From positions 310,001 to 374,000 of the forward strand of contig NZ_SMTK01000002.1 of NCBI RefSeq assembly GCF_004357995.1: a stretch of DNA of 64,000 nt, given 5' to 3'. This document shows positions 1 to 64,000 of the stretch, in pieces. The translations under genes and the position numbers were made by a program. Positions within the stretch are counted from its first letter, which is position 1. Every line of letters starts with the position of its first letter. The notes beneath the pieces were generated by a model that had not been told where the DNA came from, did no database searches, and saw only the letters and a program-made list of their open reading frames with translations. The DNA comes from Arthrobacter crusticola (GTDB taxonomy: Bacteria > Actinomycetota > Actinomycetes > Actinomycetales > Micrococcaceae).

Positions 1-650
1 TCAAGGTCGAAGACCTTGAAGAGTGCTTCCCTCCCAAACTTGGAACTGTCGGCCACGAAGAACGCTTCCTTCGCGATCGACCGCATGGTCCTCTTGAGCT
101 CAATCTCGTAGCTGCTTGTGTTGAAGATTCCCTGTTCGTCAACCGTGTCGGCCCCGAAGATCGCGACGTCGACGCGCAGGTGCTCGATCTGCTGCACCGA
201 TGAGGGGCCCCACAGCGTGTAGACGTTGGGGAGCAGTTCACCCCCGATGAAGACAAGGTGGGCACTTTGCCGCTCCGCAATCTCAACGCCGATGCGCAGG
301 TCGTTGGTGACGACGGTGAGCCGTGAGTGTTTGAGGTGCTTCGCCACTTCGAGGGTCGTCGATCCGCTGTCGAGCAGGATTGTCTGCCCATCGAGGACCT
401 TGTCCGCCATGGCCTTTCCGATGGCCCGTTTCTCGCGCTTGTGAAGGGATTCCTTGATCGCCGACGGAGTGTCCAGATGCTTCATCGGATACGCCCCGCC
501 GTGCGTGCGCTGCAGGAGCTCCATGCGTTCGAGCTTCTCGAACTCCCGGCGGATGGTCGATGGATTGACGTCCAGCCGCTGCGCGAGGCCTACGACCGAT
601 TGGAAGCCCTCCTCCTGCAGGATCTCAAGAATCATCGCTTGTCTGGTCAT
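1..650 (-). CDS. DeoR-family transcriptional regulator (3' end cut by window)
   Basis: This is the likely repressor of the divergent sugar operon that starts at 885. The first 55 or so residues form a DeoR helix-turn-helix (LAQRLDVNPSTIRREFEKL, then RTHGGAY). They are followed by the sugar-phosphate sensor domain with LLDSGSTTLEVAKHL near residue 95 and VTNDLRIG. About 216 residues are visible against roughly 250 usual for the family, so only the C-terminal tail is missing. The ATG at 650-648 fits the family N-terminus (MTRQAMILEILQEEGF). However, the strong Shine-Dalgarno AAGGAGG (675-681) is placed for another ATG at 667-665, which opens a six-codon frame whose TGA overlaps this start; see findings. 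The effector is probably a phosphorylated intermediate of the neighbouring pathway (inference). Confidence 0.9.
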   Translation of the reverse strand, partial: MTRQAMILEILQEEGFQSVVGLAQRLDVNPSTIRREFEKLERMELLQRTHGGAYPMKHLDTPSAIKESLHKREKRAIGKAMADKVLDGQTILLDSGSTTLEVAKHLKHSRLTVVTNDLRIGVEIAERQSAHLVFIGGELLPNVYTLWGPSSVQQIEHLRVDVAIFGADTVDEQGIFNTSSYEIELKRTMRSIAKEAFFVADSSKFGREALFKVFDL

Positions 651-667
651 ATGTCGGCTTTGGTCAT
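647..667 (-). other. Six-codon upstream reading frame of the deoR-type gene
   Basis: ATG at 667-665 lies 7 nt after AAGGAGG and reads MTKADI, then TGA at 649-647. The TGA overlaps the ATG of the regulator at 650-648. The spacing suggests translational coupling or a leader peptide that sets regulator dosage. That it is translated is inferred from Shine-Dalgarno placement only. Confidence 0.4.
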
Positions 668-693
668 CTGTCGTCCTCCTTGGCGGCAATGCA

Positions 694-761
694 AGTATAG
701 TACCGCGCGGAATGCGCGATATCGTGCAAATATCGCGCAGAGGCCTCCCTGAATCGTGCAA
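694..761. promoter_or_regulatory. Predicted DeoR-type operator region
   Basis: A perfect inverted repeat has arms GCGCGATAT (714-722) and ATATCGCGC (730-738) with a 7-nt spacer. The octamer TCGTGCAA occurs at 722-729 and again at 754-761, a 32-bp step or about three helical turns. On the minus strand, TATACT/TACTAT (694-702) could be the -10 box of the regulator gene, which would put the repeat over its -35 region. Autoregulation plus control of the operon is the likely role (inference). Confidence 0.55.
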
Positions 762-778
762 GGATTGAGCAAAATTCA

Positions 779-808
779 TTGACACCCGCGCAGACGCGAC
801 TTTAGAGT
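779..808 (+). promoter_or_regulatory. Predicted sigma-70-type promoter of the sugar operon
   Basis: A consensus -35 box TTGACA (779-784) and a -10 candidate TAGAGT (803-808) are separated by 18 bp. Transcription would start near 815, giving an untranslated leader of about 70 nt before the binding-protein gene. It lies just downstream of the predicted DeoR operator. Confidence 0.55.
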
Positions 809-884
809 TCACCGCAGTTTCACTATCGGTGTCCCGCACGAGTGCAGCACGAGGCAGCACTGGCACCGTCACAAAGGAGTGGCA

Positions 885-1931
885 ATGAAGCACGGAAATG
901 CCGTCAAATTTCTTTCAGTGGGAGCTGCCGCCATGCTCCTTGCCTCCTGTGGCACCACCGGGGGCGGAGGCTCCGAAGGCGGAGGTTCGGGCGGAGGCGA
1001 CGCTGGAGCCGCGGAGGATATGTCTATGGTGACCGTCGTCAAGATCACCGGCGTCGGCTGGTTCGACCGGATGGAGGAAGGCGTCACCAGCTTCGCCGAC
1101 TCGACCGGCATCGACGCCCGGCAGGTCGGCGGCGATGACGCAAGTCCTGAGAAGCAGATCCAGATCATCCAGGACCTCATTCCGCAGAACCCGACCGCCA
1201 TTACCGTGGTTCCCAACTCACCCGAGGGCCTTGAGAACGTCCTCGCGCAGGCACGGGAGCAGGGCATCGTGGTGGTCACCCACGAGGCCAGCGGCATCAA
1301 GAACGCGGACATCGACATCGAAGCGTTCGACAACAAGGCCTACGGCGCCCAGATCATGGACAACCTCGCGGAGTGCATGGGCGGTGAGGGTGAGTATGTC
1401 TCCTTCGTCGGCGGCCTCACGGCCAAGACCCACATGGACTGGGTCCAGGGCGCACTGGACCAGCAGGAGGCCGAATATCCGGACCTCACCCGTGTTGAAG
1501 ACCCGATCGAAAGCAAGGAGGACGAGGGCGTCGCGTACTCGCGGGCCAAGGAGGTCCTGGCGAAGTACCCCGACATCAAGGGCTTCCAGGGTTCGGCCGG
1601 CACAGATGTCGCCGGTATCGCCCGCGCGGTGCAGGAGGCGGGCCGCGAAGATGACGTCTGCGTCATGGGAACCAGCATCCCGTCGGTGTCGCAGAAGTAT
1701 CTTGAGGACGGCTCGATCGACAAAATCTTCTTCTGGGACCCCGCGCTGGCCGGCGAAGCCCAGCTGAAAATCGCGCAGCTGCTCGCTGAAGGCGAGACGG
1801 TCGGGGATGGCACGGACCTGGGAATCGAAGGCTACACCTCGCTTAAGAAGCTCGAGGGTTTCGACAACGTTGTCGTCGGCGATGCGGCGGTTGAGGTCGA
1901 CGCCGAGAACGTCGGCGACTACGACTTCTAG
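885..1931 (+). CDS. Sugar ABC importer substrate-binding lipoprotein (LsrB/RhaS-like)
   Basis: This 348-residue extracellular solute-binding protein should capture the operon's sugar or polyol. The signal peptide ends in the lipobox LLASC (about residues 18-22), and a Gly-rich linker follows. The mature part is a two-lobed periplasmic-binding fold (KITGVGWFDRMEEG, AITVVPNSPEGLENVL). The C-terminus (ENVGDYDF) resembles what I recall of the LsrB/RhaS group. The ATG at 885 is preferred over GTG at 879 because AAAGGAG (873-879) sits 5 nt upstream. It is the first gene of the operon and is separated from the transporter genes by a long hairpin, which usually allows binding-protein excess. The ligand cannot be read from sequence. 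The positions I recall for autoinducer-2 binding look different here, so AI-2 uptake is unlikely. Confidence 0.88.
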   Translation: MKHGNAVKFLSVGAAAMLLASCGTTGGGGSEGGGSGGGDAGAAEDMSMVTVVKITGVGWFDRMEEGVTSFADSTGIDARQVGGDDASPEKQIQIIQDLIPQNPTAITVVPNSPEGLENVLAQAREQGIVVVTHEASGIKNADIDIEAFDNKAYGAQIMDNLAECMGGEGEYVSFVGGLTAKTHMDWVQGALDQQEAEYPDLTRVEDPIESKEDEGVAYSRAKEVLAKYPDIKGFQGSAGTDVAGIARAVQEAGREDDVCVMGTSIPSVSQKYLEDGSIDKIFFWDPALAGEAQLKIAQLLAEGETVGDGTDLGIEGYTSLKKLEGFDNVVVGDAAVEVDAENVGDYDF

Positions 1932-1950
1932 ACCGGTTCATCCCCGCACA

Positions 1951-1990
1951 TCGGGGTCCGTGCGCTGCAGACGGGGCGCACGGACCCCGA
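1951..1990 (+). terminator. Intercistronic hairpin (attenuator or mRNA stabiliser)
   Basis: A perfect 14-bp stem (1951-1964 with 1977-1990) encloses a 12-nt loop between the binding-protein stop and the ATPase start. There is no T tract after it, and the operon continues 20 bp later. Partial termination or 3'-end protection of the binding-protein message is more likely than full termination. Confidence 0.7.
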
Positions 1991-2009
1991 ACCGCCAAAG
2001 GACATCTTC

Positions 2010-3530
2010 ATGACAAGCAGCAACCCGCCGACGGGGCAGCCCGGTGTGCCCGTCCTGGAAGTGCGCAATATATCCAAGAGCTACGGGGGAGCGAAGGCCC
2101 TTGAGGGGGTATCCCTCGCCCTTCAAGCCGGCCACGTCCACTGCCTCGCGGGTGAGAACGGATGCGGCAAGTCGACGTTGATCAAGATCATCAGCGGGGC
2201 CGAGCGTCCCGACGGCGGCGAAATTTTCATCGACGGCAAGCCCCACCCCTTCATGACGCCGTCACAGGCCATAAAGGAAGGAATCCAGGTCATCTACCAG
2301 GATTTCTCCCTGTTCCCGAACCTCACTGTGGCCGAGAATATCGTCCTCACCTCGGTCGTCGCGAAGCGGTCAAAGGTCTTTTCGGCCGGCAAGAACCGTC
2401 CGGCCGCCGAACGCATCGTCAAGGAGCTCGGGCTGACGCTCGACCTCGACAAGGACGTCGAACGGCTGTCCGTCGCGGACAAGCAGCTCACCGCCATCTG
2501 CCGGGCATTGGTCAGTGAGGCACGCGTCATCATCATGGATGAGCCCACGACGGCCCTCACCCACAGCGAGGTGGCCCGGCTTTTCGGCATTGTCCGCAAA
2601 CTCCAGGACCGCGGGGTCGCCCTGGTCTTTGTGAGCCACAAGCTCGAAGAAGCGCTTCAGGTCTCGCAGGACCTGACAATCCTGAGGAACGGCATCCACG
2701 TTGTCTCAGGGCCCACCACCGGTTTCGACCGGCGGTCCCTCATCAAGCACATGACCGGGCGGGCCGTGAACGAGACCCGGCTCATCACGAGTCCCCAACT
2801 CGAAGAGCGACCCGTCCTCAGCGTTCGTTCGCTCTCGGTCTCGGGCGCCTTCCACGACGTGTCCTTCGACCTCCACCGGGGAGAGATCCTGGGGATCACC
2901 GGACTGCTCGGCTCCGGACGAAGCGAAATCGCTGAATCCCTGTTTGGAGTGCTTCCCGCCGATTCGGGAACCGTCGAGGTGGAGGGCAAGACTGTCCGCG
3001 TCCGCTCGATCGACGACGCCATCCGCGCCGGCATCGGCTACGTGCCCGAGGACCGGCTGACCCAGGGGCTCTTTCTGGAGAAGTCGATCGCGGACAACAT
3101 CATCGCGGGGTCGGTCGATAAGCACCGCAGGGGACCGGTCCTCCTCGATTCGAAGAAGGTCTCGTCCTCCATCCGCCGGCTGTTCGATCAGCTGCGCATC
3201 AAAGCACCGAATGTGCTGGCCCCGGTCCGCAGCCTCTCGGGCGGCAACGCACAACGCGTCGTGCTGGCCAAGTGGCTCGCCAACCAGCCCAAGGTCCTGA
3301 TGCTCAACGGTCCGACGGTCGGTGTCGATGTTGGATCGAAGGAAGAGATCCTCGCGGTGCTCAGGGAGCAGGCGGGAAACGGTATGGGCGTTCTGGTCAT
3401 TTCGGACGACGTGCCCGAGCTCGTCACGGTGTGCAACCGGGTCCTCATCGTCCGGCAGGGCTCGGTGATTGACATCCTTGAAGGCGACGGCGTGAACGGT
3501 ACAGCCATTGAGGAGCTGATGGCGGCATGA
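2010..3530 (+). CDS. Sugar ABC importer ATPase with two nucleotide-binding domains
   Basis: This 506-residue protein has the RbsA/XylG/LsrA architecture and energises the importer formed with the next two permeases. Domain 1 has Walker A GENGCGKST (about residue 48) and Walker B VIIMDEPTTAL. Its signature region, RLSVADKQLTAICRAL, is the degenerate form usual in this family. Domain 2 begins near residue 265, with a degenerate Walker A (GLLGSGRSE) and a signature LSGGNAQRVVLAKWL. AAAGGA lies 8 nt before ATG 2010. The stop overlaps the next start as ATGA. Confidence 0.93.
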   Translation: MTSSNPPTGQPGVPVLEVRNISKSYGGAKALEGVSLALQAGHVHCLAGENGCGKSTLIKIISGAERPDGGEIFIDGKPHPFMTPSQAIKEGIQVIYQDFSLFPNLTVAENIVLTSVVAKRSKVFSAGKNRPAAERIVKELGLTLDLDKDVERLSVADKQLTAICRALVSEARVIIMDEPTTALTHSEVARLFGIVRKLQDRGVALVFVSHKLEEALQVSQDLTILRNGIHVVSGPTTGFDRRSLIKHMTGRAVNETRLITSPQLEERPVLSVRSLSVSGAFHDVSFDLHRGEILGITGLLGSGRSEIAESLFGVLPADSGTVEVEGKTVRVRSIDDAIRAGIGYVPEDRLTQGLFLEKSIADNIIAGSVDKHRRGPVLLDSKKVSSSIRRLFDQLRIKAPNVLAPVRSLSGGNAQRVVLAKWLANQPKVLMLNGPTVGVDVGSKEEILAVLREQAGNGMGVLVISDDVPELVTVCNRVLIVRQGSVIDILEGDGVNGTAIEELMAA

Positions 3531-4570
3531 GCGAGACCCGCACGCTGCCCCGTGCCAGCGGCCTTGCCCGGTTCAAGGGCGCCAACAACGAGGGCGTCCT
3601 CGCCTTGGTGCTGGTCGTCCTCATTATCGGCATGACGATCATCAGCCCGTCGTTTTTCTCCGTCGGAACCTTCTTCGCCATCCTGCGCAGCTCGATCGTC
3701 CCTCTCGTGTTTGCGCTCGCGGTCCTCATCGTCATCATCAGCGGCGGTATCGATGTCTCCTTCGCGGCGATCGCGATCTTTGCCGCCTACACGGCGGTCA
3801 AACTTACCGGCAGCGGGAACTTCGACCCCGGGTTGATCGCCATCGTCCTCTTCGCATGCCTGATCGGGGCCCTGCTTGGACTGGTCAACGGCGCGGTGAT
3901 TGCGAGATTCCGGCTTTCAACCCTCATCGTCACCCTCGGCACCCAAGGCATCTTCCGGGGCCTCCTGGTGGCTTACATCGGTTCCCGGTACATCGCGGAC
4001 CTCCCCGGAAGCATGTCCGCGGTTTCGACGTCGAATCTCATCTCCCTGGAGGGCGGAGGGGCAAACGCCTACCTGCATGTCCTCGTGGTCCCGGTTGTCC
4101 TCCTGTGTGTCCTCATCGCCCTGATGCTGCGAAGGACAATGTTCGGCCGGGGAATCTACGCCCTGGGCGGTGACATGGAGGCAGCGCGCCGCGCCGGGTT
4201 CTCCGTGGTGCGGATCCAGATCGCCCTGTACGTCCTGGCTGGAGTGCTCGCCGCGCTGGCCGGCGTCTTCCACGTGATCCTCGGCCGCAACGCCAACCCG
4301 CAGGACCTCGTCGGGACCGAGCTGGACATCATCGCTGCCGTCGTTCTCGGCGGAGCCTCCATCTTCGGAGGACGCGGCTCGGTCCTCGGCACCGTGCTTG
4401 GTGTGCTGCTGGTGCAGCTGATCAACAACAGCCTCATCCTGGTCGGGGTTCCCACCGCCTGGCAGCGCACGGCGGTCGGCGTGCTGCTCGTGATCGGTGT
4501 GGGCATCCAGGCGATCTCCGCCAAGCGTGAGTCGAAACGGGTTCTCGTGAACGACGAGGTGAAGGAGTAG
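3527..4570 (+). CDS. Sugar ABC importer permease 1 (BPD_transp_2 family)
   Basis: This 347-residue membrane protein of the RbsC/LsrC type has about nine to ten hydrophobic segments. It carries the family's cytoplasmic signature around EAARRAGFSVVRIQIALYV and GTELDIIAAVVLGGASIFGG near residues 220-290. It should pair with the second permease as a heterodimer over the double ATPase. The start overlaps the ATPase stop (ATGA), and the next gene begins 2 nt after the stop, so translation is probably coupled. Confidence 0.92.
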   Translation: MSETRTLPRASGLARFKGANNEGVLALVLVVLIIGMTIISPSFFSVGTFFAILRSSIVPLVFALAVLIVIISGGIDVSFAAIAIFAAYTAVKLTGSGNFDPGLIAIVLFACLIGALLGLVNGAVIARFRLSTLIVTLGTQGIFRGLLVAYIGSRYIADLPGSMSAVSTSNLISLEGGGANAYLHVLVVPVVLLCVLIALMLRRTMFGRGIYALGGDMEAARRAGFSVVRIQIALYVLAGVLAALAGVFHVILGRNANPQDLVGTELDIIAAVVLGGASIFGGRGSVLGTVLGVLLVQLINNSLILVGVPTAWQRTAVGVLLVIGVGIQAISAKRESKRVLVNDEVKE

Positions 4571-4572
4571 CC

Positions 4573-5679
4573 ATGGCGCAGACAAGCAACAAACCCGACC
4601 TGCGGACCCCCGGCGGATTCAACGCCCAGATCGACAATGGCATGGGTGCAATGCTCGGCAGGCTGACGCGGGACCGGAGCGTCGTGCGTATGCTCGTGCT
4701 ACTGGTGGCGGCGTTTGCCTTCTTCACCCTCCTGCGGCCGTCAATCTTCCTCAACCCGCTGAACCTCGAAAACATCGCTGTGTCGGCCCCCGAGATCGGG
4801 ATCCTTGCCATCGCCATGATGCTGGCCATGCTCACCGGGGGAATCGACCTCTCGGTCGTCGCGATCGCCAACTTCACGGCGATCACCATCACCACGCTGT
4901 ACGCGGGCCTGGCCGCTGGCAATCCCGGGCAGGCGAACTCGCTCCTTCCCCTCATCCTGCTGCTGGGGCTGGCCCTGGCCGCCGTCGCCGGCTGGTTCAA
5001 CGGCTTCCTCATCGGCGTCATCGGGATCACCCCGATTCTGGCGACACTTGCCACCATGCAGATCCTCAACGGCATCGCCGTCGTCTGGACCGGTGGCCAA
5101 ACCCTCTACGGCGCCCCCGAGTCGCTCAGCGTCATCGCCAAAACCACAATCGCCGGCGTCCCGGTGCTCTTCCTGTTCTTCCTGCTGATTGCCGTCGTCG
5201 TCGCGGTGCTGGTCAACGTGACACCGCTGGGTTTGAAACTCCAGCTGCAAGGCGCCAACCCCGTGGCCGCCCGGTACTCCGGCATTGGAAGCAGAGGGGT
5301 GCTCACCTCGACATATGTCACCTCCGGACTGCTGGGCGGACTCGCAGGGATCGTCTTCATCGCCCGGAACCCGACGGCAAGTGCCGACTACGGATCCTCC
5401 TACGTGCTGCTGGTGATCGTTATCGCCGTGCTCGGCGGAACCAACCCCGCCGGCGGGTTCGCCACTGTCGCCGGCGTGGTGCTCGCAACGCTCACCCTCC
5501 AGGTGGTGTCGAGCGGTTTCAACGCCCTGCGGCTCTCCGCCTATGAATATTCAATCGCCCAGGGCGTGATCCTGATCGCTGTCATGGTCGCGGATCAGAT
5601 GCGCTTCCGCGCCCGACGACGTAAACGGGACCTCCAGCCCCCGGTACCAGCAGCCCCCGAAACCCAAGGAAAATCATGA
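4573..5679 (+). CDS. Sugar ABC importer permease 2 (BPD_transp_2 family)
   Basis: This 368-residue multi-spanning protein of the RbsC/LsrD type has GIDLSVVAIANFTAI near residue 95, AARYSGIGSRGVLTSTYV near 232 and VIAVLGGTNPAGGF near 283, all typical of the family. A basic C-terminal tail (RFRARRRKRDLQPP) is probably cytoplasmic. It is a paralogue of the preceding permease. Its stop overlaps the dhaK start (ATGA), which directly ties transport to the kinase genes. Confidence 0.92.
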   Translation: MAQTSNKPDLRTPGGFNAQIDNGMGAMLGRLTRDRSVVRMLVLLVAAFAFFTLLRPSIFLNPLNLENIAVSAPEIGILAIAMMLAMLTGGIDLSVVAIANFTAITITTLYAGLAAGNPGQANSLLPLILLLGLALAAVAGWFNGFLIGVIGITPILATLATMQILNGIAVVWTGGQTLYGAPESLSVIAKTTIAGVPVLFLFFLLIAVVVAVLVNVTPLGLKLQLQGANPVAARYSGIGSRGVLTSTYVTSGLLGGLAGIVFIARNPTASADYGSSYVLLVIVIAVLGGTNPAGGFATVAGVVLATLTLQVVSSGFNALRLSAYEYSIAQGVILIAVMVADQMRFRARRRKRDLQPPVPAAPETQGKS

Positions 5680-6677
5680 AGAAACTGATTAATAAGCCCG
5701 AAAACTTCGTCGACGAGATGATCGAGGGCATCATCCTCGCCCACCCCGACATGGTGCGCACCCCGGGGGAGGACAAGCGGATTATGGTGCGCGCGGACGC
5801 CCCCCGGAAGGACAGGGTAGGCATCGTGACCGGCGGCGGCTCGGGTCACCTGCCCTTGTTCAAGGGGTACGTCGGCGCAGGGCTGTGCTCCGCCGTCGCC
5901 ATCGGGAACGTGTTTTCCTCGCCCTCCTCCGACCAGATCTTCCAGGCAACCAAGGCGGTGGACGGAGGTGCCGGGGTGCTGTACCTGTACGGCAACTACG
6001 GCGGGGACGTCTTCAACTTCGACCTCGCCGCCGACCTCGCCGAACTCGAGGACATCGAGACGCTGACGGTCCTCGGGCGCGACGACGTCGCCAGCCAGCC
6101 CAAGGAGCGGTCGGCGGACCGCCGGGGCGTTGCCGGCATCATCTTTGCCTACAAGGCCGCCGGTGCCGCAGCAGAACGGGGGGACTCGCTGAAGGAGGTG
6201 GCAGCGGCGGCCGAAGACATTATCGAGAACACGGCGACGATGGGAATCGGCCTGTCCCCGACGATCCTGCCCACCACCGGGAAGGCGAGCTTCGACCTGC
6301 CTGACGGCGAGATGGAGATTGGCATCGGCATCCACGGCGAGCCCGGAATCCACCGCGGAGCGCTTGAGACAGCGGACGAGGTAGCCGAACGCCTGATGCG
6401 GCCCCTCGTCGAGGATCTCGGCCTCAGCTCCGGGGACCGTATCGCAGTCCTCGTCAACGGGATGGGCGCAACCCCTCTGGAGGAGCTGTACGTCCTGTAC
6501 CGGAAGGTGCACCGCATCGCCGAGGAGCTCGGCCTCACCGTCGAGAAGCGCTACGTCGGTGAGTATGCGACAAGCCTGGAGATGGCGGGCGCCTCGCTCT
6601 CACTGCTGAAGCTCGATGACGAACGGCTTGCCCTCCTCAACGCCCCGGCGTCCTCTCCGTTCTTCCGGGAAGGGTGA
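5676..6677 (+). CDS. dhaK: Dihydroxyacetone-kinase-type substrate-binding subunit DhaK
   Basis: At 333 residues this is full length for DhaK. GGGSGHLPLFKGYVG (about residue 52) and GNYGGDVFNFDLA match the substrate-binding domain. IGIHGEPG near residue 217 carries the His that forms the covalent hemiaminal with the ketose substrate. With DhaL and no PTS subunit DhaM nearby, the pair should use ATP directly. Related actinobacterial kinases act on erythrulose and other short ketoses, so dihydroxyacetone is only one possible substrate. Its position directly behind an importer suggests it phosphorylates an imported or derived C3-C5 ketose (inference). Confidence 0.92.
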   Translation: MKKLINKPENFVDEMIEGIILAHPDMVRTPGEDKRIMVRADAPRKDRVGIVTGGGSGHLPLFKGYVGAGLCSAVAIGNVFSSPSSDQIFQATKAVDGGAGVLYLYGNYGGDVFNFDLAADLAELEDIETLTVLGRDDVASQPKERSADRRGVAGIIFAYKAAGAAAERGDSLKEVAAAAEDIIENTATMGIGLSPTILPTTGKASFDLPDGEMEIGIGIHGEPGIHRGALETADEVAERLMRPLVEDLGLSSGDRIAVLVNGMGATPLEELYVLYRKVHRIAEELGLTVEKRYVGEYATSLEMAGASLSLLKLDDERLALLNAPASSPFFREG

Positions 6678-6682
6678 GTGCC

Positions 6683-7294
6683 ATGGACGGAGCAGCACTG
6701 AACCTTGCCATCCGCAACAGCCTTGCCGAAGTGACGCAGTACGCCGATGAACTGCGCGACCTTGACGCCGCGCTCGGCGACGGGGACCTGGGTGTCACCG
6801 TCTCACTCGGAGCCAAGGCCGTGATTCAGGCCCTTGAAGAACTTCCTGACGACGCACTGCCGGCCGAGATCGCGAAAACCTGCGCCAAGGCCTTCGCCAA
6901 CGCCAACCCATCGACGATGGCGGCTCTCGTTGCAGGCGCGCTGCTGGCCGGATCACGCGTCTGGGGCGAATCGACGACCGTGTCGATCGACAGTGGAGCT
7001 GATTTCATCGCCGCTGCGGCGGACAGCATCGGCAAACGCGGAAAGTCTCAGGTGGGTGACAAAACCATCCTCGACGCACTCGCTCCGACCGCCGACGCAC
7101 TTCGGGGCGCGGATACCGCGAACGAAGCCCTGGACCGTGCCATCCTGGCCGCTGGGCGCGGAGTGCGGGAAACCATCGGAATGCAGTCGATGCGCGGCAG
7201 GGCGTCCTGGCTTCAGGAGCGGAGCATCGGTCTTCAGGATCCCGGTGCAACGGCCCTGCTTCGATTCCTTGAGGCTTGGCGCGACGCCAACTGA
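6683..7294 (+). CDS. dhaL: Dihydroxyacetone-kinase-type nucleotide-binding subunit DhaL
   Basis: This 203-residue helical ATP-binding subunit pairs with DhaK. LDAALGDGDLG near residue 27 supplies the Asp residues that hold Mg-ATP. GDKTILDAL and GRASWL are also family hallmarks. ATG 6683 has GGAAGGG 8 nt upstream. A GTG at 6674 overlapping the dhaK stop (GTGA) would add three residues and is the alternative start. The absence of DhaM makes ATP the likely phosphoryl donor. Confidence 0.9.
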   Translation: MDGAALNLAIRNSLAEVTQYADELRDLDAALGDGDLGVTVSLGAKAVIQALEELPDDALPAEIAKTCAKAFANANPSTMAALVAGALLAGSRVWGESTTVSIDSGADFIAAAADSIGKRGKSQVGDKTILDALAPTADALRGADTANEALDRAILAAGRGVRETIGMQSMRGRASWLQERSIGLQDPGATALLRFLEAWRDAN

Positions 7295-7312
7295 CCCGTT
7301 CCATTACATGAT

Positions 7313-7332
7313 TGCCGGAGGTCTCTCCGGCA
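7313..7332 (+). other. Perfect 8-bp hairpin between dhaL and the dehydrogenase gene
   Basis: TGCCGGAG (7313-7320) and CTCCGGCA (7325-7332) enclose a 4-nt loop in the 65-nt gap, the only such gap between 2010 and 11707. It may be an RNA processing or stability element that separates the expression of the two halves of the operon (inference). Confidence 0.5.
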
Positions 7333-7359
7333 AACGCCGGAAAGAGAAAGCAGGAAAAC

Positions 7360-8280
7360 ATGGCACGAATCGCCTATCTGGGTCTGGGGACGATGGGCCG
7401 CGGCATGGCCGCGAACCTCGCCGCGGCCGGACACGAGGTCACCACCTGGAACCGGACCCCGCGGGACACCCCGGAACTCGACGCGGCGGGGGTCCGACGC
7501 GCGGAATCGCTTCAGGACGCGGTGAGCGGTGCCGACTATGTCCTGTACTGCCTCGCCGACGACAAGGCCGTGCGCGAGGTCGTGCTCGCGCCGGGCGGAG
7601 TTGCCGAGCTTGTCGATGAGCATTCAGTGGTCATCGACCTCTCGACAATCAGCCCCGAAACCAGCCTGGCGGAAGCGGAGGCCTTTTCGGCGCGGGGAAT
7701 CTCCTTCCTCGACGCACCGGTGTTCGGATCGAAGGGGGAGGCGGCAGCGGGAGGCCTGTGGATCGTTGCAGGCGGGGCGAGGGACGTCTTTGAAGACGCC
7801 AAGGAAGTACTCGATCCCATCAGTGAGACCACCCACTACATGGGCGGCCCCGGCAACGGTGCGCGCATGAAGCTCGTGGGAAACCTGACCGTTGCTGCCC
7901 AGCTCGAGGCGCTGGGGGAATCGCTCACCCTTGCCCGCAAGGCCGGACTTGACCTGCAGGACGTCCTCGGGGTTTTCGCAGTGACTGATTTCCGCTCGCC
8001 AATCTTCGACGGAGTCGGCAGTGCGGTGCTGGCCGGGGACTACTCGCCAAGTTTCGCCCTCAAGCTCATGCTGAAGGACGCCCTCCTGGTCAAGGACTTC
8101 GCCGACGGCCTCGGAGCCCCCATCCCGGCGACCGAGGCGACCCTCGGCACCATCCGAACGGCAGTCGATTCGGGCTGGGGTGAGGAAAACGCCTCCGCCC
8201 TCATCAAGGCACTGGCAGCGGCGGCCGACGTCGAGCTGTCCGGTTCCTCATCAGCAACAGCACACCAGGAGGTCCAATGA
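7360..8280 (+). CDS. NAD(P)-dependent beta-hydroxyacid dehydrogenase (HIBADH family)
   Basis: This 306-residue enzyme begins with a Rossmann dinucleotide site (YLGLGTMGRGMAANL). It has the substrate motif DAPVFGSKGEAAAGG near residue 123 and the catalytic-lysine motif GNGARMKLVGN near 166, all in 3-hydroxyisobutyrate/tartronate-semialdehyde reductase style. It probably oxidises or reduces a hydroxy acid or its semialdehyde in this pathway; the exact substrate is unknown. ATG 7360 starts right at the Rossmann strand. The stop overlaps the btpA-type start (ATGA). Confidence 0.88.
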   Translation: MARIAYLGLGTMGRGMAANLAAAGHEVTTWNRTPRDTPELDAAGVRRAESLQDAVSGADYVLYCLADDKAVREVVLAPGGVAELVDEHSVVIDLSTISPETSLAEAEAFSARGISFLDAPVFGSKGEAAAGGLWIVAGGARDVFEDAKEVLDPISETTHYMGGPGNGARMKLVGNLTVAAQLEALGESLTLARKAGLDLQDVLGVFAVTDFRSPIFDGVGSAVLAGDYSPSFALKLMLKDALLVKDFADGLGAPIPATEATLGTIRTAVDSGWGEENASALIKALAAAADVELSGSSSATAHQEVQ

Positions 8281-9089
8281 ACTGGCTGGACAAGGTTTTC
8301 GGTACGCCCAAACCCGTCATCGCGATGTGCCACCTGCAGGCACTTCCCGGTGATCCGGCCTACCGCGCGGCCGACGGACTGCAGGGAGTCCTGCGCTCCG
8401 CGCGGGCCGAACTGGCTTCCCTTCAGGAGGGCGGAGTGGACGGCATCCTGATCTCCAACGAGTTCAGCCTTCCCTACCTGACCAAGACCGAACCGATCAC
8501 GGCCATCACCATGGCCCGCATCATCGGGGAGCTGCGAAGCGAGATCCAGGTTCCCTTCGGCGTCAACGTTCTGTGGGACGCCGAAGCCTCGATCGACCTC
8601 GCTGCGGCCACAGGAGCGGAGTTCGTCCGTGAGATCTTCACAGGGGTATACGCCTCCGACTTCGGGACCTGGGATACGAATGTCGGAAGGACAGTGCGCC
8701 ACCGGAATGCTGTCGGCGCGCAGGACGTCCGGCTGCTCTTCAATATCGTGCCCGAGGCCGCGTCCTATCTGGGCTCACGCACCGTGGCCGACATCGCCCG
8801 TTCAACCGTTTTCAACTGCAAGCCCGACGGTCTCTGCGTTTCGGGGCTCACCGCCGGGGCGTCGACGGATTCCAGCGTGCTGCAGACGGTTAAAGACAAC
8901 GCCGGTGACACCCCGGTGATCGTCAACACAGGAGTCAAGGCCGCCAACGCGCAGGAACAGCTGCGGATTGCCGATGCGGCGATCGTGGGAACCTACTTTA
9001 AGAGGGACGGTGTTTTCGAGAATGAAGCGGACCCCCGCCGGGTGGCTGAGCTGATGTCAGAAGTCGCCGCGCTCCGCAAGTCCCTGTAA
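8277..9089 (+). CDS. BtpA/SgcQ family TIM-barrel protein
   Basis: At 270 residues this is full length for the family. The N-terminal KPVIAMCHLQALPGDPAY corresponds to the family's HLPPLPG-type signature. Further on are GVDGILISNEFSLPYL, VPFGVNVLWD, and the phosphate-loop-like ends TPVIVNTGVKAANA and AAIVGTYFKRDG. BtpA was first described in connection with photosystem I, and SgcQ sits in an enterobacterial sugar operon; no reaction is firmly assigned that I know of. As the only TIM barrel here it is the best candidate for the missing isomerase or aldolase step (inference). Confidence 0.88.
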   Translation: MNWLDKVFGTPKPVIAMCHLQALPGDPAYRAADGLQGVLRSARAELASLQEGGVDGILISNEFSLPYLTKTEPITAITMARIIGELRSEIQVPFGVNVLWDAEASIDLAAATGAEFVREIFTGVYASDFGTWDTNVGRTVRHRNAVGAQDVRLLFNIVPEAASYLGSRTVADIARSTVFNCKPDGLCVSGLTAGASTDSSVLQTVKDNAGDTPVIVNTGVKAANAQEQLRIADAAIVGTYFKRDGVFENEADPRRVAELMSEVAALRKSL

Positions 9090-9096
9090 CGCGGCC

Positions 9097-10614
9097 ATGA
9101 ACCTCTTTCTGGGAATAGACATTGGAACCTTCGAGACGAAAGGGGTCCTTGTCGACGAGCGGGGGGTGGTGTGGGCGCAGGCCCGGCGCCGCCACGGCAT
9201 CTCCACTCCGGCCCCGGGGTGCGTCGAGCAGGACGGCGACGTCGTGTGGTGGTCGGATTTTGCTGCGGTTTCCCAGGAGCTCATGGCCTCGGATGCCGCA
9301 GCCTCGGGAACCGTCGAAGCCGTGGGATGCAGTGCCATCGGCCCCTGCGTCCTTCCCCTCGACGAGGACCTGCGCCCGCTCCGCCCCGGAATCCTGTACG
9401 GCGTGGACACCCGGGCGACCGCGGAGATCAAAGCTCTGACCACAAGGTTTGGTGAGGAGGCGCTCCTCGCGCGCAGCGGGAACCTCCTCACCAGCCAGTC
9501 GGGCGGCCCCAAAATCGTCTGGATCGGAGCCAACGAGCCCGACGTCGCCGCGAAAACCCGCTGGTATGTCAGCGCCCACGGCTACATCGTCGCCCGGCTG
9601 ACGGGCAGGGTCACCATGGACCATGGGACCGCCGGGTACTTCCATCCGTTCTACCGGATGGCCGACCAGAAGTGGGACGTCACCGGCTGTGAGGACCTGA
9701 TCTCCCCGGCGCAGCTGCCCGAGCTCGGGTGGTCCACCGATATTGCCGGAACAGTTACTGAAAGAGCGGCAGGCGAGACCGGGCTGCCTCCGGGCGTCCC
9801 CGTCATCTTCGGAGCCGTTGACGCACCGGCTGAAGCAGTGAGCGCCTCCGTGGTCAACGAGGGCGACCTGATGCTGATGTACGGGTCGTCCACCTACATG
9901 ATCAAGGTGACGAATGCGCCGATCGCCGGGAAGGTCCTCTGGTCGGCGCCCTACGTCTTCCCGGGAACCTTTGTGCTCGCGGCCGGCACCTCGACCGCCG
10001 GCACGCTCACCCGGTGGGTGGTTGACCTCCTGGGCCTCGATAACGGCGCCGGTGACAACGAACTTTTCGGGAGACTGCTCACCCTCGCCGGAAAGTCCCC
10101 GCCGGGATCCCGCGGCCTGCTGCTGTTGCCCCACTTCAGCGGGGAGCGTACCCCCGTCCATGACGCGCACAGCCGCGGTGCGCTCATCGGTCTCTCCCTC
10201 GACCACGACCGAGCCGACATTGCGCGGGCCGTCCTTGAAGGGGTGGCGCACTCGGTTGCCCACGCCCTCTCCGCCTATGCCGCCGTGGGGGAGCTGCCCC
10301 GGCGGGTGATAGCGGTCGGTGGGGGCACGAAAAACCCGATCTTCACCCAAAGCGTCACCGACATCACTGGGTTGTCGCAGAGCATCGCGGAGACTGACGG
10401 CGCGGCGGTCGGGGACGCAGCTCTTGCGGCCTTCGCCGTGGGTGCGCTCAAGGACCGCGAAAGCATCGGGCAGTGGGTGAAGCTGGGCCGGCCCATTGAA
10501 CCGGACGAGGCCTCTGCCGATACGCTGAGGAACGACCACGAGGACTATGTGGAACTCTATGAAACACTTTCCGCACTCAACACAGCGCGGGCTGTGAGGC
10601 TCCATGGCCGCTGA
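9097..10614 (+). CDS. FGGY-family carbohydrate kinase
   Basis: This 505-residue sugar kinase has LGIDIGTFETKGVLVD at the start, the catalytic Asp in FGAVDAPAEAV near residue 248, and a C-terminal ATP-binding lobe (VIAVGGGTKNPIFTQSVTDI near 405). FGGY members phosphorylate ketoses, polyols or related compounds such as xylulose, glycerol, erythritol and autoinducer-2. Having it beside a DhaKL kinase implies two phosphorylation steps or two substrates. It starts 7 nt after the BtpA gene and overlaps the next gene by 11 nt. Confidence 0.9.
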   Translation: MNLFLGIDIGTFETKGVLVDERGVVWAQARRRHGISTPAPGCVEQDGDVVWWSDFAAVSQELMASDAAASGTVEAVGCSAIGPCVLPLDEDLRPLRPGILYGVDTRATAEIKALTTRFGEEALLARSGNLLTSQSGGPKIVWIGANEPDVAAKTRWYVSAHGYIVARLTGRVTMDHGTAGYFHPFYRMADQKWDVTGCEDLISPAQLPELGWSTDIAGTVTERAAGETGLPPGVPVIFGAVDAPAEAVSASVVNEGDLMLMYGSSTYMIKVTNAPIAGKVLWSAPYVFPGTFVLAAGTSTAGTLTRWVVDLLGLDNGAGDNELFGRLLTLAGKSPPGSRGLLLLPHFSGERTPVHDAHSRGALIGLSLDHDRADIARAVLEGVAHSVAHALSAYAAVGELPRRVIAVGGGTKNPIFTQSVTDITGLSQSIAETDGAAVGDAALAAFAVGALKDRESIGQWVKLGRPIEPDEASADTLRNDHEDYVELYETLSALNTARAVRLHGR

Positions 10615-11707
10615 GATGCGCTGGAAGCTGCTGGCCGCCCAGCTCGCCAAGGGAACAGGAGTGCAGCGCGGCAGCAAGGTTGCGGTGTTCGTCACCGATG
10701 CCGCGGCAGCACCGGCGGTCGAAGCGTTTGTCGAAGAGTGTTACCGGCGCGGTGCCCAGCCCCAGGTGCTGGCAACCGACGAAAAGTTCGACAGGCTCGC
10801 CGTGGACTTCGCGTCGGATGAGGTCCTCGCGGAACCGGCGCCCCTTGAGGTCGCTTCAATGGAATGGGCGGACGTGCACGTGTCCTTCCGTGCAATGCTT
10901 CCGCCCCTGGACTCCGAGGTGGACTCCCGCCGGCTGGCAGCCCAGCGCCGGGCCAAGGGAGTGGTCTCCACCCTGCGCTGGGAACAGACCCGGTGGGCTC
11001 TCGTGCGCATCCCCACACCGGAGTGGGCATCGGCTATCGGGGTCCCGTTCCAGACGCTCCTTGCCGAGTTCTTCGACGGCTGCCTTTCGGACTGGGACCA
11101 GCTCAGGCCCCGCTGGGAGACCCTATGCGGAACGCTTGAGAAAGAGGATTCGGTTCAGATCCGCACACCGGACTCCCATCTCTCCCTCAGCACGCGGGGC
11201 CGCCAGTGGGTTACCTTCGCCGGTGAGGCGAACCTTCCCGACGGCGAGATCGCGACCGCGCCCGTGGACGACGGCGTGGACGGCCATATCCGCTTCCCCG
11301 GCACCTTCTGGTTCGCCGGGACGGCAGTGACGGACCTTGAACTTGAATTTGAACGGGGCCTCGTCGTCACCGCTTCCGCCCGGCGGGGGCAGGACTTCGT
11401 GGGCGCCCTTCTCAATACCGACTCCGGGTCACGGCGGGTCGGCGAGCTCGGGATCGGGACCAACGCGGGAGTGAGAACCGCAACGGGGGACCTGCTCATC
11501 GACGAGAAGATCCTTGGAACCGTCCATATTGCCCTGGGCCGGGCGTACCCCGCCTGCGGAGGCATCAATCAGTCATCGCTGCATTGGGACATCGTGAAGG
11601 ACCTCCGCTCACCCGGCTCCCACCTGACCGCGGGGAACGTCCCGCTCATCACCGACGGCCGAGTGGTCAACCCTCTCCTCCGCGCCTCCCTGGGGGCGGC
11701 CGGCTGA
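10604..11707 (+). CDS. M29-family aminopeptidase homologue
   Basis: This 367-residue protein matches the AmpS/AmpT metallo-aminopeptidase fold. Its C-terminal half keeps the metal-ligand blocks of the family: VGELGIGTNAGV, DEKILGTVHIALGRAYP and SSLHWDIVKDLR. The dinuclear site therefore looks intact. The start ATG 10604 lies inside the kinase gene (11-nt overlap), so it is the coupled last gene of the sugar operon. A peptidase has no obvious role there. It may cleave an amide or aminoacyl conjugate of the sugar, or have acquired a different hydrolytic activity (inference). Confidence 0.87.
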   Translation: MAAEMRWKLLAAQLAKGTGVQRGSKVAVFVTDAAAAPAVEAFVEECYRRGAQPQVLATDEKFDRLAVDFASDEVLAEPAPLEVASMEWADVHVSFRAMLPPLDSEVDSRRLAAQRRAKGVVSTLRWEQTRWALVRIPTPEWASAIGVPFQTLLAEFFDGCLSDWDQLRPRWETLCGTLEKEDSVQIRTPDSHLSLSTRGRQWVTFAGEANLPDGEIATAPVDDGVDGHIRFPGTFWFAGTAVTDLELEFERGLVVTASARRGQDFVGALLNTDSGSRRVGELGIGTNAGVRTATGDLLIDEKILGTVHIALGRAYPACGGINQSSLHWDIVKDLRSPGSHLTAGNVPLITDGRVVNPLLRASLGAAG

Positions 11708-11796
11708 TCGCGCCGCTGGCCCCGGGAGCGTCCGAGTGCAGCGGCACATAGCCGGAGTTCCCCGGAAGGAAGCGCCACTGGGCTAAGCTTTTCCCC

Positions 11797-12990
11797 ATGC
11801 AACAGGGTCTCATCTACCTCATTGGTCCTTCTGGTAACCCAAATTTTGGGGATGAGTTCATCGCCGCATCATGGCTCCGGCACCTTGCCACCGCGCGGCC
11901 CGAGGCCGAGGTATGGCTGGACTGCCCGAACCCGGGCCTTGCACAGGTGCTCTTCAACGGCCTGCATCCCAATCTTCGCGTGACGAATACGCTCTGGCGG
12001 CTCGTCCAGGAAAACGCCGGACGCCCGGTCGGGGAGGCCGCGGAGATCATCACCTCGCGCATCACCGGTTTTGGTTCGCCCTATTACGACCTGGGCCTGC
12101 TGAAACTGCGCGACGCCGAGTCGTTCCACCTGCTCGGTGGAGGGTACATCAACGACAACTGGGCGAGCCACGCCGGTCTGGTTCACGCTCTGCGCGCTGT
12201 CCGCTCCCTGACCGGGGCGCGGCTGTTCGCCACCGGCCAGGGTTTGATGCCGGTGATCAGCCAAGGAGTGCCCGCCCCCGAACTGTTCGAGGACTTCGAC
12301 CACGTCAGCGCCCGCGACGACGCGGGAGCCGAAGCGTACGGCGTAACGCGCGGGCTCGACGACGCGTTCCTCGGCGTCACCGAGGAGATGTCGCGCAATC
12401 GATTCTCTGACGGACTGTACGTATGCATCCAGAGCGATACGATCGACGCCGAACGCTTCGATGGCGCCGTCGATTTCGCCCGCAAGGCTGTCGAGGAGGC
12501 GCGGGAGCAGGGCCGCAAGGTCTACTATGTTGAGGCCATCCCGGGCGGGGACTACGCCGCCTACCAGCGCCTGGCCGACCTGATTCCGGAGGAGAACTTC
12601 CTTTCGTTCATGCACGTCTGGATTCACGGGCTGCCGCTCTCTCCGCACCAGACCTGGGTGACGAGCCGCTTCCACCTCCATCTCCTGGGTGCCGCAGCAG
12701 GAGGCAGAGGTATCGCCGTCGGCATGAAGAAGGGCTACTACGACGTTGCACACCGGTCAGTCGAGACCCTTGGGAGCGGCTGGGTCCTGGCCCTGGAAGA
12801 CGAGACCCCCTCGATGCCCCGGGAGCGCGGACAGCTTGCGAACGATTTGTCGGTATTGGTAGCCGACAAACGGGCAGAGGCCGAACGGCTGTACCCGGCA
12901 CCCACCCCCGCAGCCTCAGTGCCTCCCGCCGCTGCGCGGTTCCTCGGAGGCTCAATCGGCGGCGCCCTGAGGAACAAGCTGGCCCGCTGA
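11797..12990 (+). CDS. Polysaccharide pyruvyl transferase-like protein
   Basis: This 397-residue protein begins with IYLIGPSGNPNFGDEFIAA, the GNxGDE-type motif of the PssD/CsaB pyruvyl-transferase superfamily. HLLGGGYINDNW near residue 111 and SRFHLHLLGAAAGG near 290 also fit. Such proteins transfer pyruvyl ketals to cell-surface glycans. There is no signal peptide and no adjacent glycosyltransferase, so the acceptor is unknown. It is separated by 89 bp from the M29 gene and may have its own promoter. The C-terminal tail is Ala/Pro rich. Confidence 0.75.
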   Translation: MQQGLIYLIGPSGNPNFGDEFIAASWLRHLATARPEAEVWLDCPNPGLAQVLFNGLHPNLRVTNTLWRLVQENAGRPVGEAAEIITSRITGFGSPYYDLGLLKLRDAESFHLLGGGYINDNWASHAGLVHALRAVRSLTGARLFATGQGLMPVISQGVPAPELFEDFDHVSARDDAGAEAYGVTRGLDDAFLGVTEEMSRNRFSDGLYVCIQSDTIDAERFDGAVDFARKAVEEAREQGRKVYYVEAIPGGDYAAYQRLADLIPEENFLSFMHVWIHGLPLSPHQTWVTSRFHLHLLGAAAGGRGIAVGMKKGYYDVAHRSVETLGSGWVLALEDETPSMPRERGQLANDLSVLVADKRAEAERLYPAPTPAASVPPAAARFLGGSIGGALRNKLAR

Positions 12991-13152
12991 GCCCTGTTAC
13001 GCGTAAAGGTGTGGGACCTGCCACTGAGCGTCACACCGGTCCCTGCACACCGCGGATTTATCCTGCGGTTGCCGCGCCCCCACCGGTCCCGGAATACTTA
13101 AAGGACCGACGCGACCGAGACGCCTTCAGGGTGCGTGAAAGGCGGCGACGAA

Positions 13153-13803
13153 ATGAACAGCAGGGCAGCGCGCGAGTACGAACGCCGCATGCAGCGTGCC
13201 GCGGAGTACCGGGCCGCACGGGAATCCGGCGATCCGCAGGGGTACCTCGCCCAACTGCGCAAGGAAGAGGCCGAGGCGTCACAATCCCGCCAGGTTTCCG
13301 ACGACGAGGCACTCGCCGCGCGGGCCCGCCTCAAGGACAACGCTGCCCGGGCCGACTTCCTGGTGCGCGAGGCAATGGCGCGTGGGGACTGGGACAACCT
13401 CAAGTACGCCGGCAAGCCGATCCCCGGGCTGGGTGAGGCTCACGACCCGGACTGGTGGGTCACCGGCCTGATCGAACGCGAGAACCTTACCGGACTCGGG
13501 CCGAAGGCCATCCTGCTGCGCACCGAGGATGCCGGGCTGGATAACCGCCTCGACCATGTCTATACCGAGAAGCAGGTCCGGGACATCGTCGAGGACTTCA
13601 ACCAGCGGGTCATCGAAGCGCGGCGCCAGCTCCTGGGCGGTCCGCCCGTCATCACCAAGGTGCGCGACGTCGACGGCGAGGTGGAGCGGTGGCACCAGCG
13701 GCGTACCGCAAAGGCGGCGCAGACCGCCCGGGACGAGGACGCCACCGCAGAGGAGGCCGAGCGACGCTCCTGGTGGAAGCGGGTCTGGAAGGGCACGGGC
13801 TGA
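13153..13803 (+). CDS. DUF1992 (DnaJ-homologue C28-like) protein
   Basis: This 216-residue cytoplasmic protein carries the DUF1992 core. Visible blocks are FLVREAMARGDWDNLKYAGKPIPG near residue 60, then WVTGLIERENLTG and VEDFNQRVIEARRQLLGGPP. The flanking regions are highly charged and likely helical. Bacterial members have unknown function and lack the J domain of the eukaryotic relatives. ATG 13153 is preferred; an in-frame GTG at 13135 would add six residues. It converges on the M20 peptidase gene with a 26-bp gap. Confidence 0.8.
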   Translation: MNSRAAREYERRMQRAAEYRAARESGDPQGYLAQLRKEEAEASQSRQVSDDEALAARARLKDNAARADFLVREAMARGDWDNLKYAGKPIPGLGEAHDPDWWVTGLIERENLTGLGPKAILLRTEDAGLDNRLDHVYTEKQVRDIVEDFNQRVIEARRQLLGGPPVITKVRDVDGEVERWHQRRTAKAAQTARDEDATAEEAERRSWWKRVWKGTG

Positions 13804-13829
13804 GCGCGGGGTGCCTCGACCGATGCTTA

Positions 13830-15146
13830 CTAGACGGTGCTCAGGAAGTCCTGAAGGATCCGCTGGCCCGTCCTCACGCCGTGCACCGAAACCCGCTCGT
13901 TGATCCCGTGCACGCCGTCCGAGGTCCGGCCCTCCGGATCCGCGCCCTGCGGTGAGAAGCCGTAGCAGGCGATGCCCAGCGGGGTGAACGCCTTCGCATC
14001 GGTTCCACCGCCCATGCACCGCGGCACCACCACGGCGGCCGGGTCGTGCCGCTCCAGGGCCGCCCGCATGGCCCCGAACCAGGGCGAATCAATCGGTGCC
14101 TGCACCGGCGGCTGGTGCGAGATGAAGACCCTCGAAACCCGCGGGCCCAGCAGGCCGTCAAGCACCGCCAGGGTTTCCTCCTCGGTGCCCGGCAGGCACC
14201 GCACGTCCAGTTCGGCGTGGGCGATGCCCGGAATGACATTCACCTTGTAGCCGGCATTGAGCACCGTGGGCGTCGACGAGCACCGGATGGTGGTCCGCGC
14301 CACGCCGCCGAGGTCGCCCATCCGCTCCACCGCTTCCTCAACGCCTTCCTCGGTGGTCAGGTCCACCGAATGCCCGAGCGCCGCGTTCGTCTGCTCGAGG
14401 TACGCCCTCACTGTGGGGGTCAGCACGATCGGCCAGGAGTGCTCGGTGACCCGGTGCAGCGCCTCAAGCAGGTGGATGACGGCATTGTCGGCGTTCGGCC
14501 GCGAGCCGTGGCCGGAGGTGCCCGTCGTGGTGATTCGCATGTGCATGGTGCCGCGCTCGGCGGCCGCCACCGGGTACAGCCGCACCTCCTCCCCGGTGTC
14601 CGAGGTGAGGAAGGTCGGTGCCCCGCCGGATTCCCCGATGGCTGCCTCGACGCCCGCGAACAGCTCCGGGTGTTCCGCAACGAGCCACAGGGCCCCGTAG
14701 TCGCCCTTGTCCTCCTCATCGGCGACGAAGGCGACGACGACGTCGCGCTGCGGGCCGGTGCCCTCCTCGGCCCAGGTCAGGAGCGTGGCCAGGGTCATGG
14801 CCACCATGTCCTTCATGTCGCTGGCACCCCGGCCCCAGATGTACCCGTCGCGGATCTCGCCGGCGAACGGATCGACGCTCCACTGCTCCGGCTCGGCCGG
14901 AACGACATCGAGATGGCCGTGGACAAGCAGTCCAGGCAGGGAGCGGTCGGCGCCGGGCACCCGCACGACCACCGAGGCACGCTCCGGGGTGGGGCCGAGG
15001 ATCTGCGGCGCGTAACCGGCGTCGGTGAGGAGCCGGGCGATGAACTCGGCGGCGCCGCGCTCACCCTCGCTCTTGCCCTCGCCGTAGTTGCTCGTGTCGA
15101 AGCGGATGAGTGCTGCGCACAACTCGGCCGTATCGATGCTGCCCAT
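13830..15146 (-). CDS. M20-family metallopeptidase (dipeptidase/carboxypeptidase type)
   Basis: This 438-residue enzyme has the classic zinc sites: HGHLDVVP near residue 75, GASDMKD near 110 and ADEEDKGDYGA near 146. A lid-domain block (GHGSRPNADNAV) and a late CMGGGTDAK follow. There is no signal peptide, so it acts on imported peptides in the cytoplasm. The start is supported by GGAGG 6 nt upstream of the ATG. It diverges from the peptide-importer operon over a 247-bp region with several palindromes, so the two are likely co-regulated (inference). Confidence 0.92.
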   Translation of the reverse strand: MGSIDTAELCAALIRFDTSNYGEGKSEGERGAAEFIARLLTDAGYAPQILGPTPERASVVVRVPGADRSLPGLLVHGHLDVVPAEPEQWSVDPFAGEIRDGYIWGRGASDMKDMVAMTLATLLTWAEEGTGPQRDVVVAFVADEEDKGDYGALWLVAEHPELFAGVEAAIGESGGAPTFLTSDTGEEVRLYPVAAAERGTMHMRITTTGTSGHGSRPNADNAVIHLLEALHRVTEHSWPIVLTPTVRAYLEQTNAALGHSVDLTTEEGVEEAVERMGDLGGVARTTIRCSSTPTVLNAGYKVNVIPGIAHAELDVRCLPGTEEETLAVLDGLLGPRVSRVFISHQPPVQAPIDSPWFGAMRAALERHDPAAVVVPRCMGGGTDAKAFTPLGIACYGFSPQGADPEGRTSDGVHGINERVSVHGVRTGQRILQDFLSTV

Positions 15147-15206
15147 CTGTTCCTCCGGTGCTGGGGTGCCGAGGCGTAGAAATCCGCCTCGCCTTTCGAC
15201 TGTACC

Positions 15207-15270
15207 GTGTGATCGAACACACCTTGGTAAGTGGTTTGCATCACAACAGGCTCCTGTGTAGCTTACTTAC
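15207..15270. promoter_or_regulatory. Divergent promoter/operator region of the peptide-uptake operon
   Basis: On the plus strand TTGCAT (15236-15241) and TAGCTT (15259-15264) are 17 bp apart and could drive the importer operon. The 13-mer GTAGCTTACTTAC (15258-15270) overlaps that -10 box and recurs with two changes at 29318-29330. A partial copy GTAAGTGGTTTGC is at 15227-15239. Two further symmetric elements are a 16-bp near-palindrome (15207-15222, 14 of 16 positions symmetric, centred on TCGA) and ACAGGCTCCTGT (15246-15257) inside the spacer. The position suggests repression. Confidence 0.55.
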
Positions 15271-15393
15271 ATCGGCCGCACAGCGTGGTGACGGCCGATA
15301 CTCCAGGCGGGTTCTTCTCTCACCGGAATCGGGTCCGCGGCGCTCTGCCTCGGCCACCCTGACCTGCTGGCAGGCTCAAGCGAAAGAGAAACG

Positions 15394-17265
15394 ATGGCAT
15401 CCAGGTCTCCCATCCCCACCGACGGGCCGCTGCGCCCCTTCCCCCGAGGCGCTGGGCTCCGCCGCACCGCAGGAGCAGGCCTCCTCGCCGCGGCACTCAC
15501 CCTCACGCCCGGCGCACTGGCCCTTCCCGCGGCCACCGCCAGTGAAAAGGCGGAAGACACAACGCTGAAGCTCGCCCTCACCGGCGACATCGACTCCCTC
15601 AACCCCTTCACCGCCATCCTTGCGGCCAGCACCAACATCCTGCTGCTGCAGTATGAAGGCCTCGTCACCTACGGCCCGGAAAACAACGAGATCGTGCCGG
15701 CCCTGGCCGAGTCCTGGGAGACCTCCGAGGACGGCACCACCTGGACCTACACCATCGGCGAGGACCGCAAGTGGTCCGACGGCGAGCCGGTGACCGCCCA
15801 GGATGCCGAGTTCACCTTCAACGCGATCGCCGAGGACGACACCCTCAAGGCGGCCAACGGCACGCTCCTTGAGAACATCGACTCCGTCGAGGCAACCGAC
15901 GACCAGACCCTCGTCATCACGCTGAACGAGGCGCAGGCACCGAACCCCGGTGCCGACCTCGCGATCGTGCCCGAGCACATCTGGTCCAAGGTCGAGGACC
16001 CCTCCACCTTCGAGAACTCCGAGAACGCGGTCGGCAGCGGCCCGTTCACCGTCGAAAGCTACAGCCCGAGCTCGGGCGTGCGCATGAAGGCCAACCCCAA
16101 CTACTGGCGGGGCAAGGCCAAGGTCGACGCCGTCACCTACGTGCCCTACCGCAACAGCGACGCCGCCGTGCAGGCACTGCTCAACGGCGAACTCGACGTC
16201 GTCGGCGACCTCACCCCGGCGCAGTACAAGGCCCTCGAGTCCGAGGAGAACATCACCGTCAACTCCGGCGCAGGACGTCGCTACCAGGCGCTGAACATCA
16301 ACTCGGGCACGATCAACTCCGAGGGCAAGCTCATGGGCGACGGCAACCCCGCCCTGCAGGACATCGAACTGCGCAAGGCGATCGCCCGCGCCATCGACAG
16401 CAAGACCCTGCTGGAGAAGGTCCTCGAAGGCCTCGGCGAACAGGCCACCGGCGAGATCCCCGCCGTGTACCCGCTGTACCACTGGGACACCGACGAGGAA
16501 CTGCCCTACAGCTATGACCCCGAGGAAGCCAACCGGATCCTCGACGAGGCCGGCTACAAGATGGGCCCGGACGGCATCCGTCTGGACAAGGAGGGCAAGC
16601 CGCTGAAGCTCCGCCTCGCCGGCAGCAACAGCAAGCCAACCCACGCCCAGATGGCCGACTATGTGGTGCCGTGGCTCAAGGAGATCGGCATCGAGGCCAC
16701 CACCGAGATCAAGGCCTCCGGCCAGCTTAACGACGACTCGATCCTCGGCAACTACGACATGTACTTCACCGGGTGGGGCATCGGGCCCGACCCCGACTTC
16801 CAGCTCTCCATCAACCAGTGCTCCTCGCGCCCGAACGCCGACGGCACCGGCGCCACCAACGAATCCAATTGGTGCTCCCCGGAGTTCGACGCCCTCTACA
16901 AGGAACAGCACACCGAACTCGACCAGGAACGCCGCAGTGAACTCGTCGTCGAGGCCCAGAAGCTGATTTACGACGCCGCCGTGAACCACGTCCTGTTCTA
17001 CGCCGACTCCCTCGAGGCCTACCGGTCCGACAAGTTCGAACCGTTCACCACCCAGCCCAAGGAGGGCGGGGTCATCCTGGCCCAGAACGGCCCCTGGGGC
17101 GTCTACAGCGCGACGCCGGCCGGTGAGCTCGAAGCGGCCGGGGCAACCAGCGAAGCCAACCCCGAAGCGGTGATCATCCCCGTCGTCGGAGTGCTCGTCG
17201 TCGGTGGACTCGCAGCGTTCTTCCTGGCCAAGCGCCGCCGCGCCACCGCGGACGACCGGCAGTAA
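15394..17265 (+). CDS. Peptide ABC importer substrate-binding protein with C-terminal membrane anchor
   Basis: This 623-residue SBP_bac_5 (DppA/OppA-type) protein has a Sec signal peptide of about 50 residues ending near PAATASEKAED, with no lipobox Cys. The mature domain shows LVTYGPENNEIVPALAESW and NPNYWRGKAKVDAVTYVP. Instead of a lipid anchor, the last 35 residues form a hydrophobic helix (IIPVVGVLVVGGLAAFFLA) followed by KRRR, so the protein is probably tethered by a C-terminal transmembrane segment. It is the first gene of an importer, LD-carboxypeptidase and hydrolase operon, which suggests cell-wall-derived peptides as ligand (inference). Confidence 0.9.
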   Translation: MASRSPIPTDGPLRPFPRGAGLRRTAGAGLLAAALTLTPGALALPAATASEKAEDTTLKLALTGDIDSLNPFTAILAASTNILLLQYEGLVTYGPENNEIVPALAESWETSEDGTTWTYTIGEDRKWSDGEPVTAQDAEFTFNAIAEDDTLKAANGTLLENIDSVEATDDQTLVITLNEAQAPNPGADLAIVPEHIWSKVEDPSTFENSENAVGSGPFTVESYSPSSGVRMKANPNYWRGKAKVDAVTYVPYRNSDAAVQALLNGELDVVGDLTPAQYKALESEENITVNSGAGRRYQALNINSGTINSEGKLMGDGNPALQDIELRKAIARAIDSKTLLEKVLEGLGEQATGEIPAVYPLYHWDTDEELPYSYDPEEANRILDEAGYKMGPDGIRLDKEGKPLKLRLAGSNSKPTHAQMADYVVPWLKEIGIEATTEIKASGQLNDDSILGNYDMYFTGWGIGPDPDFQLSINQCSSRPNADGTGATNESNWCSPEFDALYKEQHTELDQERRSELVVEAQKLIYDAAVNHVLFYADSLEAYRSDKFEPFTTQPKEGGVILAQNGPWGVYSATPAGELEAAGATSEANPEAVIIPVVGVLVVGGLAAFFLAKRRRATADDRQ

Positions 17266-17268
17266 CCG

Positions 17269-18309
17269 ATGTCCAACGCGCTGAGTGCCGCCGACCTCGT
17301 CCCGGGGGAGCCGGCACTGGATGAACCACCCCGGGCGTCGTCATGGCTGCGCTACGCCGCCCTGAAGGCCGGCGGCGCCGTGGTCTCCCTGATCATGGTC
17401 GTGCTGCTCGGGTTCTTCGCCTTCCGCATCCTGCCCGGCGACCCCGTCCGCTCCCTGGCGGAGGGGCGCCGGGTCAGCGCCGAACAGATGGAACTGCTGC
17501 GTGAGCAGCTGGGGTTCAACGACCCGCTGCTCACGCAGTTCCTGCGCTACCTCACCGACCTCGCGCAGGGCCGGCTCGGCTACTCCTACACCTACAGCGA
17601 GCCGGTCCTGAACCTGATCCTTGACCGGCTCGGCCCGACCCTCCTGCTCACCGGCACCGCCGCGCTCATCTCGGTGGTCCTGGGACTGTGGCTGGGGCAG
17701 CGGGCGGCCTGGCGCCGCGGCAGCCTCTTCGACAAGACCCAGACCGGCCTGGCCCTGGTGTTCTGGTCGGTGCCCACCTTCTGGCTCGGTCTGATCCTCC
17801 TGCTGGTCTTCGGCGGCGGCCTCCACTGGTTCCCCACCGGCGGGCTGGTCACGGCCGGCACCACCGCCACCGGGTTCCCGCTGCTCTGGGACGTCGCCCG
17901 GCACATGGTCCTGCCGGTGGTCACCATGGTCGCCGTGGTCTACGCCCAGTACCTGATGGTCATGCGCGCCTCCCTGTTCGAGGAGATGACCTCGGACTAC
18001 CTCCAGACGGCCCGCGCCAAGGGCCTGCGGGAGGACCTGGTGCGCCGCCGCCACGCGGTGCCCAACGCGCTGCTGCCCACCGTGACGCTGATCTTCCTCA
18101 CCCTCGGCGGGCTCGTCGGGGGAGCGGTGACCGTCGAAACGGTGTTCTCCTGGCCGGGCCTCGGGCTGCTGACCTTCCAGGCTCTGTCCGCGCCGGACTT
18201 CCCGCTGCTGCAGGGCACCTTCGTCGTCTTCTCCTCGATTGTGATCGTGATGAACTTCCTCGCCGACCTGCTCTACCGCTTCCTCGACCCCCGGCTGCGT
18301 GCCGCATGA
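17269..18309 (+). CDS. Peptide ABC importer permease (DppB type)
   Basis: This 346-residue membrane protein has about six hydrophobic segments. The DppB features visible are FRILPGDPVRSLAEGRRVS after the first segment, the long periplasmic loop, and the EAA-type loop DYLQTARAKGLREDLVRRRH near residue 243, which contacts the ATPase. It begins 3 nt after the binding-protein stop and overlaps the DppC-type gene (ATGA), indicating tight coupling. Confidence 0.92.
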   Translation: MSNALSAADLVPGEPALDEPPRASSWLRYAALKAGGAVVSLIMVVLLGFFAFRILPGDPVRSLAEGRRVSAEQMELLREQLGFNDPLLTQFLRYLTDLAQGRLGYSYTYSEPVLNLILDRLGPTLLLTGTAALISVVLGLWLGQRAAWRRGSLFDKTQTGLALVFWSVPTFWLGLILLLVFGGGLHWFPTGGLVTAGTTATGFPLLWDVARHMVLPVVTMVAVVYAQYLMVMRASLFEEMTSDYLQTARAKGLREDLVRRRHAVPNALLPTVTLIFLTLGGLVGGAVTVETVFSWPGLGLLTFQALSAPDFPLLQGTFVVFSSIVIVMNFLADLLYRFLDPRLRAA

Positions 18310-19220
18310 GCACGACAACCGGCTCCGCGGGCACCCGCCGCGTCAACGTCGCGGCGGCCCGGCGCCGCCAGGCCCTGGCCGACGGCTGGAAGGAGTTCGC
18401 CCGCAACCGGGCCGGCCTGGCCGGGCTGATCATCCTGCTGGCCGTCATCGCGCTGGCCGCCGTCATCCCGCTGTTCGCCCCGGCCAGCGTCCTCGACGTC
18501 ACCCAGGTGACCGCCGGACGCAACGAACCGCCAAGCCTCGCCAACCCGCTGGGCACCGACCCCGCCGGGCGGTCGGTGCTGGCCCTGCTGATCTGGGGCG
18601 CCCGGATTTCCCTGGTGGTCGGCTTCGCCGCCACCCTGGTCTCCATGGTCATCGGCACGGTGATGGGTATGGCCGCCGGCCACTTCACCGGCGCCACCCA
18701 GGCCGTGCTCATGCGCCTGATCGACTTCTTCCTCGTGGTGCCCGGACTGGTGCTGGCCATCGTGCTCTCAAGCATCATCGGGCCCGGCATCGCCACCATC
18801 GTCGTCGCCATCGGCGTGACCTCCTGGGCCGGCACCGCGCGCCTGGTCCGCTCCCAGACCCTCACCGTCGAGGCCCGCCCCTACATCGAACGGGCCTGGG
18901 CACTGGGCGCTTCGGACGCGCACGTCATCGGCCGGCACGTGCTGCCCGCCGTCATGCCGCTCGTGCTGGCCAACACCACGCTCACCGTCGGCTCTGCCAT
19001 CATCGCCGAATCCACGCTGGCCTTCCTCGGCCTCGGCGACCCCAGCAGCGTCTCCTGGGGCGGCATGCTCAAGTCCGCCCTCGACACCGGTGCCGCCACC
19101 GGCGGCTACTGGTGGTACGTGCTGCCGCCGGGCCTCGCCATCGTTCTCGTGGTGCTGTCCTTCACCCTCGTCGGACGCGCCCTCGAATCCGTCATCAACC
19201 CCACACTGCGAGGACGCTAA
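18306..19220 (+). CDS. Peptide ABC importer permease (DppC type)
   Basis: This 304-residue partner permease starts at ATG 18306, overlapping the previous stop. NPLGTDPAGRSVLALLIWGARISL near residue 80 is the DppC hallmark. The coupling loop is IERAWALGASDAHVIGRHVLP near residue 197. ESTLAFLGLGDPSSVSWGGML follows, as usual before the last membrane segment. Its stop overlaps the start of the fused ATPase (TAATG). Confidence 0.92.
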   Translation: MSTTTGSAGTRRVNVAAARRRQALADGWKEFARNRAGLAGLIILLAVIALAAVIPLFAPASVLDVTQVTAGRNEPPSLANPLGTDPAGRSVLALLIWGARISLVVGFAATLVSMVIGTVMGMAAGHFTGATQAVLMRLIDFFLVVPGLVLAIVLSSIIGPGIATIVVAIGVTSWAGTARLVRSQTLTVEARPYIERAWALGASDAHVIGRHVLPAVMPLVLANTTLTVGSAIIAESTLAFLGLGDPSSVSWGGMLKSALDTGAATGGYWWYVLPPGLAIVLVVLSFTLVGRALESVINPTLRGR

Positions 19221-21058
19221 TGGCCCGCCTGCAACTGAAGGACCTGCGCATCAGCTACCGGACGCAGACCGAGGGCGGCCGCGGCACCGTGGCCGCCGTC
19301 GACGGCGTCAACCTCACCGTCGAGCCCGGCGCCACCGTCGGCATCGCCGGGGAATCCGGCTCCGGCAAGTCGACCCTCGCCGTGTCGGTGCTGCGCCTGC
19401 TGCCCGCCAACGCCACCATCGAGGGCTCGATCCTGCTCGGCGAGGACGACATCTCCACGCTCAGCTGGGGCCGGCTGCGCTCGGTCCGCTGGACCGAGGC
19501 CGCCATCGTCTTCCAGGGCGCCATGCACTCCCTCAACCCGGTGCGGAAGGTCCGCGACCAGATCGCCGAGGCCCTGCAGATCCACGCCACCGGCGACGGC
19601 GCCAAGTATCGAAACGAAGCGGCCCGGACCGCCCGCGTCAACGAACTCCTCGAACAGGTCGGGCTGCCGGTGGCCAAGGGGCTGTCCTACCCGCACGAAC
19701 TCTCGGGCGGTCAGAAGCAGCGCATCATGATGGCCATGGCCCTGGCGTGCGAACCGGAGGTGCTGATCGCCGACGAGCCCACGACGGCGCTCGACGTCGT
19801 GGTGCAGGCCCAGGTCCTCGACCTGCTCACCTCCCTGGTCCGCGACCGCGGCCTGTCGCTGATTCTGATCAGCCATGACCTCTCCGTGCTCGCCGCCACG
19901 TGTGAACGCATCGTGGTGATGCAGGCCGGGCGGATCGTCGAGGACGGCCCGTCCGCGGAGGTGATGCGCAACCCGCAACACGCCCACACCGCGGCCCTGG
20001 CCTCGGCGTTCCCCACCATCGGCGACCCTGCCTCGCGGCTCCGGCTGCCCACCTACACCGCGCCCTACGCTCCGACGGCGCACGACGCCGACCGGCCCGC
20101 CGACGGCATCCGGTCCGGGGGCGTCCCGGCCCGCACGGGATCCGGCCGCCGTTCCGCCGCGCCGAGGACGGATTCCCCGGCGCCGATGGCGGTTTTCCCG
20201 GTGCCCGCGCCGGTTCCCTCAGTGCCGGCGGCCGAAGCGGCGGCAGCGCCGTCTGCCGGGCCGACCCCGGTGCTTGAGGCCCGCAATCTCTCGGTGCGGT
20301 TCGGCCGCAGCGCCACCAGCGCCGTCGACGGGGTGAACCTCACCTGCAACGCCGGGGAGATCGTGGCCCTGGTGGGCCAGTCCGGCTCCGGCAAGACCAC
20401 CCTGGCCCGGACCCTGCTGGGACTTCAGAAGCCGACATCCGGCGAGGTGCTCTTCCGCGGCGAACCGCTGGTGCACCGGCGCAGGGCGCTCAAGGCCTAC
20501 CGCCGCGCGGTCCAGTTCGTGCTGCAGGATCCCACCGCCGCCCTGAACCCGAAGCATTCGGTGTACGAGGCGGTGGCGGAGGGCCCACGCCTTCACCACC
20601 TCGACGGCGACGAACGCGAACTGGTGGCCGCAGCGCTGGCCAAGGCCGAACTGAACCCGCCGCAGAAGTACTTCACCGCCATCCCGCAGGAACTCTCCGG
20701 CGGCCAGCGGCAGCGCGTCGTCATCGCCGGGGCCCTCGCCCTCGACCCGGAGTTCCTCGTCGCCGACGAGCCCGTCGCGAGCCTGGACGCATCGGTGCGC
20801 GCCGGGGTCCTGGCCCTGTTCCTGCGGCTTCGATGCGAGCTCGGCCTCGGCGCCCTGGTGATCACCCACGACCTCGGGCTGGCGTGGAACATCGCCGACC
20901 GGGTGGTGGTGATGTACGAAGGGCGGATCGTCGAGGAAGGGCGCGTCGAGGACGTACTGCTCAACCCGCAGCACGAATACACCCGCAAACTCCTGAGCGT
21001 CGTCCCGACCAGCACGGGCACCCCCGAGCTGTCGGTGCAGCCCGAGGCCGCCCGGTGA
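19220..21058 (+). CDS. Fused peptide ABC importer ATPase (DppD-DppF in one chain)
   Basis: This 612-residue protein carries two complete ABC domains. Domain 1 has GESGSGKST near residue 44, LSGGQKQRIMMAMAL and LIADEPTTALD. Domain 2 starts near residue 350, with GQSGSGKTT, LSGGQRQRVVIAGAL and FLVADEPVASLD. A linker of about 70 Ala/Pro/Arg-rich residues joins them (about 275-350). In many bacteria these are two genes, and the fusion fixes their ratio. Each half has a complete catalytic set, so both should hydrolyse ATP. The stop overlaps the next start as GTGA. Confidence 0.93.
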   Translation: MARLQLKDLRISYRTQTEGGRGTVAAVDGVNLTVEPGATVGIAGESGSGKSTLAVSVLRLLPANATIEGSILLGEDDISTLSWGRLRSVRWTEAAIVFQGAMHSLNPVRKVRDQIAEALQIHATGDGAKYRNEAARTARVNELLEQVGLPVAKGLSYPHELSGGQKQRIMMAMALACEPEVLIADEPTTALDVVVQAQVLDLLTSLVRDRGLSLILISHDLSVLAATCERIVVMQAGRIVEDGPSAEVMRNPQHAHTAALASAFPTIGDPASRLRLPTYTAPYAPTAHDADRPADGIRSGGVPARTGSGRRSAAPRTDSPAPMAVFPVPAPVPSVPAAEAAAAPSAGPTPVLEARNLSVRFGRSATSAVDGVNLTCNAGEIVALVGQSGSGKTTLARTLLGLQKPTSGEVLFRGEPLVHRRRALKAYRRAVQFVLQDPTAALNPKHSVYEAVAEGPRLHHLDGDERELVAAALAKAELNPPQKYFTAIPQELSGGQRQRVVIAGALALDPEFLVADEPVASLDASVRAGVLALFLRLRCELGLGALVITHDLGLAWNIADRVVVMYEGRIVEEGRVEDVLLNPQHEYTRKLLSVVPTSTGTPELSVQPEAAR

Positions 21059-21996
21059 CCGGCGGACCGGCCGCACCGCAGGGGCCGCGTCCCGAACTGC
21101 GTCCGCTGAAGGCGGGGGACCGGGTGGGACTGGTCTCGCCGTCGGGCCCGGCGGACGCCGAAAAGATCGACAGGGCCCTCCGGCTGCTCGAGGGATGGGG
21201 GCTCGAACCGGTGCTCGGTCGGCACGCCCGCGACGTGCACCCGCGTGCGCCTTACCTCGCCGGGTCCGACGCCGACCGCGCCGCCGACCTCCAGGACCTG
21301 GTCTGCGACGACGGCATCGCCGCGGTGATCTGCCTGCGCGGCGGCTACGGCGCCGTCCGGCTCCTGGACCTGCTCGACGCCGGGAAGCTCCGCTCCGCCC
21401 GACCCAAACCGCTGATCGGCTCCTCCGATGTCACCGCCCTTCACGAGTACTGGGCCCAACACCTCGGCCTGGCCACCTGGTTCACTCCGATGCCGGCCAC
21501 GGACGCCGTGCTGGAGGACCCCGCCGCCCGCGACGGGATGCGCGAGGCCCTGTTCACCCCGTACCCGGGCCGGACCCTGACAGGCCCCGCGGCCGAAACC
21601 CTCGTGCCGGGCACCGCGACCGGTATCCTCACCGGCGGCAACCTCAGCCTGCTCGCCATGACCCTGGGCGCGCGCGGCCGGTCCGCACCCTCGAACGAGG
21701 GCCGGATCGGGCTGCTCGAAGACGTCACCGAGGACATCTACAAGCTGGACGGGCTCCTGACCTCCCTCCTGCGCGCGGGATGGTTCGACGGACTGGCCGG
21801 ACTCGCGCTGGGCTCGTGGAGCCAGTGCGGCGAACCGCACGAGGTGAGGGCGCTCGTCGAGGAACTCCTGATGCCCCTCGGCATTCCGCTCGTCGAGGAG
21901 CTCGGCTTCGGGCACGGCCCGGCCGCCCTCAGCGTTCCCCTCGGCGTCTCCGCCACCCTCACCGCCGACGAAAGCCCACGCCTTGTCCTCTCCTGA
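21055..21996 (+). CDS. ldcA: LD-carboxypeptidase (peptidase family S66)
   Basis: This 313-residue enzyme of the murein tetrapeptide carboxypeptidase family removes the terminal D-Ala from L,D-linked tetrapeptides. The nucleophile Ser sits in GSSDVTAL near residue 124, after ICLRGGYGAVRLLD. The catalytic Glu is in LLEDVTEDIYKLDGLL near 223 and the His in GFGHGPAALSVPLG near 284. No signal peptide is present, so it acts on imported or recycled muropeptides in the cytoplasm. GTG 21055 overlaps the ATPase stop. This gene is the strongest clue that the importer handles cell-wall peptides. Confidence 0.92.
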   Translation: MTGGPAAPQGPRPELRPLKAGDRVGLVSPSGPADAEKIDRALRLLEGWGLEPVLGRHARDVHPRAPYLAGSDADRAADLQDLVCDDGIAAVICLRGGYGAVRLLDLLDAGKLRSARPKPLIGSSDVTALHEYWAQHLGLATWFTPMPATDAVLEDPAARDGMREALFTPYPGRTLTGPAAETLVPGTATGILTGGNLSLLAMTLGARGRSAPSNEGRIGLLEDVTEDIYKLDGLLTSLLRAGWFDGLAGLALGSWSQCGEPHEVRALVEELLMPLGIPLVEELGFGHGPAALSVPLGVSATLTADESPRLVLS

Positions 21997-23155
21997 GACC
22001 CCCTTCCCCGCCCAGCCACCCGCCGAAGGCTCCCTCGAGGAGGAGCTCCGATGGATCCTCACCGAGGAGGTCGGCGCCGGTGCGGCGCCGTCGGCGGTTG
22101 CCGCCGTCGACGTCGGTGGCCGGACCACCGGCCCGGTTGCCGTCGGCACCGCCGTCGCATTCGGTGACGGCGGCGCCGACCTCGCACCCGGGGACCGCGT
22201 GCCGGCGCGGCCGGAGACCGTCTACGACCTCGCCTCCGTGACCAAGATCGTCAGCACCGTGGCCGCACTGGCGCTGGTGGCCGACGGGGTGCTCGACCTC
22301 GACGAGCCGGTCGGCCGCCACCTGCCGACCTTCCGGCACGGCGACCGCGCATCGATCACCCTGCGCCACCTGCTCACCCATACCTCCGGGCTGCCCGGCA
22401 CCTGGGAGGGATGGCGCACGCTCCCGGCCGGAACCGACCGGGCCGGCCGGCTCGAGGACCTGCTCTCGATCCCCCTGGCCACCGCGCCGGGCACGGAGTT
22501 CACCTACTCCTGCGTCGGTTTCAACACCGCGATGGCCCTCGCAGAGACCGCCGCCGGGCGGGAATGGGCAGAACTCGTGGAGGAGAAGGTGCTCGCTCCG
22601 CTGCGGCACCTCGATCCCCGGACGGCCGCGCTGACCTACCGGCCCCGGCGCGAAGACTCCGCGGCGACCGAGTACCAGCCGGAGACCGGCAGGGGTGTGG
22701 TGCGGGGAGAGGTGCACGACGAAAGCGCCTGGTTCCTGGGCGGGGCCGTGGCCAACGCGGGCCTCTTCGGGACCGCCGAGGCGGTGCTGGGGCTCGGGAA
22801 CGTGCTCCGCGACCGGCCCGACGCGTTGCTTCCACCGGAGCTGGCCGACGGGTTGTGGAACGACCAGATGCCCCGCATGCTGGGTGCGCAGCGTGCGGCC
22901 GATCCGGAGATCGGCTGGCACGCCCTCGGCCTGCGCATCGGGCAGCCCGACTGGATGGGCACCGCCGGCGCCCAGGCCCGTGGGCACAACGGCTTCACCG
23001 GCACGTCGCTGATCATGGACCGGACCCGCTCGGTGACGGTGGTGCTGCTGACCAACCGCGTGCATCCGCACCGGCTTCACAACGCAATGGGCCCGTTCCG
23101 TGTCCGCGTCGCCGACGCGGCCTACTCCCGGGCCGCCCGGGAGGTGACGGCATGA
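21983..23155 (+). CDS. Serine hydrolase, beta-lactamase/DD-peptidase fold (S12 type)
   Basis: This protein has about 390 residues. Active-site elements are SVTK in LASVTKIVST near residue 77, YSCVGFN near 174 in the YxN position, and GHNGFTGT near 334 in the place of the KTG box. LTHTSGLPG is typical of family S12. There is no signal peptide. The start is probably TTG 21983, 14 nt inside ldcA, because no better codon lies upstream of the domain; this is uncertain. Its place between ldcA and a second beta-lactamase-fold gene argues for peptide or amide hydrolysis in murein turnover, not antibiotic resistance (inference). Confidence 0.83.
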   Translation: MSSPETPFPAQPPAEGSLEEELRWILTEEVGAGAAPSAVAAVDVGGRTTGPVAVGTAVAFGDGGADLAPGDRVPARPETVYDLASVTKIVSTVAALALVADGVLDLDEPVGRHLPTFRHGDRASITLRHLLTHTSGLPGTWEGWRTLPAGTDRAGRLEDLLSIPLATAPGTEFTYSCVGFNTAMALAETAAGREWAELVEEKVLAPLRHLDPRTAALTYRPRREDSAATEYQPETGRGVVRGEVHDESAWFLGGAVANAGLFGTAEAVLGLGNVLRDRPDALLPPELADGLWNDQMPRMLGAQRAADPEIGWHALGLRIGQPDWMGTAGAQARGHNGFTGTSLIMDRTRSVTVVLLTNRVHPHRLHNAMGPFRVRVADAAYSRAAREVTA

Positions 23156-24021
23156 GCATCGTTTCGGACTACAGCGACGGCGTCCCCTCCATCTCCTACT
23201 GTTTGACCACCTTCGAAGGGGAGGTCATTGCCGAAAGCGGTGCCGACACCCCCGTCTACGCGGCGAGTACGATCAAGCTGGCGGTGCTCATCGCCGCCCT
23301 GCGTGCCGTGGACGGGGGAAAGCTGAGGCTCAGCCAGCAGCTGACCTCCCGGCTGACATTCAATTCCTCCGCACCAGGCGGGGGCACCTTCAGCTTCGAG
23401 ACCGATCCCGACGAAACCGACGACGGCATGCCTCCCGAAGGCCGGCCCGTGTCGCTGCGCGAGGTGCTGCGCCGGATGATCGTCGTCTCCTCCAACGAAG
23501 CAACCAATATGGCCGTTGAACTGGTCGGCCTCGACGCCGTCCGCGGGGCACTCGCGGTGTGCGGGGCGGCGTCGTCGAAAATGGAGCGGTTGTTCGGCGA
23601 CCTTGAGGGGCTGGCCGCCGGGCTGACCCAACAGACGACCGCGCGGGACCTGACGGCCATCATGAGTGCCATCGTCACGGGCCGGGCGGCGGGCAGGTCG
23701 AGCACGCGGTTCATGGTCGAGTTGCTGCGGGCACAGGAGTACAGCCTGATCGGGCCGGCGCTTCCCGCGGAGGCGCGGTGGGGGTCGAAGTCCGGGTGGG
23801 TCACCGGAATCCGCCACGATGTCGCCTTCGTGCAGCCCTGCGGCGGGACGGACCCGCTGGGCGGCTTCATCCTCGCCGTCTGCACCCGTGCGTACGGCGA
23901 GGCGGAGGCGACGACAGCGATCGGCGCGTTGTCCCGGCTGGCCTGGGACCTGTCCCGGACGCGTCCCGGAGGTCTCCACTACGTGCTTGAGGGCCCGGCC
24001 GAGGAGTGGGCGACGGGCTGA
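23152..24021 (+). CDS. Serine hydrolase, class A beta-lactamase fold
   Basis: This 289-residue protein belongs to the beta-lactamase2 family. STIK in AASTIKLAVL near residue 44, SSNEATN near 118 (SxN) and KSG in WGSKSGWVTG near 211 are all present. TTARDL resembles the end of the omega loop, but I cannot place a deacylating Glu with confidence. No signal peptide is visible, which is odd for a true beta-lactamase and fits a cytoplasmic hydrolase of imported peptides. The start overlaps the previous stop (ATGA). It is the last gene clearly coupled to the importer operon. Confidence 0.83.
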   Translation: MSIVSDYSDGVPSISYCLTTFEGEVIAESGADTPVYAASTIKLAVLIAALRAVDGGKLRLSQQLTSRLTFNSSAPGGGTFSFETDPDETDDGMPPEGRPVSLREVLRRMIVVSSNEATNMAVELVGLDAVRGALAVCGAASSKMERLFGDLEGLAAGLTQQTTARDLTAIMSAIVTGRAAGRSSTRFMVELLRAQEYSLIGPALPAEARWGSKSGWVTGIRHDVAFVQPCGGTDPLGGFILAVCTRAYGEAEATTAIGALSRLAWDLSRTRPGGLHYVLEGPAEEWATG

Positions 24022-24124
24022 GGCGGATACAAACGCACAACGATCCCGCCGTCGGCTTTGTACGCGCCCCGCCCCGGTGTTTCACTCGGACGGACGATGT
24101 ATCGCGAGTGTCCAGGGGGACCGA

Positions 24125-24412
24125 ATGACCGATGGAAAGATGCACAAGACGGTGCTGCGGTGGGGGATACTCCTCGGCGTTGCCGGTGTCCTGATGTTGG
24201 TTTTCAGCCCAGTGATCATCGGCAATTTCGGGACGTTCTACCCCGCCGCAGGAGCGCCAGTGGCCATGGCCGTGACGACTCTCTATTCGGCGGCATCGAT
24301 CGCGTTCCTGCCCTTTTCCGCTTCCCTCGTGGCGGCATCCCTGGTTATGCGCCATGCGGAATCGCTTGCGGCGCGGAAGGAAGTGCGGCGGGACGAAGCC
24401 GCGACCGGCTAG
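24125..24412 (+). CDS. Small membrane protein of unknown function
   Basis: This 95-residue protein has two hydrophobic segments, WGILLGVAGVLMLVFSPVII near residue 12 and a longer one around 45-75. The N-terminus is short and polar and the C-terminal tail is charged (HAESLAARKEVRRDEAATG). AGGGGG lies upstream of ATG 24125. It follows the hydrolase gene by 103 bp and precedes a strong terminator, so it may be the distal gene of that operon or separate. I do not recognise the family. Confidence 0.6.
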   Translation: MTDGKMHKTVLRWGILLGVAGVLMLVFSPVIIGNFGTFYPAAGAPVAMAVTTLYSAASIAFLPFSASLVAASLVMRHAESLAARKEVRRDEAATG

Positions 24413-24427
24413 CTCCGGAGGCGGCGC

Positions 24428-24471
24428 GGCAAGCACCGGGTGGGGGAGTGTGTGCCCGCCCGGTGCTTGCC
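24428..24471. terminator. Bidirectional terminator hairpin
   Basis: Arms 24428-24444 and 24455-24471 form a 17-bp stem with a single G-U pair and a 10-nt loop. It lies in the 61-bp gap between convergent genes, so it can serve both strands. Confidence 0.85.
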
Positions 24472-24473
24472 GG

Positions 24474-25244
24474 TCAGGTGAAGTTGGCGCCGCCGTCGAC
24501 GAGGATTGACTGTCCGTTGATGTAGACGCCGTCATCGGACATCAGGAATGCGATGACCGACCCGATGTCCTCCGGGGTGCCAAGGCGGGGAGAGCGGACG
24601 GTGTCCAGTACTTCCTGACGCCATTCCTCCGTGGTCGTCGCCAGTGCGGCGCCGGTGAGGACGACGCCGGGGGAGACGACGTTGGTGCGCACCCCGTGCT
24701 TGCCGCCCACGGTCGAGGCGTGCCGGGTGAGGCCGACGAGCCCGCTCTTGGCCGCCTGGTAGGCGGCGCGGACCGGCTCGCCCTGCCAGACCGCGCTGGA
24801 CATGGTGTTCACAATCGATCCGCCGCCGCCTTCCATCATCACGGGCAGGGCATGACGGATGCCGTACATGTACCCGGTGAGGGTGACGTCGATGGTGTGC
24901 TTCCAGACGTCGATCGGAACAGTGGTGACGTCGGAGTCCCGACCTATGTTTCCGGCGGAGAGATCCGCTGCCACGTTGAACAGGCCGTGGAGTCCGCCGT
25001 ATTCGGCGACGGTGAAGTCGATGAGGGCCTTGAAGGAGTCCTCATCCGTGACGTCGAGACGCCGTCCGGATGCGCGGCTGCCGACGGCGGTGATCGCGTC
25101 GGCCACCTCCCGGGCGGCTGCCTCGTTGAGGTCCGCCGCCACAACGATGGCGCCCTCCTCCCCGAGGCGCACTGCCGCGGCGGCGCCGATGTTCCCGGGT
25201 GCCGCTCCGGCGATGATGATCACTTTGTCCCTGAGGCCGCGCAT
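24474..25244 (-). CDS. SDR-family NAD(P)-dependent oxidoreductase
   Basis: This 256-residue short-chain dehydrogenase has a slightly variant cofactor loop, AGAAPGNIG, near residue 12. The catalytic set is Ser in NTMSSAVW near 145 and Tyr/Lys in AAYQAAKSG near 158-162. The C-terminal NGQSILVDGGANFT is typical. The start at 25244 has GGGAG about 10 nt upstream. It lies 73 bp downstream of the luciferase-like monooxygenase on the same strand, and the two may share a transcript. The substrate is unknown. Confidence 0.88.
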   Translation of the reverse strand: MRGLRDKVIIIAGAAPGNIGAAAAVRLGEEGAIVVAADLNEAAAREVADAITAVGSRASGRRLDVTDEDSFKALIDFTVAEYGGLHGLFNVAADLSAGNIGRDSDVTTVPIDVWKHTIDVTLTGYMYGIRHALPVMMEGGGGSIVNTMSSAVWQGEPVRAAYQAAKSGLVGLTRHASTVGGKHGVRTNVVSPGVVLTGAALATTTEEWRQEVLDTVRSPRLGTPEDIGSVIAFLMSDDGVYINGQSILVDGGANFT

Positions 25245-25317
25245 TCTGTTTCTACTCCCGACTGGTTTCTGCACGCTGCTGCGTGTTCTTGCGTTGGATG
25301 GTCCCGAGGCTGGTTTC

Positions 25318-26346
25318 TCAGCGGATTGCCGCTGCGGGCACGGGGGTGGATTCCCGAAGCAGGGGAAGGACGTGTTCGCCGAGCACGTCGAGGTGCTCGT
25401 GCAGGAGCTGTTCGCTCTGCCCGCCGAAGTCGAAGGCGAACAGCTGGCGCTGGTAGTCCCCGAAGGCCTCGCGCTGCAGCTCGATCTTCTCGACGACCTG
25501 GGCGGGGCTGCCGACAATCAATCCCGTGGTGGCGGCTGCGGCTTCGAGACTGTCGCCCTGATTGAGCAGCGAGGCACGGTAGTAGGGCTCCGCCAGCCGG
25601 AACGCGTCCTGGGACTTCGGACGGACGAAGATCCCGCCGCCTGCCCCCACCGTGGCCGAGGCTCCCGGGCCGTGGCCGTGGGCTTCATACCGTTCGCGGT
25701 AGAAGTCGACGTACTGGGCGAAGTAGCTGGTGGGCATGAACAGGTTGTTCACGAAGAAACCATCACCGTACCGGGCTGCCTGCTCGGCGATCTCGGGGCT
25801 GCGGATAGAGCCGTGCCAGACGAACGGCGGGGTGCCGTTCAGTGGTCGGGGAGTAGCGGTGAAGTGGCGCAGCGGCGTCCTGTACTTCCCACTCCAATTC
25901 ACCTCGTCCTCGCGCCAGAGCCGGTGCAGCAGACCGTAATTCTCGACGGCGAGGGGGATGCCCTCCTGCACGTCCTGGCCGAACCACTCGTAGACGGGCA
26001 CGGTGTTGCCGCGACCGAGCATGAGGTCCATCCGACCGTTGGTGAGGTGCTGGAGGGTGGCGTAGTCCTCGGCGATCTTCACCGGATCGTTGGTGGTGAT
26101 GAGCGTGGTCGCCGTGGAGAGTGTGATGGTGCTCGTTTGGCCGGCGATGTAGCCCAAGACCGTTGTCGGCGAGCTGACGGTGAACGGCTTGTTGTGGTGC
26201 TCACCGAGGGCGAAGACGTCGAGGCCGGCCTCTTCGGCGTGCTTTGCGAGCCTGGTGAGTCCCAGAAGACGTTCGTGTTCGTTGGGCTGTTGACCGGAGT
26301 TCGGATCGAACCCAATTTGCCCGACCGTGAATACTCCAAATTCCAT
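25318..26346 (-). CDS. LLM-class flavin-dependent monooxygenase
   Basis: This 342-residue bacterial-luciferase-like enzyme uses reduced FMN or a related flavin. Recognisable blocks are AGLDVFALGEHHN near residue 40, TLQHLTNGRMDLMLGRGN near 96 and FVWHGSIRSPEIAEQAARYGDG near 173. A short-chain NADPH-FMN-reductase homologue lies just upstream on the same strand (stop at 26511), so the two probably act as a two-component monooxygenase in which the reductase supplies reduced flavin (inference). A strong hairpin lies between them. Confidence 0.88.
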   Translation of the reverse strand: MEFGVFTVGQIGFDPNSGQQPNEHERLLGLTRLAKHAEEAGLDVFALGEHHNKPFTVSSPTTVLGYIAGQTSTITLSTATTLITTNDPVKIAEDYATLQHLTNGRMDLMLGRGNTVPVYEWFGQDVQEGIPLAVENYGLLHRLWREDEVNWSGKYRTPLRHFTATPRPLNGTPPFVWHGSIRSPEIAEQAARYGDGFFVNNLFMPTSYFAQYVDFYRERYEAHGHGPGASATVGAGGGIFVRPKSQDAFRLAEPYYRASLLNQGDSLEAAAATTGLIVGSPAQVVEKIELQREAFGDYQRQLFAFDFGGQSEQLLHEHLDVLGEHVLPLLRESTPVPAAAIR

Positions 26347-26366
26347 GAGGCTGTCCTCTGTGCCGG

Positions 26367-26397
26367 GGCCTGCCCACCGCCGTGCGGTGGGCAGGCC
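26367..26397 (-). terminator. 14-bp hairpin upstream of the monooxygenase gene
   Basis: Arms 26367-26380 and 26384-26397 match perfectly around a 3-nt loop. It lies 114 nt past the reductase stop and 20 nt before the monooxygenase ATG, just upstream of its ribosome-binding site. It could terminate the reductase message or act as a stem in the monooxygenase leader. Confidence 0.65.
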
Positions 26398-26510
26398 GTA
26401 CCTGTGCTGGTTGGCGTAGTGGGCCGGACACTACAACTCCAGAGCCCGGCCCGAGGCCATTCCGGGTTGATTCAGGCTCCGCCGGTCATCGGCCGAAACT
26501 GCTGAAGCAC

Positions 26511-27083
26511 TTAGGCGACGGCGACCTCGGCGCGCAGCGGCTCGAGAGCCTTCGACCAGGCTTCGAGCTGGTTGAACATGCTCTCCAGCGCCGCAACCTG
26601 GTGGTCGCCCGGCTTCAGGACCGAGAAGTTTTCGAAGTCGGTGTACAGCGACAGGGCTGCCTGGTCGCGGACCGTTGCCATCTGCAGTTCAGCGGCGACG
26701 AGGCGGAGGTGCTCAACCGCGCGGACGCCACCGGTGGCGCCGTAGCTGACGAACCCGGCGGCCTTGTTGTTCCACTCAGCGGACAGGAAGTCGATGGCGT
26801 TCTTCAGGACACCGGAGGTCGAGTGGTTGTACTCGGGGGTGACAAAGACGTAGCCGTCGAATTCGGCGATCTTCGCGGCCCAGTCCTTGGTGTGGTCCTG
26901 CGAGTACTGGCCCATCAGCGGCGGCATCGGCTCGTCGAAGTGAGGCAGCGGGTAGTCCCGGAGGTCGATGATCTCGTAGCTGGCAGCGTCGCGGGTTGCA
27001 GCCTTCTCGAAGACCCAGTTGGCGACAGCTTCGCCGTTGCGCCCGGGGCGCGTGCTTCCAAGGATGATTGCGATCTTAGTCAT
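26511..27083 (-). CDS. NAD(P)H-dependent FMN reductase (flavodoxin-like fold)
   Basis: This 190-residue protein has the FMN phosphate loop GSTRPGRNGEAV near residue 9 and the flavin-binding stretch TPEYNHSTSGVLKNAID near 77. Both are characteristic of SsuE/YieF-type reductases. The start ATG at 27083 is supported by GGAAGGGA about 5 nt upstream; an in-frame GTG at 27200 would run through the palindromic operator and is rejected. It probably delivers reduced flavin to the adjacent monooxygenase. The palindrome cluster 88-136 nt upstream indicates tight repression. Confidence 0.9.
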   Translation of the reverse strand: MTKIAIILGSTRPGRNGEAVANWVFEKAATRDAASYEIIDLRDYPLPHFDEPMPPLMGQYSQDHTKDWAAKIAEFDGYVFVTPEYNHSTSGVLKNAIDFLSAEWNNKAAGFVSYGATGGVRAVEHLRLVAAELQMATVRDQAALSLYTDFENFSVLKPGDHQVAALESMFNQLEAWSKALEPLRAEVAVA

Positions 27084-27170
27084 AGTGTTCCCTTCCAGGA
27101 CCAGTTGTTCGTGTGCTTGTTCAGCAAGATCTACAACCCGCCCTGAATCGGCAATATTTCCGTTTTCAAC

Positions 27171-27219
27171 ACGCACTTTAAAGTGCGTTGCAATACGCAC
27201 TTTAACGTGCGTTACGCAC
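27171..27219. promoter_or_regulatory. Nested palindromic operators upstream of the FMN reductase
   Basis: ACGCACTTTAAAGTGCGT (27171-27188) is a perfect 18-bp palindrome. A near copy, ACGCACTTTAACGTGCGT, is at 27195-27212, 24 bp further on. GTGCGTTACGCAC (27207-27219) overlaps the second copy and is itself symmetric. The repeated half-site is ACGCAC. A dimeric repressor binding cooperatively is likely. The HxlR gene at 27763 is the nearest candidate, but it lies 544 bp away. Confidence 0.7.
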
Positions 27220-27762
27220 CTGAAAATGAGAATGATTCACATGGGCTGCGTTTAGGCGTCGACGCAAGAGTCTCGGGCGGCCGGGATCGGACGTCCAAGC
27301 CCGGGCCTTCAGGCCCCTTCGGCGACGCCTGCAGGCTGCCGGGCGTACAACGGACCGATCGGCTGGCCGCTGGAAGAATTCCCAACCGCATATCCGGAGC
27401 ATTTGCCCGCTCAAGCGCTTCCGCCTTTCTCGGCTTCGGAACTCCGGAGAGTCCCTAATTGTTCCGGCCGATGTTCGGGAAAACCCCGGCGCGAATTCGT
27501 AATTCGAATTTGCGCCGATGGCACCGTGCCGTTGATTCTCTCTGCCTGAATTCTGGTGGCGTCGGGACTGCAAGGGGGACCCGGCTTGCATACAGGATGG
27601 TCCGGCATAATTGGAGGGCGCGTTCCCGCGGGCGGAGTCCTCATCCCGGGCTGCGGGGCGAGCACCCGCATGCTGCCGTGGCAGGAGGCCCGCTCGGGCC
27701 GCCCGCCTCGGAATCCAGCATGGGGCGAATGAAGGCCAACAGGATCCGGAGAATCGGCAATC
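27220..27762. other. Non-coding stretch between the operator cluster and the HxlR gene
   Basis: I see no supported gene in these 543 bp; the open frames have unlikely composition and no ribosome-binding site. A weak promoter-like pair for the HxlR gene is TTGCAT near 27585 with TAATTG 16 bp later, which would leave a leader of about 150 nt. The sequence is less GC-rich than its surroundings between 27460 and 27560. Confidence 0.3.
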
Positions 27763-28179
27763 ATGAAATTAGCTGCGGTCGAGCAGGCACAGGTCATCTG
27801 CGACAAGGAAGCAGAGACGATCGCCTTCGTGCGGGAGGTCGTCAGTCGATTGGGCGACAAGTGGACAATGGCCGCACTCGATCAGCTCGCCGGCGGGCCG
27901 CTGAGATTCACTGCGCTGCAGGCGGCCCTGCCCCCCATTTCCCACCGGGTGCTGACCGCGACCCTGCGGACCCTCGAGAAAGACGGAATGGTGACCCGCA
28001 CCTCGTATCCGGAGATGCCCCCTCGAGTCGAATACGCGCTGACCCCACTGGGTGCGGGCTTCCTCCGGCAGGCCATGCCGCTCGTGGGGTGGGCCCAGGA
28101 GCATCGGGCGGAAATAGAGGAGAACCGGTCGGCGTCGGCTGCGGTCAGCGCTGCGGCTGTGGCTTCCGCAACCGCGTGA
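27763..28179 (+). CDS. HxlR-family winged-helix regulator
   Basis: This 138-residue protein has the HxlR core: LGDKWTMAALDQLAGGPLRFTALQAAL near residue 31, then ISHRVLTATLRTLEKDGMVTR and PRVEYALTPLGAGF. Members often sense redox or aldehyde/quinone stress and repress a nearby oxidoreductase, which would fit the FMN reductase with its palindromic operators (inference). One Cys (residue 13) lies ahead of the HTH. The C-terminus is Ala-rich and its gene end overlaps the convergent epimerase gene by 35 bp. Confidence 0.87.
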   Translation: MKLAAVEQAQVICDKEAETIAFVREVVSRLGDKWTMAALDQLAGGPLRFTALQAALPPISHRVLTATLRTLEKDGMVTRTSYPEMPPRVEYALTPLGAGFLRQAMPLVGWAQEHRAEIEENRSASAAVSAAAVASATA

Positions 28180-29299
28180 TTCCGGTGCCCGGCGCATCGT
28201 CCAGGATGATGGTGCTGCCCGAGTAGCGGGACCCGCCGTCGACGGGTGGCTCCCGAAGCCACAGGCCGCCGTCGAGGTCCTGCGGAACTTCCGCCCCGGA
28301 CTCACCGGCCAGGGCCGAGGCGAAGGCGGCGGCCGCGCCGATGCCGACGCCGCTTTCCATCATGCAACCCACAAGCACCCCGATGCCGGCGGCCCGCGCC
28401 GTCGAGGCCAGCTCCATTGCTGGGGTAAGCCCGCCGGTCTTGGCGAGCTTGATGTTGACCATTGCCGCCGCGCCGGCGTCGATCAGCCGATGAAGGTCCT
28501 TCACGGTCCAGACGGATTCGTCGGCGAGGATTGGGGTCCGCACGGCGGAGGTGACGCGGGCAAGTCCGTCCCAGTCACCGGCTGGAACCGGCTGCTCCAC
28601 GAGTTCAAGGTCGACTCCGTCATCCTCGATGGCCGTGATGAAGCGGATGGCCTCGTCGGCGGTAAAGGCCTGATTGGCGTCGATGCGCACCCGGGCGTCG
28701 GCGCCCACGGCGTTCCGCACCGCCCGCAGCTTCGCCACCGGATCGCCGTGCGCATCGAGCTTGACCTTCACGCAGTCGAACCCGGCGGCCCGGTGGGAGG
28801 CGGCGGCCCGGGCAAGGGCCGCGGGTCCGTCGACGGAGAGGGTCATGTCGGTGAGGATGCGGTTGTGCCGGCCGCCCAGGTAGCGGTACAGCGGCAGCCC
28901 TGCACGGCGTGCCGCGAGGTCGTGCAGCGCGCAGTCCACGGCCATGCGGGCGGCGCTGCGTTCGTCCGAGCCCGCAATCCGGGAAAGCGCAGCGGAAAGA
29001 TCCCCTGATCCGCCGCCGGACTCCACGAGGGTTTGCAGCGGACCGTGCACCGAGGCGATGACGCCGGCCGTCGTCGCGCCCGTTACCGCACTGATCGGGG
29101 CTTCACCCCAGCCCGAGCGCCCTTCGGCGTCCCGCACCTCGACGAGCACCGATTCGAGGACCGTCGTGCGGCGTACCGCGGTGACGAAGGGCCTCACGAG
29201 GGGGATCGTGACGGCGTGCGCGGTGAGGAGGAGCGCCGGGTTGGAGCCACCTCTGCCCGAGGGGAGGACTGGTACGCCATCCTTCATGTGTCCACCCAT
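28145..29299 (-). CDS. Dipeptide epimerase (enolase superfamily, L-Ala-D/L-Glu type)
   Basis: This 384-residue protein is of the MR/MLE enolase-superfamily type that epimerises L-Ala-D-Glu from murein. Base Lys residues are in CVKVKLDAHGD (KxK motif). Metal ligands appear in DANQAF, LVEQPVPAGD and ADESVWT, and the second catalytic Lys is in MVNIKLAKTGG. I use ATG 29299 because GGGGAGG lies 8 nt upstream; the in-frame ATG at 29326 has no such site. It diverges from a MurR/RpiR regulator and shares a promoter motif with the peptide importer 14 kb away, which links it to murein-peptide recycling (inference). Confidence 0.88.
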   Translation of the reverse strand: MGGHMKDGVPVLPSGRGGSNPALLLTAHAVTIPLVRPFVTAVRRTTVLESVLVEVRDAEGRSGWGEAPISAVTGATTAGVIASVHGPLQTLVESGGGSGDLSAALSRIAGSDERSAARMAVDCALHDLAARRAGLPLYRYLGGRHNRILTDMTLSVDGPAALARAAASHRAAGFDCVKVKLDAHGDPVAKLRAVRNAVGADARVRIDANQAFTADEAIRFITAIEDDGVDLELVEQPVPAGDWDGLARVTSAVRTPILADESVWTVKDLHRLIDAGAAAMVNIKLAKTGGLTPAMELASTARAAGIGVLVGCMMESGVGIGAAAAFASALAGESGAEVPQDLDGGLWLREPPVDGGSRYSGSTIILDDAPGTGITRLRKPQPQR

Positions 29300-29317
29300 C
29301 GCAGCAGCCTCCCCTAT

Positions 29318-29352
29318 GTAGGTCACTTACGATACCTTTTACATGGTTGTAA
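29318..29352. promoter_or_regulatory. Operator and divergent promoter between epimerase and RpiR-type regulator
   Basis: GTAGGTCACTTAC (29318-29330) is an imperfect palindrome, symmetric at 10 of 13 positions. On the minus strand TTACAA (29352-29347) and TAAGTG (29329-29324), 17 bp apart, could form the epimerase promoter, with the palindrome covering its -10. The same 13-mer with two substitutions covers the predicted -10 of the peptide importer at 15258-15270. Confidence 0.6.
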
Positions 29353-29393
29353 CTGACTGACTATTCCCTTCGACCGGCTTCCGAAAGCGGCAG

Positions 29394-30254
29394 ATGAGCA
29401 TCCAATCGGCAATTCAGGCGCAGCTGCCCACGCTTCCTCCTTCCGCGCGGCGGGTGGCTGAGGAAATCCTCGCCGATCCGGAGACGGTGCTGCGCCACAC
29501 CATTTCGGAGCTGGCGCACATCTGCAGTACGTCCGAACCTTCAGTGGTGCGCTTCTGCCGTGCTGTTGGCTACGCGGGCTACGCCCAGTTGCGCCTTTCG
29601 ATGGCCACCGAGATTGGCCGCGAGACCGCGCAGTTCGGGGACACGAAACGGTTCGGTGCCGACATCAGCCCCGACGACTCCCTGGCCGACACTGTCGCCA
29701 AGATCGCCTTCGCGGAAACTTTGGGCATTGAAGAGACCCTTTCCCACCTGGACATCGACCAGCTGCGCAGCGCGGTCGAGAGCATCAGCACTGCGCGCCA
29801 GATCCTGGTCTACGGAGTCGGCGCCGGAGCCGTGGTGGCCGACGACCTCCAGCACAAGCTGTTCCGGATCCGCCGGATGGTCCACTCCTTCGATGACCCC
29901 CACGACGCCCTGATGGGCGCGTCCCTGATGGCCGCCGGCGACGTTGCCGTAGCTTTCTCCCACAGCGGCAGGACCGCGGAGACCCTCGAGTTTGTTGAGC
30001 GGGCGCGGGAGGCAGGGGCAACGACCATCGGGATCACCAACGGCGCAGGGTCACCGCTCGCCGAGGCCACGGACCTGTGCCTGCTCACGATGGTCCGTGA
30101 GACCGCTTTCCGCTCCGGCGCCATGGCGTCGCGGATTGCCCAGCTCGCGGTGGTCGACTGCATTTTCGTGGGCGTGGCGCAGAGCAGCTACGACGCGACG
30201 GTCGAGGCGCTGGAGACAACCCGGGCGGCGATCACGAACCGGAAGCAGCGCTGA
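29394..30254 (+). CDS. MurR/RpiR-family transcriptional regulator
   Basis: This 286-residue protein has an N-terminal RpiR helix-turn-helix (about 1-77; ISELAHICSTSEPSVVRFCRAVGY) and a C-terminal SIS domain. The SIS blocks are ILVYGVGAGAVVADDLQHKLF near residue 139 and VAFSHSGRTAETLEFV near 185. SIS domains bind phosphosugars, for example MurNAc-6-phosphate in MurR. Here no PTS or MurQ gene is nearby, so the ligand is open. It probably controls the divergent epimerase gene and, through the shared motif, the peptide importer (inference). Confidence 0.9.
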   Translation: MSIQSAIQAQLPTLPPSARRVAEEILADPETVLRHTISELAHICSTSEPSVVRFCRAVGYAGYAQLRLSMATEIGRETAQFGDTKRFGADISPDDSLADTVAKIAFAETLGIEETLSHLDIDQLRSAVESISTARQILVYGVGAGAVVADDLQHKLFRIRRMVHSFDDPHDALMGASLMAAGDVAVAFSHSGRTAETLEFVERAREAGATTIGITNGAGSPLAEATDLCLLTMVRETAFRSGAMASRIAQLAVVDCIFVGVAQSSYDATVEALETTRAAITNRKQR

Positions 30255-30273
30255 CCCGACCCAAGCCCCCGAC

Positions 30274-31065
30274 TCACCGGAGGACGCGGAGCAGGAAGTC
30301 CACGGTCCGCTCTGGCTGGTCCCAGTGCGGAAAGTGCCCACAGTTCTCGAACCATTCCAGGGTGGCCCCGGGGTAGAGGGTCATGGCCAGGGCGGCTTCA
30401 CTGGGCAGGGTTACCCGGTCCTGGCGTCCCCAGCCGAAGGCGAGCCTGCCCTTGAGCGTCCCTCCGGGGGCGCCGGACTGATTGGGCCCGTAGGAGAGCG
30501 CCCTGCGGGCGTCGTCGAGGCTGGGGGAGGTGGCAAACCCGCGCAGCTCCCTGAGGACGAGTTGCGGGTCGAGCCGCCATGGCCGGGCCGAAAACTGGGC
30601 CAATAGCGCCGTGCGTCCGGCGGCGTGCCGTGTCAGGAAGGGGAGCGCCGGCTGGATGCGCCGCACGAGGGCGATGGAGGCTGTGATGCTTGCCGTGAAG
30701 ATTGCGCGTTGTCGATGGTTCCAGAATCCGCCCGGGCTAAGCGCGACGGCGGAGCCGCGATGTCCCCGTCGAACCAGTTCGACCACCATCCGGGCGCCCA
30801 TGGAGCTGCCGACGACGTCGGCGTCGGCCAGGCCCTGCTCCACGAGGTAGTCCTGCAGTGCATCCGTGAGGGTCGCAATGGTCACCTCGCCGGTGAGCGG
30901 AGCGCTGGTGCCGAAGCCGGGCAGGTCGACGGCCACGACCTCACGCTGGCGGGCCAGGGCGGGCACCACGGGATCCCAGTTGCGCAGGCTCGAGCCCAGG
31001 CCGTGCACCAGGACCAGCGGCTCGCCGGAGCCTGAGCGCTCGGTGTTAAGGGTTGGGGCTCCCAC
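30274..31065 (-). CDS. Alpha/beta hydrolase
   Basis: This 263-residue protein starts with the oxyanion block LVLVHGLGSSLRNWDPV near residue 17. The nucleophile Ser is in VVGSSMGARMVVELV near 88. The acid is probably Asp in WGRQDRVTLP near 219, and the His lies in FENCGHFPHWDQPE near 247. The order and spacing are those of haloperoxidase/esterase-type hydrolases; the substrate is unknown. GTG 31065 directly abuts the TAG of the preceding gene, so the two are in one transcript. Confidence 0.83.
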   Translation of the reverse strand: MGAPTLNTERSGSGEPLVLVHGLGSSLRNWDPVVPALARQREVVAVDLPGFGTSAPLTGEVTIATLTDALQDYLVEQGLADADVVGSSMGARMVVELVRRGHRGSAVALSPGGFWNHRQRAIFTASITASIALVRRIQPALPFLTRHAAGRTALLAQFSARPWRLDPQLVLRELRGFATSPSLDDARRALSYGPNQSGAPGGTLKGRLAFGWGRQDRVTLPSEAALAMTLYPGATLEWFENCGHFPHWDQPERTVDFLLRVLR

Positions 31066-31518
31066 CTAGGAGGCTTCCGGCGGCAGGGCCTCATGGTGCT
31101 CGCGGCCCTGCGTGCGGCGGTCTTCCTTCATCTCGGCCTCGAAGAGGTGACGTTTGCCGTCGGCCAGCTTGTCCCGGGCCAGCTTCTCGAGCGCCTTAAA
31201 CTCCGCATAGTAGTGATCGTCGTAGTCCTCGACGATCTGGAATGTCCAGCGTCCTTCGATCACATTGCGGCCCACGAGGTCCTTGTTGAGGGTTTCGGCG
31301 AGGTCCGCGTGACCGGCCGTGCGGAGCAGTTCGACCGCCTCACCCAAGGCCAGGTCGGCCTTGCCCGTCAGACGGTGGAAGCCGTACAGGTAGCCCCGGG
31401 CATGTTCAACCACCTCGAGTGCCTCGGAGAGCTTGCCCAGGGCCTCGACGGTGGCGTCGTCGACGCCTTCAGGGCGCTGGTGGTTGGCATCGGGTCCAAT
31501 ATCAGCAGAGTTGGTCAT
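31066..31518 (-). CDS. Conserved hypothetical protein (actinobacterial)
   Basis: This 150-residue protein is acidic, soluble and mostly helical. Distinctive stretches are VEHARGYLYGFHRLTGKADL near residue 36 and GRWTFQIVEDYDDHYY near 88, followed by a charged helix. I know similar uncharacterised proteins from actinobacteria but no function. It stands immediately upstream of the hydrolase gene with no gap. Confidence 0.65.
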   Translation of the reverse strand: MTNSADIGPDANHQRPEGVDDATVEALGKLSEALEVVEHARGYLYGFHRLTGKADLALGEAVELLRTAGHADLAETLNKDLVGRNVIEGRWTFQIVEDYDDHYYAEFKALEKLARDKLADGKRHLFEAEMKEDRRTQGREHHEALPPEAS

Positions 31519-31599
31519 GCTGCTTACCCTAAACGGATCACCGGCTGGGAATGGAGCACTTTCTGCTGCGGGCCGGGCTCGGGCCGAAGGCCGGGGGAC

Positions 31600-32358
31600 C
31601 TAGCGGGCGCCCAGGATCGTCCGCAGCGTGTCGGCATTGCGGACCGCGTTGCCGCCGCCGTCGTTGTTGAAGTACACGAACACGTCCTTCCCGGCACCCT
31701 GCCACTCACGGATCCGGTCCGCCCACCAATGCAGATCCGCATCGCTGTAGGACCCGCCGTACAGGTGATGGGTGTCCGGGCCGTGCATCCGCAGATAGAC
31801 GAACGGCGCGGTGGCACGCAGGACGCACGGCAGGTTGGCGCCGCTCATCACGCAGTACGCCGCACCGTGCCGTTCGAGCAGCGAATAGACCTCCTCCGTC
31901 TCCCAGCTCGGATGCCGGAACTCAACGGCGACCCGGATCCAGTCCGGCAGCAGGGCCAGGAAGTAGTCGAGCCGGGCATCGTCGCGCTGCATCGCGGGCG
32001 GGAGCTGCACCAGGAGAACGGCCCGCTTGTCGCCCAGCTCGTGCCAGCACCGGATGATGCGCTCGACCCACACCTCCGGCGCGTACAGCTTCTTGGCGTG
32101 GGTGAGTCCCCGCGGGGCCTTGACCGAGAAGAGGAATTCGGCCGGAAGGCGCTCCCGCCAGCCGGCGAAGGTCGACTCCCGGGGCCACCGGTAAAAACTG
32201 GCGTTCAGCTCGACGGTGCTGAACCGCTGGTAGTAGTACTGCAGCCGCCGGGCGGTCGGCGTACCCGCGGGATAGAGCACATCGTTCCAGTGGTCGTAGC
32301 TCCACCCGGAGGTGCCGATGAATACGCTCAAGACCAGGCTCCGCCCGTTGGATGACAC
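31600..32358 (-). CDS. DUF72 (YecE-like) protein
   Basis: This 252-residue TIM-barrel-like protein has FIGTSGWSYDHW near residue 13 and FSTVELNASFYRWP, the typical DUF72 opening. VKAPRGLTHAKKL, VAVEFRHPSWETEEV and FVYFNNDGGGNAVRNA follow. The molecular function of DUF72 is not established to my knowledge. GTG 32358 is assumed; a TTG at 32331 just before VFIGTSG would give a start closer to most homologues. Confidence 0.83.
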   Translation of the reverse strand: MSSNGRSLVLSVFIGTSGWSYDHWNDVLYPAGTPTARRLQYYYQRFSTVELNASFYRWPRESTFAGWRERLPAEFLFSVKAPRGLTHAKKLYAPEVWVERIIRCWHELGDKRAVLLVQLPPAMQRDDARLDYFLALLPDWIRVAVEFRHPSWETEEVYSLLERHGAAYCVMSGANLPCVLRATAPFVYLRMHGPDTHHLYGGSYSDADLHWWADRIREWQGAGKDVFVYFNNDGGGNAVRNADTLRTILGAR

Positions 32359-32555
32359 TTCGGTCCGATCCTAGTGGACGGCTACGGCCGGCCGAGGGAT
32401 ACGGTTCCGCAGGCCGTCGAAGGGGCGGTGAAGCATTTTACGCCGGTCCCGGCGCTTCTCCAAGCAGGACCAGAGCCGAATCGCTGCTGTTCCCAGCGAT
32501 TTGCCCCTAGCTACCGTTGAAGGGCAAGGGGACGGACCAAGGGGAAGATGCGGAC
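32359..32555. other. Divergent intergenic region with an inverted repeat
   Basis: AATCGCTG (32479-32486) and CAGCGATT (32494-32501) form perfect arms with a 7-nt spacer, followed at once by a second pair, TTGCCC (32501-32506) and GGGCAA (32522-32527). They sit just upstream of the small lipoprotein gene and may be its operator. I see no convincing promoter hexamers. Confidence 0.35.
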
Positions 32556-32810
32556 ATGAATTTCAAGACATTGAAGAGCCTTCCGGTCGTCGTAGTCCTG
32601 AGTGCCCTGGCGCTTATGGGCTGCGACAATCCCGCCGAGGAGCCAGTGGTGCCGCCCACGGGCAACATCACACCCGTTCCTACGGACTCCGCGTCGCCGA
32701 TGGAGTCGACGATCCCCACCGGGACACTCCCAACCTCCGACGGGGAGACCGACGGGCCCACACCGGACGAGTCGACCATTCCGACAGGAACCCTGCCGAC
32801 CGAGGACTAG
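32556..32810 (+). CDS. Small repeat-containing lipoprotein
   Basis: This 84-residue protein has a short signal peptide ending in the lipobox ALMGC, with the lipidated Cys near residue 20. The mature part is a Pro/Thr/Asp-rich, probably disordered tail in which ESTIPTGTLPT occurs twice, 19 residues apart. AAGGGGAAG lies 8 nt before ATG 32556, which excludes the longer in-frame start at 32517. The function is unknown; it is probably an extracellular wall- or membrane-tethered peptide. The stop is 38 bp from the convergent alpha-glucosidase stop. Confidence 0.65.
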   Translation: MNFKTLKSLPVVVVLSALALMGCDNPAEEPVVPPTGNITPVPTDSASPMESTIPTGTLPTSDGETDGPTPDESTIPTGTLPTED

Positions 32811-32848
32811 CGCAGCGCCGGCGGTTCGAGGTTCGGTCGCAGCCCGGC

Positions 32849-34459
32849 TCAACTGCGGGCGCGGAGCAGCCAGGCCGCGTTGTCGGGTTCAAGCCAGCCC
32901 TCGGCAGCCTGCGGAACGGCGGTGATCAGCACCGTCCCGGCGGGAAGCCGCACGGGACCTTCGCCCATGGCCACGGCCAGCAAGAAGCCGTGCCCGCGCT
33001 CGCACAGCAACAGGCCGCCGTCGTCGACGTGCCAGGACGCGCCGTCGCCGGCGTCGAGTACGCCCTCCGCCAGCAGCCGTCGGCGGAGCTCGAGGGCGCG
33101 GACCACCAGCTGCTGCGGAGACGCCGGGTCGTTCCGTTGGGCCTCGATGGCCCCTTGCCCCCATCCGGGTGGTTGCGGCAGCCACGGTTCGGCCGCGGGA
33201 TCGGTCATCGAAAAGCCATGTGCCGATGCCGCGTCCACGGTCCAGGGCAGCGGGACCCGGGCGCCGTCGCGGGAGATCCCGCCGCGGGCCACCATGGGGT
33301 CGCGCCGGGCCGCGGGCGGCACCTCGGCTTCGGGGAGCCCGAGTTCCTGGCCCTGGTAAATGTAGGCTCCGCCGGGCAGCCCCAGGACGATCAGCAGGGC
33401 CGCCCGGGCCCGTGCGGCGCCGCGCCCGCCGCCGCCGAACCGGGTGGCGGTACGGACGACGTCGTGGTTTTCCAGCGCCCAGGTCGGGGCCGCGCCGTGG
33501 GCCTTCCGTGCCGCTTCCAGTTCGGCGCCTACGACGGCCCAGGCCACCGGGTCCCAGCCGAGCCGCACGAACGCGAAGGCGAAGGCCTGATGCAGTTCGT
33601 CCGGCCGGGTGTACCGGGCGGCACGGTGGGGATCGAGATTGACCTCGCCGACCAGCACGCGCGGCGGGGAGTAGGAGTCGGCGAGCGTGCGCCACCTTCG
33701 GTAGACGGCGTGCACCTCCTCCTGGTCGGAGACCTGCCGGTTGGAGCGCAGCCCGTCCACCACGGGGGTGCCGGTGGAGGAGTCGGGAAGCCCCTCGGCC
33801 TTGAACAGGGCGTGCGCCACATCGATGCGCAGCCCGTCCACGCCCTTGTCCAGCCAGAACCGCAGCACCTCGAAGAAGTAGTCGCCCACGGCGGGGTTGC
33901 GCCAGTTCCAATCGGGCTGAGCCGGGGAGAACAGGTGCAGGTACCACTGCGTGTCGGTCGTCGACTCCGGGTCCGCGCGGGTCCACGCCGGTCCGCCGAA
34001 GACGCTCTGCCAGTTGTTCGGGGGAGAGCCGTCCGTGTGCCCCTCGGCGAAGTGGAACAGCTCCCGCTCGTTCGAGCCGGGACCCGCCGCGAGGGCCTGC
34101 CGGAAGAGTGGGTGTTCCACCGAGCAGTGGTTGGGGACGACGTCGACCAGGACGCGCAGGCCCAGGCCGTGGGCCCGGTCGAGCACCGCGTCGAAATCGG
34201 CCGGAGTGCCGAACAGCGGATCTACCCCGCGGTAGTCGCTCACGTCGTAGCCCTGGTCGACCTGGGGGGAGGTCTGGAACGGTGTCAGCCAGAAGCCGTC
34301 CACCCCGAGGGAGGCGAGGTAGGGCAGTCTCGCCAGGAGGCCCGGCAGGTCGCCCACGCCGTCGCCGTTGCCGTCCGCGAAGGAGCGCGGGTACACCTCG
34401 TAGATGACGGCGGTCTTCCACCAGGGCTCACCGGCCGTGGCCGCAGCCAGCTCCGGCAC
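32849..34459 (-). CDS. Alpha-glucosidase (glycoside hydrolase family 13)
   Basis: This 536-residue enzyme opens with VIYEVYPRSFADGNGDGVGD. The catalytic nucleophile is Asp in GLRIDVAHAL near residue 220, the acid/base is Glu in VLVGEVNLD, and the transition-state Asp is in ENHDVVR. No signal peptide is present, so it acts on imported oligosaccharides. GTG 34459 has GGAGG 7 nt upstream and begins 3 nt after the amidohydrolase stop. It is therefore a distal gene of the polyamine-type importer operon, an unexpected partnership. A related GH13 enzyme is encoded at 62140-63813. Confidence 0.9.
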   Translation of the reverse strand: MPELAAATAGEPWWKTAVIYEVYPRSFADGNGDGVGDLPGLLARLPYLASLGVDGFWLTPFQTSPQVDQGYDVSDYRGVDPLFGTPADFDAVLDRAHGLGLRVLVDVVPNHCSVEHPLFRQALAAGPGSNERELFHFAEGHTDGSPPNNWQSVFGGPAWTRADPESTTDTQWYLHLFSPAQPDWNWRNPAVGDYFFEVLRFWLDKGVDGLRIDVAHALFKAEGLPDSSTGTPVVDGLRSNRQVSDQEEVHAVYRRWRTLADSYSPPRVLVGEVNLDPHRAARYTRPDELHQAFAFAFVRLGWDPVAWAVVGAELEAARKAHGAAPTWALENHDVVRTATRFGGGGRGAARARAALLIVLGLPGGAYIYQGQELGLPEAEVPPAARRDPMVARGGISRDGARVPLPWTVDAASAHGFSMTDPAAEPWLPQPPGWGQGAIEAQRNDPASPQQLVVRALELRRRLLAEGVLDAGDGASWHVDDGGLLLCERGHGFLLAVAMGEGPVRLPAGTVLITAVPQAAEGWLEPDNAAWLLRARS

Positions 34460-34461
34460 GG

Positions 34462-36102
34462 CTACACCTCCAGGGAGGCGACGAAGTCCTCCCCGTGGAC
34501 GCAGCGGCCGCCGACGAAGGTGGCGAGCACCTGGATCTGCCCGATCGTGTCGGCGGGCACGGCCGCCGGATGGTCCGACAGCAGCACGAGGTCGGCGAGT
34601 TTTCCCGGCTCGAGGGTGCCCCGGATGTCCTCGTCTCCGGCGATCCACGCTGCGTCCACGGTATAGGCGTGCAGGGCCGTGGCGGCGTCGACCCGTTCGG
34701 CGGGGCTCATCACCCGGCCGGCGGCGGTGCTGCGCTCGACCATCGACTGCATCCCCAGCAGCGGGGCACCCGCCGCCACCGGGCGGTCGGAGCTGCCGGG
34801 CACCCGGACTCCGGCCTCGAGGAAGGACCGGTGCCGGTACACCAGGGCCTCGCGCTCCCCGCCGACCGTCTCGAGCATGACCTGTCCCATTTCATAGAGG
34901 AAGCGCAGCTGCGGAACCGGGGTGACGCCGAGCGCGCGGAAGCGCGGCAGCTGGTCCTCCCGGACGAGGCCGGCGTGTTCGATCCGGTGGCGCACTCCCG
35001 GGCGAGGACGGGCGGCCTGCGCGGCCTCGAACGCGTCGAGGGCGACGTCGACGGCACGGTCGCCGATGGCGTGGGCGGCGACGGTCCAGCCGGAGCAGTG
35101 GGCGTCGACGATGCGGGCGGTGAGCTCCCCGAGGGAGAGCTGAAGGCTTCCGGTGATGTGCTCCTGCCCGCAGAAGGGTTCGGTGACGGCGGCGGTGCGC
35201 CCGAGGAGGGATCCGTCGATGAAGATCTTCATCGGCCCCAGCCGCAGCGTGTCATCGCCGAAGCCGGTGCGCAGTCCGAGGTCGAGCCCGAAGGTGACCC
35301 GGTCCTGCCGGTGGGAGGTGAGCGGGTGGAGGGCGTCGCTGCTGGCCATCAGCTGCACCCGGGTCCTCAGCCCGCCGCGCTCGCGGGCGAGGGTGTAGGC
35401 GGAGAGTTCCACCGGGCTGCGCCCGATCCAGCCCGCGCCGATGCCGGCCTCGGTGACGTGGGTCAGCCCTTCGGCGGCGTAGCGTTCGCTGGCGGCGGTG
35501 ATGGCGTCGGCCAGGGCCTCCACCGGGTAGGGGATGACGAGCCGGGTCACCAGTTTCTGGGCCTGTTCCTGCAGCACCCCGGTGGGCCCTTCGGCGTCCC
35601 GGACCACCTCCCCGCCGACCGGTGTCGGGGCCGATCCGTCCATCACCCCGGCCCGGGCCAGCACCTCGGTGTTCACCGTGGCCGCGTGGCCGGAGCGGTG
35701 CTTGAGCCAGACCGGGCGGCCCGGTGCCGCGGCGTCGAGCCGTTTCCGGTGCGGGTGGGCGCCGAGGATCGTGTTGTCGTAGCCGGACCCGATGACCCAC
35801 TCTCCGGCGTCGAGGCCCGAGGCGAAGGCCGCGACGGCGTCGTACACCTCCTCGACGGTGGCGCAGCCGCTGAGGTCGAGTTCGGAGAGGGACTGCCCGA
35901 ACCACGCCATGTGGTTGTGCGCGTCCCCGAACCCCGGGAGGACCACCGCGCCGCGGCAGTCCAGGGTGCGGCGGGAGGCGAGGCCCTTGACCTGCCCGTC
36001 GAGTCCGACGATGCGTCCGTGCAGGATCCCCAGGGTGGCGGCGGTGGGGGAGGCCCCGGCCAGTGGGGAGATGGCCGCGTTGGTGAGCAGCAGGTCGAGG
36101 AT
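34462..36102 (-). CDS. Amidohydrolase (YtcJ-like), N-terminus without canonical start codon
   Basis: This metal-dependent hydrolase of the amidohydrolase-3 group has HNH in VVLPGFGDAHNHMAWFG. Later blocks are AAHAIGDRAVDVALDAFE, RHRIEHAGL and GTLEPGKLADLVLLSDHP near the end. The frame stays open and family-like far upstream of GTG 35946 (ILDLLLTNAAISPLAG...). The only in-frame codons before ILDLL are non-standard (ATC at 36102-36100). GTG 36110-36108 is one base out of frame across a C4 tract (36106-36103 on the minus strand). So either a rare start is used or there is a one-base indel. It lies between the importer permease and the alpha-glucosidase. Confidence 0.82.
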   Translation of the reverse strand: MLDLLLTNAAISPLAGASPTAATLGILHGRIVGLDGQVKGLASRRTLDCRGAVVLPGFGDAHNHMAWFGQSLSELDLSGCATVEEVYDAVAAFASGLDAGEWVIGSGYDNTILGAHPHRKRLDAAAPGRPVWLKHRSGHAATVNTEVLARAGVMDGSAPTPVGGEVVRDAEGPTGVLQEQAQKLVTRLVIPYPVEALADAITAASERYAAEGLTHVTEAGIGAGWIGRSPVELSAYTLARERGGLRTRVQLMASSDALHPLTSHRQDRVTFGLDLGLRTGFGDDTLRLGPMKIFIDGSLLGRTAAVTEPFCGQEHITGSLQLSLGELTARIVDAHCSGWTVAAHAIGDRAVDVALDAFEAAQAARPRPGVRHRIEHAGLVREDQLPRFRALGVTPVPQLRFLYEMGQVMLETVGGEREALVYRHRSFLEAGVRVPGSSDRPVAAGAPLLGMQSMVERSTAAGRVMSPAERVDAATALHAYTVDAAWIAGDEDIRGTLEPGKLADLVLLSDHPAAVPADTIGQIQVLATFVGGRCVHGEDFVASLEV

Positions 36103-36117
36103 GGGGTCACCTCTGGG

Positions 36118-36975
36118 TCAGGGGGCGGATGGAACCTTGGCTTTCTTTATCTTCCCCCGCCCGATGCCCGGCGCGCCGGTTCCGGCCACCGAGTCGCTGG
36201 AGAGCCGCTGTGCCAGCCAGATGGGAACGATGGAGACGACGATGAGGATGACGGCGACGACATTCACCACGGGCGCCTGGTTGGGGCGGAACAGGTTCGA
36301 GAGGATCCAGACCGGGAGGGTCTGCTGGCCGGCACCGATGGTGAAGGTGGTGACGATGATCTCGTCGAAGCTCAGGGCGAATGCCAGCAGTCCACCGGCG
36401 AGCAGGGCCGAGCGCAGTTGGGGCAGGGTGACCAGAACGAAGGTGGTGAAGACCCCGGCCCCGAGGTCCGCCGAAGCCTCCTCGAGGCTGCCGTTGACGC
36501 GGCGCAGCCGGGCGATGGCGTTGTTGAACACGGTCACCATGCAGAAGGTAGCGTGCGCGACGATGACCGTCCACAGGCTCAGCGGAACTCCCAGCACCGT
36601 GGTGAACAGATTGTTCAGGGCGATGCCGGTGACGATGCCGGGCAGCGCGATGGGCAGGATGACCAGCAGGTTGATCACGTCCCGCCCGAAGAAGCTGTAC
36701 CGCTGCAGGGCCAGGGCCAGCAGCGTGCCCAGGATGAGCGAGATGATTGTGGAGATCACGGCGACCTGCACCGACGTCGCCAGGGCGTCCCGGACCCCCT
36801 CGGAGGCGACGGCCCGGCCCCACCACTCAAGGGTGAAGCTGCGCGGGGGCCAGCCGAAGGTGCGGTCGGCGTTGAAGGAGTTCACCACCACCAGCAGCAG
36901 CGGCAGGTAGATGAACAGCAGGATCAGCCCGGTGATGACCCCGAGGATGGTCTTGGCGCTGCGGGATAGCTTCAC
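36118..36975 (-). CDS. ABC importer permease (PotC type)
   Basis: This 285-residue membrane protein has about six segments. The coupling loop ARLRRVNGSLEEASADLGAG near residue 165 and FALSFDEIIVTTFTIG near 203 are typical of the spermidine/putrescine (PotC) type. A basic C-terminal tail (GRGKIKKAKVPSAP) is cytoplasmic. It pairs with the permease 9 nt upstream. Its stop is 8 nt before the first possible start of the amidohydrolase. Confidence 0.9.
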   Translation of the reverse strand: MKLSRSAKTILGVITGLILLFIYLPLLLVVVNSFNADRTFGWPPRSFTLEWWGRAVASEGVRDALATSVQVAVISTIISLILGTLLALALQRYSFFGRDVINLLVILPIALPGIVTGIALNNLFTTVLGVPLSLWTVIVAHATFCMVTVFNNAIARLRRVNGSLEEASADLGAGVFTTFVLVTLPQLRSALLAGGLLAFALSFDEIIVTTFTIGAGQQTLPVWILSNLFRPNQAPVVNVVAVILIVVSIVPIWLAQRLSSDSVAGTGAPGIGRGKIKKAKVPSAP

Positions 36976-36984
36976 GGCCGGCTC

Positions 36985-37896
36985 CTACAGGTTGTTCAGG
37001 GCGCCGGTGCGGCGGACCACGAAGAGATAGATCATGATGATGGCGATCGGGATGAGCGCCACCGCGGCCGCCAGCGGCAGGTTGTTCGCCGCCCCGACGT
37101 TCGCGTAGACGACGGTGCCGAGCATCTGGGTGGTGCCCCCGACGATCTGCGCGGTGATGTAGTCACCGAGGGAGAGGGAGAACGTGAAGATGGTCCCGGC
37201 GATGATCGAGGGCACCAGAATGGGCAGGACCACCAGGCGCAGCGTCGCCAGCGGCTTCGCGCCCAGGTCGCCCGAGGCCTCGATCAGCGAGTCGGGCACC
37301 CGCTCGAAGCCGGCGTGGAGGGGAAGGATCATGTAGGGGAGCCAGATGTAGGCGAGGGTCAGGACGACCGCGGTTTCGCTGTAGCCGGGGCTGTTCAGGC
37401 CCACCGGGGCGCCGAGCCACTCGAGCAGCCCGCCCTCGGCGAGGACGTTCCGCCACGCGTACGCCTTGACGAGGTAGCTGGCCCACAGGGGCATCAGGAC
37501 CGCCACGATGAGCAGTTTCTCCCACCGCTTGTCGGCCACCTTGGCGATGAAGAAGGCGATGGGCAGGGCGATCACCATGTCGATCAGGGTCACGACGACG
37601 GCGATGCGCAGGGTCCGCAGCGTGATCGCCTGGTACACGGGGTCGGTGGTGACGGTGAGGATATTGTCGAGGGTCCAGGTGGTGGACACCTTCCCGGTGA
37701 AGGTGTCCACCGTCCAGAGGGCCGTGATCAGCAGGGCGGCCAGGGCCGCGATGTACACCAGGACCAGCCAGGCCGCCGGAGCGGTGAGCAGACCCGCCAG
37801 GCGCAGGCGGGGGCTGCGGTGCAGCGCCGCCGATACCCGCCGGTGTCCCGTCCGGGGCGGCGCCGGGGCGGGCCGCGGTTCGGTCTCAAGTGTCAT
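36985..37896 (-). CDS. ABC importer permease (PotB type)
   Basis: This 303-residue membrane protein has a Pro/Arg-rich cytoplasmic N-terminus and six or so hydrophobic segments. ILPLHAGFERVPDSLIEASGDLGA near residue 190 is the EAA-type coupling loop, and FSLSLGDYITAQIVGG follows, as in PotB. It forms a heterodimer with the downstream PotC-type permease under the ATPase encoded at 39213. Confidence 0.9.
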   Translation of the reverse strand: MTLETEPRPAPAPPRTGHRRVSAALHRSPRLRLAGLLTAPAAWLVLVYIAALAALLITALWTVDTFTGKVSTTWTLDNILTVTTDPVYQAITLRTLRIAVVVTLIDMVIALPIAFFIAKVADKRWEKLLIVAVLMPLWASYLVKAYAWRNVLAEGGLLEWLGAPVGLNSPGYSETAVVLTLAYIWLPYMILPLHAGFERVPDSLIEASGDLGAKPLATLRLVVLPILVPSIIAGTIFTFSLSLGDYITAQIVGGTTQMLGTVVYANVGAANNLPLAAAVALIPIAIIMIYLFVVRRTGALNNL

Positions 37897-37957
37897 CTGT
37901 GGTTACCTTTTTCATCCGTCCTGCTGATGCGGGTGTGCTCCGGCCTGTGGGCCCGGT

Positions 37958-39154
37958 TCAGCCCTTGATCTCGGTCCAGGCCTTGGTCCATTCGGAGTAG
38001 TCGGTGCATTCGACGTCGGTGCGTCCGTCGATGCAGTCGGCCACCGGGGTGGTCCAGTACCAGATCTGGTTGGCGTATTCCTCGTCGCCGGAGTGGAACG
38101 TCTCGCAGTGGTTGGCGTCCTTTGTCAGCTCGCACGCGGCGGGGTTGGCGGGGGACTCACCGAAGTACTCGGCGACCTGGGCGTTGGCCTCGGGGCTGGC
38201 GATGTAGTCGAGCCACATGTAGGCGCAGTTCTTGTTCTTCGATTCCGAGCCGATCATCCAGGTGTCGGACCAGCCGGTGGCTCCTTCTTCGGGAAGGATC
38301 GTTTCGACCTTAGTGCCGTCGGCCGTGGCGATGTTCGCTCCGACCTGCCAGGTGGTGCCGACGACGCTGCCGCCGCTGGCGAAGGACTGGACCTCCTTGA
38401 CGACGTCGGACCAGTATTCGCCGACATGCTCCCGCTGGGACTTCAGCAGGTCGACGGCGGCCGCCAGCTGGTCCTTGTCGAGGGCGTAGGGGTTTTCGAT
38501 CCCGAGCTCCGGCTTGTGCTTCATCAGGTACAGGGCGGCGTCGGCGATGTAGATGGGGGAGTCGTAGGCGGTGACCTTGCCCGAGTACTTCTCGGCGTCC
38601 TCGAACACCGCCTTCCAGGAGGTGGGGGCCGGGTCGACCAGGTCCGCGCGGTACATCAGCACGTTGGCGCCCCAGCCGTGCGGCATCCCGTAGTTCTTGT
38701 CGTCGACGGTGTTCCACGGCTGGTCCTTGAGGAACGGGTAGACGTCGTCGTAGTTCTCCAGCAGATCGGTGTTCACCGGTTCGACGTCGCCGCCGGCGAT
38801 CAGACGGAGCGACGCGTCCCCGGAGGCGGAGACGACGTCGTACTGCCCGGTGCGCATGAGGGTGACGGCCTCATCGGAGGTGCCGAAGGGCTTGAAGTCG
38901 ACCATGCACCCGGTCTCCTCCTCGAAGGCGGAGACCCAGTCGACTTCGGGGTCGTTGCTGCCGTCCTCGACGTAGCCGGGCCACGCCAGGATCGACAGCT
39001 TGCCTTCACCTTCGCCGATTTCCGTTTGGGCGGTCTTCGCGGGCGCCTCGGCGTCGGGTTCGCCACCGCCGGAGGTGGTGCCGCAGGAGGTCGCCGCGAG
39101 GACGGCGACCGCGGCCAGGGAAAGCGGCCAGTACCGCTTGGTGGACGTGCTCAT
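37958..39154 (-). CDS. ABC importer substrate-binding lipoprotein (PotD type)
   Basis: This 398-residue protein has a signal peptide ending in the lipobox AATSC. The mature domain begins KLSILAWPGYVEDG, like PotD/PotF. The blocks VVSASGDASLRLIAGGDVEPV, GMPHGWGANVLMYR and MWLDYIASPEANAQVAEYFG also match. At least four Cys in the C-terminal third (NCAYMW, AACEL, HCETF, DCIDG, ECTDY) may form disulphides, unusual for PotD. The ligand may be a polyamine, opine or related amine; the linked amidohydrolase suggests an amide- or ring-containing compound (inference). Confidence 0.88.
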   Translation of the reverse strand: MSTSTKRYWPLSLAAVAVLAATSCGTTSGGGEPDAEAPAKTAQTEIGEGEGKLSILAWPGYVEDGSNDPEVDWVSAFEEETGCMVDFKPFGTSDEAVTLMRTGQYDVVSASGDASLRLIAGGDVEPVNTDLLENYDDVYPFLKDQPWNTVDDKNYGMPHGWGANVLMYRADLVDPAPTSWKAVFEDAEKYSGKVTAYDSPIYIADAALYLMKHKPELGIENPYALDKDQLAAAVDLLKSQREHVGEYWSDVVKEVQSFASGGSVVGTTWQVGANIATADGTKVETILPEEGATGWSDTWMIGSESKNKNCAYMWLDYIASPEANAQVAEYFGESPANPAACELTKDANHCETFHSGDEEYANQIWYWTTPVADCIDGRTDVECTDYSEWTKAWTEIKG

Positions 39155-39212
39155 GGTTCTGCCTTTCGGTCGATGATGCGGGAAGTCGGTTACAGTCCGG
39201 GATGCCGCCCGG

Positions 39213-40283
39213 TCAGCCGGTGGGCGGGAGCCAGACGACGTCGGAGGTGCGCCACTCGACCGCGACCTCCCGGCCCGGCGTGACGTCCTCCTCGGCCAGG
39301 GCGGTCGGGTGGACAAGGACCACCACGGTGGTGCCGTCGCTGATGGACACCCGGACCTGCGTGGCGTGCCCGAGGTACACCAGCGCCGAGACGGTTCCCC
39401 GGATCGCGGTGGTGCCGTGCCGGCCGGCGTCGCCGGGGTGGGCAAGACGAAGGCGTTCGGGCCGCACTGAGAACGCCTCAGGCCTCCCGTACAGGCTCGA
39501 TCCCACGGCGGCGGGGAAGATGTTCGAGGTTCCGACGAAGTTGGCGACGAATTCGCCGTTCGGGCGGTCGTAGATCTCCTTCGCCGAGCCGACCTGCACC
39601 AGGCGGCCGGCGTTGAAGACGCCAATCCGGTCGCTCATCGTGAGCGCCTCCTCCTGGTCATGGGTGACGAAGATGAAGGTGATCCCGAGCGAGCGCTGCA
39701 GCTCCTTGAGCTCGACCTGCATCTGCTGGCGCAGCTTGAGGTCGAGGGCTCCAAGGGGCTCGTCGAGCAGGAGCACCCGAGGCTCGACGACGAGCGCCCG
39801 GGCGAGGGCGACCCGCTGCCGCTGGCCGCCGGAGAGCTGCGAGGGCCTGCGGCCGAGGAAGCTGCCGAGCTGGACGCGGTCGAGTGCCGCCGCGGCACGC
39901 TCGCGGCGCTCCCGCTTGGGGACCCCGCGCACCCTCAGGCCGTACGCCACGTTGTCGATGAGGCTCATGTGGGGAAAGAGCGCATAGTCCTGGAAGACCG
40001 TGTTCACGTCCCGGTCGAAGGGCGCGCGCGCCGTGACGTCGGTTCCCTCGAGTTCGACCGTTCCCCGGGTGGGGGACTCGAAGCCGGCGATGAGGCGCAG
40101 CACCGTCGTTTTGCCCGATCCCGACGGACCGAGCATCGAGAAGAACTCGCCCTGGCGGATCTCGAGGTCGATCCCGTCGACCGCCGTCGTCTCGCCGAAC
40201 TCCTTGGTGAGCCCGCGCAGGGAGATCGCCGGAACGTTGGAGGACACTGTCTTCACTCCTGGGTTGAGGGCCGTCTGGGTCAT
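39213..40283 (-). CDS. ABC importer ATPase (PotA type)
   Basis: This 356-residue protein has Walker A GPSGSGKTT near residue 53, Q-loop TVFQDYALFPHMS, signature LSGGQRQRVALARAL and Walker B LLLDEPLGALD. A C-terminal TOBE domain (about 280-356) contains RGTVSALVYLGHATQVRV. It is the first gene of the minus-strand operon that runs on through binding protein, two permeases, amidohydrolase and alpha-glucosidase. It diverges from the GntR gene over a 138-bp AT-rich spacer. Confidence 0.92.
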   Translation of the reverse strand: MTQTALNPGVKTVSSNVPAISLRGLTKEFGETTAVDGIDLEIRQGEFFSMLGPSGSGKTTVLRLIAGFESPTRGTVELEGTDVTARAPFDRDVNTVFQDYALFPHMSLIDNVAYGLRVRGVPKRERRERAAAALDRVQLGSFLGRRPSQLSGGQRQRVALARALVVEPRVLLLDEPLGALDLKLRQQMQVELKELQRSLGITFIFVTHDQEEALTMSDRIGVFNAGRLVQVGSAKEIYDRPNGEFVANFVGTSNIFPAAVGSSLYGRPEAFSVRPERLRLAHPGDAGRHGTTAIRGTVSALVYLGHATQVRVSISDGTTVVVLVHPTALAEEDVTPGREVAVEWRTSDVVWLPPTG

Positions 40284-40359
40284 CGGGGCCGGTGCCTTTC
40301 CGCTGCCGGGGCAGCTGTGGAGGCACTGTGACCTGCCTCACTCGTCGAACTGCGCTAAA

Positions 40360-40421
40360 GCCTATGACCTTATATGTTTTATGTATAGACGTGGGCAGAA
40401 ATTTCTCGTTACAGTGAGTCC
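40360..40421. promoter_or_regulatory. AT-rich divergent promoter/operator of the polyamine-type operon
   Basis: The stretch 40370-40387 (TTATATGTTTTATGTATA) stands out in this GC-rich sequence and has TATA at both ends. It supplies possible -10 boxes in both directions: TATAAG on the minus strand and TATAGA on the plus strand. A GntR-family site here would control both transcripts. The hexamers opposite are weak, so exact promoters are not assigned. Confidence 0.45.
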
Positions 40422-41156
40422 GTGACCCAGCAAGCCGCCTCCGCCTCGCGGGGACTTGCCGCCGTTTTCTCGCCGCTGCGTTCGGCAGGGCTGGCCGATC
40501 AGGTGGTTGAGCGCATCGAGCAGGCCGTGGAGACCGGGCTGCTGGTGAGCGGCCAGCGGCTGCCGAGCGAGGTTGAGCTCGCCGCGGCCCTTGGTGTTTC
40601 CCCTGTCACCGCACGGGAGGCGCTCTCGAGCCTCCGGGCGCGGGGCCTGATCACCACGACCCGCGGCCGCAACGGAGGCAGTTTCGTCGCCGAGGACTTC
40701 CTTCCCTCAACCAGGGGAGCGCTTCAACAGCTCCAGGCACTCACCCGCCTGCAGATCAACGACCTCGGACTGCACTACTCGATCATCACGGTTGCCTGCG
40801 CCGGGATCGCCGCGCGCCGGGCCGACGCGACGGAGCTGGCCATCCTGCGGACCTACCTCCGCCCGTCGCAGGAGACGCTGCTGTCCTGGCGCCTCGTCGA
40901 CTCTGAGTTCCTGCTCGAACTCGCCGCCATCGCCCGCTCGGCCCGCCTGGGCCGGGAACTGGTGCGACTGCAGGCCGACCTCGGAACCCTGACCCTGCTG
41001 CCCTACACCGACAAAGCCTTCCGCGAGGCCTCCGTCGGCATGCGTGCCGCCGTCGCCGACGCCATTGAGGCCCGGAACAGTGCGCTCGCCGAAACCACAA
41101 CCAAGGAACTCGTCCACGCCCTGATCCACTGGCTGCTGGACGAGCATTCGCGATGA
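40422..41156 (+). CDS. GntR-family transcriptional regulator (FadR/FCD type)
   Basis: This 244-residue protein has an N-terminal winged helix (about 20-85; SGQRLPSEVELAAALGVSPVTAREALSSLRARGLI). The C-terminal helical FCD-type ligand domain ends HWLLDEHSR. GTG 40422 is the only suitable start ahead of the DNA-binding domain. It diverges from the importer operon and is closely followed by a Cache-domain gene, so it probably represses transport and catabolism in response to the substrate (inference). Confidence 0.87.
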   Translation: MTQQAASASRGLAAVFSPLRSAGLADQVVERIEQAVETGLLVSGQRLPSEVELAAALGVSPVTAREALSSLRARGLITTTRGRNGGSFVAEDFLPSTRGALQQLQALTRLQINDLGLHYSIITVACAGIAARRADATELAILRTYLRPSQETLLSWRLVDSEFLLELAAIARSARLGRELVRLQADLGTLTLLPYTDKAFREASVGMRAAVADAIEARNSALAETTTKELVHALIHWLLDEHSR

Positions 41157-41182
41157 CACTCCGCGCCCCCAAGGAGCCTTTC

Positions 41183-41896
41183 ATGGCTGCAGAAAAGATC
41201 GATGTACCGGCACCCGTCCGCCAGGTGCAGTCCCTGATCGCCGGCATCGAGGTCACCCTCGAGAAGTGGGCACAGGATCTCGGCAAGGACCTCTCGGACC
41301 TGAAGGGTATGGTTGCCGGCGCGGCCATTGACGGCCTCGTGCAGCCCGCGGTGAAGGGACTGCTTGCCAGGGACAGCCCCGAACTCGCCGGAGCGGGCTT
41401 CATCGCCAACTCCGGGCTTGTCGGCCCCGACCGCAGCTACATCGCCTGGTGGCAGGGGCCCCAGCTGGAGCGCGTTGATGCGCTGGCGAACTTCAGCCCC
41501 AGCTCCATGGAGCGCTACCTCAAGGCCGAGTGGTTCCGGATTCCGGTGGAATCCGGCATTCCGCACGCGACGGGGCCCTACATCGACTTCCTGTGCACGG
41601 ACGACTACGTCGTCACCTTCACCCACCCGGTCCGCAGGGAGGGCAGCGCGGAACTCGCCGGGATCGTCGGCACCGACGTCGCCGTGCGCACCCTCGAACA
41701 AAACCTCATCCGGGGCCTGCGCCAACTGGGGCCCGCAGCGTCACTCGTCAGCGCCGAAGGGCGGGTCGTTGTCTCCTCGTCGCTGTCCCTGGAGCCCGGG
41801 GACCTGATCTCCCTTGACGACGCTGGACTTTCCTACCCGGTGGGCCGGCGGTTCGCCATTGTGAGCGCGACGGAGGACGACGCGCCCCGGGGATGA
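41183..41896 (+). CDS. Soluble Cache-domain protein
   Basis: This 237-residue protein contains a small-molecule-binding Cache/PDC-like domain (about 95-200), with EWFRIPVESGIPHATGPYIDF and HPVRREGSAELAGIVGTDVAV. It has no signal peptide and no membrane segment, so unlike most Cache domains it should be cytoplasmic. ATG 41183 has AAGGAG 7 nt upstream; ATG 41153, overlapping the GntR stop, is the alternative. It may bind the imported amine compound and work with the GntR regulator as a co-sensor (inference). Confidence 0.75.
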   Translation: MAAEKIDVPAPVRQVQSLIAGIEVTLEKWAQDLGKDLSDLKGMVAGAAIDGLVQPAVKGLLARDSPELAGAGFIANSGLVGPDRSYIAWWQGPQLERVDALANFSPSSMERYLKAEWFRIPVESGIPHATGPYIDFLCTDDYVVTFTHPVRREGSAELAGIVGTDVAVRTLEQNLIRGLRQLGPAASLVSAEGRVVVSSSLSLEPGDLISLDDAGLSYPVGRRFAIVSATEDDAPRG

Positions 41897-41900
41897 ACCG

Positions 41901-42413
41901 CTAGATGCCGAAGGGGTTCGCGTAGTGGACCGTTCCCGCCGGGAGCGCCCGCTGCGGGTCGAGCGACAGGGCCATGAGGGCTTCGTCGGGAACGTCGATG
42001 CTGAGCCGGATCCCGGAGGCGGAGGCGCGCTCGAAGCCGAACCGGGGGTAGTAGTCCGGGTGCCCCAGGACGACCACGAAGGCTTCTCCCATGGCGCGGG
42101 CGGCGTTAAGGGCAGCCTGGACGGCAGCCGTACCGGCTCCGGTGCGTTGGCGGGAGGGGATGACCGCGCACGGTGCAAGACAGAGCGCGGGGGCGTCGCC
42201 GATGGAGCAGCGGGTGAGCAGGGCATGCCCAACCGGCTCGTCGTCGGCTGTGGTCACGACGATGGACAGGCCGTCGATCCAAGCCGGGTCGCCGCGCAGG
42301 GCTTCGACGAGATTGGCCTCATCCTCGGTATCAAAGGCTGCCGCGTTGATTGCGTGAATCGCTTCGATGTCGCGCGGCTCTTCGCGGCGGGTCCGCCATG
42401 CTTGGTGTCGCAC
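41901..42413 (-). CDS. GNAT-family N-acetyltransferase
   Basis: This 170-residue protein resembles YhbS-type acetyltransferases. It starts with RHQAWRTRREEPRDIEAIHAINAAAF, has the acetyl-CoA loop PSRQRTGAGTAAV near residue 92 and VVVLGHPDYYPRFGFERA near 115. GTG 42413 is supported by AGAGGA 7 nt upstream; longer in-frame starts lack this and would add a non-homologous N-terminus. The substrate is unknown. It converges with the Cache gene at 4 bp distance. Confidence 0.83.
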   Translation of the reverse strand: MRHQAWRTRREEPRDIEAIHAINAAAFDTEDEANLVEALRGDPAWIDGLSIVVTTADDEPVGHALLTRCSIGDAPALCLAPCAVIPSRQRTGAGTAAVQAALNAARAMGEAFVVVLGHPDYYPRFGFERASASGIRLSIDVPDEALMALSLDPQRALPAGTVHYANPFGI

Positions 42414-42634
42414 GTTCAGATCCTCTCGTTGATGCCAGGCGCTCCACCAGCTCCGGATGGACCCTGCGGCACGCAAATCCAACAGGCTTCTTGTTTCGGC
42501 CGGGAAAAGTCCCGCGATCGAACCCAGGCGGGTAGTCACACGGCGTTGTCGGGGGTACGTTCAGGCCAAGACGCGCTCCGGTGCAGCGGTTGCTTCGCCG
42601 GGGGCGCGTCCTCCCAACCAGTCCCGGGATCAGC

Positions 42635-43948
42635 ATGAGCGAACGGAATGGAAGTCGCAAGCCGCGTCGGCATTGGAGCGTGCGCCGGATGCTGTGGTCG
42701 GTCTGGCCTGCCATGCCGGCGTCGTTGGGTGAGGTGCCGAAGCGTCTTACGCCGGCCGCCACGCAGATTCTCCGGCTCACTGTGGCAGCAGTGGTCGCCT
42801 ACGTCGTCGCCGACATTCTCTTTCCCGGCATTCTCGACCTGACCGCACCGCTCACGGCTCTGCTGGTGGTTCAGGCCTCGACGGTCGGAACGCTCCTGAT
42901 GGGAATGGTCCGGGTCGGGGCGGTGCTCACCGGCGTTCTCATCGCCATCGGCGTCACAGCGATGATCGGACTGTCCTGGTGGAGCCTGGGCCTCGTGATC
43001 GCCGCCTCCCTGACCGCCGCCATGGTGCTGCGGCTGGGGGACCAGACGCTCGAGGCGCCCATCAGCGGGATGCTGATCCTTGCGGTCTCGACACCCGGCA
43101 TTGCGGCGGAGGTGCGCGTGGCGAACACCCTGATCGGCACGGTGGTGGGAATCGCGTTCAGCCTCGTGGTTCCGGTCGCGATCCCGAATTCGCGTGCCAG
43201 CGATGCGGTGCGGCGGGTCACCCGATCGCAGGCGGCGCTGATGGACGAGGTCGCACGGGCACTTGGTGATCGACCGCCGCATCCAGAGGAGGTGAAGGAA
43301 TGGTACGAGTGGTCAGACGACATCGCCAAGGAACTCCGCACCGCGTCGGCCGAGGTGGAAACGGTGAGGGAGAGCCGCCGGTTCAACCCGCGCGCGCTCG
43401 CAATGGCGGTTGTGTACCCGGGGCTTCGCGCTGCCCTGAACCGCTTGGAGAAGTGCCTCGCCGCCGAACGGGCTTTGCTCGTCGTCATCGGTAAAGCGGC
43501 GCCGGCGGAGCGGAGCGGATTGCCCGACCCGACCGAGAGGGAGCTTCGTCGGGCGTTTGCGTTCGTGCTTGACGATCTGGCGAACGGGCTGCGCGCCTTC
43601 GGCGACCTCGTCGAAGCCGAGTATGGCAGCGGCATGGGGGAGCGTGCCGACGAGGCGCTTGAACATATGCTCGAAAGTGTCCGCGAGACCCGGGCCGTAC
43701 TCACCGAGCTGATGCTCCTTGACGTTGATCCGCGGGAACAGAAGGAGTTGTGGATGCTCCAGGGCTCCGTGCTGGCCGCCATCGACCATGCGGTCTCGCA
43801 GCTCGACCTGGAGCACACCGAGCGCAGCACCAAGCCATGGCTGCAACGGATTGAAATCCCGAACCCCGGCATCGGCTGGCTGCCCAAGGTCGCACGGCGA
43901 TCACCGCGGCGAGGGGGTTCGAGCCGCGCCTCCCGGAGCGGGGGCTGA
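42635..43948 (+). CDS. FUSC/aromatic-acid-exporter-like membrane protein
   Basis: This 437-residue protein has an N-terminal membrane domain of about five to six segments (residues 30-170; ILRLTVAAVVAYVVADILFP first). A long helical cytoplasmic domain (about 185-410) with many charged residues follows. This is the arrangement of the ArAE/FUSC-like exporter family (DUF939 relatives). The C-terminal end is Arg/Ser/Gly rich. The substrate is unknown. It has no regulatory neighbour. Confidence 0.75.
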   Translation: MSERNGSRKPRRHWSVRRMLWSVWPAMPASLGEVPKRLTPAATQILRLTVAAVVAYVVADILFPGILDLTAPLTALLVVQASTVGTLLMGMVRVGAVLTGVLIAIGVTAMIGLSWWSLGLVIAASLTAAMVLRLGDQTLEAPISGMLILAVSTPGIAAEVRVANTLIGTVVGIAFSLVVPVAIPNSRASDAVRRVTRSQAALMDEVARALGDRPPHPEEVKEWYEWSDDIAKELRTASAEVETVRESRRFNPRALAMAVVYPGLRAALNRLEKCLAAERALLVVIGKAAPAERSGLPDPTERELRRAFAFVLDDLANGLRAFGDLVEAEYGSGMGERADEALEHMLESVRETRAVLTELMLLDVDPREQKELWMLQGSVLAAIDHAVSQLDLEHTERSTKPWLQRIEIPNPGIGWLPKVARRSPRRGGSSRASRSGG

Positions 43949-44019
43949 GTTTCAGGGACTTGGCGTCATCGGCAGGCGGCGGACTCGGGGTGAAGGACGC
44001 CACCGCCCAGCTGGGTTGC

Positions 44020-45204
44020 CTAGCCCCGCCCTCTCCGCAGCGAATACCAGGAGCCGCCCGCAACCAGTGCGAGTCCCGCACCGGTGACGCCGAAGACTCC
44101 TGCCACCCCGGCGGACGCCGCGACAAGGCCCACCGCCGCGGGGATCGCCGACTGGCCCAGCCGGTTCGCGCTCAGCCGCAGGGCCAGCCAGGTGCCCTGC
44201 GTGCCCCGGGGTGCCTCAAGGGAAATCACGGTCATGGTCAGCGGCTGCCCGATGCCCAGCGCCACCCCCGCCACCACCAGGACGGCGGCCAGCGCCACCA
44301 GGTTCAGCGGCGCGGCGAGTGCGCCCACGGCAAGCGCCGACACCGCCGTGGAGAGGGCGATCAGTTCGGCCCGGCCGAACCGGGCCACGAGCGGCCCGAG
44401 GTAGAGCCGCGAGGCCATCGTTGCCCCGGCCCGCACGCTGAGCAGGATGCCGACAACGGCGGCCGGGATCCCGCGCTCCACGCCCAGCGCCGGAAGGTAC
44501 ACCGCGATCAGGTCGATGGCACCCAGCACCATGGCACTGACCACCATCGCCCCGAACAGCTTCCCCCGGGACCGGCGGGTGGTCCGGGTGAACGTGCTGC
44601 CCAGGCTGCCCCGGGGTATCTCCGGCCGCACCCCGGCCCTGCCCGTCCGCCGCGGGTGGCGCACCAGGGGGAAGGTGAGTACCAGCAGGACGATGGCGGA
44701 GGCGGTGTAGGCCAGGAACAGCGCCCGGGTGTCGGGCAGCACCCGGCCGCCCCCGAACACCGGAATCAACAACGGCCCCACGGCCTGCCCGGCCGACCCG
44801 GCGAAGGTGTAGAGGCCGAACGCCGCATCAAGCCGACCGGACTCTCCCTCGGCGATCCGGCTCTGCTGGCCCACTACGCACATGAGGTGCCCGAGCCCGA
44901 GCACTCCGTTCCATAGCAGCAGCAGCTCAAGGGATGACGACGCGAACACCAGCCCGGCCCCGGCCCCGGCCATGAGCATTGCGCCGCCGAGCAGCACCGC
45001 GCGTTGGTGCCCGGCGTCGGTGGCCCGGCCCACCAGGACGGCGATGAACAGCGGCAGGAGCGCGAAGCTCGCCGCGATCAGTCCGAGCAGCGCCGGCTCG
45101 ACGCCGAGCTCCAGGGCGCGGTAGGCAGCGGCGGGACGCACGATATAGGCAGCCAGCTGGAGGAACATGGCGTGGAGGAGCAGCACCCAAGGCCACCGGC
45201 GCAC
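44020..45204 (-). CDS. MFS transporter
   Basis: This 394-residue protein has about twelve hydrophobic segments. The loop VLVGRATDAGHQRAVLLGG near residue 60 corresponds to the conserved MFS loop 2-3. The start is placed at GTG 45204, just before the first segment (RRWPWVLLLHAMF), because farther upstream the frame enters the response-regulator gene. It lies 34 nt behind the CitB-type regulator on the same strand, so it could be the third gene of that operon. The substrate is unknown. Confidence 0.82.
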   Translation of the reverse strand: MRRWPWVLLLHAMFLQLAAYIVRPAAAYRALELGVEPALLGLIAASFALLPLFIAVLVGRATDAGHQRAVLLGGAMLMAGAGAGLVFASSSLELLLLWNGVLGLGHLMCVVGQQSRIAEGESGRLDAAFGLYTFAGSAGQAVGPLLIPVFGGGRVLPDTRALFLAYTASAIVLLVLTFPLVRHPRRTGRAGVRPEIPRGSLGSTFTRTTRRSRGKLFGAMVVSAMVLGAIDLIAVYLPALGVERGIPAAVVGILLSVRAGATMASRLYLGPLVARFGRAELIALSTAVSALAVGALAAPLNLVALAAVLVVAGVALGIGQPLTMTVISLEAPRGTQGTWLALRLSANRLGQSAIPAAVGLVAASAGVAGVFGVTGAGLALVAGGSWYSLRRGRG

Positions 45205-45238
45205 TACCGGCCCCGCACCGGTGGCAGGGGCCGGGCGT

Positions 45239-45961
45239 TCAGCGCCCGGTCCAGAGGTAGAACTTCTCCGGCCGTCCGGCGCTGCCGTAGCGCGGAACGA
45301 TGCGCACCTGGCCCTTCGTGACAAGGAATTCGAGGTAGCGGCGGGCGCTCACCCGGGCCATCCCGAGGCGCTCGGCGACCTCCGAGGCCGAGGCGCCGTC
45401 CGGCCGGGTCCGCAGGTCGGCGACGACGGCGTCGAGGGTGGGCGCCGACAGTCCCTTGGGCGTCGGGCCCTGCGCCGCGCGGACCGCCCCGGCCGGGGCC
45501 CCGGGGCCTGTGGGCCGCAGGAGCTGGTCGATGCGGTGCTGATCCAGCGCCGCCGCGCCCACCGAGGCGTGGGTAGCCACGGCCCGGTGGTATTCCACGT
45601 AGGCGTCGAGCCGCTGGTTGAGGACCCGGGAGTTGAACGGCTTCACCAGATAGTGGAGCACGCCGCCGGCCACCGCTGCCCGCACCGTCTCCAGTTCCCG
45701 GGCAGCGGTGATGGCGATGATGTCCACGGGATCCCCCGGCAGGTTCCGGGCGGCGCGCAGCACCTCGATCCCGGACATGTCCGGCAGGTGGATATCGAGC
45801 AGGACGAGCTGGGGCTTCAACAGGTCAACGAGTTCGAGCGCGCGGGCGCCGGTGTGCGCCACGCCGACGACGTCGAAGCCGCCGTGGGCCAGCAGGAACC
45901 CGGTGTGGACCCCGGCGACCTCGGAGTCGTCGTCGACCACCACGGTGCGGATCGGGCTCAT
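45239..45961 (-). CDS. citB: CitB/DctR-type response regulator
   Basis: This 240-residue protein has a receiver domain with acidic pocket VVVDDDSE near residue 8, phospho-acceptor Asp in QLVLLDIHLPD near 55, and Lys in HYLVKPFNS. The C-terminal DNA-binding part (ASEVAERLGMARVSARRYLEFLV near 192) is typical of CitB/DcuR regulators. It overlaps the kinase gene by 4 nt (ATGA). It should activate the divergent tctCBA operon when a di- or tricarboxylate is present, as CitAB does in corynebacteria (inference). Confidence 0.88.
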   Translation of the reverse strand: MSPIRTVVVDDDSEVAGVHTGFLLAHGGFDVVGVAHTGARALELVDLLKPQLVLLDIHLPDMSGIEVLRAARNLPGDPVDIIAITAARELETVRAAVAGGVLHYLVKPFNSRVLNQRLDAYVEYHRAVATHASVGAAALDQHRIDQLLRPTGPGAPAGAVRAAQGPTPKGLSAPTLDAVVADLRTRPDGASASEVAERLGMARVSARRYLEFLVTKGQVRIVPRYGSAGRPEKFYLWTGR

Positions 45962-47541
45962 GATGCCTGCAGGGGTCGGCCCGCGGGCTGGCGGGCGAGG
46001 AAGACGGTGAACTCGGCGCCACCCAGCAGCGACTCCTCGACGACGACCTGCCCGTGCCGGCGTTCGGCGATCCGCGTCACGAGGGCCAGGCCGAAGCCGC
46101 GGGTGCCTGCACTCCCGCCGTCCTTCGTCGAGAAGCCGGAGGAGAAGATCCGGCCAAGCACCTCGTCCGGCACGCCGGGGCCGTCGTCGGCCACGGTGAT
46201 GCGGAGAATCTCCGGTCCGGATTCAAGGTCCACGCTGATCGTGCCGTCGGCGCCGACGGCCTCCATCGCATTGTCGATGAGGTTGCCGAGGATGGTGACG
46301 GCGTCGGTGGTGCCGTCGGGCTCGAGGGTGGAGGTTTCCGTTACCGCGAGGGTGATGTCCTTCTCGGCGCAGATGGTGCTCTTGGCCATCAGCAGGCTCG
46401 CGGCGTCGGGATCGGTGATGCCCGGGGCGATGCTGCCCGAGATCAGGGCGCCGCCGTGGCCGGAGCGGGAGATGAAGTCGACCGCCTGCTCCGTGCGGCC
46501 CAATTCGAGCAGCCCGGACACTGTGTGCATGCGGTTGGCGAACTCGTGGGCCTGCGCGCGCAGGGCGGCGGTGACGTCCCGGGCGCCGTCGAGGTCCGTG
46601 AGGAGCTGGTGGAGTTCGGTGCGGTCGCGCAGGATCATCACGTTGCCGACCCGCTTGGAGTCGACGACGGCGTCGGTGGTCCGTGCCAGCAGGACCCGCT
46701 CGCCCACGAGGACCGTCTCGTCGACGTCGCCGGGGGAGGTGAGGAGCCGGGCCAGGGCGGGATCGAGCACCGCGGAGGCGTGCCGGCCGGTGGCAGCGTC
46801 GTCGAGCTCGAGCAGCCGCTTGGCCTCGTCGTTCATCAGGGCGATCCGGCCGGTTTCGTCGACGGCCACCATTCCCTCGCTGATGCCGTGAAGCATGGCA
46901 TCGCGGGTCTCCAGCAGGGAGGCGATTTCCTCGGGTTCGAGCTTGTAGATGCGGCGCCAGACCAGGCGGGAGATATAGATCGATCCGGCCGAGCCGACCA
47001 GCGCCGCAGCCACCAGCCAGATCAGCAGGCGGGGGAGGTCCTCGAAGAGGTCCTCCCGGAGCTCGGACTCAAGGGTGCCCACCGAGGCCGTGCCGATAAT
47101 CTCGCCAGCCGCGGAGTAAATCGGAACCTTCACGCGCCACGACTCCCCGAGGGTGCCGGTCTGCGTACCGACGTAGATTTCGCCGGAGAGCGGGACCGAC
47201 GGGTCGGTGGACACGACCTTGCCGATCAGCTCCGGGTTCGGGTGGGAATACCTCACCCCGCGCTCGTCGGTCACCACCACGTACGTCACCCCGGTGGACT
47301 GGGCGATCAGATCGGCGATCGGCTGGATGGTGGCGCTGGGCTCCGGGTCGTCGAACGCCTCGATGATCGAGGGCAGCTGCGCCACCGACTGCGCCACCCC
47401 CACCATGCGGTCCTCATACTGGTCGCGGATCTGCTGCATCTGGCTCGCGACGGCCGTTGATCCGGCCACCAGGACGACGGCGAGCACGATGAACAACTGC
47501 AGCAGGAACAGCTGGAACCGCAGCGACATCGTCCGGACCAT
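45958..47541 (-). CDS. citA: CitA/DcuS-type sensor histidine kinase
   Basis: This 527-residue membrane kinase has a transmembrane helix near residues 8-28 and an extracytoplasmic Cache/PDC carboxylate sensor (about 35-165). A second helix (LLIWLVAAALVGSAGSIYIS near 173) and a PAS domain (about 205-300) come next. The kinase core has LRAQAHEFANRMHTVSGLLEL near 333 with the phospho-acceptor His in AHEFANRMH. Last are the ATPase motifs NLIDNAMEA, VADDGPGVP and GTRGFGLALV. It forms a pair with the overlapping response-regulator gene and faces the tct operon. Confidence 0.9.
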   Translation of the reverse strand: MVRTMSLRFQLFLLQLFIVLAVVLVAGSTAVASQMQQIRDQYEDRMVGVAQSVAQLPSIIEAFDDPEPSATIQPIADLIAQSTGVTYVVVTDERGVRYSHPNPELIGKVVSTDPSVPLSGEIYVGTQTGTLGESWRVKVPIYSAAGEIIGTASVGTLESELREDLFEDLPRLLIWLVAAALVGSAGSIYISRLVWRRIYKLEPEEIASLLETRDAMLHGISEGMVAVDETGRIALMNDEAKRLLELDDAATGRHASAVLDPALARLLTSPGDVDETVLVGERVLLARTTDAVVDSKRVGNVMILRDRTELHQLLTDLDGARDVTAALRAQAHEFANRMHTVSGLLELGRTEQAVDFISRSGHGGALISGSIAPGITDPDAASLLMAKSTICAEKDITLAVTETSTLEPDGTTDAVTILGNLIDNAMEAVGADGTISVDLESGPEILRITVADDGPGVPDEVLGRIFSSGFSTKDGGSAGTRGFGLALVTRIAERRHGQVVVEESLLGGAEFTVFLARQPAGRPLQAS

Positions 47542-47612
47542 GCGCCCATTGTGGCACGGCAGCGGGCCGCAGCGGCGCGGAATTCCGCCTGATCGCCGGG
47601 ACCATAAAGACC

Positions 47613-47676
47613 AATACGAGCGTTACGACCGTATTCTTCCGATGCCTTTGACACGTTCCTACGCTGAAACGAGCGT
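47613..47676. promoter_or_regulatory. Direct-repeat region between citA and tctC
   Basis: ACGAGCGT occurs at 47616-47623 and 47669-47676, 53 bp apart (about five helical turns). AATACG (47613-47618) and CGTATT (47630-47635) form perfect arms around the first copy. A -35-like TTGACA is at 47648-47653, but its -10 partner is poor, as expected for an activator-dependent promoter. These are candidate binding sites for the CitB-type regulator. Confidence 0.4.
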
Positions 47677-47713
47677 GGTGATCCACATCACATCTCAAGG
47701 AAGAGACACCCCC

Positions 47714-48721
47714 ATGAAGATCAACCCAGCCGGCCCGCGCCGAACCACCCTGACAGCACTCGCCCTGGCATCCGCGCTTGCTCTTTCGGCCTGCGGCTCG
47801 ATGACCGAGAGCACCACCGGGAGCGGCGGCGGCGACGCCATCGACAAGCTCAACATTGTGGTCCCGGCCGACCCGGGAGGCGGCTGGGACCAGACCGGCC
47901 GCGCCATGCAGAAGGACCTGCAGGACAACGACCTCGTCGAGACGGCCTCCGTGGTCAACGTCGGCGGCGCCGGTGGAACCAACGGGCTGGCCCAGCTCGC
48001 CACCGAGACCGATCCGAACACCCTGATGGTCATGGGTTATGTGATGGTGGGGGCGGTGGAGACGAACAACGCGGCGAACCGGATCGAGGACACGACGCCG
48101 ATCGCCCGCATGACGGACGAGCCGCTCGTCGTCGTCGTCCCGGCCGACTCGCCGTACCAGAACATGCAGGACCTCCTCGATGACATCGAGGCCAAGGGCC
48201 AAGGCGTCTCCATCACCGGCGGCTCCGCCGGCGGCGCCGACCACATCCTCGCCGGCATGGTCCTCAAGGAGGCCGGTATCGCCCCCGACAAGCTGAATTA
48301 CATCCCATACTCCGGGGGCGGGGAATCCCTCGCCGCGCTGCTGGGCAACAAGGTCAACGCCGGCATCTCCGGCGTCGGCGAATACGCCGAGCAGGTCGAG
48401 GCCGGCAAGCTGCGTGCCCTCGCCGTCTCCGGCGACGAGGCCGCCCCGCAGCTTCCCGAGGTCCAGACCCTCACCGATCAGGGCATCGACGTGGTGCTCA
48501 CCAACTGGCGCGGCGTCGTCGCACCGGGGTCGATCGACGAGGCGCAGGCCGACAAGCTCACCGAACTCGTCACCGACCTCCACGAGACCGAGTCCTGGAA
48601 GACGACCCTCAAGGAGAACAACTGGTCCGATGCGTTCCTGACGGGTGAGGAGTTCGACACCTTCCTCACCGAGGACATCGCCACGGTGAAGACCACCCTG
48701 ACCGAGATCGGCCTGCTGTAG
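47714..48721 (+). CDS. tctC: Tripartite tricarboxylate transporter binding protein TctC
   Basis: This 335-residue lipoprotein has a signal peptide ending LALSAC. The mature domain shows the TctC/Bug signatures: NIVVPADPGGGWDQTGRAM near residue 47, VVNVGGAGGTNGLAQLA, SITGGSAGGADHI and YIPYSGGGESLAALLGNKV. The family binds citrate and other carboxylates outside the membrane and delivers them to TctAB. ATG 47714 follows AAGGAAG. It is the first gene of the tctCBA-uspA operon and faces citAB. Confidence 0.92.
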   Translation: MKINPAGPRRTTLTALALASALALSACGSMTESTTGSGGGDAIDKLNIVVPADPGGGWDQTGRAMQKDLQDNDLVETASVVNVGGAGGTNGLAQLATETDPNTLMVMGYVMVGAVETNNAANRIEDTTPIARMTDEPLVVVVPADSPYQNMQDLLDDIEAKGQGVSITGGSAGGADHILAGMVLKEAGIAPDKLNYIPYSGGGESLAALLGNKVNAGISGVGEYAEQVEAGKLRALAVSGDEAAPQLPEVQTLTDQGIDVVLTNWRGVVAPGSIDEAQADKLTELVTDLHETESWKTTLKENNWSDAFLTGEEFDTFLTEDIATVKTTLTEIGLL

Positions 48722-48723
48722 CC

Positions 48724-49266
48724 ATGAGCATGTCAACCTCCAGCCCCGCCGGGAGCGGCACCGCCGCCGCTCCCGGCCGGCCGATCGGAGAGCTCATCTT
48801 CGCGCTCATCGTGATCAGCGTCGGCGTGGTGGGATTCGTGGCCGGGGCCTCCATCCAGACCCCGCCCTCCGCCAGCGATATCGGCCCCAAGGCCTTTCCC
48901 TACCTGGTCTCGGGCATGCTCGTCCTCGTCGGGGCAGGTCTGGTCATCCAGCTGCTGCGCGGCGGAACCGGCGTGCCGGAGGAGGGGGAGGACGTCGACC
49001 CGAACATCGCCACCGACTGGGCGACCGTCGGGAAGCTCGCAGGCTTCGTCCTGCTCCACTCCTTCCTGATCGTGCCCCTGGGCTGGCCCGTTGCGGCCGC
49101 GGTGCTGTTCTTCGGGGCCGCGTGGTCCCTCGGCGCCCGGCCCTGGTTCCGCAACCTGATCACCGCCATCGTCCTGGCACTCGTCCTGCAGTTCGTCTTC
49201 GCCGGGCTGCTCGGTGTCTCCCTGCCCGCGGGCTTCCTTGAAGGGTTTGGTGTCTTCAGTGGATAA
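48724..49266 (+). CDS. tctB: Tripartite tricarboxylate transporter small membrane subunit TctB
   Basis: This 180-residue protein has four hydrophobic segments, and DIGPKAFPYLVSGMLVLVGAG near residue 43 is the family hallmark. It starts 2 nt after the tctC stop and overlaps tctA by 8 nt. It forms the small membrane subunit alongside TctA. Confidence 0.9.
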   Translation: MSMSTSSPAGSGTAAAPGRPIGELIFALIVISVGVVGFVAGASIQTPPSASDIGPKAFPYLVSGMLVLVGAGLVIQLLRGGTGVPEEGEDVDPNIATDWATVGKLAGFVLLHSFLIVPLGWPVAAAVLFFGAAWSLGARPWFRNLITAIVLALVLQFVFAGLLGVSLPAGFLEGFGVFSG

Positions 49267-51016
49267 CTTCATGAGCCTGCTCGAAGGCTTCGCCGTCGCG
49301 GCGCAGCCGATGTACCTGCTCTTCGCACTGGGCGGGGTGCTCGTGGGCACCGCCGTCGGGGTGCTTCCCGGCATCGGGCCCGCCATGACCGTGGCGCTGC
49401 TGATGCCGCTGACCTACAGCCTTGAGCCGACGGCGGCCATCATCGTCTTCGCCGGCATCTACTACGGCGGCATGTACGGCGGCTCGACCACCTCCATCCT
49501 GCTCAACACTCCCGGGGAGTCCTCCTCGATCGTCACGGCCCTCGAAGGCAACCGGATGGCCAAGGCCGGCCGCGGCGCCGCGGCGCTGGCCACCGCGGCG
49601 GTCGGCTCGTTCATCGCCGGCACCATTGCCACCGTCCTGCTGAGCTTCGTGGCCCCCTACGTGGCGGCATTCGCCGTGCAGATCGGTCCGGTCGAGTACG
49701 TCGCCCTCATGGTCGTCGCCTTCCTGACGGTCGGGGCCCTGCTGGGGTCTTCGGTGCTGCGCGGCCTCGCCTCCCTGGCCCTTGGCCTGTTCATCGCCAC
49801 CATGGGCTTCGATTCGCTGACAGCCCAGCAGCGGTACACCTTCGGCAGCCCGTTCCTTGCCGACGGGATCGACGTCGTCCTGGTCGCCGTCGCGCTGTTC
49901 GCCGTCGGCGAGGCGCTCTACGTCGCCTCCCGGCTGCGCCACGGGCCCATCAAGGTCATCCCGGTGACCGGTGGCTGGACCAAGTGGATGCGCAAGGAGG
50001 ACTGGAGGCGCTCCTGGCGGCCGTGGCTCCGCGGCACCGCCATCGGCTTCCCCGTTGGCACCATCCCGGCCGGCGGCGCCGACGTCGCCACCTTCCTCTC
50101 CTACGCCTCCGAGCGCAAGCTCGCCAAGGGCGCCCGGAAGAAGCAGTTCGGCAAGGGCGCGATCGAGGGCGTCGCCGGACCGGAGGCCGCGAACAACGCC
50201 GCCGCCGCCGGTGTGCTGGTGCCGCTGCTCACCCTCGGCATTCCCACGACCGCCACCGCCGCGATGCTCCTGGTGGCGTTCCAGCGCTACCAGATCCCGG
50301 TCGGGCCGCAGCTGTTCGAAAACGACAGCGCGCTGGTGTGGGCCCTGATCGCCAGCCTCTATGTCGGCAACCTCATGCTGCTGGTGCTCAACCTTCCCCT
50401 GGTTGGCATCTGGGTCAAGATCCTCCAGATCCCGCGGCCCTACCTCTATGCCGGCATCCTCGTGTTCGCCGCCCTGGGCGCGTTCTCGGTGAACTTCACG
50501 CCCATTGACGTGATCATCCTCCTGATCCTCGGCATCCTCGGGTTCTTCATGCGGCGCTACGGCTACCCGGTGGCACCCATGGTGGTCGGGCTGATCCTCG
50601 GCCCGATCTTCGAAAACCAGCTGCGGCGCTCCCTGGCCATTTCCCAGGGTGATCCGGTGGCGCTGGTCTCCTCGCCGATCGCCGCGGCTATCTACGTGGT
50701 GCTGATCATCATCTTCGTCCTGTCCTTCTGGATGAGGAAGCGGCAGAGTGCGATGGAGGCGGAGACCACCGCTGACCTCGAGGGAGGCGTCGATGACGGC
50801 GCGGATACTCCCCGCGCGACGGTCGCACAGGGCGGCCCGGACGCCGATGGGACTTCGGGTGCGGCACCCGCGGGGCCCGGTGATCCGGCGGAATCCGCCC
50901 ATCCGGGTGCGGCGGCCGGTGTCCCCGGCGCCGAGAGCGCTCCCGGGCCGGACACGGTGTCCGGTGGGGCCCACTCCGGAGCCTCAAGCACCAAGAACCG
51001 AAAGGAAAGCCCATGA
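49259..51016 (+). CDS. tctA: Tripartite tricarboxylate transporter large membrane subunit TctA
   Basis: This 585-residue protein has about twelve membrane segments. [22 protein letters not shown] near residue 27 and [15 protein letters not shown] near 75 carry the conserved Gly/Pro motifs. [21 protein letters not shown] near 265 is a second such block. The start is taken as GTG 49259 ([11 protein letters not shown]); GTG 49250 and ATG 49271 are alternatives. After the last segment there is an unusual 90-residue Gly/Ala/Pro/Asp-rich tail, probably disordered and cytoplasmic. The stop overlaps the UspA start (ATGA). Confidence 0.92.
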
Positions 51017-51408
51017 GCACCATCGTTGTCGGTTACGTGCCTAACGCCCTTGGAGACGCAGCGGTTGACGAGGCGATCCGCGAAGCACGGCGGCGGGAAG
51101 CCAAGCTGGTCGTGGTGAACACCACCCGCGCGGACCGGCTCGTCGACCCCGGCTACGCCGATGACACCGATGTGTCCCGGCTGGAGGGAAAACTGGCGGC
51201 CTCGAACGTTGACTACGAGATCCGGCACGGCACCTCCGACGCCACCGCGGCCGAGGAGGTCCTCGAGGCCGCCGAAAGCCTGGACGCCGAGCTCCTGGTG
51301 ATCGGGCTGCGGCACCGTACGCCGGTCGGCAAGCTCATTATGGGCTCCACCGCGCAGACGATCCTGCTTTCGGCCCGGTGCAACGTGCTGGCGGTGAAGC
51401 TGCCCTAG
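51013..51408 (+). CDS. Universal stress protein (UspA family)
   Basis: This 131-residue single-domain protein has VVGYVPNALGDAAVDEAIREA at the start and the nucleotide-loop region GLRHRTPVGKLIMGSTA near residue 98. In ATP-binding members the loop reads G-2x-G-9x-G-S; here the second Gly is His, so nucleotide binding may be altered. It overlaps tctA by 4 nt and is thus co-translated with the transporter. TeaD in Halomonas, a UspA beside the TRAP transporter TeaABC, is a precedent for transporter regulation. Confidence 0.88.
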   Translation: MSTIVVGYVPNALGDAAVDEAIREARRREAKLVVVNTTRADRLVDPGYADDTDVSRLEGKLAASNVDYEIRHGTSDATAAEEVLEAAESLDAELLVIGLRHRTPVGKLIMGSTAQTILLSARCNVLAVKLP

Positions 51409-52685
51409 GGCCGGCCCCCGGCGCTGCTCCGGCCGGACCCCTCGGCGGTGCCGGGAGGTCCGGCCGGACCCAGATCGACCCTCACCGTTGTGCCACCGCC
51501 CGGGGTGTCGGTGATCGAGATGCTCCCGCCATGGGCCGAGGCGATACGGGCGCAGGTCGCAAGGCCGATCCCGGTGCCTGGCGGGTCTCCCTCGCGGGAC
51601 AGCCGCACCAGCGGCTCGAGGACCCGGGTGCGGTCCTCGGCGGCGATGCCCTTGCCGTTGTCCACGACCGTGAGGACCTGAGTGTCACCGGTCTCGGTGA
51701 GCACCGCAATGCGTGGGGCGGTGCCGGGGCGGGAGTACTTGATGGCGTTGGCGATAAGGTTCTGCAGCAGGGCACGGAGCAGCGTCGGGTCGGCGACCAG
51801 TTCGGCGTCGACGGCGGTGATGCCCGCCCTGGAATCCTGCACCAGCGGCAGAATGTCCTGCCGGACGGCATCGACGGCGGCGGCCAGCGGAACCCGCTCC
51901 CGCGTGACGCTGCCGCCGACCCGGGAAAAGTCGAGCACCTCCTGGACCGTCTCGAGCATCCGGCCGGCGCTTCCCCGGATGATCCGGAGGTAGCCGGCAG
52001 CGGGCCCCGACACCGAATCGTCCTGCTCGCCGAGTTCCGCGTAGCCGAGGATGGCCGTGAGCGGGTTCTTGAGGTCGTGGCTGACCCGAGCCGCGAAGCC
52101 GGCGAGGTCCTCGTTGCTGCGGCGGACGGTGGCCAGTGCGTCGGCGAGCTGCCGGGTCCTCAGCTGCAGTTCGAGCACCTCGATGACCTGCGCTGCCAGA
52201 ATTTCGAGACCCTCCCGGCGCTCCGGATCAAGCTCCTGGCGATTGGTGGTGAAGACGCAGAGTGACCCCAGGGCTGCACCTGCGGGGGAAACCAGCGGGA
52301 CCGAGGCGTAGGAGCGGATGCTGGACTTCACTCCGTTGACGAAGGGATTGTTGACGAAGCGGTGGTCCCGGGCGGCGTCGGGTACCACTGTGATCTGATT
52401 CGACTGGAACACCTTGGAGCACATCGAGTCCTCCCGGGAGCACACCTCCGGCTCGACGCCGTGCGCGGCGATCGTGTGCTGCTCATCGGCGGTGATGATG
52501 TTGATGGCACCCGAGGCCATTCCGGTGATTTGCACCGCGAGACGGACCAGGTTCATCAGCTCCGGCGGAGGAGAGACCTTGTCGGAGGTGCCTTCTGCTG
52601 CGCTGGAGGGAAGCCCGTAATCGCGCAGCACTGCCTGGCGGGAAAGCTCCTCGAGGTGGGGCTGATCGACAAGCGCATCCTGCAT
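51405..52685 (-). CDS. GAF-domain sensor histidine kinase
   Basis: This 426-residue protein has no membrane segment. A GAF domain (about 45-195) contains MCSKVFQSNQITVVPDAARDHRF and APLGSLCV-like sequence. The HisKA phospho-acceptor is the His in ARVSHDLKNPLTAILGYAELG near 220. The ATPase motifs NLIANAIKYS, VVDNGKGI and GTGIGLATCARI follow. The start ATG 52685 has AGGGGAG just upstream. No response regulator is adjacent. Its stop shares a CTAG with the convergent uspA stop. The neighbouring ECF sigma gene lies 113 bp upstream on the same strand. Confidence 0.88.
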   Translation of the reverse strand: MQDALVDQPHLEELSRQAVLRDYGLPSSAAEGTSDKVSPPPELMNLVRLAVQITGMASGAINIITADEQHTIAAHGVEPEVCSREDSMCSKVFQSNQITVVPDAARDHRFVNNPFVNGVKSSIRSYASVPLVSPAGAALGSLCVFTTNRQELDPERREGLEILAAQVIEVLELQLRTRQLADALATVRRSNEDLAGFAARVSHDLKNPLTAILGYAELGEQDDSVSGPAAGYLRIIRGSAGRMLETVQEVLDFSRVGGSVTRERVPLAAAVDAVRQDILPLVQDSRAGITAVDAELVADPTLLRALLQNLIANAIKYSRPGTAPRIAVLTETGDTQVLTVVDNGKGIAAEDRTRVLEPLVRLSREGDPPGTGIGLATCARIASAHGGSISITDTPGGGTTVRVDLGPAGPPGTAEGSGRSSAGGRP

Positions 52686-52798
52686 TGCTCCCCTTGGGTA
52701 AATCGAGACCGGGTCAGGAATACCCCAAGTTACCGCATCGGGCCGATTCCGGCGCTGTCGGCGAGGAGAGGCGGCGGGTGCGTTCGACAGGCGTGGGC

Positions 52799-53383
52799 CT
52801 ACCGGGAGTAGGCGTCGTACCCCTCGACCTCGAGTGTGCGGCGGAGTTTCGTCAGGCCGCTCTGGATGCGGGACTTCGCCGTGGGGACCTTGAGGTTGAG
52901 GGCCTCGGCGACCTCGACATAGGTCAGGCCGCCGTAGTAGGCGAGCCGGATGGCCTCGGCCTGGTGGTCGGTCAGGGAGGAGAGGCACCGGCGGACCGTC
53001 TCGGCCATGAGGGAGCGGTGGACCGTTTCGTCGATTGAATCGTGTTTGAGCGCACCCATTTCCTGGGCGTGGCGCGCACCGCGTTCGGTGGCACTTTGTT
53101 CGCTGCGGACCCGGTCCACCGCCCGCCGGTGGGCGAGGGTGAGGATCCAGGTCTGGGGCGAGCCGAGGGAGGAATCGTACTTTCCGGCCGACGTCCAGAC
53201 GAGCAGGTAGACCTCCTGGACGATCTCGGCCGCCATCGCCGGGTTCTTGATCACATTGAGCGCCACCCGGTAGACCCGGCGGACCGTCTGCTCATAGAGG
53301 GACTCAAACGCCGGCTCGCTGCCGCCCGCCACGTCCTCAAGGAGCCGCAGCAGGGTGGGGGTCGTTGAGCCTTTGTCGGTCAT
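52799..53383 (-). CDS. ECF RNA polymerase sigma factor (SigK type)
   Basis: This 194-residue protein has region 2 (AFESLYEQTVRRVYRVALNV, then EIVQEVYLLVWTSAGKYD and PQTWILTLAHRRAVDRVR). Region 4 is LSSLTDHQAEAIRLAYYGGLTYVEVAEALNL and VPTAKSRIQSGLTKLRRTL. The pattern is that of SigK/ECF19 factors, which normally have an anti-sigma gene (rskA type) directly downstream. None is present here; a soluble GAF histidine kinase follows instead. The regulon cannot be inferred from this window. Confidence 0.87.
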   Translation of the reverse strand: MTDKGSTTPTLLRLLEDVAGGSEPAFESLYEQTVRRVYRVALNVIKNPAMAAEIVQEVYLLVWTSAGKYDSSLGSPQTWILTLAHRRAVDRVRSEQSATERGARHAQEMGALKHDSIDETVHRSLMAETVRRCLSSLTDHQAEAIRLAYYGGLTYVEVAEALNLKVPTAKSRIQSGLTKLRRTLEVEGYDAYSR

Positions 53384-53725
53384 GGCTGCCGGGTTCCTGA
53401 GTCAGCGCATGCGCTGGCAAACGGATGCGCACCCGTCGCTTGAGTGTTGCCCGGCATGGAAACCTGCTCTGTTCGTGGACTCGACCTTCACGGAAGGGTG
53501 GAGGTCCCGACCGCGGCCTGCCGCACGGACAGCCCGCCCATCCACTCCCCAGCGAAGGATTCGAGTATGACATTTATCTAGACAATCTAGCAATACACCG
53601 GCTTAGTTTTTCTCTGAGTGCGATCCAGACGCGGACACAAGCGGTTTCACTGGCTCTTCGGCATGGATAACCGTCGCCGCGCCTTGCTGTACGCTGTGCT
53701 GAAAACCGCGGATGCGGGGGATCCA
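53384..53725. promoter_or_regulatory. Divergent regulatory region of the sigma factor and a lipoprotein gene
   Basis: A perfect 14-bp palindrome CAGCGCATGCGCTG (53403-53416) sits 19 bp upstream of the sigma-factor ATG and could fold over its leader. On the minus strand TTGCTA (53593-53588) and TCATAC (53570-53565) are 17 bp apart and could be the sigma gene's promoter. The area 53565-53610 is AT-rich for this genome. No coding sequence is supported in this gap. Confidence 0.4.
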
Positions 53726-54541
53726 ATGGGGGAGAACATGGGGAGAGCTGGCGCGCGCGTGAGCGCGCTGTTGACTGTCGGAGTACTGCTCTCGGGCTGT
53801 AGCGTGTTCGGCCCCGGGCCCGGCCCGGAGGCGGAGGATTCCCCAGCGCGGCCCGTCGCCTCGCCGGAACCCGCCCGGCCCGTCCCCGCGGCCGCAGAGC
53901 CGACAGTCCCGGCGTCGACGGCTCCGGCCGAGCCGCCCGCCGCGCCGGAAATGTTGCCGCCGGCGGAACTCGAGGCCCGGGTATCCCGTCTGCTTGACGC
54001 ACAGGGCCAACCGTTCACCCTGATGCCGCGGGACCAGCTCGCAGCGGGGACGGATGCCGCCAAGATCATCTTCGACAATGCCGTGGTGGACCCCGCGGAG
54101 TGCGGGGAGACGGCGAGGAAGAACCTGGGGCAGATCCCCAGGGACATACCGTCAGCGTCCGGGGTCAGCGCCCCGGATTCCTTCGGCTCGGTGACCGTTG
54201 TCGCGATGGCATCGGTCGATGATCCCGCAGTGCTCGCTCACGGGCTGAGCCTTGACACCAGCCAGTGCGCCCGGTTCACCGTCAAAGTTCAGGGCCAGGG
54301 GGTGGCGGTCACGATGGATGAACTGCCCATCGATCCGGTGGGTGGGGAGACCGTGTCCTACCTGCTCACTCAGGACCTGCCGACAGGCCACACAATGTTC
54401 ATCATGGCGGTGACGGCAATCGACGGCACGTCCACCGTGTCGGCCCAGCAGATCGGATTTACCGAGCCCGACCTGATCGCCCAGGATGAGCTCCGGCGCC
54501 TTGCCGGGGAACTGCTCACCGGCGCAGCCTTCACCGGGTAG
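53726..54541 (+). CDS. Secreted lipoprotein of unknown function
   Basis: This 271-residue protein has a signal peptide ending in the lipobox LLSGC (Cys near residue 25). A Pro/Ala/Glu-rich linker of about 50 residues follows, then a globular domain (about 75-271) with two Cys (PAECGE and TSQCARF). The layout recalls the extracellular sensor domain of mycobacterial PknH, but I cannot claim homology. ATG 53726 is chosen; ATG 53738 is possible. It converges with the oxidoreductase gene at one base distance. It diverges from the sigma-factor gene and may belong to its regulon (inference). Confidence 0.68.
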   Translation: MGENMGRAGARVSALLTVGVLLSGCSVFGPGPGPEAEDSPARPVASPEPARPVPAAAEPTVPASTAPAEPPAAPEMLPPAELEARVSRLLDAQGQPFTLMPRDQLAAGTDAAKIIFDNAVVDPAECGETARKNLGQIPRDIPSASGVSAPDSFGSVTVVAMASVDDPAVLAHGLSLDTSQCARFTVKVQGQGVAVTMDELPIDPVGGETVSYLLTQDLPTGHTMFIMAVTAIDGTSTVSAQQIGFTEPDLIAQDELRRLAGELLTGAAFTG

Positions 54542-54542
54542 T

Positions 54543-55202
54543 TCAGCCCATATCGGCGTACCGTTTCGCCCGCCCGAGCGCCTCCCGCATCCCCTCGGCG
54601 TCCGCCGGGATGACGTAGGCGGGTGTGTCGCGCTGGAACCGCCAGCCCTCGGCCAGCGGCCCGGCGTCGATAACGTCGAAGCCGAATTCATCGATCATCG
54701 CCGCGACCGTGGCCTTCGCCGCCTCGTCGTTCCCGGCGATCGGCAGGGCCCGCCGGTTCGGCGTCCCGGCGGGCGATCCCTCCGGAAGGTCCGCAAAGTA
54801 GATGTTGTTGAAGGCCTTCACGACGCGTGCCCCGGGCAGCTGCGCCTGGATCAGTTCGCTGGTGGTGGTGCCCTCGTCGTCGAGTTCGGGGATCCGGCCG
54901 TCCCGCTGGGGGTAGTAGTTGCAGGTGTCGACGACGACCTTCCCCGCCAGGGCCTCCGCGGGGAGATCCCGGTAGCCCTTGAGGGGGACCGTGACGACGA
55001 CGATGTCACCGGCTCCCGCCGCTTCGGCGCTGGTGGCAGCCCGGGCCCGCGGGCCGAGCTCTGCCACAAGGTCAGCCAGCGTCTCCGGGCCGCGGGAGTT
55101 GCTGAGGATCACGTCGTAACCGCGCGAGACAGCCAGGCTTGCCAGCTGGGACCCGATGTGGCCGCTGCCGATCAGGCCGAGTGTCGTGGTGTGTTTGCTC
55201 AT
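54543..55202 (-). CDS. NADPH-dependent F420-reductase-like oxidoreductase
   Basis: This 219-residue protein has a Rossmann motif GLIGSGHIGSQLASLA near residue 9 and SNSRGPETLADL at the NADP-ribose position. VVVTVPLKGYRDLP, DTCNYYPQRDG and VKAFNNIYF follow. These are typical of the F420H2:NADP oxidoreductase (NpdG)-like family. Some members reduce other acceptors, so F420 use is not certain. The gene is followed by a convergent lipoprotein gene and has no clear partner. Confidence 0.83.
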   Translation of the reverse strand: MSKHTTTLGLIGSGHIGSQLASLAVSRGYDVILSNSRGPETLADLVAELGPRARAATSAEAAGAGDIVVVTVPLKGYRDLPAEALAGKVVVDTCNYYPQRDGRIPELDDEGTTTSELIQAQLPGARVVKAFNNIYFADLPEGSPAGTPNRRALPIAGNDEAAKATVAAMIDEFGFDVIDAGPLAEGWRFQRDTPAYVIPADAEGMREALGRAKRYADMG

Positions 55203-55249
55203 GCCTCATCCAACCCGGTTTCCCGACGCGCCGTCCACCCTCGACGCAG

Positions 55250-55972
55250 TCAGTCCGGCGCCCGGCGCCCGGCCGCGAGCTGGTCGGTGAGTTCGGCGAG
55301 CTGGGCGCGCACCGCAGCGAGTTCCTGCCGGACGGCGGCCGCGGAGTCGTCGGCCGATCCGGCCGAAACGCTCTCCACCAGCCAGGAGGCCACGGTGGCG
55401 GTGACGACGCCCAGGACCGCGATGCCGAGCACCATGAGCCCCGAGGCAACCAGCCGGCCGGGCACCGTGACGGGGAAGTGATCCCCATAGCCCACGGAGG
55501 TCACGGTCGTCAGGGACCACCAGAGGGCATCGCCGATGGTGAGGATATTGCCCTCCTGGGTATCCTGCTCCACATCGAGCACCGCCAGGGCGCCGGCATA
55601 CGAAAGGATCGCGGAGGAGGTAAGGACATACAGCGCCAGCCGGCCGCGGAGCGCGTCTCCGCCGGCCCGGTTCAGCACCCGCAGCAGGGTCAGCAACCGC
55701 AGCAGGCGCAGCGGCCGGAGCATGGGCAGGACCAGGATGAGCAGTTCGTGGAGGTTCCGGAGCAGCCAGCGCCACTGCCGCTCCGCCAGCCCGAAGTTCA
55801 CCAGGAAGTCCAGGAGGAAAACCGCCCAGATGGCCCAGTTCACGGCGGCAAGCAGGGAGGACTCGGCCGGACTCAGCGGAAGGATCACCTGGACCGAATA
55901 AATCAGGAGGAAGAGGACCGCGGCCCCTGCCAGGGGCCACTCGGTGCGTGCCCGCCACATCTCAGAAGTCAT
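55250..55972 (-). CDS. Voltage-gated-type potassium channel
   Basis: This 240-residue membrane protein has six predicted segments. An S4-like helix carries regularly spaced Arg (MLRPLRLLRLLTLLRVLNR near residue 84). The pore helix and filter TTVTSVGYGDHFP near 153 contain the K+ signature. After the last segment there is a short helical, coiled-coil-like tail (SAAAVRQELAAVRAQLAEL) that may tetramerise the channel. No RCK domain is present. It stands alone 47 bp upstream of the oxidoreductase gene. Confidence 0.9.
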   Translation of the reverse strand: MTSEMWRARTEWPLAGAAVLFLLIYSVQVILPLSPAESSLLAAVNWAIWAVFLLDFLVNFGLAERQWRWLLRNLHELLILVLPMLRPLRLLRLLTLLRVLNRAGGDALRGRLALYVLTSSAILSYAGALAVLDVEQDTQEGNILTIGDALWWSLTTVTSVGYGDHFPVTVPGRLVASGLMVLGIAVLGVVTATVASWLVESVSAGSADDSAAAVRQELAAVRAQLAELTDQLAAGRRAPD

Positions 55973-56094
55973 AGCTGAATCCTAGGGTGGTCCCTCCGCC
56001 ACCCGTATCTGTGGCGATTCGGATACCGCTTTGTAGAATGCTCAGACGTCCATCTCCCCGCCGCGCCACCACGCGGTCCGACGAAGGGTCAACC

Positions 56095-56655
56095 GTGCCG
56101 CATCCCCAGCTTCCTCCGGTCGTCGTCATGGGGGTGCAGGGCTCCGGCAAGACCACGGTCGGAACCCTGCTGGCCGCCCGCCTCGGCGCCGACTTCGTCG
56201 ACGGTGACGACCTGCATTCCGAGCACAACCGGAAACTTATGGCAGCAGGCACGCCCCTCACTGACGCCGAACGCCTGCCCTGGCTGCGGGCCGTGGGCGA
56301 GAGGCTCGCGCAGGGCGGGGACTCCGGCATCGTCGTGGCCTGCTCGGCGTTGAAGCGCTCCTACCGGGACCTGCTGCGCAGCTTCGCACCGGCCGTGGTG
56401 ATGGTCCACCCGCACGGGCCGATGGAGGTGGTGGCCGAACGGGTCGCCAATCGCCGGCATCAGTTCATGCCGCCGTCGCTGCTGGTGTCCCAGTACGAGG
56501 TTCTGCAGACCCTGCAGGAGGACGAGCGCGGTGTCACCGTCGACCTGAGCCTGCCCCTTGAGCAGATCGTGGACCAGGCCGCGGACTATGTGAGGGGCCT
56601 GGCCGCCGAGGAGGAGCCCCCGGGCAGTGACCGGGGAAGAGTACTCGGGGAATAA
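56095..56655 (+). CDS. gntK: Gluconokinase
   Basis: This 186-residue enzyme phosphorylates gluconate to 6-phosphogluconate. It has the P-loop MGVQGSGKTTVG near residue 11, DGDDLHSEHNRKLMAAGTPLTDAERLPWL near 35, CSALKRSYRDLLR and the lid block ANRRHQFMPPSLLVSQY. GTG 56095 is preceded by GAAGGG at good spacing; the frame upstream has no homology. No gluconate permease or GntR regulator is adjacent. Confidence 0.92.
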   Translation: MPHPQLPPVVVMGVQGSGKTTVGTLLAARLGADFVDGDDLHSEHNRKLMAAGTPLTDAERLPWLRAVGERLAQGGDSGIVVACSALKRSYRDLLRSFAPAVVMVHPHGPMEVVAERVANRRHQFMPPSLLVSQYEVLQTLQEDERGVTVDLSLPLEQIVDQAADYVRGLAAEEEPPGSDRGRVLGE

Positions 56656-56682
56656 GGTGCGGGCCCGGGACGCTACCCGGGG

Positions 56683-57702
56683 ATGAAGAAAATAGGTTTC
56701 CTGTCCTTTGGGCACTACCAGGATGTCCAGGGCTCCTTCGTGCCGACGGCACGGGATGCCCTGCAGCAGATGGTGGAGCTCGCGGTCGCTGCAGAGGAGG
56801 TCGGCGTCGACGGCGCGTTCCTGCGGGTCCACCACTTCGCCCCCCAGTTCGCCTCGCCCTTCCCGCTGCTGGCGGCGATGGCGGCCCGCACCAGCCGCAT
56901 TGAGCTGGGAACGGGCATCATCGACATGCGTTACGAGAACCCCCTGTACATGGCGGAGGAAGCGGCCGTCACCGACCTGATCAGCAACGGCCGGCTGCAG
57001 CTCGGAGTCAGCCGGGGATCACCCGAGCCGGCCCTGCGCGGCTATGAGAGGTTCGGGTACGTGCCGGCCGAGGGGCTCTCGGACGCCGACGAGGCGCGCC
57101 GGAAGACGGCCATCTTCCGCGCCGCCATCGCCGGGGCGGGGATCGCCGACGCCGACCCCCGGATGACCGGGTCGGCGGGGCAGCTGGCCATCGATCCCCA
57201 ATCCCCGGGACTCAGCGGGCGCATCTGGTGGGGGTCCGGCACCCGCGCCACCGCACGCTGGGCGGGGGAGCAGGGCATGAACCTCATGAGTTCCACCCTG
57301 CTGACCGAGGATACCGGGGTTCCCTTCGATCAGCTCCAGGCTGAACAGATCGAGGTGTTCCGCGCAGCGTGGGCCACGGCCGGGCACGCGGGAAGCCCGC
57401 GCGTGTCGGTGAGCCGCAGCGTGTTCCCTCTAGTCACTGACGAGGACCGCTACTACTTCGGCGTGAGGGCGCAGCTCGAGGCCACCGACCAGGTCGGCAA
57501 CCTCGGCGGCGTTCAGGCCCGCTTCGGCAAGAGCTATATCGGGGAACCGGATGCCATCGCGGCGCAGCTCGCCGCCGATGCGGCGGTGCAGGCCGCGGAC
57601 ACCGTCCTGCTGACCATCCCGAACCAGCTCGGCGTCGAATATAACGCGACGCTCCTTGAGAGCATCGTCCGGCACGTCGCGCCCGCGGCGGGCTGGCGCT
57701 GA
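56683..57702 (+). CDS. LLM-class flavin-dependent oxidoreductase
   Basis: This 339-residue luciferase-like enzyme has VGVDGAFLRVHHFAPQFASPFPLL near residue 37, TSRIELGTGIIDMRYENPL and DLISNGRLQLGVSRGSPEP near 99. Another block is LSGRIWWGSGTRATARWAGEQG. It is distinct from the monooxygenase at 25318. It begins 27 nt after gntK, and whether the two are co-transcribed is unclear. The substrate is unknown. Confidence 0.86.
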   Translation: MKKIGFLSFGHYQDVQGSFVPTARDALQQMVELAVAAEEVGVDGAFLRVHHFAPQFASPFPLLAAMAARTSRIELGTGIIDMRYENPLYMAEEAAVTDLISNGRLQLGVSRGSPEPALRGYERFGYVPAEGLSDADEARRKTAIFRAAIAGAGIADADPRMTGSAGQLAIDPQSPGLSGRIWWGSGTRATARWAGEQGMNLMSSTLLTEDTGVPFDQLQAEQIEVFRAAWATAGHAGSPRVSVSRSVFPLVTDEDRYYFGVRAQLEATDQVGNLGGVQARFGKSYIGEPDAIAAQLAADAAVQAADTVLLTIPNQLGVEYNATLLESIVRHVAPAAGWR

Positions 57703-57732
57703 GCCGGCGGCAGGGCCGCGCTTGAGGACAGC

Positions 57733-57770
57733 CAGCGGCGGGCGGCCAGTAGGGGGGCCGCCCGCCGCTG
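57733..57770. terminator. Bidirectional terminator hairpin with a perfect 15-bp stem
   Basis: Arms 57733-57747 and 57756-57770 pair perfectly around an 8-nt loop, between the convergent LLM and ROK genes. There is no T tract. Its core (GCGGGCGGCC, AGTAGG, CCGCCCGC) recurs in the hairpin at 63872-63901. Confidence 0.85.
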
Positions 57771-57784
57771 ACCCAGTCCGGGCA

Positions 57785-58924
57785 CTAGCGCAGGGTGCCG
57801 AGGATTGAACGCTGGATGACGACGGCGGCGGCGCCCCGGGCCCACTCGCCGAAGTCGGTCGGCTGGCGCTTCAGCCGGATCGGCGTGGCTTCCGGATCCC
57901 GGTGCTTGGCAATCGCCGCGTCAATCCTCTCGGGGGCAACTCCGGCAAGTTCCATCCCCTCACCGGAGAGCACGACGAGGTCAACCATCGTCAGGTTTCC
58001 GACGGCGGCGATCAGCGTTCCCAGGGCGGTGCCGGCGGCGTCCATCACCGCCCGCGCAACGGGATGGCCGGCGCGGGCCAGATCGAGGATGTCCTCATAC
58101 CGGCACTGCTGGCCCGTGGTGGCGGCGACCTGGGCGCAGATCGCCGGGATGGTGAGGACGGCTGAGGAACATCCGCGGTGTCCCTCAAAGCACAGGGGGC
58201 CCGATGGGTCGAGTGGGTAGTGGCCGAGAAGGCCGAGGCCGGCATCCGGCGGCGCGATGACGGCGTCGTTGAGCACCAGCCCGTACCCCACGCCGGCGCC
58301 GACGGTGAGGACGGCGAAGTCGGTTTCCCCGCGTCCGCCGCCGAACCAGTGTTCGGCCATGGTGAGGGCGACGACGTCGTTCTCAACCGCGACCGGAACC
58401 GCGACTTCGGCCTCGATCAGCTGCGCCAGGGGCACATCGCGCCAGCCGAGGAACGGTGCGCGGACCACGACGCCGTCGGCGCTGAGCTTCCCGCCGATGC
58501 TGATGCCGACGCCGCTGAACTGCGCGGCGCCGCCGAGGTCCTCGATCACCGCCAGGATGGTTGCCACAACGTCACGCACCTCGTGGCTGGGCAGGAGCCG
58601 CTCGGCCGTAGCCAGCGCATCCGAGCGCAGGTTCGTCGCAACGCCCGCCGCGCTTGTGCCGCTGAGCTTGATGCCGACGAACCGGTGGGCTTCGGGGACG
58701 ATCTCCAGCGGGCGGGTCGGGCGGCCGACGCCGCCGGAGACCAGTTCGTTCCTCTCGCGCACCACTCCGGCGTCGAGCAGTGGTTTGCTGAGCCGGGTGA
58801 GACTCGCGCCCGAGAGGCCGAGGCGGGAGGCCAGATTGGACCTCGAGATCGGGCCGTGAATCAGCACCTCGCGCGCAATGCTGCGGACGGGACTGTCCGG
58901 GGAGAGAGCGAGGACTGATTCCAT
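57785..58924 (-). CDS. ROK-family transcriptional regulator
   Basis: This 379-residue protein has an N-terminal helix-turn-helix (about 12-70; ISRSNLASRLGLSGASLTRLSKPLLD) and a ROK sugar-sensing domain. GVGISIGGKLSADG near residue 141, ENDVVALTMAEHWFGGG and TVGAGVGYGLVLND are visible. The zinc motif is altered: CFEGHRGC where ROK proteins usually have CxCGxxGC. ATG 58924 has GGAGG 5 nt upstream; earlier in-frame starts (58948, 58957) lack this. It diverges from the maltose-type importer and probably represses it until a sugar binds (inference). Confidence 0.87.
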   Translation of the reverse strand: MESVLALSPDSPVRSIAREVLIHGPISRSNLASRLGLSGASLTRLSKPLLDAGVVRERNELVSGGVGRPTRPLEIVPEAHRFVGIKLSGTSAAGVATNLRSDALATAERLLPSHEVRDVVATILAVIEDLGGAAQFSGVGISIGGKLSADGVVVRAPFLGWRDVPLAQLIEAEVAVPVAVENDVVALTMAEHWFGGGRGETDFAVLTVGAGVGYGLVLNDAVIAPPDAGLGLLGHYPLDPSGPLCFEGHRGCSSAVLTIPAICAQVAATTGQQCRYEDILDLARAGHPVARAVMDAAGTALGTLIAAVGNLTMVDLVVLSGEGMELAGVAPERIDAAIAKHRDPEATPIRLKRQPTDFGEWARGAAAVVIQRSILGTLR

Positions 58925-59056
58925 GGCCGCCTCCGGAGACTCCGTCATTATTTTCACCGTAACTGTAACACCGCCCAGGAACTACGCAGGAAGGCCCTGG
59001 ATGGGTGTCCTGGAGCCTTTTGACACTCTACTTTATTTCAAGGTAAAAATAATCTC
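58925..59056. promoter_or_regulatory. Divergent promoter region of the alpha-glucoside operon
   Basis: On the plus strand TTGACA (59020-59025) and TAAAAA (59044-59049) are 18 bp apart, placing the transcription start at about 59056-59057, on or next to the ATG of the binding-protein gene. On the other side GTAACTGTAAC (near 58958-58968) contains a repeated GTAAC just upstream of the ROK gene, a possible operator. Confidence 0.5.
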
Positions 59057-60328
59057 ATGTTTATACAGCGCCGGGTTCGAGCGAAGATCTTCGTCACCGC
59101 GGCCGCGACAGCGCTGATGCTGTCCGCCTGCGCGCCCACTGACACCGACGTCGTGACCCTCGATTTCTTCCAGTTCAAACCGGAAGCCGTCGGCAGTTTC
59201 GACAAAATCATCAGCGAGTTCGAAGCCCAGAATCCAGGCATCAACGTGGTGCAGAACCATGTGCCGAATGCCGACACCGCCATCCGAACGCTGCTGGTGA
59301 AGAACAAGACACCCGATGTCCTGACCCTCAACACCAACGGCAACTACGGCAAACTCGCCGAGGCGGGCGTCTTCGCCGACCTCAGCGACCATCCCGCCGC
59401 CGACACAGTACTTCCGGCGGTCAAGGACATCGTCCAGGAACTCGGCTCCCGCACGCCCTCGGAGGTCAACGCGCTGCCGTTCTCCAGCAACGCCAGCGGC
59501 GTCCTGTACAACAAGGACCTCTTCGCCAAGTACGACGTGGACCCGCCCCGGACCTGGGATGAGCTGATCGAAGCGGCCGAAACCTTCAAGGCCAACGGCG
59601 TGACGCCCTTCTACACAACGCTCAAGGACGCCTGGACCGTTGGGCCGGCCTTCGTGAACCTCGGCGGCGCCCTCCAGCCCGAGGGCTTCTTTGAGGATCT
59701 GAAGTCCAGGGACGGCAAGGTGTCCTTCTCCAAGGACTACCCGGAAGCGGCGGAGAAGCTGAAGACGCTGTTTTCCTACGGCCAACCCGATGCGGCGAGC
59801 AGGGACTACAACGCGGGCAATGCGGCCTTTGGCGCCGGCGAGGCGGCGATGTACCTCCAGGGCAGCTACGCGATCCCGGCTATCCGGGCCGCCAACCCTG
59901 ACGCCAATATCGGCTCATTCCCCTACCCGGCCAGCAACGACCCCGCCGAGACAGTCGTCGTCTCCGGCGTCGACGTCGGGATCTCCATCGGACGCGACAC
60001 CGAGCACCCCGAGGAGGCCCGCAAGTTCACCGAGTTCCTCCTCTCCCAGGAGGTCGTCGAGGCGTATGCGAAGGAGCAGAGCGCCTTCTCACCCCTGAAG
60101 GCGAGCCCGCCCAACGAGGACCCGGCGCTCGAGGGGCTCGCCCCCTACTTCACCGAGGGACGCCTGATCGGCTTCATCGACCACCAGATCCCCTCGAGCC
60201 TGCCGCTGGCGCCGCTGCTCCAGGAGTTCGCCCTCGGAGGAAGCACCGACAACCTCCTCGCATCACTGGACAACGAGTGGAACAAGATCGCCGCCCGCAC
60301 CATCAGCAATGAGAAGGACAAACCATGA
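59057..60328 (+). CDS. Sugar ABC importer substrate-binding lipoprotein (MalE type)
   Basis: This 423-residue family-1 solute-binding protein has a signal peptide ending LMLSAC. FFQFKPEAVGSFDKIISEFEAQNPGI near residue 35, LPFSSNASGVLYNKDLFAKY, AAMYLQGSYAIPAIRAANPD and SIGRDTEHPEEARKFTEFLL match the family. The linked alpha-glucosidase points to an alpha-glucoside such as maltose, trehalose or an isomalto-oligosaccharide (inference). The ATG lies only a few bases after the predicted -10, and the upstream Shine-Dalgarno match is poor. Confidence 0.9.
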   Translation: MFIQRRVRAKIFVTAAATALMLSACAPTDTDVVTLDFFQFKPEAVGSFDKIISEFEAQNPGINVVQNHVPNADTAIRTLLVKNKTPDVLTLNTNGNYGKLAEAGVFADLSDHPAADTVLPAVKDIVQELGSRTPSEVNALPFSSNASGVLYNKDLFAKYDVDPPRTWDELIEAAETFKANGVTPFYTTLKDAWTVGPAFVNLGGALQPEGFFEDLKSRDGKVSFSKDYPEAAEKLKTLFSYGQPDAASRDYNAGNAAFGAGEAAMYLQGSYAIPAIRAANPDANIGSFPYPASNDPAETVVVSGVDVGISIGRDTEHPEEARKFTEFLLSQEVVEAYAKEQSAFSPLKASPPNEDPALEGLAPYFTEGRLIGFIDHQIPSSLPLAPLLQEFALGGSTDNLLASLDNEWNKIAARTISNEKDKP

Positions 60329-61215
60329 GCACGCTGACCAGGCCGAACGTCGGCCGCAAGACCCCCCGGGTCTTCTACTTCATGGTCCTTCCGGCGCTGG
60401 TGATCTTCGCGGTGTTCCACACGGTGCCGCTGCTGAGCGGAATCTACTTCAGCTTCACCAACTACGCCGGCTACGGTGAGTGGTCCTTCGTCGGGCTGAG
60501 CAACTACATCAACCTCTTCCGCGACGACCGGATCCTCAACGCCTACGGGTTCACCTTCCTGTTCGCCATCGTCTCCACCATCGCGGTCAACGTCATTTCC
60601 CTGGCCGTGGCCATCGCGCTTAACGGGCGGATCAAGTTCAAGACGGGCTTCCGCGGGATCTTCTTCATCCCGAACATCCTGTCGATCCTCATCGTCGGAT
60701 ACGTCTTCAACTACCTGTTCTCCAACTCGGTGCCCGCGATTGCCGAGGCGCTGGGAATCAACGCCCTGACCACGAGCATCCTCGCCGGCGCCGATACAGC
60801 CTGGATCGGCGTGGTGATCCTTTCCGTCTGGCAGGCGGCCGCCTTCAACATCATCATCTACCTGGCCGGGCTGCAGACCATCGGCGGTGAGCTGTACGAA
60901 GCGGCCTCGCTCGACGGCGCCTCCTCATGGCGGCAGTTCCGGTCCATCACCTTCCCCCTCATCGGGGCGTTCTTCACCATCAACATGGTTCTGTCCCTGA
61001 AGAACTTCCTGCAGGTGTTCGACCAGATCGTCTCCCTGACAGCCGGCGGACCGGGCACATCCACGGAATCGATCTCCCTGCTCATCTACCGGGGCGGGTT
61101 CGAGGGGGGCGAATACGGCTACCAGACCGCCAACGCCGTGATCTACCTCATCGTCATCATCGCCATCTCATTCGTCCAGCTGCGCATCCTGCAGCGCAGG
61201 GAGGCTTCCTTCTAA
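60325..61215 (+). CDS. Sugar ABC importer permease (MalF type)
   Basis: This 296-residue membrane protein has six segments. The coupling loop ELYEAASLDGASSWRQFRSITFPLI near residue 192 is characteristic of binding-protein-dependent sugar permeases. It overlaps the binding-protein stop (ATGA) and the next permease start (TAATG). No ATPase gene lies in this operon, so it probably borrows a shared MsmK-type ATPase encoded elsewhere (inference). Confidence 0.92.
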   Translation: MSTLTRPNVGRKTPRVFYFMVLPALVIFAVFHTVPLLSGIYFSFTNYAGYGEWSFVGLSNYINLFRDDRILNAYGFTFLFAIVSTIAVNVISLAVAIALNGRIKFKTGFRGIFFIPNILSILIVGYVFNYLFSNSVPAIAEALGINALTTSILAGADTAWIGVVILSVWQAAAFNIIIYLAGLQTIGGELYEAASLDGASSWRQFRSITFPLIGAFFTINMVLSLKNFLQVFDQIVSLTAGGPGTSTESISLLIYRGGFEGGEYGYQTANAVIYLIVIIAISFVQLRILQRREASF

Positions 61216-62108
61216 TGACAGCTACAGCAGAATCGGCAGCGCCACGTACCGCTGCCCCGTCCGGGCCCAGCCCCACGGCGATGCGGCGCGACCGCCCCAA
61301 GATCAACTGGTGGCTTACCGCACTCGTCGCGGTCTGTTCCCTGACGGTGCTCATCCCGTTGTACCTCGCCGTCGTCACCGCGCTGAAGACACCAGACCAG
61401 CTCGGCGGCACCGGATTCGAACTGCCCATCGGTGCCCGCTGGGAAAACTTCGCCGAGGCGTGGACCACGGTCAAGTTCCCCCGGGCCCTGCTCAACACTG
61501 CGTTGGTGACGGTCGGGGCGGTGCTGCTGACGCTCCTGACGAACTCGATGGTCGCCTACGCCATCGCCCGGAACCTTCACCGGAAGTTCTTCAAGGGCCT
61601 CTACCTCTACTTCATTGCTGCCCTCTTCGTACCGTTCCCGATCATCCTGCTCTCGGTGGTCAAGGAAACCGCGATCCTGGGCCTCGATAACCAGCTCGGC
61701 CTGATACTGCTCTACACGGTGTACGGACTCTCGTTCAACATCTTCGTCTACGTGGCCTACATCCGCTCGATCCCGCTCGAACTGGAGGAGGCCGCCCTCA
61801 CCGACGGCGCCAGCACCTGGACGATCTTCTGGCGCATCATCTTCCCGCTGCTTGGGCCGATGAACGCCACCGTGGGCATCCTCACCTGCCTGTGGGCGTG
61901 GAACGACTTCCTGCTGCCCCTGGTGATCCTCTCGGACCCGGCCGCCCAGACCCTCCCGCTGGCCCAGTTCATCTTCCAGGGCCAGTTCAACACCAACTAC
62001 CCGGTGGCCTTCGCCTCCTACCTGCTGGCCCTGGCGCCGCTGCTGCTCGTCTACCTGTTCGCCCAGCGCTGGGTTGTCTCCGGCGTCATGCGCGGCTCGA
62101 CCAAATAA
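61215..62108 (+). CDS. Sugar ABC importer permease (MalG type)
   Basis: This 297-residue membrane protein has a polar N-terminus of about 30 residues, six segments and the coupling loop ELEEAALTDGASTWTIFWRIIFPLL near residue 192. TCLWAWNDFLLPLVIL is another family block. It forms the heterodimer with the MalF-type permease. ATG 61215 overlaps the previous stop. Confidence 0.92.
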   Translation: MTATAESAAPRTAAPSGPSPTAMRRDRPKINWWLTALVAVCSLTVLIPLYLAVVTALKTPDQLGGTGFELPIGARWENFAEAWTTVKFPRALLNTALVTVGAVLLTLLTNSMVAYAIARNLHRKFFKGLYLYFIAALFVPFPIILLSVVKETAILGLDNQLGLILLYTVYGLSFNIFVYVAYIRSIPLELEEAALTDGASTWTIFWRIIFPLLGPMNATVGILTCLWAWNDFLLPLVILSDPAAQTLPLAQFIFQGQFNTNYPVAFASYLLALAPLLLVYLFAQRWVVSGVMRGSTK

Positions 62109-62139
62109 ACTCTCACAGACACCGAAAGGAAACCCCGCC

Positions 62140-63813
62140 GTGGCTACAAGCACCGCCGAAATTTCCGCACAGACCGGCTCCATGTCGGATCCCAACTGGT
62201 GGCGCCAGGCCGCCGTCTACCAGATCTACCCCCGCAGCTTCGCCGACTCCAACGGCGACGGCCTGGGCGACATCCGGGGCATCACCTCGCGGGTTCCCTA
62301 CCTGATGTCCCTGGGCGTGGACGCCGTCTGGCTCAGCCCGTTCTACCCCTCGGCCCTGGCCGACGGCGGCTATGACGTCGATGACTACCGAAACGTCGAT
62401 CCGAAGCTCGGAACACTCGAGGACTTCGATGAGCTGGTCGCCGCCCTGCACGGTGCCGGGATCAAGCTCATCGCCGACATCGTGCCCAACCACACCTCCA
62501 ACCGGCACGAGTGGTTCCGTGAGGCCCTGGCTTCGCCGAAGGGATCTCCGGCCCGGGAGCGGTACATCTTCCGCGACGGCAAGGGCCCGGACGGCTCCGA
62601 GCCGCCCTCGGACTGGGAGTCAGTCTTCGGCGGGCCGGCCTGGGACCGCACCGAGGACGGCCAGTGGTACCTTCACCTCTTCGCCCCGGAGCAGCCGGAC
62701 CTCAACTGGGACAACCGGGAGGTGCGCGATGACTTCCTGAAGACGCTGCGCTTCTGGTCCGACCGCGGTGTCGACGGCTTCCGGGTGGACGTGGCCCATG
62801 CGCTGACCAAGAACCTCACCGACCCGCTTCCCTCGAAGGCAGAGCTGGGCGCCGAGGACGAGAACCTCAACGGCGAGCACCCCTTCTGGGACCGCGACGA
62901 GGTCCACGAGATCTACACCGAATGGCGCCAGGTGTTCAACGAGTACGACCCGCCGCGCACCGCCGTCGCCGAGGCCTGGGTCCACGCGACCCGGCGGGCC
63001 CGCTACGCCAGCCCGGACGGGCTCGGCCAGGCGTTCAACTTCGACCTGCTGCGCGCCGACTGGAACCCCGGCCAGTTCCGCAGCATCATCACCACCAACC
63101 TCACCGAGGCCGAGAACTCCGGCGCCTCCTCGACGTGGGTCTTCTCCAACCACGATGTGGTCCGCCACGCCACGCGCTACGGCCTGCCCCCGGCCGGTGA
63201 CGGCAAGCCCACCGGCATCGACTGGCTGCTCAGCGGCGGAACTGCCCCGGAGCTGGACGCCGAACGCGGCCTCCTGCGTGCCCGCGCCGCCTCCCTGCTG
63301 ATGTTCGCGCTGCCCGGCTCGGCCTACCTGTACCAGGGTGAGGAGCTGGGCCTGCACGAGGTGGCCGACATCGCCGACGAAGCGCGTCAGGATCCGACGT
63401 TCTTCCGCAACCCGGGCGTCGAGGTCGGCCGTGACGGGTGCCGGGTGCCGCTGCCGTGGACCGCCGACGGGCCCTCCTTCGGCTTCGGAGGACACACGGC
63501 CCACCTGCCCCAGCCGGACTGGTTCTCCGACTCCGCCGTCGAGGTGCAGGAGGAGGCCCAGGACTCGACCCTGAACCTCTACCGCAGTGCCCTGGCGCTG
63601 CGCCGGGAACTCCAGACCACCGAGCAGCTCGACTGGGTTCCCACGGCACCGGAGGTCCTTCACTTCACCCGCTCCGGCGGGTGGCACTCGGTGACGAACT
63701 TCGGCACCGACCCGGTGGACCTGCCGGCGGGCCGGGTTGTGGTGAGCAGCGCACCCCTGGTCGACGGGAAACTTCCCGCCGACACCACCGCGTGGGTCAT
63801 CGCGGAGGCCTGA
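62140..63813 (+). CDS. Alpha-glucosidase (glycoside hydrolase family 13)
   Basis: This 557-residue enzyme has VYQIYPRSFADSNGDGLGDI near residue 24. The nucleophile Asp is in GFRVDVAHAL near 215, the acid/base Glu in AVAEAWVHATR and the transition-state Asp in FSNHDVVRHA. No signal peptide is present, so imported oligosaccharides are cut to glucose in the cytoplasm. GTG 62140 has AAAGGA 9 nt upstream. It closes the ROK-controlled importer operon. It resembles the GH13 enzyme at 32849-34459 in layout, but the two have different operon partners. Confidence 0.92.
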   Translation: MATSTAEISAQTGSMSDPNWWRQAAVYQIYPRSFADSNGDGLGDIRGITSRVPYLMSLGVDAVWLSPFYPSALADGGYDVDDYRNVDPKLGTLEDFDELVAALHGAGIKLIADIVPNHTSNRHEWFREALASPKGSPARERYIFRDGKGPDGSEPPSDWESVFGGPAWDRTEDGQWYLHLFAPEQPDLNWDNREVRDDFLKTLRFWSDRGVDGFRVDVAHALTKNLTDPLPSKAELGAEDENLNGEHPFWDRDEVHEIYTEWRQVFNEYDPPRTAVAEAWVHATRRARYASPDGLGQAFNFDLLRADWNPGQFRSIITTNLTEAENSGASSTWVFSNHDVVRHATRYGLPPAGDGKPTGIDWLLSGGTAPELDAERGLLRARAASLLMFALPGSAYLYQGEELGLHEVADIADEARQDPTFFRNPGVEVGRDGCRVPLPWTADGPSFGFGGHTAHLPQPDWFSDSAVEVQEEAQDSTLNLYRSALALRRELQTTEQLDWVPTAPEVLHFTRSGGWHSVTNFGTDPVDLPAGRVVVSSAPLVDGKLPADTTAWVIAEA

Positions 63814-63823
63814 ACACTCCACG

Positions 63824-63838
63824 GCGGGAACATCCCGC
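63824..63838 (+). terminator. Short terminator hairpin after the alpha-glucosidase gene
   Basis: GCGGGA (63824-63829) and TCCCGC (63833-63838) pair around a 3-nt loop, 10 nt after the stop codon. There is no T tract. Confidence 0.55.
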
Positions 63839-63871
63839 GATGGCGCTTTCGACGCTGAACCATCAACGACG

Positions 63872-63901
63872 GCGGGCGGTCACCTACTGGTGGCCGCCCG
63901 C
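63872..63901. terminator. Strong hairpin overlapping the end of the last gene
   Basis: Arms 63872-63884 and 63889-63901 form a 13-bp stem (one T-G position) with loop TACT. The minus-strand stop codon at 63882-63880 lies inside the 5' arm. It can terminate both converging transcripts and shares its core with the hairpin at 57733-57770. Confidence 0.75.
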
Positions 63902-64000
63902 TGGCGTCCGGGCAGGAGCGTCTCCAGGTGGGCGATGATCGCCCTCACTCCCACCTCGAATCCGAGGTCGGAGCGCCGTCCATCAAGGGAGGCCTGTGTG
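63880..64000 (-). CDS. C-terminal fragment of a probable TetR-family regulator (cut by window)
   Basis: Forty residues are visible and the gene continues beyond the window edge. The frame reads TQASLDGRRSDLGFEVGVRA, then IIAHLETLLPG, then a short tail with a TGA stop at 63882-63880. A final amphipathic helix with F-x-x-G-hydrophobic-x-A-I-I pattern is typical of the C-terminal end of TetR/AcrR regulators. The DNA-binding domain is not in view, so the family call is tentative. Confidence 0.45.
   Translation of the reverse strand, partial: TQASLDGRRSDLGFEVGVRAIIAHLETLLPGRQRAATSR

Follow-up and report, generated by a model that had tools for sequence, protein, structure and literature searches.

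Genes of the locus

The window, a stretch of 64,000 nucleotides of Arthrobacter crusticola DNA, carries the genes of a predicted peptide branch of muropeptide use, a gene for an RpiR-family regulator and two tandem operators, each located between divergently transcribed genes:

13830-15146, minus strand: M20-family peptidase, divergent from the importer
15226-15271: tandem operator 1 (boxes 15226-15240 and 15257-15271), M20 peptidase/peptide-importer intergenic region
15394-17265, plus strand: substrate-binding protein of the oligopeptide ABC importer (SBP_bac_5 family model)
17269-18309, plus strand: peptide importer permease 1 (family model)
18306-19220, plus strand: peptide importer permease 2 (position, and homologues in the same order)
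19220-21058, plus strand: fused double ATPase of the peptide importer (sequence and homologues)
21055-21996, plus strand: S66 LD-carboxypeptidase, muramoyltetrapeptide-carboxypeptidase-like (PRK11253, 107.8 of 378 bits, below cut-off)
21983-23155, plus strand: beta-lactamase-fold hydrolase, PBP4B/YfeW-like (PRK03642, 91.1 of 385 bits, below cut-off)
23152-24021, plus strand: class-A-beta-lactamase-like hydrolase (bla_class_A, 41.3 of 200 bits, below cut-off)
28145-29299, minus strand: enolase-superfamily, dipeptide-epimerase-like enzyme (MR_MLE_C, 7.4e-48)
29317-29362: tandem operator 2 (boxes 29317-29331 and 29348-29362), epimerase/RpiR intergenic region
29394-30254, plus strand: RpiR-family regulator, MurR-like (HTH_6 and SIS)

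The probable Opp/Dpp importer was recognized by models for its binding protein and permease 1, and by reading frame and conserved gene order for permease 2 and the ATPase, whose stop codon is probably overlapped by the GTG start of the S66 LD-carboxypeptidase gene. The regulator has an N-terminal HTH_6 domain (62.1 bits; cut-off 28.3) and a C-terminal SIS domain (88.4 bits; cut-off 25), which places it in the RpiR/MurR type; its score with the MurR equivalog NF012026 (122.9 bits) is below the cut-off of 408. The genome yielded one other HTH_6 protein, and the regulator's best sequence match in the PDB is RccR (8ju9).

An earlier note on this DNA had assigned L-Ala-D/L-Glu epimerisation to the enolase-superfamily protein, the exact substrate of which is not established, with models matched below their curated cut-offs: NF041118 (157.4 of 500 bits) and PRK15129 (135.8 of 343) for L-Ala-D/L-Glu epimerases, and likewise the best model, DgcA (199.8 of 400), all scored with a query that had one extra residue at its start. 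The reading frame, if begun at the listed GTG at 29326, would overlap the motif described below. A start at the ATG at 29299, which follows AGGGGAGG by 8 bp, is more likely and puts operator 2 at 17 bp upstream of the start codon.

Architecture of the paired operators

The two copies of a 13-bp motif from which the analysis started are real (GTAGCTTACTTAC at 15258-15270 and GTAGGTCACTTAC at 29318-29330, differing at two positions). As an operator, however, the 13-mer is just half of a larger element, in which one near-palindromic TGTAANTNANTTACA-like box is followed by another that begins exactly 31 bp later, for a total span of 46 bp. The partner boxes are GTAAGTGGTTTGC at 15227 in operator 1 and GTAACTGACTGAC at 29349 in operator 2, and the box resembles the HexR consensus. 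Operator 1 is located 79 bp from the M20 peptidase gene and 122 bp from the importer start codon; operator 2, 14 kb away, leaves gaps of 17 bp to the epimerase start codon and 31 bp to the RpiR regulator gene. The suggestion that the motif overlaps -10 boxes was not borne out by a sigma-70 consensus scan, a weak tool in high-GC genomes, which returned no promoter in either region, and a terminator scan returned nothing in either operator region.

The lone 13-mer is not compelling within the window at three mismatches, where 17 matches compare with 11.26 (sd 3.35) in shuffled sequences and 8 of 100 shuffles reached as high a count. It amounts to more than chance because a second box is present 31 bp away in each promoter and is conserved. 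Scored with a matrix from other genomes, operators 1 and 2 reach 29.8 and 28.6 bits, respectively, and none of 5000 dinucleotide shuffles per region reached the real score (shuffle maxima, 13.8 and 22.3).

Occurrence in the genome

With zero mismatches, GTAGSTYACTTAC occurs at these two places only in the whole 3,666,937-bp genome, and one mismatch adds four further places. None of these four is among the matches of the genome's own profile scan, and tblastn around them revealed no cluster gene except one Opp-type ATPase homologue (L065). Many matches outside promoters were to count against the proposed regulon, and the genome-wide search does not refute it.

The scanning matrix was built from 26 boxes and the profile from 23 operators, each in both directions; sites of the A. 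crusticola genome were absent from both, which makes them fairer tests. The matrix picked out four pairs at 27.3-29.8 bits, while the best of 4.28 million wrong-spacing positions scored 20.3. The profile, trained on other genomes, matched exactly four places in the 3.67-Mb genome at E<=10, namely operators 1 and 2, the promoter between a MurK-like kinase gene and MurQ-AnmK, and a sugar-ABC importer, which makes two promoters for the peptide branch and two for the sugar branch. These E-values are modest and their calibration is rough (0.0095-0.88 over all places; 0.0095 for operator 1 and 0.051 for operator 2). A degenerate pair pattern with three mismatches gave 43 matches, compared with 82 for the reversed control, so that the enrichment is confined to the top.

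MurQ is located ~120 kb from the regulator gene in this genome and is tied to it by the operator only. Among the best-scoring RpiR loci at the order level, homologues of MurQ, MurK, or AnmK are present in the 1.5-kb flanks of 20/26. MurK, RpiR, M20, importer, epimerase, and MurQ genes form one cluster in genome G199 (L113), where pairs precede the importer and MurQ-epimerase, although the nearest regulator there is just 42% identical.

Conservation among relatives

The pair was found before the same genes in other genera; near RpiR orthologues of other families it is less uniform, with 31 bp preferred to other spacings. The mean best score over 18 intergenic regions was 15.78 at 31 bp and 11.06-13.5 at 35 other spacings, with 31 bp being the unique best in 11/18, tied in 4, and not best in 3; these means describe a chosen set, scored with a consensus fixed after the sites had been seen, because the 18 are a subset of 26 displayed regions and the 8 left out had no pair by eye (importer upstream regions of L051 and L053; epimerase upstream regions of L049, L050, L055, and L057; RpiR upstream regions of L056 and L058). 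Importer promoters have the pair at 31 bp and in the same place in L048, L049, L050, L057, L110, L112, and L113, the first four being among the matrix training sites; the importer promoter of G114 (L052) lay outside the scan.

Across 38 genomes of the genus, a profile match at E<=1 was present in 6/6 with the regulator and in 0/32 without it (Fisher 3.6e-7). Three of the positive genomes (G193, G199, and G207) had supplied training sites and three (G000, G216, and G220) had not; the G000 regulator shares 99% identity with those of G216 and G220. The importer and a regulator at least 40% identical also occur together in the family (9/10 genomes with the importer, as against 4/187 without it; p 6.9e-12), and at a looser threshold of E<=1e-40 the figures are 9/10 and 25/187. 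Pairs were looked for and not found at the importers of G058, G097, and G144, at the RpiR genes of G058 and G080 (40-42% identical) and of G004, G035, and G118 (38-39%), or in the stretch of G207 with homologues of MurQ, AnmK, and a sugar-ABC importer (L116).

At the order level, the regulator was matched in 82 genomes, and the new loci among the 30 best-scoring matches, 26 in number and from other families (regulators 45-60% identical), were compared at 28 spacings. The best spacing was 31 bp in 12/26 (p 2.6e-11 assuming independent loci, which sister species are not) and another in 14/26, among them L127, which has a strong pair at 30. An order-wide profile match at E<=0.3 was present in 7/82 genomes with the regulator, 5 of these 7 having supplied training sites, and in 4/314 without it (Fisher 0.002). 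Three of the four matches without the regulator are partial (25-28 of 46 positions) and belong to small genomes of one genus. A site in G080, outside the training set, stands before an AnmK homologue.

Proposed mechanism and alternatives

The operators, their spacing, conservation, and genomic rarity, and their co-occurrence with the regulator are matters of observation, and the regulon is strongly supported computationally. The idea of one RpiR-run regulon joining peptide import with the epimerase stands on comparative evidence, with binding and repression as predictions from sequence. The importer and the epimerase keep their membership, and the M20 peptidase, the MurK-like kinase, MurQ, AnmK, and the sugar-ABC importer are to be added as predicted members.

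We consider it probable that the 46-bp tandem operators are bound by a MurR-type repressor encoded at 29394, and that both halves of muropeptide use are controlled in this way. One SIS-domain tetramer would place two pairs of DNA-binding domains on the two boxes, which are about three helical turns apart, and would thereby block the divergent promoters of M20/importer and epimerase/regulator. When cell-wall fragments are present, either AnmK or the MurK-like kinase may supply a phosphosugar, most likely the MurQ substrate MurNAc-6-P, that would bind the SIS domain and lift repression. The same regulator would also open the MurK/MurQ-AnmK promoter and the sugar-ABC importer elsewhere in the genome, and with four promoters opened by one regulator, the sugar and peptide parts of muropeptides would be taken up and digested together.

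That the RpiR protein binds the operators as an activator is unlikely in our judgment. There is a precedent in NanR of Streptococcus pneumoniae, an RpiR protein described as an activator whose DNA affinity is independent of its effector (PMC12713135), and the 122-bp distance of operator 1 from the importer start codon fits an upstream activator site. The 17 bp between operator 2 and the epimerase start codon, however, contain the Shine-Dalgarno sequence, so that operator 2 should cover the transcription start or the -10 region, and MurR is described as a repressor in Escherichia coli and Bacillus subtilis (PMC5061867; PMC6148471). We find it very improbable that a regulator encoded elsewhere binds the boxes and that the RpiR gene is merely a target. 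Operator and RpiR gene could occur together simply because the whole cluster does, and the genome encodes a second HTH_6 protein (C4:40363), but pairs precede RpiR orthologues in several families despite differing neighbor genes, and C4:40363 adjoins a lysA-like gene with no pair within its 3.2-kb locus. Chance likeness of two AT-rich promoter segments is hardly credible: the single 13-mer is weak at three mismatches, as that explanation would have it, but shuffles (0/5000 per promoter) and conservation speak against it, and we regard it as already refuted because of the scans, whose models drew no training sites from this genome.

Returning to the MurR-type repressor, a broader proposal seems to us evenly balanced between right and wrong, namely that one MurNAc-6-P-sensing tetramer acts in Arthrobacter and its relatives as a master switch over the scavenging of whole muropeptides. 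A sugar signal would then gate peptide uptake and trimming through operators in a 31-bp register at four promoters over ~400 kb.

Comparison with known systems

Genes for an LD-carboxypeptidase, an L-Ala-D/L-Glu epimerase, or a peptide importer serve murein peptides in ykfABCD/dpp of B. subtilis and in the PgrR-controlled ycjG/mpaA of E. coli, which are under other regulator families and are not known to be joined to MurNAc genes. Here a regulator of the MurR kind appears to govern the peptide half too, so that cell-wall scavenging would be one coordinated program. With its fixed 31-bp spacing, the operator offers a sharp handle on whether RpiR-family tetramers bridge two sites, and its profile could help to link orphan importers with muropeptide use. 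No earlier report of this regulon was found in a literature search that left subscription papers largely outside its scope. In a preprint on mycobacterial recycling, a MurNAc probe labelled Arthrobacter globiformis at background level only (PMC13041923); this concerns reuse in the wall, not catabolism, and is neutral evidence.

HexR and RccR belong to the RpiR family like the regulator described here, but unlike the role proposed for it, they are described as controlling central carbon metabolism and sensing KDPG (HexR, PMC5507952; RccR, PMC12713135). NanR of S. pneumoniae also forms tetramers, and a degenerate half-site was proposed ~23 bp from its main site (PMC12713135); it differs in being an activator that responds to sialic acid, with 18-bp sites and, as described, no adjacent second full site. 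The actinobacterial SCO4308 of Streptomyces coelicolor is MurR-like and lies in a putative operon with SCO4307 (MurQ); unlike the present case, neither an operator nor peptide genes figure in that description (PMC5061867).

For MurR, the published role is local repression of the catabolism of the sugar MurNAc (PMC5061867). In a proposal for E. coli, the MurR tetramer spans a pair of sites separated by 17 bp, 47 bp overall (PMC12713135), and this trait, two adjacent palindromic sites over ~47 bp, is matched by the predicted pair of 46 bp. The murR/murQ-murP-yfeW divergon of E. coli has an RpiR regulator controlling MurQ, as is predicted here, and includes the PBP4B gene, a counterpart of which is the PBP4B-like gene here (PMC5061867). 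The target described for E. coli MurR is this sugar divergon, whereas four promoters are predicted here, with an oligopeptide importer, an M20 peptidase, an LD-carboxypeptidase, and an epimerase among the predicted targets.

Operator Architecture

The earlier note started from two similar 13-mers, both of which were confirmed, at 15258 and 29318, and exact matches to GTAGSTYACTTAC occur at these two places only in the 3.67-Mb genome. The 13-mers sit in two divergent intergenic regions, the first flanked by the peptidase and the importer run, and the second by the epimerase and the regulator:

13830-15146, minus strand, M20 peptidase
15394-24021, importer run (in order, oligopeptide substrate-binding protein, two permeases, double ATPase, S66 LD-carboxypeptidase, and two beta-lactamase-fold hydrolases)
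28145-29299, minus strand, dipeptide-epimerase-like enzyme
29394-30254, RpiR-family regulator

The substrate of the epimerase and the cargo of the importer are predicted from context. The interval from the importer run to the epimerase (24474-28179) holds an SDR, a luciferase-like monooxygenase, an FMN reductase, and an HxlR-type regulator; this block looks like a lineage-specific insertion, because the gap is only ~0.8 kb in two loci of relatives (L048 and L112). A run near the cluster (7360-11707) encodes a hydroxyisobutyrate-dehydrogenase-like enzyme, a BtpA protein, an FGGY kinase, and an M29-peptidase-like protein, and the matrix scan of the window found no pair in it.

In the comparison with relatives, both 13-mers proved to have a partner box, the two starts being 31 bp apart in each case. 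Operator 1 consists of GTAAGTGGTTTGC at 15227 and GTAGCTTACTTAC at 15258, operator 2 of GTAGGTCACTTAC at 29318 and GTAACTGACTGAC at 29349. The operator thus comprises two 15-bp boxes with 16 bp between them, 46 bp in total. The 23 operators from other genomes align without gaps and, read in both directions, give the majority consensus TGTAANTNANTTACA-N16-TGTAANTNANTTACA. Over the 18 intergenic regions scored, chosen from 26, the mean best pair score was 15.78 at spacing 31 versus 11.06-13.5 at 35 other spacings. Because 31 bp is about three helical turns, the two boxes should lie on one face of the DNA.

With a matrix of 26 boxes of relatives, from which own-genome boxes were left out, scores were 29.8 and 28.6 bits for the window promoters, and the best score at wrong spacings was 20.3 bits among 4.28 million positions. 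The observed score was reached by none of 5000 dinucleotide shuffles for either promoter region.

Candidate Regulator

The RpiR regulator is predicted from comparative evidence to contact the operator. A search of the own genome for HTH_6 proteins detected two, this regulator and one adjoining a lysA-like gene, and a matrix scan of the latter locus detected no pair. Within the genus, relatives of the regulator (E<=1e-30) occur in 6 of 38 genomes, and operator profile matches at E<=1 in exactly those six and in none of the 32 others (Fisher 3.6e-7), three of the six having supplied training sites. The importer protein is present in 10 of 197 genomes of the family, and a regulator at least 40% identical in nine of these ten versus 4 of the 187 without it. 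The nearest named relatives, Arthrobacter sp. MSA 4-2 (regulator identity 99%) and Arthrobacter sp. H5 (73%), place the genus as Arthrobacter.

In the species of G144 (L053), the cluster appears to be in decay, as a stop interrupts the importer-binding protein and the RpiR gene is divided between two frames. In L049 and L050, an RpiR paralogue lies on either side of the cluster; the pair at the one near the epimerase, GAAAATCATTGAC / GTAGATTGGCAAC, is weaker and likewise has the 31-bp spacing. In G193, a pair (L115:9292, 24.7 bits) lies just upstream of a minus-strand frame, assigned by eye as MFS-transporter-like; AnmK, a second RpiR, and MurQ lie downstream of that frame on the same strand.

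Conservation in the Order

The order-level set comprised the 26 best-scoring new loci from other families, with regulators 45-60% identical. MurQ, MurK, or AnmK homologues lie within the 1.5-kb flanks in 20 of them, and the best pair is at 31 bp in 12. Scores above 20 bits were obtained for six loci at 31 bp, one at 30 bp, and none at the other 26 spacings. All parts form one cluster in G199 (L113), where MurK-RpiR-M20 share a strand and are accompanied by the importer run and by MurQ then the epimerase; pairs precede the importer and MurQ. A non-training site in G080 precedes an AnmK homologue (73.6% identical), and G383 has a weaker site (E 0.16) that overlaps the start predicted for a GHL10 glycoside hydrolase.

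The expected pair is missing from the importer promoters of G058, G097, and G144, and from the RpiR promoters of G058, G080, G004, G035, and G118. The order-wide profile scan gave mild enrichment only, mostly in genomes that supplied training sites, and a degenerate pair pattern with three mismatches was no commoner than the control. G462, in which no RpiR relative was detected at the cut-off used, has an operator match at G462:C3:261136 (L158; 42/46 positions, E 0.011).

In a second RpiR clade (32-36% identical; L020-L024, L026-L029, and L031-L035, n=14), boxes of the ATAATAGTTTTCA / GAAAYGGATTTTC type are conserved ~100 bp upstream of the RpiR gene. Spacing 32 is among the best in 12 of the 14 loci, mostly tied with others. 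Tandem operators may be general in the RpiR family.

Predicted Regulon

A sequence-only profile of the 23 operators from other genomes, applied to candidates from a first look, so that weak sites may be lost, gives exactly four places in the own genome at E<=10. The window's two operators have E-values of 0.0095 and 0.051; the others are:

C2:627950, E 0.59, upstream of a sugar-ABC-type substrate-binding protein
C2:219728, E 0.70, between a BadF-type kinase and MurQ

Downstream of MurQ at C2:219728 come AnmK and, at a greater distance, an amidohydrolase. The scores of MurQ and AnmK exceed curated cut-offs; because the kinase passes the broad BadF family only, "MurK-like" is a reading. A homologue (74%) of the sugar-binding protein shares a 14-kb stretch with MurQ and AnmK in G207, which suggests a putative link of the sugar-ABC importer to MurNAc; a matrix scan of that stretch found no operator. 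In G220, a profile match precedes a 98% homologue of the same protein.

Proposed Mechanism and Known Systems

The closest PDB sequences to the regulator are RccR, VvNanR, and the MurR SIS domain. In the alignment with these sequences, ETxxRSxxMxxRxAQ is shared by the regulator and MurR and absent from RccR; we give it little weight because this stretch is common across the RpiR family.

The regulator on operator 2 would block both the epimerase and its own gene, because the operator ends 17 bp and 31 bp, respectively, before their start codons. E. coli MurR is reported to repress when MurNAc-6-P is absent (PMC5061867), and murR deletion in B. subtilis to increase murQ promoter activity (PMC6148471). 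By analogy with this MurR evidence, we infer that the regulator would be a repressor released by MurNAc-6-P.

RpiR full-length proteins or SIS domains form tetramers in crystals and bind phosphosugars, and the proposal for E. coli MurR is that a tetramer bridges a pair of sites 17 bp apart, with 47 bp covered over the -35 and -10 boxes (PMC12713135). The 46-bp operator here, with two boxes 16 bp apart, has the same design as the one proposed for E. coli. Tandem operators of MurR-type RpiR regulators are of a kind already known. A regulon joining sugar and peptide branches was not found in the literature searched.
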